A stretch of 23,921 nucleotides of DNA, taken from positions 1-23,921 of the IMG/VR virus record IMGVR_UViG_3300009163_000181; one strand, 5' to 3'. Of the stretch, positions 1 through 23,921 are shown piece after piece. Position numbers and translations under genes: made by a program. Source of the stretch: a virus. Below the pieces are notes generated by a model that made no database searches, was not told the origin of the DNA, and was given only the letters and a program-made list of their open reading frames with translations. Position 1 is the first letter of the stretch, and every line of letters begins with the position of its first letter.

Positions 1-454
1 TCAAGCGCCAGTAGGTAATAGCGTTATAAACATCTGGCAGGTGGTTGGCATCAAACACTTGACGATAATGTCTGGATCGGGCTGGTTGATCTTTCCAGTC
101 TCTACAGCCTGTGCTTACCACAACATCACGATGACGCAACAGGTTCCACCAGTGATCAATGGGACTGGTGATCAACATGTCTGATTCCAATTTGATTGTT
201 TCACGGAATGGTGTGGCATCAAACACCTGCCAGTCGTTGGCATAGGGATTGTCTGTGTTGATGGCAAACGGAAATTCACGCACATGATCAAACAAGTGAT
301 CGGGCTCTAGGTTCTCATTGGTCAACAAACAGATTCTAGCATCCGGGTGCCAATACTTGATGGTCTTGGCCAGAGTCTCACTGCAATTCACGTAGTCTGT
401 GTTTTGAGTATTGGTCGCTACTATTAGATAGCCTTGTTCTTCAATGGGTTTCAA
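1..454 (-). CDS. Putative GT-A-like glycosyltransferase, 3' end outside window
   Basis: The frame is open from a TTG start at 454 to the left edge: 151 codons are visible and the end is missing. TTG is chosen because a TAA lies directly upstream in frame, no ATG is available before residue 93, and a GGAG Shine-Dalgarno (462-465) sits 7 nt before it. The gene overlaps the end of the 268-aa gene by 14 nt. The protein parallels that neighbour in order and spacing: GYLIVATNTQNTDYV near the N-terminus (compare GALIFAFNNEQTDYV), then KLESDMLIT at about 88-96 where the neighbour has LVLDADYVV, then LPDVYNAITYW near the cut. This is the outline of a GT-A nucleotide-sugar transferase. The metal-binding DxD is E90-S-D92 here, so substrate use or activity may differ. 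The paralogy is seen in the sequence; enzymatic function is inferred and the sugar and acceptor are unknown. Confidence 0.72.
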   Translation of the reverse strand, partial: MKPIEEQGYLIVATNTQNTDYVNCSETLAKTIKYWHPDARICLLTNENLEPDHLFDHVREFPFAINTDNPYANDWQVFDATPFRETIKLESDMLITSPIDHWWNLLRHRDVVVSTGCRDWKDQPARSRHYRQVFDANHLPDVYNAITYWRL

Positions 455-1247
455 TTATTTTCTCCAAATGCTGTTTGCCCATAGCATGAAAGTCTTGATT
501 TTTTATCATGGTCCAGCGTGGGCGTCGGTCTTGGTCCTGGTAATCTATTTTATAACAATCTTTGCTGATTCTGGTCACAGTATGCTCAGGGGTGACGCTG
601 GCCAGGGCCCAGGGTATTGATTTATACTCTAGTGTTTGTCCATTCACAATACCAAGTGCAATACTCAGTGCGTAATCATTGCGATAGGTCGAACTGGAGA
701 TCTTGTACAAATTTTTGTAGTGACGCCAGTTGTTCCGTATCATTTTCATACAATCAAATATCAATTCAGCATGGTCACCGCGTCTAAACATCATCACTGT
801 GGCCCATGACATGGGCATGTGATATTCACCGTATTCATTGAGGCCCGCAAAGTTGTCTTGCCCTGTGATATCATATGCATGAGCATGTGCCAAAAACTCT
901 TGACGGCTGTTTAATACTGCCTTTAACTGATCACTGGCCACAACATAATCAGCATCTAGTACTAGGGTTTGATCCCATGGAGATAGAGCGTAGGCATCAG
1001 TTCTACCTGCGTTGTGCCATGTAACAGTTGCCTGATAATCCGCAAACCAACGTGTTCCTCCTGCACTTGCCGTTGCCGGAATAACTTGATCGAATCCTGC
1101 GAGTCGCGAATCTTTTGGATTAATGTCTGTGACGATGGCAGTGGGAATGTTGAGCCACCTACGAATGTTTCTAGCACTCCACTCAGCCATAGCAACGTAG
1201 TCGGTTTGTTCATTGTTAAAAGCAAATATTAAGGCGCCCGTAGTCAT
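441..1247 (-). CDS. Putative GT-A-like glycosyltransferase (268 aa)
   Basis: The 268-aa protein has no signal peptide or membrane segment, so it is probably cytoplasmic. The N-terminus (GALIFAF, residues 4-10) looks like the first beta strand of a Rossmann-like fold. TLVLDADYVV at about 94-103 fits the GT-A pattern in which D98-A-D100 forms the DxD metal and nucleotide-sugar site. PMSWATVMMF further on resembles the segment after the acceptor loop, and the C-terminus is rich in basic and aromatic residues. The start ATG overlaps the preceding stop (ATGA, 1244-1247) and no good Shine-Dalgarno is visible, so translation is probably coupled. A related gene follows directly and overlaps the stop. 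Phage-encoded transferases next to fibre genes may modify virion proteins, DNA or host surface sugars; nothing here shows which. The fold-level call is moderately sure and the activity unproven. Confidence 0.7.
   Translation of the reverse strand: MTTGALIFAFNNEQTDYVAMAEWSARNIRRWLNIPTAIVTDINPKDSRLAGFDQVIPATASAGGTRWFADYQATVTWHNAGRTDAYALSPWDQTLVLDADYVVASDQLKAVLNSRQEFLAHAHAYDITGQDNFAGLNEYGEYHMPMSWATVMMFRRGDHAELIFDCMKMIRNNWRHYKNLYKISSSTYRNDYALSIALGIVNGQTLEYKSIPWALASVTPEHTVTRISKDCYKIDYQDQDRRPRWTMIKNQDFHAMGKQHLEKIIETH
462..465 (-). promoter_or_regulatory. Ribosome binding site for the TTG-started gene
   Basis: GGAG on the minus strand lies 7 nt before the TTG at 454. It falls inside the last codons of the 268-aa gene. 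It is the main reason for accepting a non-ATG start here. Confidence 0.6.
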
Positions 1248-1552
1248 CGGTTCTTGTTAAGGTTTTCATGTTCCACACGCCAGGCGTTCATTTGTTCTTG
1301 CCAGCGTTCGTGTGATTTTGCAAACAACTCAGGTACATTCACACGCACAGGAGTTTCATACAGGTCTAGTAGCACAACATCTTTGTCTTGAGCACAGGCC
1401 AACAACACACATTGTAGTTCAGGACCGGCACGCCACATGCCTCCTGCATGAGCAAACAGCATTCGGGCTTCGTACTTTTCTTTTAGGGTGCGTCTAGCGG
1501 CCGCATGATCAAATCTAGCCCGTGCGTGGGCCACAAGTTTTTCAGTTTCCAT
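1244..1552 (-). CDS. Small conserved-looking phage protein of unknown function
   Basis: The product is about 102 aa from the ATG at 1552, or 107 aa from a TTG at 1567. The ATG is preferred because the TTG lies inside the terminator tail of the preceding gene. The N-terminal half is charged and helical (ARARFDHAAARRTLKEKYEA), then a Gly-rich turn with HAGGMWRAGPEL, then a hydrophobic strand (DVVLLDLYETPVRVN) and a helical tail rich in Trp, Glu and Asn. It resembles, from memory, a family of small uncharacterised proteins in T4-like marine phages (LKEKY...GGMW...VLLD.Y..PV.VN), but I cannot assign a role. No Shine-Dalgarno precedes the ATG; a TATAAT-like element lies only a few bases upstream. 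It opens a three-gene cluster with the two putative glycosyltransferases and overlaps the next start by 4 nt. Confidence 0.75.
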   Translation of the reverse strand: METEKLVAHARARFDHAAARRTLKEKYEARMLFAHAGGMWRAGPELQCVLLACAQDKDVVLLDLYETPVRVNVPELFAKSHERWQEQMNAWRVEHENLNKNR

Positions 1553-1553
1553 A

Positions 1554-1587
1554 GATTTATTATACAAGAAAAAGAGGTAGAAGTCTA
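1554..1587 (-). promoter_or_regulatory. Possible promoter overlapping terminator, before the small-protein gene
   Basis: On the minus strand TATAAT (1564-1559) is preceded at 17 nt by TAGACT (1587-1582), a 4-of-6 match to the sigma70 -35 box. The same stretch also contains AATAAATC (1561-1554), a 6-of-8 match to the T4 late element TATAAATA. Initiation about 6-7 nt downstream would fall at or next to the ATG at 1552, giving a leaderless or near-leaderless message. The element overlaps the terminator hairpin of the upstream unit. Based on short-motif matching only. Confidence 0.35.
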
Positions 1588-1593
1588 CCTCTT
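1566..1593 (-). terminator. Rho-independent terminator after the fibre gene cluster
   Basis: On the minus strand a perfect 9-bp stem, AAGAGGTAG (1593-1585) with CTACCTCTT (1580-1572), closes a 4-nt loop ACTT. It runs straight into a T-rich tract (TTTTTCTT counting the stem end). It begins 18 nt after the TAA of the 335-aa gene and is the only obvious hairpin terminator at a gene end in the window, so it probably ends the long structural transcript. Confidence 0.8.
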
Positions 1594-1611
1594 GAGCAGG
1601 AGTTTAACCGA

Positions 1612-2619
1612 TTAGGCAGTAACAACACCAATAGAGGGTGTGCCCCACGAATTGGTCAATGTCGAACTTGGTGGAAGGTATGTGACCAAGGTTGTGGGTG
1701 CCGAGCCTACAATAGTGGTTGAGGGGCTGGCGGTTCCTGTACCGCCTGAAATGTCAGCAGTGGTACCTGCACCCGATGATCCATCACTGACCCAGGTTGT
1801 GACCAAGGTCAACACTGTGGTACTTGTGGCTGTGGCTGTGGTACGGATGTACTCGCCTGAATATGGAGCGGTGGCATTGTTTAATTGGAATATAGTAGCA
1901 GGTGTGCCGGTAAGTTGGTACCATCCTGTTGTGGTAGCGAGAGTGGTTTGCGTTCCACCTGTGCCGCTGAGACGTGTGGTTCCTGTGTAACTTTGACCTG
2001 CAATGGTCTGGGCCGCTGAATTCACACGACCAGTGAGGTTGATTGTGCCGCACTGTCCAGCAAAAGTGTTCCAATCTGGATCTGAGTCGGTTCCTGTGGA
2101 ACTCTTGCCGTACTTGATGCGCACAATGCCACCTGCGTTCCAGAAATATCTTGCTTGGTCGGCTGAAGGAAAAGTCACAGTGTGTGTAAACGTAATGGTC
2201 CAGGCGGCCTGCCCTGAACCAGTAGCGTTGTTTTTGCTTGTGGTGCCGTCAAATGTACCATATTCGGTACCCGAGGCAGCGGCGTTGCCACGGTTGGTAG
2301 TGACACTGGTCAAGTCAGCATTGAGTGCTGCCAAAATACCAATTGTTTGACCTGCAGTGGGTGCCGATCTTGATGTGAGTGTGGTATTGGTTTGAGTTCC
2401 TGATGTGGCCAGGTTGTTGACCAGGCTGGCCCATTGTGTGGCTGTGACTGTACTGGCGGCTGAGGGATTTGCCACTGCTGTTTGTCCCCAACCTTTGTCG
2501 GTGGCGCCGACTCCCCAAATATCATTTAAGTTGGCTCCAGCAGTGCCGCCATTGGCAGTGGGTCCAACAAATCCATTAAAATCTGCCGCTTGTATTAGTC
2601 CTGCACTTGAGTATGTCAT
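1612..2619 (-). CDS. Putative tail-fibre or virion structural protein (335 aa)
   Basis: This 335-aa protein is very rich in Thr, Ala, Gly and Ser with almost no Cys, typical of beta-structured phage fibres. The N-terminus (DFNGFVG at 14-20, LNDIWGVGATDKGWGQ at about 32-47, then TATQWASLVNNL at about 59-70) follows a pattern I associate with uncharacterised structural proteins of marine phages, where an 'N.iwG.G..d.GyGQ' stretch precedes a helical segment. The middle has ARYFWNAGGIVRIKYG and DPDWNTF. The C-terminal half is a run of Thr/Gly-rich strands. The ATG at 2619 has AGGA 7 nt upstream. It starts 12 nt after the tail-fibre gene ends and is followed by a terminator, so it is the last gene of the structural unit. 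An adhesin, fibre tip or fibre-attached role is inferred from position and composition only. Confidence 0.7.
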   Translation of the reverse strand: MTYSSAGLIQAADFNGFVGPTANGGTAGANLNDIWGVGATDKGWGQTAVANPSAASTVTATQWASLVNNLATSGTQTNTTLTSRSAPTAGQTIGILAALNADLTSVTTNRGNAAASGTEYGTFDGTTSKNNATGSGQAAWTITFTHTVTFPSADQARYFWNAGGIVRIKYGKSSTGTDSDPDWNTFAGQCGTINLTGRVNSAAQTIAGQSYTGTTRLSGTGGTQTTLATTTGWYQLTGTPATIFQLNNATAPYSGEYIRTTATATSTTVLTLVTTWVSDGSSGAGTTADISGGTGTASPSTTIVGSAPTTLVTYLPPSSTLTNSWGTPSIGVVTA

Positions 2620-2631
2620 TTCTGTTTCCTA

Positions 2632-4545
2632 TTAGTTCTTGATGGTCACAATTGCTTCAATTGTACTTGATTCTGGGGTGATCTTGTCAACCAGACTTCG
2701 TCCAATTACATTGAATGATGTGGCTTCTCCTGGCTGGGCCGCTCTGGCAATGCCTGCTCCTGCTGAAACCAATCTGTCACCTTTGTGTACAATGCCAACC
2801 ACTTTAACTGGGACACGTCCGGTCATTGCAACTGGAGGATGTGTGTCATTTTCGCCGGCACCACCATTCATCAAGTATGCCGCTCTAGTACTTATCACGC
2901 CAAGCACGTTTTCACTTAATTCTGTGAGCGATCTGGTAATTTCTGCTGTGCCGCCCAATTCAACCACTGTGCCTGCTTCTAGCACTTCATCTGCGGCAAA
3001 GCGTTCTGCAACGTCAGCGTAAAGTGCTGTGGTTGCCTGAGCAAATACTCTGTTAAAATAGGTGCTTGCTGAACCAATATTGCCAACACCGTTTGCGTTG
3101 TTGTTAACAATATTACCAGCACTCACGTTACCACTCACGTTGGCAGTTGTTCCTGTGTAAGTAACAGCATACATGTTATTGAAATATCCTGATGGACTAC
3201 CAATGTTGCCCACAGCATTTGTGCCGCCTTTGGCAATACTTTGCACGTTGGCCACGTTGGCAAATAAAGTGGTTGTGTCAATCACAACCACGTTTGAAGT
3301 TCCACCGATGTTGATTGTTGCGCTTCCGCCAGAACCGGTAAACTGTATGTTTGATGTTCCGTTTTCAACTTTGGTAGCACTGGCTGCGGCGCTGATTCCA
3401 GACAGTGTTGAACCATTACCATAGATATAATTACCAGTGATGTTGCCAGTGGCACTAATAACGCCAGTTACATATTCACCTGTGGTAGCAAATACTGCTA
3501 CGTTTGAAGTACCGTTAACGCTTACAGTTATGTTGGCGCCTGTAGAGGCAATGTTTACGTTTGAAGTACCGTTATTGATGTTGGCAACCGATGTAATAAT
3601 ACCCGACAGGAAATAACCGTTACCATTAATGTAGTTGCCAGTGATGTTACCGGTTGCTGAAATCAAGCCACCTGTTAAAATATTACCACCAGTGATGTTA
3701 CCGGTGGTATTAACATTACTACCAGCAGGGCTGATCACATTACCAATAAAGTTTGCACCAGTAACATTACCAGTTGCTGATACTTGACCAACAGTTAAAA
3801 TATTGCCACCGGTGATGTTGCCAGTTACATTTCCGTATCCACTGATGTTGGCGCCACTAGTGGTAAAGATGGCTCTAGTAGTGCCGCCTGTGGTCACGAC
3901 CAAGTTGCCAGAACTCACAAGATTACCGGCCATGTTGGTGCCAGTAGCATTGCTAAATGTTACACCTTTGTAGACTGTAGGGAATAAGGTTGAAACAGGT
4001 GCGGCAGCACTGAAGTCAGCATCGCTACTGAAAATAGCAACTCTTACGCTGTTAGAATAAAGCGTAGTGACGTAGTGTGGTGTAGCCGAAGTGTCATTGA
4101 TTGTTTCAGGAATAGCACCTGTTGTGCCTTGACTACTAGAGTAGGCTGGGCCAACCACAATAAAACTGCTGCCAGTATAAACTTTTACCTGCTGGTTTGT
4201 AGTGTCGTACCATAACTCGCCGGTAACTGGATTGGTTGGGGCCGATGAACTTGATGTAGAGAGGGCCAAAGGTTTCCATTGCGCGGTGCCCGGATACGCA
4301 GATCCATAACTATAGACTTTTAATAAGTTATTGGTACTATCCCACCAAAGTTGACCATTTAATGGAGAGGTCGGTGACGTGCTGTTGGAAAAATTTTCCA
4401 GCATTTGGATAAAGTTTTCGTCTAAGAATTCACCGTACCCAGCATAATTTTTACCCACCAAGGTCACGCTACTGCTTTGATTGTACGTGCCATCTGTTAT
4501 GGTAGCAAAAACATTGCCATTAGTAAGATTAATTGTATATGCCAT
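2632..4545 (-). CDS. Tail-fibre-like protein with repetitive shaft (637 aa)
   Basis: Three parts can be seen. Residues 1-125 form a head beginning INLTNGNVFATITDG, with KNYAGYGEFLDENF and two related turns (NGQLWWDSTNNLLKVY at about 62-77; TGELWYDTTNQQVKVY at about 106-121); this looks like the N-terminal domain of many marine-phage fibre proteins. Residues from about 210 to 500 are a low-complexity shaft of repeats such as SATGNITGNYI-NGNG and NGTSNV. From about 500 the composition changes to a charged C-terminal domain starting YADVAERFAADEVLEAGTVV, with VLGVIST, GRVPVKVVG and KGDRLVSAGAG. That C-terminal domain type caps phage fibres; self-cleavage as in some fibre chaperone domains is possible but no catalytic site is identified. 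The start has AGGT 7 nt upstream and an exact TATAAATA just before. Probable receptor-binding or fibre shaft protein. Confidence 0.8.
   Translation of the reverse strand: MAYTINLTNGNVFATITDGTYNQSSSVTLVGKNYAGYGEFLDENFIQMLENFSNSTSPTSPLNGQLWWDSTNNLLKVYSYGSAYPGTAQWKPLALSTSSSSAPTNPVTGELWYDTTNQQVKVYTGSSFIVVGPAYSSSQGTTGAIPETINDTSATPHYVTTLYSNSVRVAIFSSDADFSAAAPVSTLFPTVYKGVTFSNATGTNMAGNLVSSGNLVVTTGGTTRAIFTTSGANISGYGNVTGNITGGNILTVGQVSATGNVTGANFIGNVISPAGSNVNTTGNITGGNILTGGLISATGNITGNYINGNGYFLSGIITSVANINNGTSNVNIASTGANITVSVNGTSNVAVFATTGEYVTGVISATGNITGNYIYGNGSTLSGISAAASATKVENGTSNIQFTGSGGSATINIGGTSNVVVIDTTTLFANVANVQSIAKGGTNAVGNIGSPSGYFNNMYAVTYTGTTANVSGNVSAGNIVNNNANGVGNIGSASTYFNRVFAQATTALYADVAERFAADEVLEAGTVVELGGTAEITRSLTELSENVLGVISTRAAYLMNGGAGENDTHPPVAMTGRVPVKVVGIVHKGDRLVSAGAGIARAAQPGEATSFNVIGRSLVDKITPESSTIEAIVTIKN
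3420..3880 (-). repeat. Degenerate repeats coding the fibre shaft
   Basis: Related blocks recur in this stretch of the fibre gene. For example, plus-strand 'ccagtgatgttgccagtggc' near 3433 has close variants near 3638, 3692 and 3808, and 'gttaaaatattaccacc' near 3674 recurs near 3796. They code for ATGNITG-type peptide repeats (about residues 222-375). The copies are diverged, irregularly spaced and coding, so they are protein repeats and not a CRISPR array. Confidence 0.75.
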
Positions 4546-4563
4546 TTGGGTTACCTGTTCCTA

Positions 4564-4571
4564 TATTTATA
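4564..4571 (-). promoter_or_regulatory. T4-type late promoter motif before the fibre gene
   Basis: The minus strand reads TATAAATA exactly, the consensus of T4 late promoters (read by gp55-programmed polymerase in T4). It overlaps the TAA stop of the 201-aa gene and lies 18 nt before the fibre ATG. Initiation 6-7 nt downstream would leave a short leader containing the AGGT ribosome binding site. An 8-mer can occur by chance, so the position in a 21-nt gap is the main support. Confidence 0.55.
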
Positions 4572-5172
4572 CAGCATTGATGTTACTTAGGGTCTGTATT
4601 CTAAGCGTATAATCGATTTGAATTTGACGGTTCAAACTCTTTTGCACCGGGTGAAAGATCACATGTGTAATCAAGCGCAAATTATCAGCAGACCCATTCC
4701 ACGTTTTGAGTCCTAATTCATCAAATACGTATTCACCATTGTAATTGGTTGAGTTATCAAATGCCTGCTGTTCTGCTGGCTCACCGTAGTCCAACAAACA
4801 AGTCACTAGAATATCAGTATAAGCATTTCCGGCTGTGTGTAATACCGTCATTCGGTTGTTTTCTGGGTCTGTGTCTGCGGCTGAATTGTCATCAACTACC
4901 TTTTGGTAAGTTTGATTGTAAAGTGATGCACTTTGTCCTGTGGTATTTGGGGGCAAATACGTAATAACTCCAGTGGGGTCTACTGAACTGCCACCGTTGC
5001 CAAATGCCATCTGATAGATATAACCCAAGTTACGATCGCTCAGACTCTGTGCCATGGCCACAGAAATGTTCTCATAGTGAATGGCATTGTGATCGTTGTA
5101 GAATATTTCGCCGCTTGCGGGGTCATGAATTTTGACATGCCCAGTGATTTTTGCCAGTCCCGGGGTTATCAT
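4567..5172 (-). CDS. Putative virion structural protein (201 aa)
   Basis: The 201-aa protein has no signal peptide or membrane helix. The N-terminus has ITGHVKIHDPASGEIFYND (about 9-27), then a helical stretch ENISVAMAQSLSDRNLGYIYQ, then MAFGNGGSSVDPTGVITYLPP (about 55-75), and a strand-rich C-terminus ending in RQIQIDYTLRIQ. I recognise this pattern (G.v.I.D..tGe, NaIh.EN, fGNGG..vD..G.I.Y) from small structural proteins beside fibre genes of marine T4-like phages, but no function is established. The ATG overlaps the stop of the 49-aa gene (ATGA), with GGAGG 7 nt upstream, a strong ribosome binding site. Its first 30 residues resemble the end of that small upstream protein. A role at the baseplate-fibre junction is plausible from position only. 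Confidence 0.72.
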   Translation of the reverse strand: MITPGLAKITGHVKIHDPASGEIFYNDHNAIHYENISVAMAQSLSDRNLGYIYQMAFGNGGSSVDPTGVITYLPPNTTGQSASLYNQTYQKVVDDNSAADTDPENNRMTVLHTAGNAYTDILVTCLLDYGEPAEQQAFDNSTNYNGEYVFDELGLKTWNGSADNLRLITHVIFHPVQKSLNRQIQIDYTLRIQTLSNINAV

Positions 5173-5318
5173 GCTCGTCCCTCCACGTAAGTTTTTTGAG
5201 TCGTTGGGTCAAACACTCTGAAATACCCTTGTACATTAACGGTGCCAGTTTCGTTGGGTTTGCTGGGCATTTGCTCTTTTTTGGGCTCAACTGTTTGATT
5301 TTGCTGTGTATTTGACAT
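5169..5318 (-). CDS. Small ORF (49 aa) related to the N-terminus of the next protein
   Basis: ATG at 5318 to TGA at 5169, 49 codons, filling the gap between the giant gene and the 201-aa gene and overlapping the latter by 4 nt (ATGA). The N-terminal half is hydrophilic (QQNQ, EPKKEQ, PSKPNE), probably disordered. The C-terminal half (VNVQGYFRVFDPTTQKTYVE) resembles the start of the next protein (AKITGHVKIHDPASGEIFYN): beta-strand, Gly, beta-strand, Asp-Pro turn, strand. It may be a genuine small accessory protein or the remnant of a duplicated copy of its neighbour. No strong Shine-Dalgarno is seen (AAGG lies 13 nt upstream). Tight packing and the stop/start overlap favour a real gene; function is unknown. 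Confidence 0.65.
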   Translation of the reverse strand: MSNTQQNQTVEPKKEQMPSKPNETGTVNVQGYFRVFDPTTQKTYVEGRA

Positions 5319-5325
5319 GGTCTTT

Positions 5326-5333
5326 TATTTACC
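5326..5333 (-). promoter_or_regulatory. Weak late-promoter-like motif before the 49-aa gene
   Basis: The minus strand reads GGTAAATA, 6 of 8 matching TATAAATA, in the 19-nt gap after the giant gene and 7 nt before the ATG of the 49-aa gene. On its own this is weak; it is listed because better matches occupy three other short gaps. Confidence 0.2.
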
Positions 5334-5337
5334 TTGA

Positions 5338-8300
5338 TTATAACCCGCGCAAGAACCTTGCGGCTTGGGTATTGGTATCTTGCAGTGCAATGCCGTTGCT
5401 GGCTGTGTTTACTCCTGGTGCGTACCAAGTGACTCCTTGACGTACCAAAATTGTAACTTCTGAGCCTGCGGCGGGTGCTATATCAAACTCCACCGCAAGT
5501 GGATCAAAGTCTGTTACAAACCAACGATAAGTGCTATCGGCAGTGGTATCGCTAATTGCGTACTGTCGTATTCCGCCAACATAGACTTCAATTGCATCAA
5601 CTTCAACTGTGGAGTCTGCAAAATCAGCAAATGCAATACTAGGTGCATAGAATATTGTGGTGCTGGCATCGCCCATACTAGAATCGCTTACAGTGTAATC
5701 CTGGAACTGTGTGGGTAACAAATTACCGCGGCCCATATCGTATACACTGGTCCCAGTGTTATGAGTTGCCGCTGCCGTGCCTGCTGTGCCACGTATGAGT
5801 CCCGAAATGGTGTTTGCTATAGTATCACGCTCACGATACATAATACGTTCGCCATCAATTGTGACTATACCAAAGATTCCAGCAGCCAGGTTTGGATCAC
5901 TCAAGGCCCATGCATCTGCAACATAAGCAATCTTTGCAGTACTTGACAAATCTTGTGCTAGTGTGGTAGTCGTAGCTTCGGTTATTCTATAGGTGGCTTG
6001 CACACCGCGCATGTCTTGAAATATGCGGAATGCCATTGCTTCGGGTACAATGCTGTTGGTAAATGCTTCAACAACCAAAACATCGCTAACTCCAATTACT
6101 CCGCTGGCCAGTATCAAGTAATCACCACTTACAGTATAATCCTGGCCCTCAAATAGTCTAGAACCGTTTAATGTAACCCAAAGTCTGCTGGCGCTGTTTA
6201 TGTTTCTTTCTAGATAGAAATTGTTTGTATATATTGTGTTTCCTGCAGAATAGTCAAAAGATCCTGGAGCATTGTTTGTAGTGTCAGGAGAATAGTTGGT
6301 TTCGTCGTACCCTTCTGCAACAGTTACACTTTCTGTAATTGGACCTTTAAACACCAAAGTCAATGGCCACAATTGAGAGGTATCATTCCAGGTAGTTACA
6401 GCGATTACTTGTCCCAAGGTTATTGTGGCTGAAATTTGCAATTGATTAGCAACAATTACGTAATCGGCAGCAGTACTTACAGCAATTAAAATTCTTGCAC
6501 CACTAGGAGGCGGCGTTGTAAATATCACCTGGCGGCCAGGAGTGTTACTGCCGGTCCAGGCCGTCACACTGTAGTTACCCGTAGTGGGACCAACACTTTG
6601 TGTTTGTAAAATATTATCGACCCACACCATGATGTCTGAAGGTGCATTGATAGTGGATTGACTGTATCCTCCGCGTTGTGGTAGCCCAAAACTCACACTA
6701 GAATCATCACCAATCCATTCAATACCTTCTGATGGTTGTAATCTCAATCCGTCGCGTGTGACCACAACATTGGCCGGATTGGTGCCTTGTACACTATTGG
6801 TCAAATAGATAATTCGATTAGACACAAGATCGCTATCGGCCACTTGATATTGCACCTGTGGTGTGCTCCACGAGTATAAAGTGCTTGCTTGTCCTGTTCC
6901 TGACCCAATTCCGGTGGCTGTAAAACTAACTCCCAGCGTGTTTGACACAGCACCAATAGCAGTCCAATTGGTTGTACCAATGTTAGTAATGGTATAGGAC
7001 TTGCCAATTACAAAGTAACCAGCATCAATTGTACATGTACCAAATACTACCATGGCAATGCCATCTGTAGAACCATAGTCAGTTCCAAAATCTACTAGAC
7101 TTTGTGAAGTTGGTACAAATTCAAACCAATATAATACATTGGTTATGTTTGTGCCAATTGGCACATCTTGTAATGCTCTGTAGTAATTGCCGCTGTTGTT
7201 GACAACATCTAGTTTGTTATAACTGTTTAATATACTCCAATCAGTACTAGCAACATAAGGACTCCAGGTAACGCTATCAACATTGGCACCATTTACAAAT
7301 ACTGCAATGCTGGTAATTTCTGTTGATCCTACTGGGATTACTACCGTTTCTCCAAGGTCGCTACCAATATAGTTGGCACGATACAATTGACTGCCACCAC
7401 CTAATTCAAACACATTGATTTGGAATTGATCACCAATATTAACTGCTGGCGCCTGTGTTATCAATGTAACTGTTTGATTGATCCAATCAACAGTATAATT
7501 TGTACCAGGTGCAAGATCGCTACCGGTGGTAATATTGCTGACCAACACCTGTATTGGGTGATCGGTTATTCCGGCCCAACTATATGCTGTTTCTATCACA
7601 GGATTATATGTATAACGAACACTGCTCCATTGGAATCCGTGTCCGTCCCTGTTCCAATCTGCACCAGGGCGTGTGTACACACGGAAATCAAGGGTGTCAA
7701 ATTCTGCACCGTTTACTAATTCTTCAGGAGCATGACCTTCATAAAGTCCTATAAACTCACCACCATCTACGTTAATATCTGTAGGCAAGTCTCCCAGTGT
7801 TGTGTCTGTAAACTCACTGGAATAATTGGTGTCTATAGTTAATGGATCGCGCAGGAAGTAATCACCATACACTTGTACTCCTGGGTAATCGACTCCGTCA
7901 ATCAACAACGGCAACTCAAGGCCAGGTTGGTTAACTCCTGGTACATAGTATCCCATGGTACGATCAACACCAGTTAATGTCCTAGCCGGTACTACGGTCC
8001 AGTCTTCAAGATTAAAATTAGGTCCAACAACTTCAGTTGAGTCAGAGGGTGTGGCCTGCCAGACACGATTTTCATAACGTACCAACGTGCCCGAAATGTA
8101 AGTACTATTTGGATTCCAGGTCAAAATATTACTGAAATACTGAAAACGGTCGTACTTGATCACTGTGCGGAAACTGCGCACAAGATCATTAGTCATTCTA
8201 GCATACGCACGGGCCGCGACGCCGTTGCCGCCATCAAAGGTAATTGTGGGAGTTTGGCTGTATCCCGATCCAGGGTTAGTAACATTTACGGCTACTACTC

Positions 8301-11300
8301 GACCCAAACTACTAATTACTGCCGTGGCTTCTGCTGGTTGTAATGCATCGCCTGTGATTATGACCACTGGTGGTTCAGTATATGCTGAGCCACCGTCAAT
8401 GATTTCTACACTGCTTAACACCAACAAATAATTGCTGTACCATTGATTGTATGGCCATGAGGACCATACTGAACTAGTCGCCGGCAAATCACTTTGTGTA
8501 TTGGTTCCAGAATTGAACGCAGTACCATGATCATATGGCAACAAGATTGGACTTGTAAATTTAGGTATTTCTAAAGAGGTATTATAATATGCTGGCAAAT
8601 CAAAGTCAGTTAGATCTCCAAAGAATTCATCGAATCCGTCGTACCTCAGATTGAATTCTCGCACACTAACATGGTATGGTTTAACCTCTTGAATATAGTC
8701 GCTAACAAATTCTTGATTGTCACGAACATAATTTTGATAAGGAATCAACTGACGAATTTTATGGTCTACGTCGATTAAACTGGTCTTGACCAACCACTCA
8801 GGTGCAGAAAATTCACTCAATACAAAATTAAATATCAATACCAAGGCTTTGTTACGTTGAATTGCTAAATCATCTATTAACAATTCTTCATTGATGGCTT
8901 GAATGATTTTTCTTGTTTCTATCACTGGTTCTTGATCAAAATATTGTGCATCAAATACCTCAACGTCAAATCCAAAACGTCCTATTGCATAATCCCAAAG
9001 ATCCGCAGAAAATTCAATGGTACCATCTTGTAATCCAACTCGTTCCCAACCTAGATCAGTTTTCAAATATATTTCAAATTTACCTTGTGCATTAGCAGTG
9101 ACTTTGACACTGCTACCAACAATCACACTAAGTGTAGACAATGCTGAGTATGTAGACACTTCGGCTACTACTTTGGTACTGGGGTTATAGCCTGGGAGAT
9201 ACCAGTTAATGTAACTCCAGTAGTCGGGGGTATTGTATCCTTGAACACGAGTTAACTTCAGCACTCTTGTGCCAGGAGTGATATCGCTTTCGACTACTGT
9301 ATAAACTGTCCATAAACCGCGTTGACTGCTGTCAGTAGTCACAAGATATTTGTAGCCCAATGGGATTGATCCACTTGGATTAGACCAGAATGGGGTTTGG
9401 AATCCTAATATTTCTAAATTAGCCACTTGCAGATTCCAATTGGTTACTGTGGTACCATTTACAATTTCAGTCTGTGGCGGAATTGGCTCATTGCTGTTGA
9501 GCAAAGTAAAACTTCTGCTTTCGCTAATAGGATATTGAGCCAATACTGCATTTACACGTTTTAGGTAATTTTTTAACGCCGTAAAACGATCCACAAACAT
9601 TGATTGGCGTGGACGGAACTGTACTCCGTAACGTTCTGCAGGGCTGAGATTAGGATCCGGCACTTTGTTACCAAATGTATCTACGCCACAGAAACTATCT
9701 TGTAACTTGCGATACAGACTATCGCTCAAGAAACCATCAGCACGGTCTTGTGGAATCAATTCATATTCAACGTGTACGTTGTCGTCAGTATATTCTCGAT
9801 CGTATTCAATACTGATAACAGTATCACTAGCAGAAATGTAATCGGCGCTGTTGTATAATGCAATTGTGCTGGCATTTATTGGAGCCATGTAAGGAATGCC
9901 ACTGGCTTTGGGGTCAGCGATATAAGATGCAACGGTACTTGCTGGTAATGTTTTGCCCAATTGAGTTGCCGTCACTGTGATGCCACGTACCCAGAAATAG
10001 TAATAGGTAGCGAATGTTCCATCTTGTGAAAGATTTGTATTAATAGTATAAGATACTGTGTTTAATGGCGTTCCTTCACCAGTATAAGATGCAGGAGGAG
10101 TTGTACTTTGTACCCATTGATACACATCAACTACGCTACCCGGGAATACTTGTGCCCAACGTCGACTGGCGTAAACAATTGAGTCCTGATTGGGATCAAT
10201 AAATCTTACCGTGCTAGTATCCCACCAGATTTCCCCCACATGGTTTGCAAACCATGTGGTGCCTTTAAGATTTGCAGGACCAGTATTGTATGCGGCAGGA
10301 TCTACTGCGCCAATGTAATCAATATTGGCACGAGATGCACCCAATATCTTGCCTTGGAGTGGGTTGATAAAGTCCAAGAACTCTGTTCGAGCACTTGTAA
10401 TTCTATCATACAAAAATACAGAATTTAACAATCGAATATCAACTGTGGGTTGTTGAATCTGTGCCACTGACCAAGCAGGTGAGTCTGAAGGATTTTCAAA
10501 CACAAACACGGCGCCAAAGTTTGCGTCACTGTCGCCAGCATCATTTTTGGGAGCACCTATCATTAACACACCAGAGGTGTAGTTTACTGCGGCTCCGAAA
10601 GTGTCGTATGATCTTATTTGATTGTTATTAATTTGTTGCCCAAATACAAATTTGCCAGGATTGGTTATAGTCAATGAACTGCTTGGCAAGTAATCGAATG
10701 TGTAAATTGCACCGCTTTGTACAATTACTGAGAAGAATGTAGTACTACCAGCATCAAATATTGTGGTGCCATCATCAAATATTGTTTCAAGATATATTGT
10801 ACCTTGTGGTGCACCAACAACCAAGTTCACTGCTGAGTCATTGATACTGATGGCGCTGCCAAATCCTGCATACTGTACAGGGTATGGGCTGGTGATTGTT
10901 TGTGTCCAAGCAAAGGTTTCAAATCCTAGATCAGCAAATGTCGTGCCTACTGAGCCCGGCGCTACTTGTACCTTGTTGAATGGTGCGGCAGCCGCAGAAT
11001 TCTTAACGCTGATTGTAAGGTATCCTGTGGTGCTGACTGTGGCCAACACGTTTGGCACTGCGGTATTAATTGCACTGGCTAAACTTGCCAGCGTTGCGGC
11101 AACCGGAACTACAACATCTATGTTGTTGATTCTGATTGTGTTGCCGGCTGTGAGTGTGGGGTTGGCCACTGTAGCAGTAATGGTACCATATATACGACTC
11201 TGATTTACAAAACGTTCAACCACACCACCTTTGAATATTTGTTGGCTGCTTTGTGGCTCACCCACATATAGACTACAATTATTAGCACAGATATCTACCG

Positions 11301-14300
11301 CTTGACCAAAGTTGCTAAACTCTGCGGACACATGTTGGTCAACTTCTTGTACTTGTTGGAATTGGTTGGTTTCAATTTCAACTATGTCACCAATTTGCAA
11401 ATTGCCAGAAATTACAACAGTGTCTCCAGACACCGTAAATGAATCAGTGGCATCAATTACGCTATTGGTTTGATTGATATAGAATTGATTATTAACAATC
11501 ACACTCACCGGTGCAGTTGGCGCACCACCTAATACTGTAAAACTTGTGCTAGTAGAATCTGTGCCACAAATAAATTTTTGTACATTACGATCAAACACAT
11601 AAACTGTGCCTGCTTGTACTTTGCCATCAATAGTGCGATCAGGTGTGCCAATCAATACTTGGCGACCATCTGTAGTACACGAAACAGAATGTCCAAATCT
11701 ATCTCCAGCGGTTAGGCCGCCTGTGACCATGCCCGAATCAATTGTATCTACATACTCAAAATATCCTTTGGCATTGACTACAATGATATCCGATAGACTG
11801 TAGGACCCAGTAAAGGTCACTGTGGTACCAGCAAACGTGTAATCAATATTGGGACGCAATAACACTTCATTTACTTTGATACTGAATGAGTAAATGTTTG
11901 TGGCAGTGAACAAACTGACTCTTCGACCGTCAGCGTTGACATCATTATTGAGATTGTATGTTGATGCAGTGTATGGAATTTGGAAACTGTTGTAACGTGC
12001 AAATTCAATTAGAGTTGGTGCTAGTGCAGTACCTGTCCCTGTCCCTGTACCAGTAGCAATAAATTCCACGCCTACTGTGTTTGAACTAGCGCCAATAGCA
12101 ACAAAGTCAGTGCTTCCCACACTTAGAATAGTGTATGTCTGACCAGACACAAAACTTCCTGCTGTGGCCACACCTGGATTGTTTGTCAAAGTAACGGTGC
12201 TAAAATCACTGCTAACTGTGTAATCAACATCAACTGTTTGTACTTGTCCATTCAAGGTCACTTTGATTTGATATTTACTATTGATTTGTATGGTATTATC
12301 AATACCAAAAGATTGTGTTGTTCCATCAGCAGTGGTTCTGATAAGTTGTTCTTGCCAATCAACATAACCATAGGCATGGACATTATTCAAGCCCGGGGCG
12401 CCGATGTACATCCAACGTTCATCAAGGCTCATGGCCACACTATAACCAAACTCACCAGCGCCTGGAGTGGTTGATGTAGTTGTGCCTGGTTGTGTGAGCA
12501 ACTGCCACTGGCCATATGGAATAGACCCAGGTACACCTAACACTGGGTCACGATAGATCACACAAGCATAGCCGTTATTAGCCTGGCTGCCTGGTCCTAA
12601 ACTGGCACTAGCCCCAGCCACTGCCCATGTTTGATTACCAAAATCCACAGCATTACCATAACCACGTACACCTGTACCATCTAGGGTTAAGATTGCATCG
12701 CCGGTTCCCAATGGGCTCACGGGTGTGTATTGGTCGCTGTATCCTTTAACATAAACATATACCGCACCTTTAGCAGTGCCACTGGCAAAACCATAACGTG
12801 GACTGCCCACCAAGGCAGCAAGTTTATTTCTAGCCTGTGTTACACTGGCACCATATTGTTCGTTGGCATCAAGTAATACTGGATTCAGTGCAATAATACT
12901 TGAAAATACATTGTTCTTTTGCAGTACTTCCCAAAGCCCGCTGCCGTTGTCGTCTACCCAAACTTTAGCACCAGGTAAAATATTCAAAGCATATGGCAAG
13001 GTATCAACATCACTGGCTTGAGCCACACGCATAGTTTGAAGTGTAAAACCAATGCCAGTTCCATTGGCTACTGAACGATTGCTAGTAAATGCAAATGCAA
13101 TGTTTACAGTGTCAAGAGACGGTACACTGAGCACTTGGTATACACCGTTTATTTCAGTATCAAAGAATTTGATAATCAATTTGTCGCCAACTGCCAGGCC
13201 ATGCTGATCGTTAAAAATCACACGGCTTGTACCATTTAAATTGTCACAAACGTGTTGGATCTGGCCAGGTACCGCTTGCGCACGATAGATCCCCCAGTCA
13301 TAATCATTAATTTTAGCAACCCAAATGCTTGTGCCTACTTCAATTTGATCTATGTTGGCTGCTAGGCTACTTGTATTTGTAATATCAAATACTGTGATGT
13401 CTGTGTCATTGAGACTGACATATCCTGCCGAAGGTAAACCAGTGTCTGTTGGTAATTCAGTTGTGGTAGGAAGAATCTCAGTGCTGGTAAGATTATAACT
13501 TGAGCGCCAGATATCTGTTAAGAAAATAGTTTGATCTGCTTCGCTCTGTTGTTGCGGTACTACAACTTGTACCAAACTAGGGTTGCTACTCAACAATGCA
13601 CGATTCAATCTTAATTCAAAGAAACTGCGGTTAGCATTGGCGCCATATACTGCACGTTGTACTGCCCAGTTTTCATAGATTGAGTAGTCAGCGGCTTCTT
13701 TGCCTAGGTTGGCTGCTTTGAAAAGATCTGCGGCCAATATAGTACCTTTGGTACCCAGAAATTGACGATATACGTTCACTTGACTCACGTCATCGAGATT
13801 TAGGGCTGCCAAATATTGTCGTGGTTTAAATCCAATTAATCCATAGGCCAATAAATCATTGTCAGTTTCAATGTTTGCGGTGTTGATGTTATAACTATTC
13901 ATCAACTGATCAGCCTTGTTGGCCAAGTTAGGCAACAATCCCAGATCAATTTGGTTATAGTTACTTTGCGCCCATGCATTAAAATTAAATTTTTCACTGG
14001 GTTGAACAATAGTAAGAGCCTGCCAATATACATTCTTGTATTTGACAATTTGTCCTTTGGGGTAAGTTTTTAATCCTGTCCATTCTTCCACGTTGTTTTG
14101 ATTCAAGACAAAACCAGGTGTATCTACACTTCCATTCCAGTCGCTAGTAGTTACTGCCACCAAGGTTAATCTACTTTGTCTTGCACCTGTGGTAGGATTG
14201 TAAATTAAATCGCCAAACACACTTTGATTGTCTAACACAATCATGTGTTCATAATTGGTAAATCGCAAATTCACATAACTGATAGTTTGTGTAGTAAGTG

Positions 14301-17300
14301 GTTGTATGGTAAAAGTGTTACCTAGTCGAATCACATTCAATGAACGTGTGGGCAATTCATTTGAGTTTTGGTCTAGCAGTAGATTTTCTGTTGTTTCCGT
14401 TACGATACCATCAACTACAGCGCCGGGACGAGTAACGGTGAGACCACCCGCCAATGGATTCAAATTGATAATGGCATTTGTACTCCAGCCTTGTTGACTC
14501 CAGTACAAAAATTCTGTAACCATTCTAGACCAATCTAATACATATCCATTGGCCGTGTCAGTAAATGTTAAACCTTGCTTTTCTAATAACTTGCCGTAAC
14601 TTAGCAAAAAATCACTTACCGCAGTTTCGTTAACAAACACAAATCCATACGGTACCTGGGTTACATTGTCAGAATAAAAAGTCGGCACACGTACTGTTAT
14701 TCCGCCTGCACTGTATTCTTGCAGTTTGCCTACTGCTTGACTTTGTAGTATTTCAAAGTATGGTTGTGATGTGCCGTATCCAAATACTGCATAGCCGCCG
14801 CCATCAACTTTTTGCACCGCCACACTACTATATTTGATCTGATCAAATGGCTGATTTTTGTACAATAAAATGTTGTAACTTTCATCAGGGATTGTCAACG
14901 TGGTGTTGGTACTGTTGGGACTAGACTTTTCAGTAATTAATTTAATATACTGTTTGTCCGAGTAACTGGCCATGCGATAGCATAGTCTAACATCTAGTGC
15001 GCCAAGGTCAGCGGTCAACAAGTCTGTTGAATTGATACCAGTTTGTCTATTATAATCCACAATCCAATTGATGTAACTGGCTTTGCTGACGCCATTACCA
15101 TATACTTCAATGCCGTTGGCATCTAGTCTATAGCGACCATTATAAAGATATTGATTGTAGTCTGTATCAAATTTATACAAATCTCTATCAGCAAATAAAG
15201 CAAAGAATTTTGCTGGACGAGTAACTGCCAACACATGCATTACTGAGAATGGGTACGCAGAACTGTTCCACCAAGATGCTTCAACTGGGCCACCATCGCC
15301 AATTGCCCAACTCTTTTGATATCTTGAACTGATGTTTTGATTGAACGGTACCCCACCTACCACACTGTTTTGCGGGCTCAATAATTCGCCTTCACTGCCT
15401 GTAGGAATTACTGAAGTTAACCCCGGTCTTGCATATTTAGGTTTATAATAAGGAACAATAGGGTCCGCTACAAGACCAGCGGCTAGGTCATCCCATAGTA
15501 CCAAATTGTCTGCGGTGTAAGGTGCTGGACCATAACGATCTTGCCACCAGGTGGGCTCGGTTGTGAGTCCTAACATCTCCCAAGGAGTATAACTGGGTTG
15601 TTGGGTATCGTAAAAATATCGATAGATGCCACGCCAGGCACCTAGTAAATTTTCATTATTAAGTTTGTTGGTAGTGTTGCTATAGTTCCATGTAAATTCA
15701 TTGGTAGCACTGAACGTTTGATTTTTATAATCTAGTTTGTTCCAGGCGCAATAACTCAACAAGTCTCCGGCAAATATATTATTAATTTCTGTAAAGGTGT
15801 ATCCTGTGTTGCGGAACTGGCCAGGCAACACATCTTCTACAGTGAGTGGCACTGGATTGCCGTCTTGTTTTATATTGCTATAAATTCTAGTTTCAAATTC
15901 CAACAACACCTGATCACGGATGTCTCCAAATACTGGAGTCTCACTGCCATCGTGTCCAATAATAAACTCGCCTGTGCCATTGCTGGTCACAAGGGTAGTA
16001 ATTTCAGGTTGCCAAGCAGGATACAACCCCATCTTGCTAGGGGTATTTGGTACAAAACTTCCGTAAGTGGCACTGTATTCATTGACGGTAACTGTATCCC
16101 CAATTTCAAGAGTTGCAGTAATTGTAATTCTTGGTCCATTGGTGGCCACAACATAATCTCGATCGCGAGTCAGAATTATATCGTTGATGTATACACAAAG
16201 TCCAAGATAGTTGGCTGAGGTGTAATTGTAAACTTGTACGGTATCAAAAGTATTGGTAGTAGTGAAGCTCACAGTATAGGTATTACTATAGGTAGTAACG
16301 CCTTGTGGGATCATGTCTCCCCAATAGAATGGCTGAGTGTCTAATTTTCCTAATGTAATATCTGCTATGGCCTGATCAAGAATAGTGGCTGTGGTTTTGA
16401 ATGCAATATTGTTTTGTGTCAATACTGCATCTAGCATTTGTGCTTTGAATTTAATATACTCACGGCTGTTGTACTGCAAGGATGCAAATATATTGTAATT
16501 AGGACTGCGCATGAAATAGCCGGCTAGAGTTAGCGGGCTACTTTGTTGTAAGATTTCTAATCCGTAAGGAATAATATTGCCAAGATCACGACTGTTGTTT
16601 GAGCCGTTGATAGGCCCAGTTAAGTCTATTAAGTTTTCACAAATGCTCTCATAATGAGTACGTATGGTACCCAGGGTAAATGCTGGACTGTTGGCATTGA
16701 GAGGATTGCTTTGTAGGTTGTTTGCTACCTGGTAAAATCCCACGCTACTAGTTTGGTCACTGAGTGCCAACACTTCAATAACGTCTGTGGGCAAATAAGT
16801 GTCAGTCAGTGTGATAATTGTGCCATCAGTACTGACAGTATAGGTATACATGCTGGGTTCAATAAACACACTGCCAATATAGATTTTGATCACAGGTACT
16901 GCAATTGATGTTTGCGAGTTCACTGCAATATCAAGTTTTAGTGGTTGTCCTGTGTAGGTAAATTTAAATTGTTGGTAAATTTGCTGTTCAACCACAGCAG
17001 TCTGCCAACCAATTAACTTGTTGTATTCAAGTCTAGTATAATATTCTCTGGCAGCGCCTGAACTGATAGGTGTAGTAGTACTAACATTATCTATAGTGTA
17101 TGTAAAAGTGTCAACATACAAATTGTTGTCAAACACAATATCACCAACGTTGTTGATGTTTAGATATTGCAATGGGAATTGCAATACTGGATCAAGGATG
17201 GTAGTATCGCCCACAGCATAACTGAATAGTTTTGATCCAGAAAAATCACTAGATTGATATTTTACTCGATTACCAAAACTCACACCATCCACGTCATATA

Positions 17301-19527
17301 CATTAAACAACGGTGCTTGCTGAACTGCTGTTTTTTGTTGTGCTTCGATCCAGGTATCACCATCAAACCAAAATGTTTTTCCAGCGTAAGTGTTACCATT
17401 GATACAAATTGTACATTCATCAAGTTGCACAGCACCGTCAGTGGCTTCGGTCAACACAATAATTGGTTGTGAGATTAATGGTGGCACAGTGTCTGGTGTT
17501 GCAAAACTCACCACATAGATTTTATCGCGTACATCTAAATCTATATCCGCGGCGAATATAACTCGAGAGCCTTCAACAAGCGTATATCCATCGGTAGTAT
17601 ACCCGGTAGAGCCTTCTACGTTTGAAAGTGCATCAGTTTCGGTGAAGTCAATGATATCAACTGGTGCTTTGCCTTGAGTGCCCATGTTCCACAAACGAAT
17701 ACCAGGACGGAACTGTATAATTGGGCGTTTGGCACGAAAATTATTGTCAAGATTTGTATTGGTATTGTTGTATTTGGCAGTGGCATTGAGTACACTAACA
17801 TGAAACCAACGATTACTTCTGGACCATGCATTTAAATCTTTACTGGCACGACTGATTGTTAGATAATCCAAATCTGTTGGTTCCACCGCAATAGTGCTGT
17901 CGTTATAATCAGTCACATAAGTTTCTGGTATGACAAAATCTTCAACTGGTAACAGTTCAATGGCAACACCTACACCACTTACATAATATTCATGATTGCT
18001 AATAGCAATTGAATTCATAGTACCTGTACCTGCTTGCAAAGTCACTGCTGGACCACCAGGTACGGCACTTACTGTAAACTTAATACCGTTGGCCGCAATT
18101 GATCTTACATAGTAAGTTGTCCCGGCTTCTAGGCCGCCCAGGGTTGGTGTTAAAAATACAACCTCTTGTCCCACATACAAATGCACAGCATCATAATAAG
18201 TGATATAATTTGTGCCTGCTTCTGTAGCGGTACATTGAAAACTGCTGGTACCTGATTTGTATCTAGCAGGGATCACATCGCCAGTAAATCTTACTTTAAG
18301 ACCATTGGAGAATGCCACACCATTAGGACTGGTATATGTTTGTCGACCAATGATAGTGTCAACATCAAGTACAGTACTGGCACCTGGCTCAATTAATACA
18401 ATTCGACCAAAAATTTCTGAATTTGTACCAGACTGATAATATAATGTATCTTGTACCGCGCTCAATAATGGAATACTACGAATAACTCCGGCTGAATCTT
18501 TGTACCATTGAGTACTGCCGTAAACTGTTCCGTAACTGGTGATCCACTTTTCCAGACTGTTGATGGTGGCCAACTCTGACAATTGCAAATAAATCACATC
18601 ATCGACTGTGACATAAACTATCTGATATTTTTGTGTGAGTGCAGGATTATTGATAAAGACCAACGTGCGATTGTTTAAATTGGTTGTTCCGTCAATGCCG
18701 CCGGTGGCAACAATAAACTCAAGCAAAGGTTGGCCATTGATGTCATTGTAGGCTAATTCGGTTACTAAATCAATAGTACCAATGCTGGTTAAGGTTTCAT
18801 AATAAAAACTTTGTGCTGTTTTGAGTGGCGCATTAAAAACTACTGTGCCAGATGTTTCTCCATTGTTAGTCACGCCATAAACATCTCTACTGCTGATGTT
18901 TGGTGTGGCAGGTATCGTGCCCGAAATACCAGGAGCGGACTGTATCCAAAATTCATCAGAGACTTGGAAAGTATAACTGCCGCCACGTATCAGTTCAATT
19001 GTGGGATTGCTGCCAATAACACCTGAAAAATTATAAGCATTGTTACTGGTTGTTACTATAAAATTATCAGTGGTGGCAATTCCAGTGGCCGCAACATCTA
19101 CTGCGTCAGGACCGCCGGGTACCCAATAATATTGACTAAAGTTTATGAATGTATCAAAATCAATAAACGGATCCCAAGTATAATATTCACTTGAGTAAAG
19201 TCTATCTGGACGGTTGCTATTGCCCCCTTGAAAACTTACTGCGTCATTTAAACCTGGATAGGTAATGGCATTTTTGATAGTATTAGTGTCTGGTACAAGA
19301 CTAATAACTGCTGGCTCAAGTTGATATTCGGCTCGAGTTTTTGTGGGTTCGACCACATATTTGTCGTTGGGGTTGACACCTGCGCCAACTGTGCGACCAA
19401 TGAAACCTTGCGTTTTTCTAAAGTTAGGTTCTTGGATCAATTGATCCAGTGTGGCGGCCAAAAATTGTTTGTTGGCATCGGTCTGAAAAATTTCAGGAAG
19501 AAAATCTACGCTACGTGTGTTTGCCAT
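5338..19527 (-). CDS. Giant mosaic virion protein (4,729 aa), at the gp7/gp8 position
   Basis: One uninterrupted frame of 14.2 kb. ATG at 19527 is chosen over an adjacent TTG (19530) because GGAG lies 7 nt before it and it shares one base with the gp6 stop (TGATG). Approximate order: head with FLPEIFQTDANKQFLAATLD (9-28) and QYYWVPGGPDAVDV (about 130); a YYVRSI module (430-505); repeated 'VNG...DYTV...GD.V' beta modules; a WWQDRYGPAPYTADNLVLW region (about 1310-1450); CBM5/12-like segment (about 1812); NDQHGLAVGDKLII (about 2100); FG-GAP-like propeller (about 2235-3020); WFANHVGEIWWD (about 3090); a helical region with IQEVKPYHVSVREF (about 3600); GSGYSQTP turns (about 3706-3778); two more CBM-like segments (about 3802 and 4094); GERIMYRERD with GLIRGT (about 4552); end ALQDTNTQAARFLRG. 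No similarity to T4 gp7 or gp8 is evident by eye. Probably an extended baseplate/fibre component; no catalytic site recognised. Confidence 0.8.
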   Translation of the reverse strand: MANTRSVDFLPEIFQTDANKQFLAATLDQLIQEPNFRKTQGFIGRTVGAGVNPNDKYVVEPTKTRAEYQLEPAVISLVPDTNTIKNAITYPGLNDAVSFQGGNSNRPDRLYSSEYYTWDPFIDFDTFINFSQYYWVPGGPDAVDVAATGIATTDNFIVTTSNNAYNFSGVIGSNPTIELIRGGSYTFQVSDEFWIQSAPGISGTIPATPNISSRDVYGVTNNGETSGTVVFNAPLKTAQSFYYETLTSIGTIDLVTELAYNDINGQPLLEFIVATGGIDGTTNLNNRTLVFINNPALTQKYQIVYVTVDDVIYLQLSELATINSLEKWITSYGTVYGSTQWYKDSAGVIRSIPLLSAVQDTLYYQSGTNSEIFGRIVLIEPGASTVLDVDTIIGRQTYTSPNGVAFSNGLKVRFTGDVIPARYKSGTSSFQCTATEAGTNYITYYDAVHLYVGQEVVFLTPTLGGLEAGTTYYVRSIAANGIKFTVSAVPGGPAVTLQAGTGTMNSIAISNHEYYVSGVGVAIELLPVEDFVIPETYVTDYNDSTIAVEPTDLDYLTISRASKDLNAWSRSNRWFHVSVLNATAKYNNTNTNLDNNFRAKRPIIQFRPGIRLWNMGTQGKAPVDIIDFTETDALSNVEGSTGYTTDGYTLVEGSRVIFAADIDLDVRDKIYVVSFATPDTVPPLISQPIIVLTEATDGAVQLDECTICINGNTYAGKTFWFDGDTWIEAQQKTAVQQAPLFNVYDVDGVSFGNRVKYQSSDFSGSKLFSYAVGDTTILDPVLQFPLQYLNINNVGDIVFDNNLYVDTFTYTIDNVSTTTPISSGAAREYYTRLEYNKLIGWQTAVVEQQIYQQFKFTYTGQPLKLDIAVNSQTSIAVPVIKIYIGSVFIEPSMYTYTVSTDGTIITLTDTYLPTDVIEVLALSDQTSSVGFYQVANNLQSNPLNANSPAFTLGTIRTHYESICENLIDLTGPINGSNNSRDLGNIIPYGLEILQQSSPLTLAGYFMRSPNYNIFASLQYNSREYIKFKAQMLDAVLTQNNIAFKTTATILDQAIADITLGKLDTQPFYWGDMIPQGVTTYSNTYTVSFTTTNTFDTVQVYNYTSANYLGLCVYINDIILTRDRDYVVATNGPRITITATLEIGDTVTVNEYSATYGSFVPNTPSKMGLYPAWQPEITTLVTSNGTGEFIIGHDGSETPVFGDIRDQVLLEFETRIYSNIKQDGNPVPLTVEDVLPGQFRNTGYTFTEINNIFAGDLLSYCAWNKLDYKNQTFSATNEFTWNYSNTTNKLNNENLLGAWRGIYRYFYDTQQPSYTPWEMLGLTTEPTWWQDRYGPAPYTADNLVLWDDLAAGLVADPIVPYYKPKYARPGLTSVIPTGSEGELLSPQNSVVGGVPFNQNISSRYQKSWAIGDGGPVEASWWNSSAYPFSVMHVLAVTRPAKFFALFADRDLYKFDTDYNQYLYNGRYRLDANGIEVYGNGVSKASYINWIVDYNRQTGINSTDLLTADLGALDVRLCYRMASYSDKQYIKLITEKSSPNSTNTTLTIPDESYNILLYKNQPFDQIKYSSVAVQKVDGGGYAVFGYGTSQPYFEILQSQAVGKLQEYSAGGITVRVPTFYSDNVTQVPYGFVFVNETAVSDFLLSYGKLLEKQGLTFTDTANGYVLDWSRMVTEFLYWSQQGWSTNAIINLNPLAGGLTVTRPGAVVDGIVTETTENLLLDQNSNELPTRSLNVIRLGNTFTIQPLTTQTISYVNLRFTNYEHMIVLDNQSVFGDLIYNPTTGARQSRLTLVAVTTSDWNGSVDTPGFVLNQNNVEEWTGLKTYPKGQIVKYKNVYWQALTIVQPSEKFNFNAWAQSNYNQIDLGLLPNLANKADQLMNSYNINTANIETDNDLLAYGLIGFKPRQYLAALNLDDVSQVNVYRQFLGTKGTILAADLFKAANLGKEAADYSIYENWAVQRAVYGANANRSFFELRLNRALLSSNPSLVQVVVPQQQSEADQTIFLTDIWRSSYNLTSTEILPTTTELPTDTGLPSAGYVSLNDTDITVFDITNTSSLAANIDQIEVGTSIWVAKINDYDWGIYRAQAVPGQIQHVCDNLNGTSRVIFNDQHGLAVGDKLIIKFFDTEINGVYQVLSVPSLDTVNIAFAFTSNRSVANGTGIGFTLQTMRVAQASDVDTLPYALNILPGAKVWVDDNGSGLWEVLQKNNVFSSIIALNPVLLDANEQYGASVTQARNKLAALVGSPRYGFASGTAKGAVYVYVKGYSDQYTPVSPLGTGDAILTLDGTGVRGYGNAVDFGNQTWAVAGASASLGPGSQANNGYACVIYRDPVLGVPGSIPYGQWQLLTQPGTTTSTTPGAGEFGYSVAMSLDERWMYIGAPGLNNVHAYGYVDWQEQLIRTTADGTTQSFGIDNTIQINSKYQIKVTLNGQVQTVDVDYTVSSDFSTVTLTNNPGVATAGSFVSGQTYTILSVGSTDFVAIGASSNTVGVEFIATGTGTGTGTALAPTLIEFARYNSFQIPYTASTYNLNNDVNADGRRVSLFTATNIYSFSIKVNEVLLRPNIDYTFAGTTVTFTGSYSLSDIIVVNAKGYFEYVDTIDSGMVTGGLTAGDRFGHSVSCTTDGRQVLIGTPDRTIDGKVQAGTVYVFDRNVQKFICGTDSTSTSFTVLGGAPTAPVSVIVNNQFYINQTNSVIDATDSFTVSGDTVVISGNLQIGDIVEIETNQFQQVQEVDQHVSAEFSNFGQAVDICANNCSLYVGEPQSSQQIFKGGVVERFVNQSRIYGTITATVANPTLTAGNTIRINNIDVVVPVAATLASLASAINTAVPNVLATVSTTGYLTISVKNSAAAAPFNKVQVAPGSVGTTFADLGFETFAWTQTITSPYPVQYAGFGSAISINDSAVNLVVGAPQGTIYLETIFDDGTTIFDAGSTTFFSVIVQSGAIYTFDYLPSSSLTITNPGKFVFGQQINNNQIRSYDTFGAAVNYTSGVLMIGAPKNDAGDSDANFGAVFVFENPSDSPAWSVAQIQQPTVDIRLLNSVFLYDRITSARTEFLDFINPLQGKILGASRANIDYIGAVDPAAYNTGPANLKGTTWFANHVGEIWWDTSTVRFIDPNQDSIVYASRRWAQVFPGSVVDVYQWVQSTTPPASYTGEGTPLNTVSYTINTNLSQDGTFATYYYFWVRGITVTATQLGKTLPASTVASYIADPKASGIPYMAPINASTIALYNSADYISASDTVISIEYDREYTDDNVHVEYELIPQDRADGFLSDSLYRKLQDSFCGVDTFGNKVPDPNLSPAERYGVQFRPRQSMFVDRFTALKNYLKRVNAVLAQYPISESRSFTLLNSNEPIPPQTEIVNGTTVTNWNLQVANLEILGFQTPFWSNPSGSIPLGYKYLVTTDSSQRGLWTVYTVVESDITPGTRVLKLTRVQGYNTPDYWSYINWYLPGYNPSTKVVAEVSTYSALSTLSVIVGSSVKVTANAQGKFEIYLKTDLGWERVGLQDGTIEFSADLWDYAIGRFGFDVEVFDAQYFDQEPVIETRKIIQAINEELLIDDLAIQRNKALVLIFNFVLSEFSAPEWLVKTSLIDVDHKIRQLIPYQNYVRDNQEFVSDYIQEVKPYHVSVREFNLRYDGFDEFFGDLTDFDLPAYYNTSLEIPKFTSPILLPYDHGTAFNSGTNTQSDLPATSSVWSSWPYNQWYSNYLLVLSSVEIIDGGSAYTEPPVVIITGDALQPAEATAVISSLGRVVAVNVTNPGSGYSQTPTITFDGGNGVAARAYARMTNDLVRSFRTVIKYDRFQYFSNILTWNPNSTYISGTLVRYENRVWQATPSDSTEVVGPNFNLEDWTVVPARTLTGVDRTMGYYVPGVNQPGLELPLLIDGVDYPGVQVYGDYFLRDPLTIDTNYSSEFTDTTLGDLPTDINVDGGEFIGLYEGHAPEELVNGAEFDTLDFRVYTRPGADWNRDGHGFQWSSVRYTYNPVIETAYSWAGITDHPIQVLVSNITTGSDLAPGTNYTVDWINQTVTLITQAPAVNIGDQFQINVFELGGGSQLYRANYIGSDLGETVVIPVGSTEITSIAVFVNGANVDSVTWSPYVASTDWSILNSYNKLDVVNNSGNYYRALQDVPIGTNITNVLYWFEFVPTSQSLVDFGTDYGSTDGIAMVVFGTCTIDAGYFVIGKSYTITNIGTTNWTAIGAVSNTLGVSFTATGIGSGTGQASTLYSWSTPQVQYQVADSDLVSNRIIYLTNSVQGTNPANVVVTRDGLRLQPSEGIEWIGDDSSVSFGLPQRGGYSQSTINAPSDIMVWVDNILQTQSVGPTTGNYSVTAWTGSNTPGRQVIFTTPPPSGARILIAVSTAADYVIVANQLQISATITLGQVIAVTTWNDTSQLWPLTLVFKGPITESVTVAEGYDETNYSPDTTNNAPGSFDYSAGNTIYTNNFYLERNINSASRLWVTLNGSRLFEGQDYTVSGDYLILASGVIGVSDVLVVEAFTNSIVPEAMAFRIFQDMRGVQATYRITEATTTTLAQDLSSTAKIAYVADAWALSDPNLAAGIFGIVTIDGERIMYRERDTIANTISGLIRGTAGTAAATHNTGTSVYDMGRGNLLPTQFQDYTVSDSSMGDASTTIFYAPSIAFADFADSTVEVDAIEVYVGGIRQYAISDTTADSTYRWFVTDFDPLAVEFDIAPAAGSEVTILVRQGVTWYAPGVNTASNGIALQDTNTQAARFLRGL
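6883..7005 (-). repeat. Duplicated Thr/Gly-rich module, copy 2 (C-terminal)
   Basis: Codes for a module of about 41 residues beginning GKSYTITNIGTTNWTAIGA and ending ATGIGSGTGQAS (about residues 4175-4215 of the giant protein). It matches the copy at 12025-12144 position by position in most places: Y-T-I, I/V-G-T/S-T, A-I-G-A, S-N-T, G-V, F, A-T-G, G-T-G. Nucleotide identity is lower than protein similarity, so the duplication is old or the modules were gained separately. Confidence 0.75.
10236..10259. repeat. Perfect 24-bp palindrome inside the giant gene
   Basis: Arm CCACATGGTTTG is followed directly by its exact reverse complement CAAACCATGTGG with no spacer. On the minus strand it codes for part of the TWFANHVGE stretch. 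Perfect dyads of 12-bp arms are rare by chance in 24 kb, but codon constraint on this protein segment may explain it. Confidence 0.9.
10480..12830 (-). other. FG-GAP-like beta-propeller region of the giant protein
   Basis: Seven blade-like units recur in the translated minus strand: YGFASGTAKGAVYVY (about 12780), YGNAVDFGNQTWAVAG (about 12650), FGYSVAMSLDERWMYIGAP (about 12420), FGHSVSCTTDGRQVLIGTP (about 11680), FGQAVDICANNCSLYVGEP (about 11290), FGSAISINDSAVNLVVGAP (about 10840) and FGAAVNYTSGVLMIGAP (about 10580). The shared pattern is FG.AV, about 8-10 residues, a hydrophobic strand ending in GAP-type residues, then Gly and an aromatic strand such as GAVFVF. This is the FG-GAP signature of integrin-alpha-like propellers. 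Long insertions separate several blades. Confidence 0.65.
12025..12144 (-). repeat. Duplicated Thr/Gly-rich module, copy 1 (N-terminal)
   Basis: Codes for GQTYTILSVGSTDFVAIGA followed by a short link and ATGTGTGTGTA (about residues 2462-2501 of the giant protein), the partner of the module at 6883-7005. Its Gly-Thr tail comes from a short tandem DNA repeat (plus strand 'cctgtccctgtccctgtacc' near 12041). It is inserted between putative propeller blades 3 and 4. Confidence 0.75.
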
Positions 19528-22500
19528 CAAATAACTCCGCTACCAGGTGCTGTACGCAAGTTGGTACTGGTCAATGCTTCGATTACTTCAATATTGTTAA
19601 TTGTGGCACCATTTACAAATATTTCGTTTGGTGCTGAGCGTATTTCGTACAGATCACCAAAGTACTTTTGACTGTTCAACGGTACTAGGACCACTGAACT
19701 AATAATTGTTCCTAACTCTCTATGCAAATAAGCCGCAAGTTCTGAAAAGTAAAATGTATCCCCAAAGTTCCATTTATCAATCGAGAAGTATGTGTTCATG
19801 GAAGCAACCACACTACTTTTGATTTCACTTGTACTGGCTGTAGATCCTTGCGCACGAATTACTTTGATTGTGGCACGTAATTCTTGAGCGGCCTTTTGGC
19901 CAAAAAGAGGTTTGAACGCAACTGAATTCAAAATAATGTTATCACTGATCATTTTATAATTTTGTAGCCCTTGGTACTCAGTTGACAATTGATCAATGGT
20001 TGGTACCTCAGGTTCTACAACAGTTCCTGTGGTGTCACGAATCCAGTTTTGATAGGCAGTATAATAACTTAATGTCACAACATACAAATCAATAATATTG
20101 GTGGTTCCTGGATCAATGCGTGTGGTCAACGGAGCGTTGTGACGATATTGATAATATAATGCTTGGCGACCAGTTCTGGCAATCCATTCATTAGTGACAT
20201 CGACCAATGTTCTTGCTCCTGTAACACTGATAGACAATTGGTAGAATGCTAGATCAGTATAAGCATAGAAAACTTGTCCTGGTGACCATGCAGTTTTTTG
20301 TAATTCAATTTCGTTATATGTGCCGTAATCACTTACAACCGCATCAGGCTCTACTAACAAATATCTTTGCAAGTTATCAAAGTCTACTGTTTTTTGCAGG
20401 TAAACATATTTTTGTGTAGAGTTAACATTGGGTGCAACAATTTCATTAAAGAAATCTGGATTATCTGGCACACCATCGTTGTCACTATCGCGATATCCCA
20501 CCAACACCTGGAAGTCATCAACATATCCATCACTTTCGACCGGTTGTCCAGTAATAGTCATATAGATATCACCAGGTAAATGATCTGTAGAATCAGGTCG
20601 GGTGTTAACTGCTAAGACGTTGATAAAGTCTTTGATTACTGTGCCTGTGCGACTATCATATATTTGACCATTGGAATAATAGAAGAAACGTGTTTGTAAC
20701 ACTGATCCAAAGTAGTATGCCAGGCCACGGAAGGTGGTTGTGTAATTTTGATTTTGTACAACAAATTGTATTAGCCAACTTGCATCTAGATTTGTTCCTG
20801 ATGTGTTACCAGCATAGGCTTGGCTCCAGGTAGAATCTTGTGCTAGATTAGTGCTGGTAATTAGATACCATGAATACGGAGTACCGGTGATGTCACCGTT
20901 GTTGTCGTATCCCAACCCAAAATTACGATTTAATAAAATCTGTTCAGTAATACTTTGTTCTACAGACACAGGTAGATCAGTAACAAACAACGGAATAATT
21001 GTGTCAACTAATGCGCCTGTGGGTACAAAATTATTGAGTGCAACAGGGCCTGCCCCAGAAGGAAGATTACCGAGACCGTTGTTGTATCCAGATCCTTGAA
21101 TGCTAATAGGACTTGCCCAAATTTCCAACTTCTGATCTGCGGAAGTTGGCGTGCCTTGTTGCAATTTGTTGTTGCGATCAAAATAGTAACCCACAGGAGG
21201 TACAAACTTAATCAAACTGCCCACAGCTACGTATTTGAATGCTGTGGTTGTGGTTGATCCAACTGGGATTGGAGATCCAGTAGGCCAAGCAATTGAATAA
21301 ACTGCATTTTTAAAATATCCTGTAGTTTCGTTAGCCAAAGTGGTACTCTGAGTCCAACTTGCTCCTGTTATCCATGTGGTTCCACCGTATGTAGGTAATG
21401 TAGTGGCAGTAACTCTAGGAAAGTTTTCATAATAAAACTGTCGCATGGTTGTTTGAGCAATAGCAGGTTGCACCTGGTTGCCAACAAAATCAGCAATTTC
21501 ATTGCGGTTGGTCCACGAAAGCAAAATAGTAGGAAGAATATTTTGTTCCCATAGGCCGCCATCACTACCAAATGTATTTGTACTAGAATATTTGCCAGTA
21601 TTGTCAACTAGATCAAGATAACGACTTGTGCCAATGCTGGCACGATTCAGTGCCTTGCTTTTCACAATTGAGTTGTACTGTGTGTATGGAAAGAGATTGT
21701 AGTCTTCACCGTTGACCATGCGGTCTTGTGTGTAGTAACGTGCTGGAGCACGTTGCTTGATGGCATCGATTGTTTCACGTGCTTGGCTGTTGCTTACTGG
21801 TTGGGTAATGCCACAGGTAAATGTCATTGTCTCAAGATTACCTGACCGACTGATGTAACTAATAGGAATAGTAACGGCTTGCATTTCTGCAGGATTGATA
21901 ATGTATTGTAAGCCGTTTGAAGCACGAACATACGCACGGAATGTACCCACTGGTATTTCGGAGAATACACCATCACCAAACACCATGGTAATTTGGTCAT
22001 TAGTTCTAGAGGTAACTGAGTAGATGGGACGCAGGGTTGTACCTATTTGCTCTGCGCCAGCTGAATAGATATTTTCAGTGTAGGCCCACTCGCGACTGAC
22101 TGTTCCTACATTATCAAGTTGGAACAACCAACGGTCTTCGTTGTTGACGCCTTCAATGTTGATGTTTACTGTGCGATTGCTGACTTTTTCAGCCAAGTTA
22201 AAATCTTGGTTCTGTAGCACGCCTTGCTTGAACATAAAAAAGTATCCAGTGTTAGCACTCTGAAAACCCAGACTGTCGTTGCGGAACAATATGTTGAATG
22301 GTTGGTTGGCCTGTGGCGGCGGCTCATACAGATAAGTTGCGCCTGCTGATGTTGATGTCATGGCCTCAAAGGGCATGTTGACACCATCCACGGTGGCTGT
22401 GTATGGTACTATTGGCAAGTAGCCAGGTACAAGATTGATACCATACTCGCTGGTAGTAACACCTAGTAGGGTTTGTTTATTACCCGGGCGACCAATTTTT

Positions 22501-23003
22501 TGTGTGTCTACCAAACTGGCATTGATAATTGTGGTAAATTGTTCTTGCCAATCTGGATTGGTTTGATCGGCCCAATTTACTGTGTAATTTGCCAGATTTA
22601 CGCCTTGATAGTCTATAACATTTTCTGTTGTGGTAACTGAAAATACTTTGAGCAATCCTTGGGCGGCAATGTTGCGCTTGGCCGTGTAACTAACTAGATT
22701 GGCCAAGCGCACAACCGAGTCACGACGCTCGGCTGTGTCCATGTAGTTTTCGCGAGTGTTTAGGTCTGTACGGAAAGCAAGTGCTTGCCCCATGAACGCG
22801 ATAACGTCCAGCAAGGCAATGTATTCTGACGATTCAATGTAGTCATTGAACGTTTCTGGATAGTACAAGCGCAGATAATCGACAAAACTTTTACGCAAAG
22901 TTTCAAAGTCATAACTTTGAAAGTCAGCTTCACGATAGGTTTGATAGATTTGTTTCCAATCCTGTACACCAAATATCGCTGTTTGTCTAGTTGTTTTTGC
23001 CAT
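19527..23003 (-). CDS. Baseplate wedge protein, gp6-type (J-like), enlarged
   Basis: The 1,158-aa protein has the gp6/baseplate J-like layout. The N-terminal helical region includes DFETLRKSFVDYLRLYYPE (about 32-50), ESSEYIALLDVIAFMGQALA and TRENYMDTAERRDSVVRLAN (about 83-102), a strongly conserved stretch in gp6 homologues. The core has FGDGVFSEIPVGTF (about 340) and KQRAPARYYTQDRMVNGEDYN (about 415-435), corresponding to the T4 gp6 segment around TQQRCVTATDYD. The last 150 residues (ELRATIKVIRAQ, FGDTFYFSELAAYLHRELG) match the gp6 C-terminal domain. T4 gp6 is 660 aa, so about 500 residues are extra, mostly between about 450 and 1000, including a calcium-loop-like DSDNDGVPD (839-847). In T4, gp6 dimers join wedges into the baseplate ring. 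AGAGG precedes the ATG by 9 nt. The stop shares one base with the giant gene's ATG. Confidence 0.9.
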   Translation of the reverse strand: MAKTTRQTAIFGVQDWKQIYQTYREADFQSYDFETLRKSFVDYLRLYYPETFNDYIESSEYIALLDVIAFMGQALAFRTDLNTRENYMDTAERRDSVVRLANLVSYTAKRNIAAQGLLKVFSVTTTENVIDYQGVNLANYTVNWADQTNPDWQEQFTTIINASLVDTQKIGRPGNKQTLLGVTTSEYGINLVPGYLPIVPYTATVDGVNMPFEAMTSTSAGATYLYEPPPQANQPFNILFRNDSLGFQSANTGYFFMFKQGVLQNQDFNLAEKVSNRTVNINIEGVNNEDRWLFQLDNVGTVSREWAYTENIYSAGAEQIGTTLRPIYSVTSRTNDQITMVFGDGVFSEIPVGTFRAYVRASNGLQYIINPAEMQAVTIPISYISRSGNLETMTFTCGITQPVSNSQARETIDAIKQRAPARYYTQDRMVNGEDYNLFPYTQYNSIVKSKALNRASIGTSRYLDLVDNTGKYSSTNTFGSDGGLWEQNILPTILLSWTNRNEIADFVGNQVQPAIAQTTMRQFYYENFPRVTATTLPTYGGTTWITGASWTQSTTLANETTGYFKNAVYSIAWPTGSPIPVGSTTTTAFKYVAVGSLIKFVPPVGYYFDRNNKLQQGTPTSADQKLEIWASPISIQGSGYNNGLGNLPSGAGPVALNNFVPTGALVDTIIPLFVTDLPVSVEQSITEQILLNRNFGLGYDNNGDITGTPYSWYLITSTNLAQDSTWSQAYAGNTSGTNLDASWLIQFVVQNQNYTTTFRGLAYYFGSVLQTRFFYYSNGQIYDSRTGTVIKDFINVLAVNTRPDSTDHLPGDIYMTITGQPVESDGYVDDFQVLVGYRDSDNDGVPDNPDFFNEIVAPNVNSTQKYVYLQKTVDFDNLQRYLLVEPDAVVSDYGTYNEIELQKTAWSPGQVFYAYTDLAFYQLSISVTGARTLVDVTNEWIARTGRQALYYQYRHNAPLTTRIDPGTTNIIDLYVVTLSYYTAYQNWIRDTTGTVVEPEVPTIDQLSTEYQGLQNYKMISDNIILNSVAFKPLFGQKAAQELRATIKVIRAQGSTASTSEIKSSVVASMNTYFSIDKWNFGDTFYFSELAAYLHRELGTIISSVVLVPLNSQKYFGDLYEIRSAPNEIFVNGATINNIEVIEALTSTNLRTAPGSGVI
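19535..19538 (-). promoter_or_regulatory. Ribosome binding site that decides the giant gene's start
   Basis: GGAG on the minus strand lies within the last codons of gp6, 7 nt before ATG (19527) but only 4 nt before the in-frame TTG at 19530. Spacing favours the ATG and coupled translation from gp6. Confidence 0.65.
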
Positions 23004-23023
23004 TATACTGAGCCTCTATTGTT

Positions 23024-23031
23024 TATTTATG
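23024..23031 (-). promoter_or_regulatory. Late-promoter-like motif before gp6
   Basis: The minus strand reads CATAAATA, 7 of 8 matching the T4 late element TATAAATA. It lies in the 48-nt gap between gp25 and gp6, 20 nt before the gp6 ATG; initiation 6-7 nt downstream would start the message at about the AGAGG ribosome binding site (23017-23013). Confidence 0.45.
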
Positions 23032-23051
23032 GATGTTAAAAACTGCTCAGT

Positions 23052-23429
23052 TTATACGTAACTTGCTGAACGTTGTTGTAAGTCAAAGAAAATACTCAGC
23101 CTTTGTGCATCTGTGCTTGGTACCACTGCAAGTTCAATTTCAAGCAGTATGCCATTCTCTTGTGGGAATACCTGTGTGTCACTGATATAGATGCGTGGGT
23201 CGCCGCCGGCTACACGTTGTACCTCTGTTACAATACTATTTTGTAATTCTTCCAGTTGGTTCTCAAACAAAAAATCCCACAAGGTGGTACCATAGGCAGG
23301 ACGACCGGGTAGTTGACCTTGACGTATATTAAATGCGTTTAAGAGATCACGTTTGATCAATTCAAAGTCCGTGAGAGTGAACTTTTTGTATTGTTTTTGT
23401 GTGTTGAATCCAATGAATGTTTGTGCCAT
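23052..23429 (-). CDS. Baseplate wedge protein, gp25/GPW type
   Basis: The 125-aa protein is close to T4 gp25 (132 aa). The central signature of the GPW/gp25 family is visible: DFELIKRDLLNAFNIRQGQL (about 22-41), then GRPAYGTTLWDFLFENQ (about 42-58), matching the family's 'I..dL...L.t..G.rp..p.yGs.l.d.lFe'. A helix with a hydrophobic face follows (LEELQNSIVTEVQR), then the strands of the C-terminal half (GILLEIELAVVP). In T4 and related contractile systems gp25 is the small wedge component that binds gp6 and the sheath initiator region; it lies directly before gp6 here. No Shine-Dalgarno is visible before the ATG; a CATAAATA motif ends 4 nt upstream, so translation may be coupled to the gene above or start on a very short leader. 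Confidence 0.92.
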   Translation of the reverse strand: MAQTFIGFNTQKQYKKFTLTDFELIKRDLLNAFNIRQGQLPGRPAYGTTLWDFLFENQLEELQNSIVTEVQRVAGGDPRIYISDTQVFPQENGILLEIELAVVPSTDAQRLSIFFDLQQRSASYV

Positions 23430-23433
23430 GTGG

Positions 23434-23441
23434 TATTTATG
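23434..23441 (-). promoter_or_regulatory. Late-promoter-like motif directly before gp25
   Basis: The minus strand reads CATAAATA (7 of 8 to TATAAATA) in the 17-nt gap upstream of gp25, only 4 nt before its ATG. If active with T4-like geometry, transcription would begin at about the start codon, producing a leaderless message. Confidence 0.35.
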
Positions 23442-23446
23442 GGTGC

Positions 23447-23921
23447 TTATTCGTTGGCACCGCGCCCTTCAATCTTTGTCGACAACGCCTGGAGTCTTTC
23501 ACGAATACTTTTTCCTGTTTTAGTAATATAACTTCCTAGACTGTTGATATTTGTTGGTGCAGTAACCCCTATGTCTAAAATTCGTTGGTATCTAGCCGGC
23601 AGTTTATCGTAAATGGCTAGAACCTCAGCAACTTTTTCAACAACCACACTGTTGTAAGCATCACGACCATTTTGATATTCGTTTGATATTGCTTCATAAG
23701 CCGCCTGAGAAATTGATTGTTGATTTTCGAGTGCAGATAATTTTGATTCAACTGCTTGTATGGTTCTACCCCGAGGATTAATAATAGTATTGACCAACAT
23801 GCTGGCTTTGGTCAAATATTCTTCAACTGATGTTTGGAAAGTGCTATCTGCTATCGGGGCTTGTGAGGTGTAACTAGGAACAGGTATTTTATCGTCCCCA
23901 ACAACTCTGGTGCTGGCCGCA
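23447..23921 (-). CDS. Unrecognised protein upstream of gp25, 5' end outside window
   Basis: The frame is open from the right edge to TAA at 23447 (158 codons seen); no in-frame stop interrupts it, so the TTG at 23815 need not be the true start. The visible part begins with a Pro/Ser-rich linker (KIPVPSYTSQAPIADS), continues with a helical segment (TSVEEYLTKASMLVNTI), then a long polar helix around AVESKLSALENQQSISQAAY and VEKVAEVLAIYDKLP that could form a coiled coil, and ends with a basic tail. No enzyme motif or membrane segment is seen. Its place immediately before gp25 and gp6 suggests a baseplate or tail-hub component, but I do not recognise the family. Confidence 0.7.
   Translation of the reverse strand, partial: AASTRVVGDDKIPVPSYTSQAPIADSTFQTSVEEYLTKASMLVNTIINPRGRTIQAVESKLSALENQQSISQAAYEAISNEYQNGRDAYNSVVVEKVAEVLAIYDKLPARYQRILDIGVTAPTNINSLGSYITKTGKSIRERLQALSTKIEGRGANE

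Follow-up and report, generated by a model that had tools for sequence, protein, structure and literature searches.

A conserved pair of overlapping GT-A-fold, GT8-like glycosyltransferase candidates beside the fibre genes of uncultured jumbo-type phages

The stretch of DNA analysed here (the window) is an entire virus record of 23,921 bases, and carries two adjacent genes, here called A and B, whose products resemble glycosyltransferases and differ in the acidic motif expected to bind metal. The question raised by this locus is whether both products are enzymes or whether B is a diverged partner of A, and what the pair would act on.

The gene pair and its surroundings

The main genes of the window all lie on the minus strand, in the order baseplate set, 4730-aa giant, 201-aa protein, fibre-like proteins of 637 and 335 aa, 107-aa protein, A and B. 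By comparison with PHROGs and relatives, the baseplate set is T4-like and includes a gp25-like and a gp6-like wedge protein, and the jumbo phages Phosso, Atu_ph07 and PA5oct, among others, encode the closest named relatives of the latter, with about 34% identity. The giant is encoded by a single open frame (5338-19530) located between the gp6-like and the fibre genes, and its positional counterpart in Atu_ph07 is a 13.3-kb 'virion structural protein' gene. The 637-aa fibre-like virion protein (2632-4545) was assigned by phrog_6427 and the virion structural family phrog_14394; the 335-aa fibre-like protein (1612-2619) had neither a Pfam nor a PHROG match. The original prediction had placed A and B next to fibre genes, which is correct except that the 107-aa gene (1244-1567) intervenes. 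This gene overlaps A by 4 nt; Pfam had nothing for it at E 1, and PHROGs a single weak match at E 0.053.

Gene A (441-1247) is complete and encodes 268 aa, and B (2-454) was translated for its first 151 aa, up to the contig end. As A ends at 441 and the TTG start of B occupies 452-454, the genes overlap by 14 nt, as had been predicted, and an SD-like GGAG (462-465) precedes the TTG within the end of A. The TTG start was retained in 113 of 117 plus-strand distinct pairs, and GGAG, GAGG or AGGA was present shortly before it in 111 of 114 TTG cases, window included; as this site sits within the coding sequence of A, part of its conservation may stem from A. Orthologues supplied the 3' part of B that the window lacks, and in them B is intact, i.e. 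not broken, at a full length of 241-270 aa; the orthologue at locus L039, 92% identical to the 151 aa of the window, was used as its representative.

Relatives were collected in single-sequence scans (37 loci for A, best 80 of 340 for B) and in separate profile scans of IMG/VR, in which 397 A-like and 565 B-like stretches were confirmed, and the best 80 of each kept. The best-80 selections for the B single-sequence scan and for both profile scans make the sample lean to close relatives, and the sets from the two kinds of scan overlap in contigs. For co-occurrence, 182 sources were used (the window and 181 loci, leaving out L119, and also L001, which duplicates the window stretch), containing 118 distinct A and B pairs, 113 of them full enough for distances. 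Exactly one A and one B were found in 178/182 sources, and in the other four (L028, L034, L135, L174) the sequence stops either inside A or no more than about 140 bases beyond it. Both genes were likewise present in 80/80 loci from a later B profile search, many of which repeat earlier contigs. Over ten whole records, the B profile had further matches solely at neighbouring A genes, and none in one record (G008).

A recurrent gene order emerged from the window and 117 loci: the giant, the 201-aa gene, two fibre genes, the 107-aa gene, A, B and genes of about 120 and about 310 aa. Its families were present in 106 to 118 of these 118 sources (107 for the 107-aa family), and the family of about 120 aa in 94; part of the misses is due to contig ends. 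Outside this group, tblastn of A gave no match in 50,697 phage records, and tblastn of B gave a weak match in four ACG-2014f records and nothing else in the same set. In genome_contigs (84,980 bacterial and archaeal species, one genome each), the two scans yielded 19 and 30 pattern matches and no confirmed relative in either, and a cellular origin can therefore not be named.

Homology, predicted fold and family placement

The common layout that had been noticed in the two proteins is borne out as distant homology. Compared as single sequences, A and B share a thin match (BLASTP, 28 aa, E 5e-05); compared as profiles of 74 A and 73 B relatives, they align over 185 columns with a probability of 98.9 and an E-value of 1.2e-17, with the D-A-D of A set on the E-S-D of B. 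By this measure, A and B are distant homologues and paralogous.

Models were obtained with AF2 for A (74 aligned relatives, pLDDT 93.9) and for the B orthologue L039 (73 relatives, pLDDT 89.9) and compared with solved structures by Foldseek and VIA-align. At E<=0.001, 206 PDB matches were found for A and 307 for the B orthologue, those listed being nearly all GT-A enzymes. The best solved match was glycogenin 3t7n_A for both, with Z 16.3, 3.4 Å and 200 aligned residues for A, and Z 15.3, 3.9 Å and 195 aligned residues for the B orthologue, followed closely by LgtC (Z 14.2 and 13.5, respectively); TM-scores were modest, at 0.32-0.56 in the listed rows. Both models are thus predicted to have the GT-A fold, the outcome that had been anticipated. 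The nearest solved structures of both are GT8 enzymes, and other GT-A enzymes (4ayj/4ayl, UGGT) lie within Z 3 of the top, so that GT8 is not singled out.

By sequence, neither A nor B could be assigned to a family with a known function in searches of Pfam, NCBIfam, PHROGs and the PDB. Across the 74 A and 73 B members, Pfam gave nothing convincing, and the GT8 profile PF01501 did not match any of them at E<=0.1; the PDB sequence search had no match for either protein. The sole clear family for B is phrog_1903 (L039 B, E 7.6e-10), to which no function is assigned. Matches to SSURE, Phage_portal and TIGR00482 were far under the cut-off and were taken as chance. Independently of the pair, PF01501 exceeded its cut-off in a separate gene far from A and B in 6/10 phage records (L097, L113, L053, L138, L159, L038), and it also matched in 6/14 controls.

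The comparison with glycogenin and LgtC (CAZy GT8; 3t7n, 1g9r) illustrates this placement. Like these enzymes, A and B show the GT-A fold across nearly their whole length, with a central strand that ends in an acidic motif and a C-terminal His followed by a Lys, whereas identity is only about 12% and the GT8 profile matches neither protein. GT8 enzymes carry the C-terminal motif HxxGxxKPW; A has H-A-M-G-K and B has H-Y-x-x-K in its place, with a His-to-Lys spacing of 4, and B in addition has ExD. On the models, A and B appear to operate as GT8 enzymes do, though they are not filed as GT8 members.

Conservation of the acidic motifs

The motifs named in the original prediction, D98-A-D100 in A (948-956) and E90-S-D92 in B (179-187), were confirmed by translation. 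At the end of the central strand, where GT-A enzymes have DxD, D98 and D100 are invariant in 84/84 distinct A proteins; with the loci of the later B profile search, a loose pattern that takes the first D.D fitting the frame printed three A motifs as DSD or DFD. B does not have a strict DxD at this place but an ExD, with E90 and D92 invariant in 83/83 distinct proteins and the residue between them A in 79 and S in 4. A C-terminal His is equally fixed, as H254 in 74/74 A (486-488 in the window), a putative third metal ligand by analogy with GT8 enzymes, and as H251 in 72/72 ungapped of 73 B. The Lys four residues further on is present in 74/74 A and 68/73 B, and D191 of A and D186 of B in 74/74 and in 72/72 ungapped of 73, respectively.

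Median dN/dS was 0.113 for A (183 pairs) and 0.087 for B (152 pairs), indicating that both genes are under purifying selection. The mean amino acid distance was 0.433 for A and 0.379 for B, with B lower in 5005/6328 comparisons, and the putative active site of B is among its most conserved parts. Given the invariant motif and C-terminal His, a dN/dS of about 0.1 and the slower change than in A, B is judged not to be a decaying copy, and a reading of B as a gene under relaxed constraint was rejected on the same grounds.

These data also bear on the possibility that B is a pseudo-glycosyltransferase that merely binds A and supports or regulates it, as plant IRX9 would in xylan synthesis. B is paired with a canonical DxD paralogue and itself departs from DxD, and IRX9, whose DxD is not conserved, is reported to be mainly structural (PMC4132061). 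In the same text, however, IRX9 has lost the acids (GLN), whereas B retains an acid at both motif positions in 83/83 proteins, keeps its C-terminal His in all 72 ungapped sequences and evolves more slowly than A; the active-site residues of B are thus neither lost nor unconstrained, as those of an IRX9-like protein would be. We therefore consider a purely supporting role of B unlikely. Of the two options held open originally, that the proteins act together or that B is a diverged or regulatory partner, the first agrees with the co-occurrence of the genes, and a merely diverged, non-catalytic B is at odds with its conserved putative active site and slower evolution.

An ExD has precedents: DxD may vary to ExD in GT-A enzymes according to PMC4132061, and PMC5836110 names EXD among the modified motifs of GT-C enzymes. 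The weak relative of B in Synechococcus phage ACG-2014f (hypothetical protein AIX31285.1; tblastn over 94% of the 151 aa, 26% identity, E 0.6) is near full length and sits among annotated glycosyltransferases (GT11, GT6, GT25), but has a canonical D-A-D, unlike B, and different neighbours. This single weak relative suggests, and does not prove, that the E in the motif of B is a derived state. As a further likeness, an ACG-2014f protein matches A by fold (BFVD E 1.6e-8).

Acceptor and downstream genes

As the best explanation of these data, we propose that A and B are two active GT-A, GT8-like glycosyltransferases used together, with the fibres as their likeliest acceptor, and put the probability of this reading as a whole at roughly 55%. 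Homology, predicted fold, motif invariance, linkage, purifying selection and position are its established parts. The hosts of the pair would be uncultured jumbo-type myophages, in which A and B are translationally overlapped. Each enzyme would bind a nucleotide sugar via a divalent metal, coordinated by the invariant C-terminal His and by an acidic motif that reads D-A-D in A and E-[A/S]-D in B, and then transfer the sugar; the D-to-E exchange in B would be a fixed, conservative variant of DxD and leave the enzyme active. Since every sequence of sufficient length has both A and B, they would most likely act on one glycan, either successively or as a complex. Sugar nucleotidylyltransferases (PF00483) were not found in 9 phage records, so the donors would need to be host-derived.

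The likeliest acceptor would be a late phage product of the same region, namely the Ser/Thr-rich fibre proteins encoded just upstream. Ser and Thr together make up 30.7% of the 335-aa and 23.4% of the 637-aa protein, against 12.0-18.1% in gp25, gp6 and the giant; high Ser and Thr content is common in fibres, and composition and position are weak evidence for either protein as acceptor. A parallel is offered by mycobacteriophages such as Maravista, which reportedly carry two putative glycosyltransferase genes for which capsid glycosylation has been proposed (PMC11256854). As with A and B, two phage glycosyltransferase genes are there joined to a suggested virion acceptor, which in those other phages is the capsid.

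The genes downstream of the pair call for a second reading of its role. In five stretches (L184-L188, whose records measure 320-353 kb), the operon headed by the pair runs on into radical SAM genes and a carbamoyltransferase-type family, identified as PF02543/PF16861 in a Pfam run with one member; five twitch-type radical SAM genes share matching CxxxCxxC signatures in the same order across the stretches. The twitch radical SAM family NF033640 had 4 to 21 matches per record, weaker ones included, and was above cut-off in 10/10 records, while 14 control genomes gave matches below cut-off only. A same-strand radical SAM gene lies downstream of B in 82/90 distinct-A loci with at least 5 kb of sequence, and none is within reach in the other eight (L029, L130, L136, L150, L166, L168, L179, L183).

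In one of the five stretches, a gene on the opposite strand beyond the carbamoyltransferase (L187:262-1284) encodes a 341-aa protein that reads as amidinotransferase-like and has no Pfam match; its family is present in 4/5 stretches. The gene of about 308 aa that comes second after B has a DGDN motif in 72/75 distinct members; hhalign showed homology with neither A nor B (probability 7.8 and 0.4), and it was dismissed as a third paralogue. The assignment of the FRTEK protein as GT10-like was also dropped: F.TEK is present in just 46/75 members, there was no PDB match, and PF00852 matched neither here nor in the controls.

In Atu_ph07 and Phosso, the baseplate and 201-aa genes are homologous to those of the window and radical SAM genes follow soon after the fibre gene, but A and B were not found there by tblastn, and their profiles did not match in ten Atu_ph07 proteins of that region. 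Adjoining the radical SAM genes, shortly after the fibre gene, both phages encode a hypothetical protein (L189:9119-10009, gp170 of Atu_ph07; L190:12415-13335 of Phosso) with a shared CHxSCHASCHxSRSRR tail, for which only these phages were matched. This tail is a possible substrate of radical SAM modification.

With these neighbours, the pair may instead belong, together with the radical SAM and carbamoyltransferase genes, to a biosynthetic pathway yielding a small molecule, a glycan or a host-surface modification, and not glycosylate fibres. The series of radical SAM genes and the PF02543/PF16861 gene behind the pair in all five stretches, the presence of radical SAM genes in most loci and the opposite-strand amidinotransferase-like gene in four stretches speak for this; the fixed position of the pair itself beside the fibre genes and the eight loci without a radical SAM gene within reach speak against it. 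We regard such a pathway as possible, though not as the favoured explanation. Far more improbable is that A and B glycosylate hypermodified phage DNA. DNA modification is common in jumbo phages, and its pathways can include radical SAM and carbamoyltransferase genes, but A and B are located among virion genes, and their predicted fold is GT-A and GT8-like, whereas the T4 DNA glucosyltransferases are GT-B. Tet_JBP, of the hydroxylated-base pathway, was matched in 0/9 records, and likewise in none of the controls.

Fibre glycosylation and the downstream genes could also be parts of one process. In this rather doubtful extension, the glycosyltransferase pair would catalyse the first step encoded by a dedicated operon for modifying virions or glycans, shared by a large clade of uncultured jumbo phages; glycosylation, several twitch radical SAM reactions in succession and carbamoylation would together yield an elaborate, undescribed decoration of the adhesins. 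Neither PMC11002830 nor PMC5332604, in the portions covered, describes this operon; the 12 radical SAM genes of an environmental, T4-like genome (PMC5332604) show that radical-SAM-rich phages are already known.

A and B represent a widespread, glycosyltransferase-like phage family without a Pfam or NCBIfam match, of which PHROGs lists B alone and without a function. The fixed ExD paralogue next to an invariant DxD partner offers a clean test of how far the metal motif of GT-A enzymes can vary. The downstream radical SAM and carbamoyltransferase genes widen the range of possible functions of the pair, and its position by fibre and radical SAM genes makes the modification of phage adhesins directly testable.
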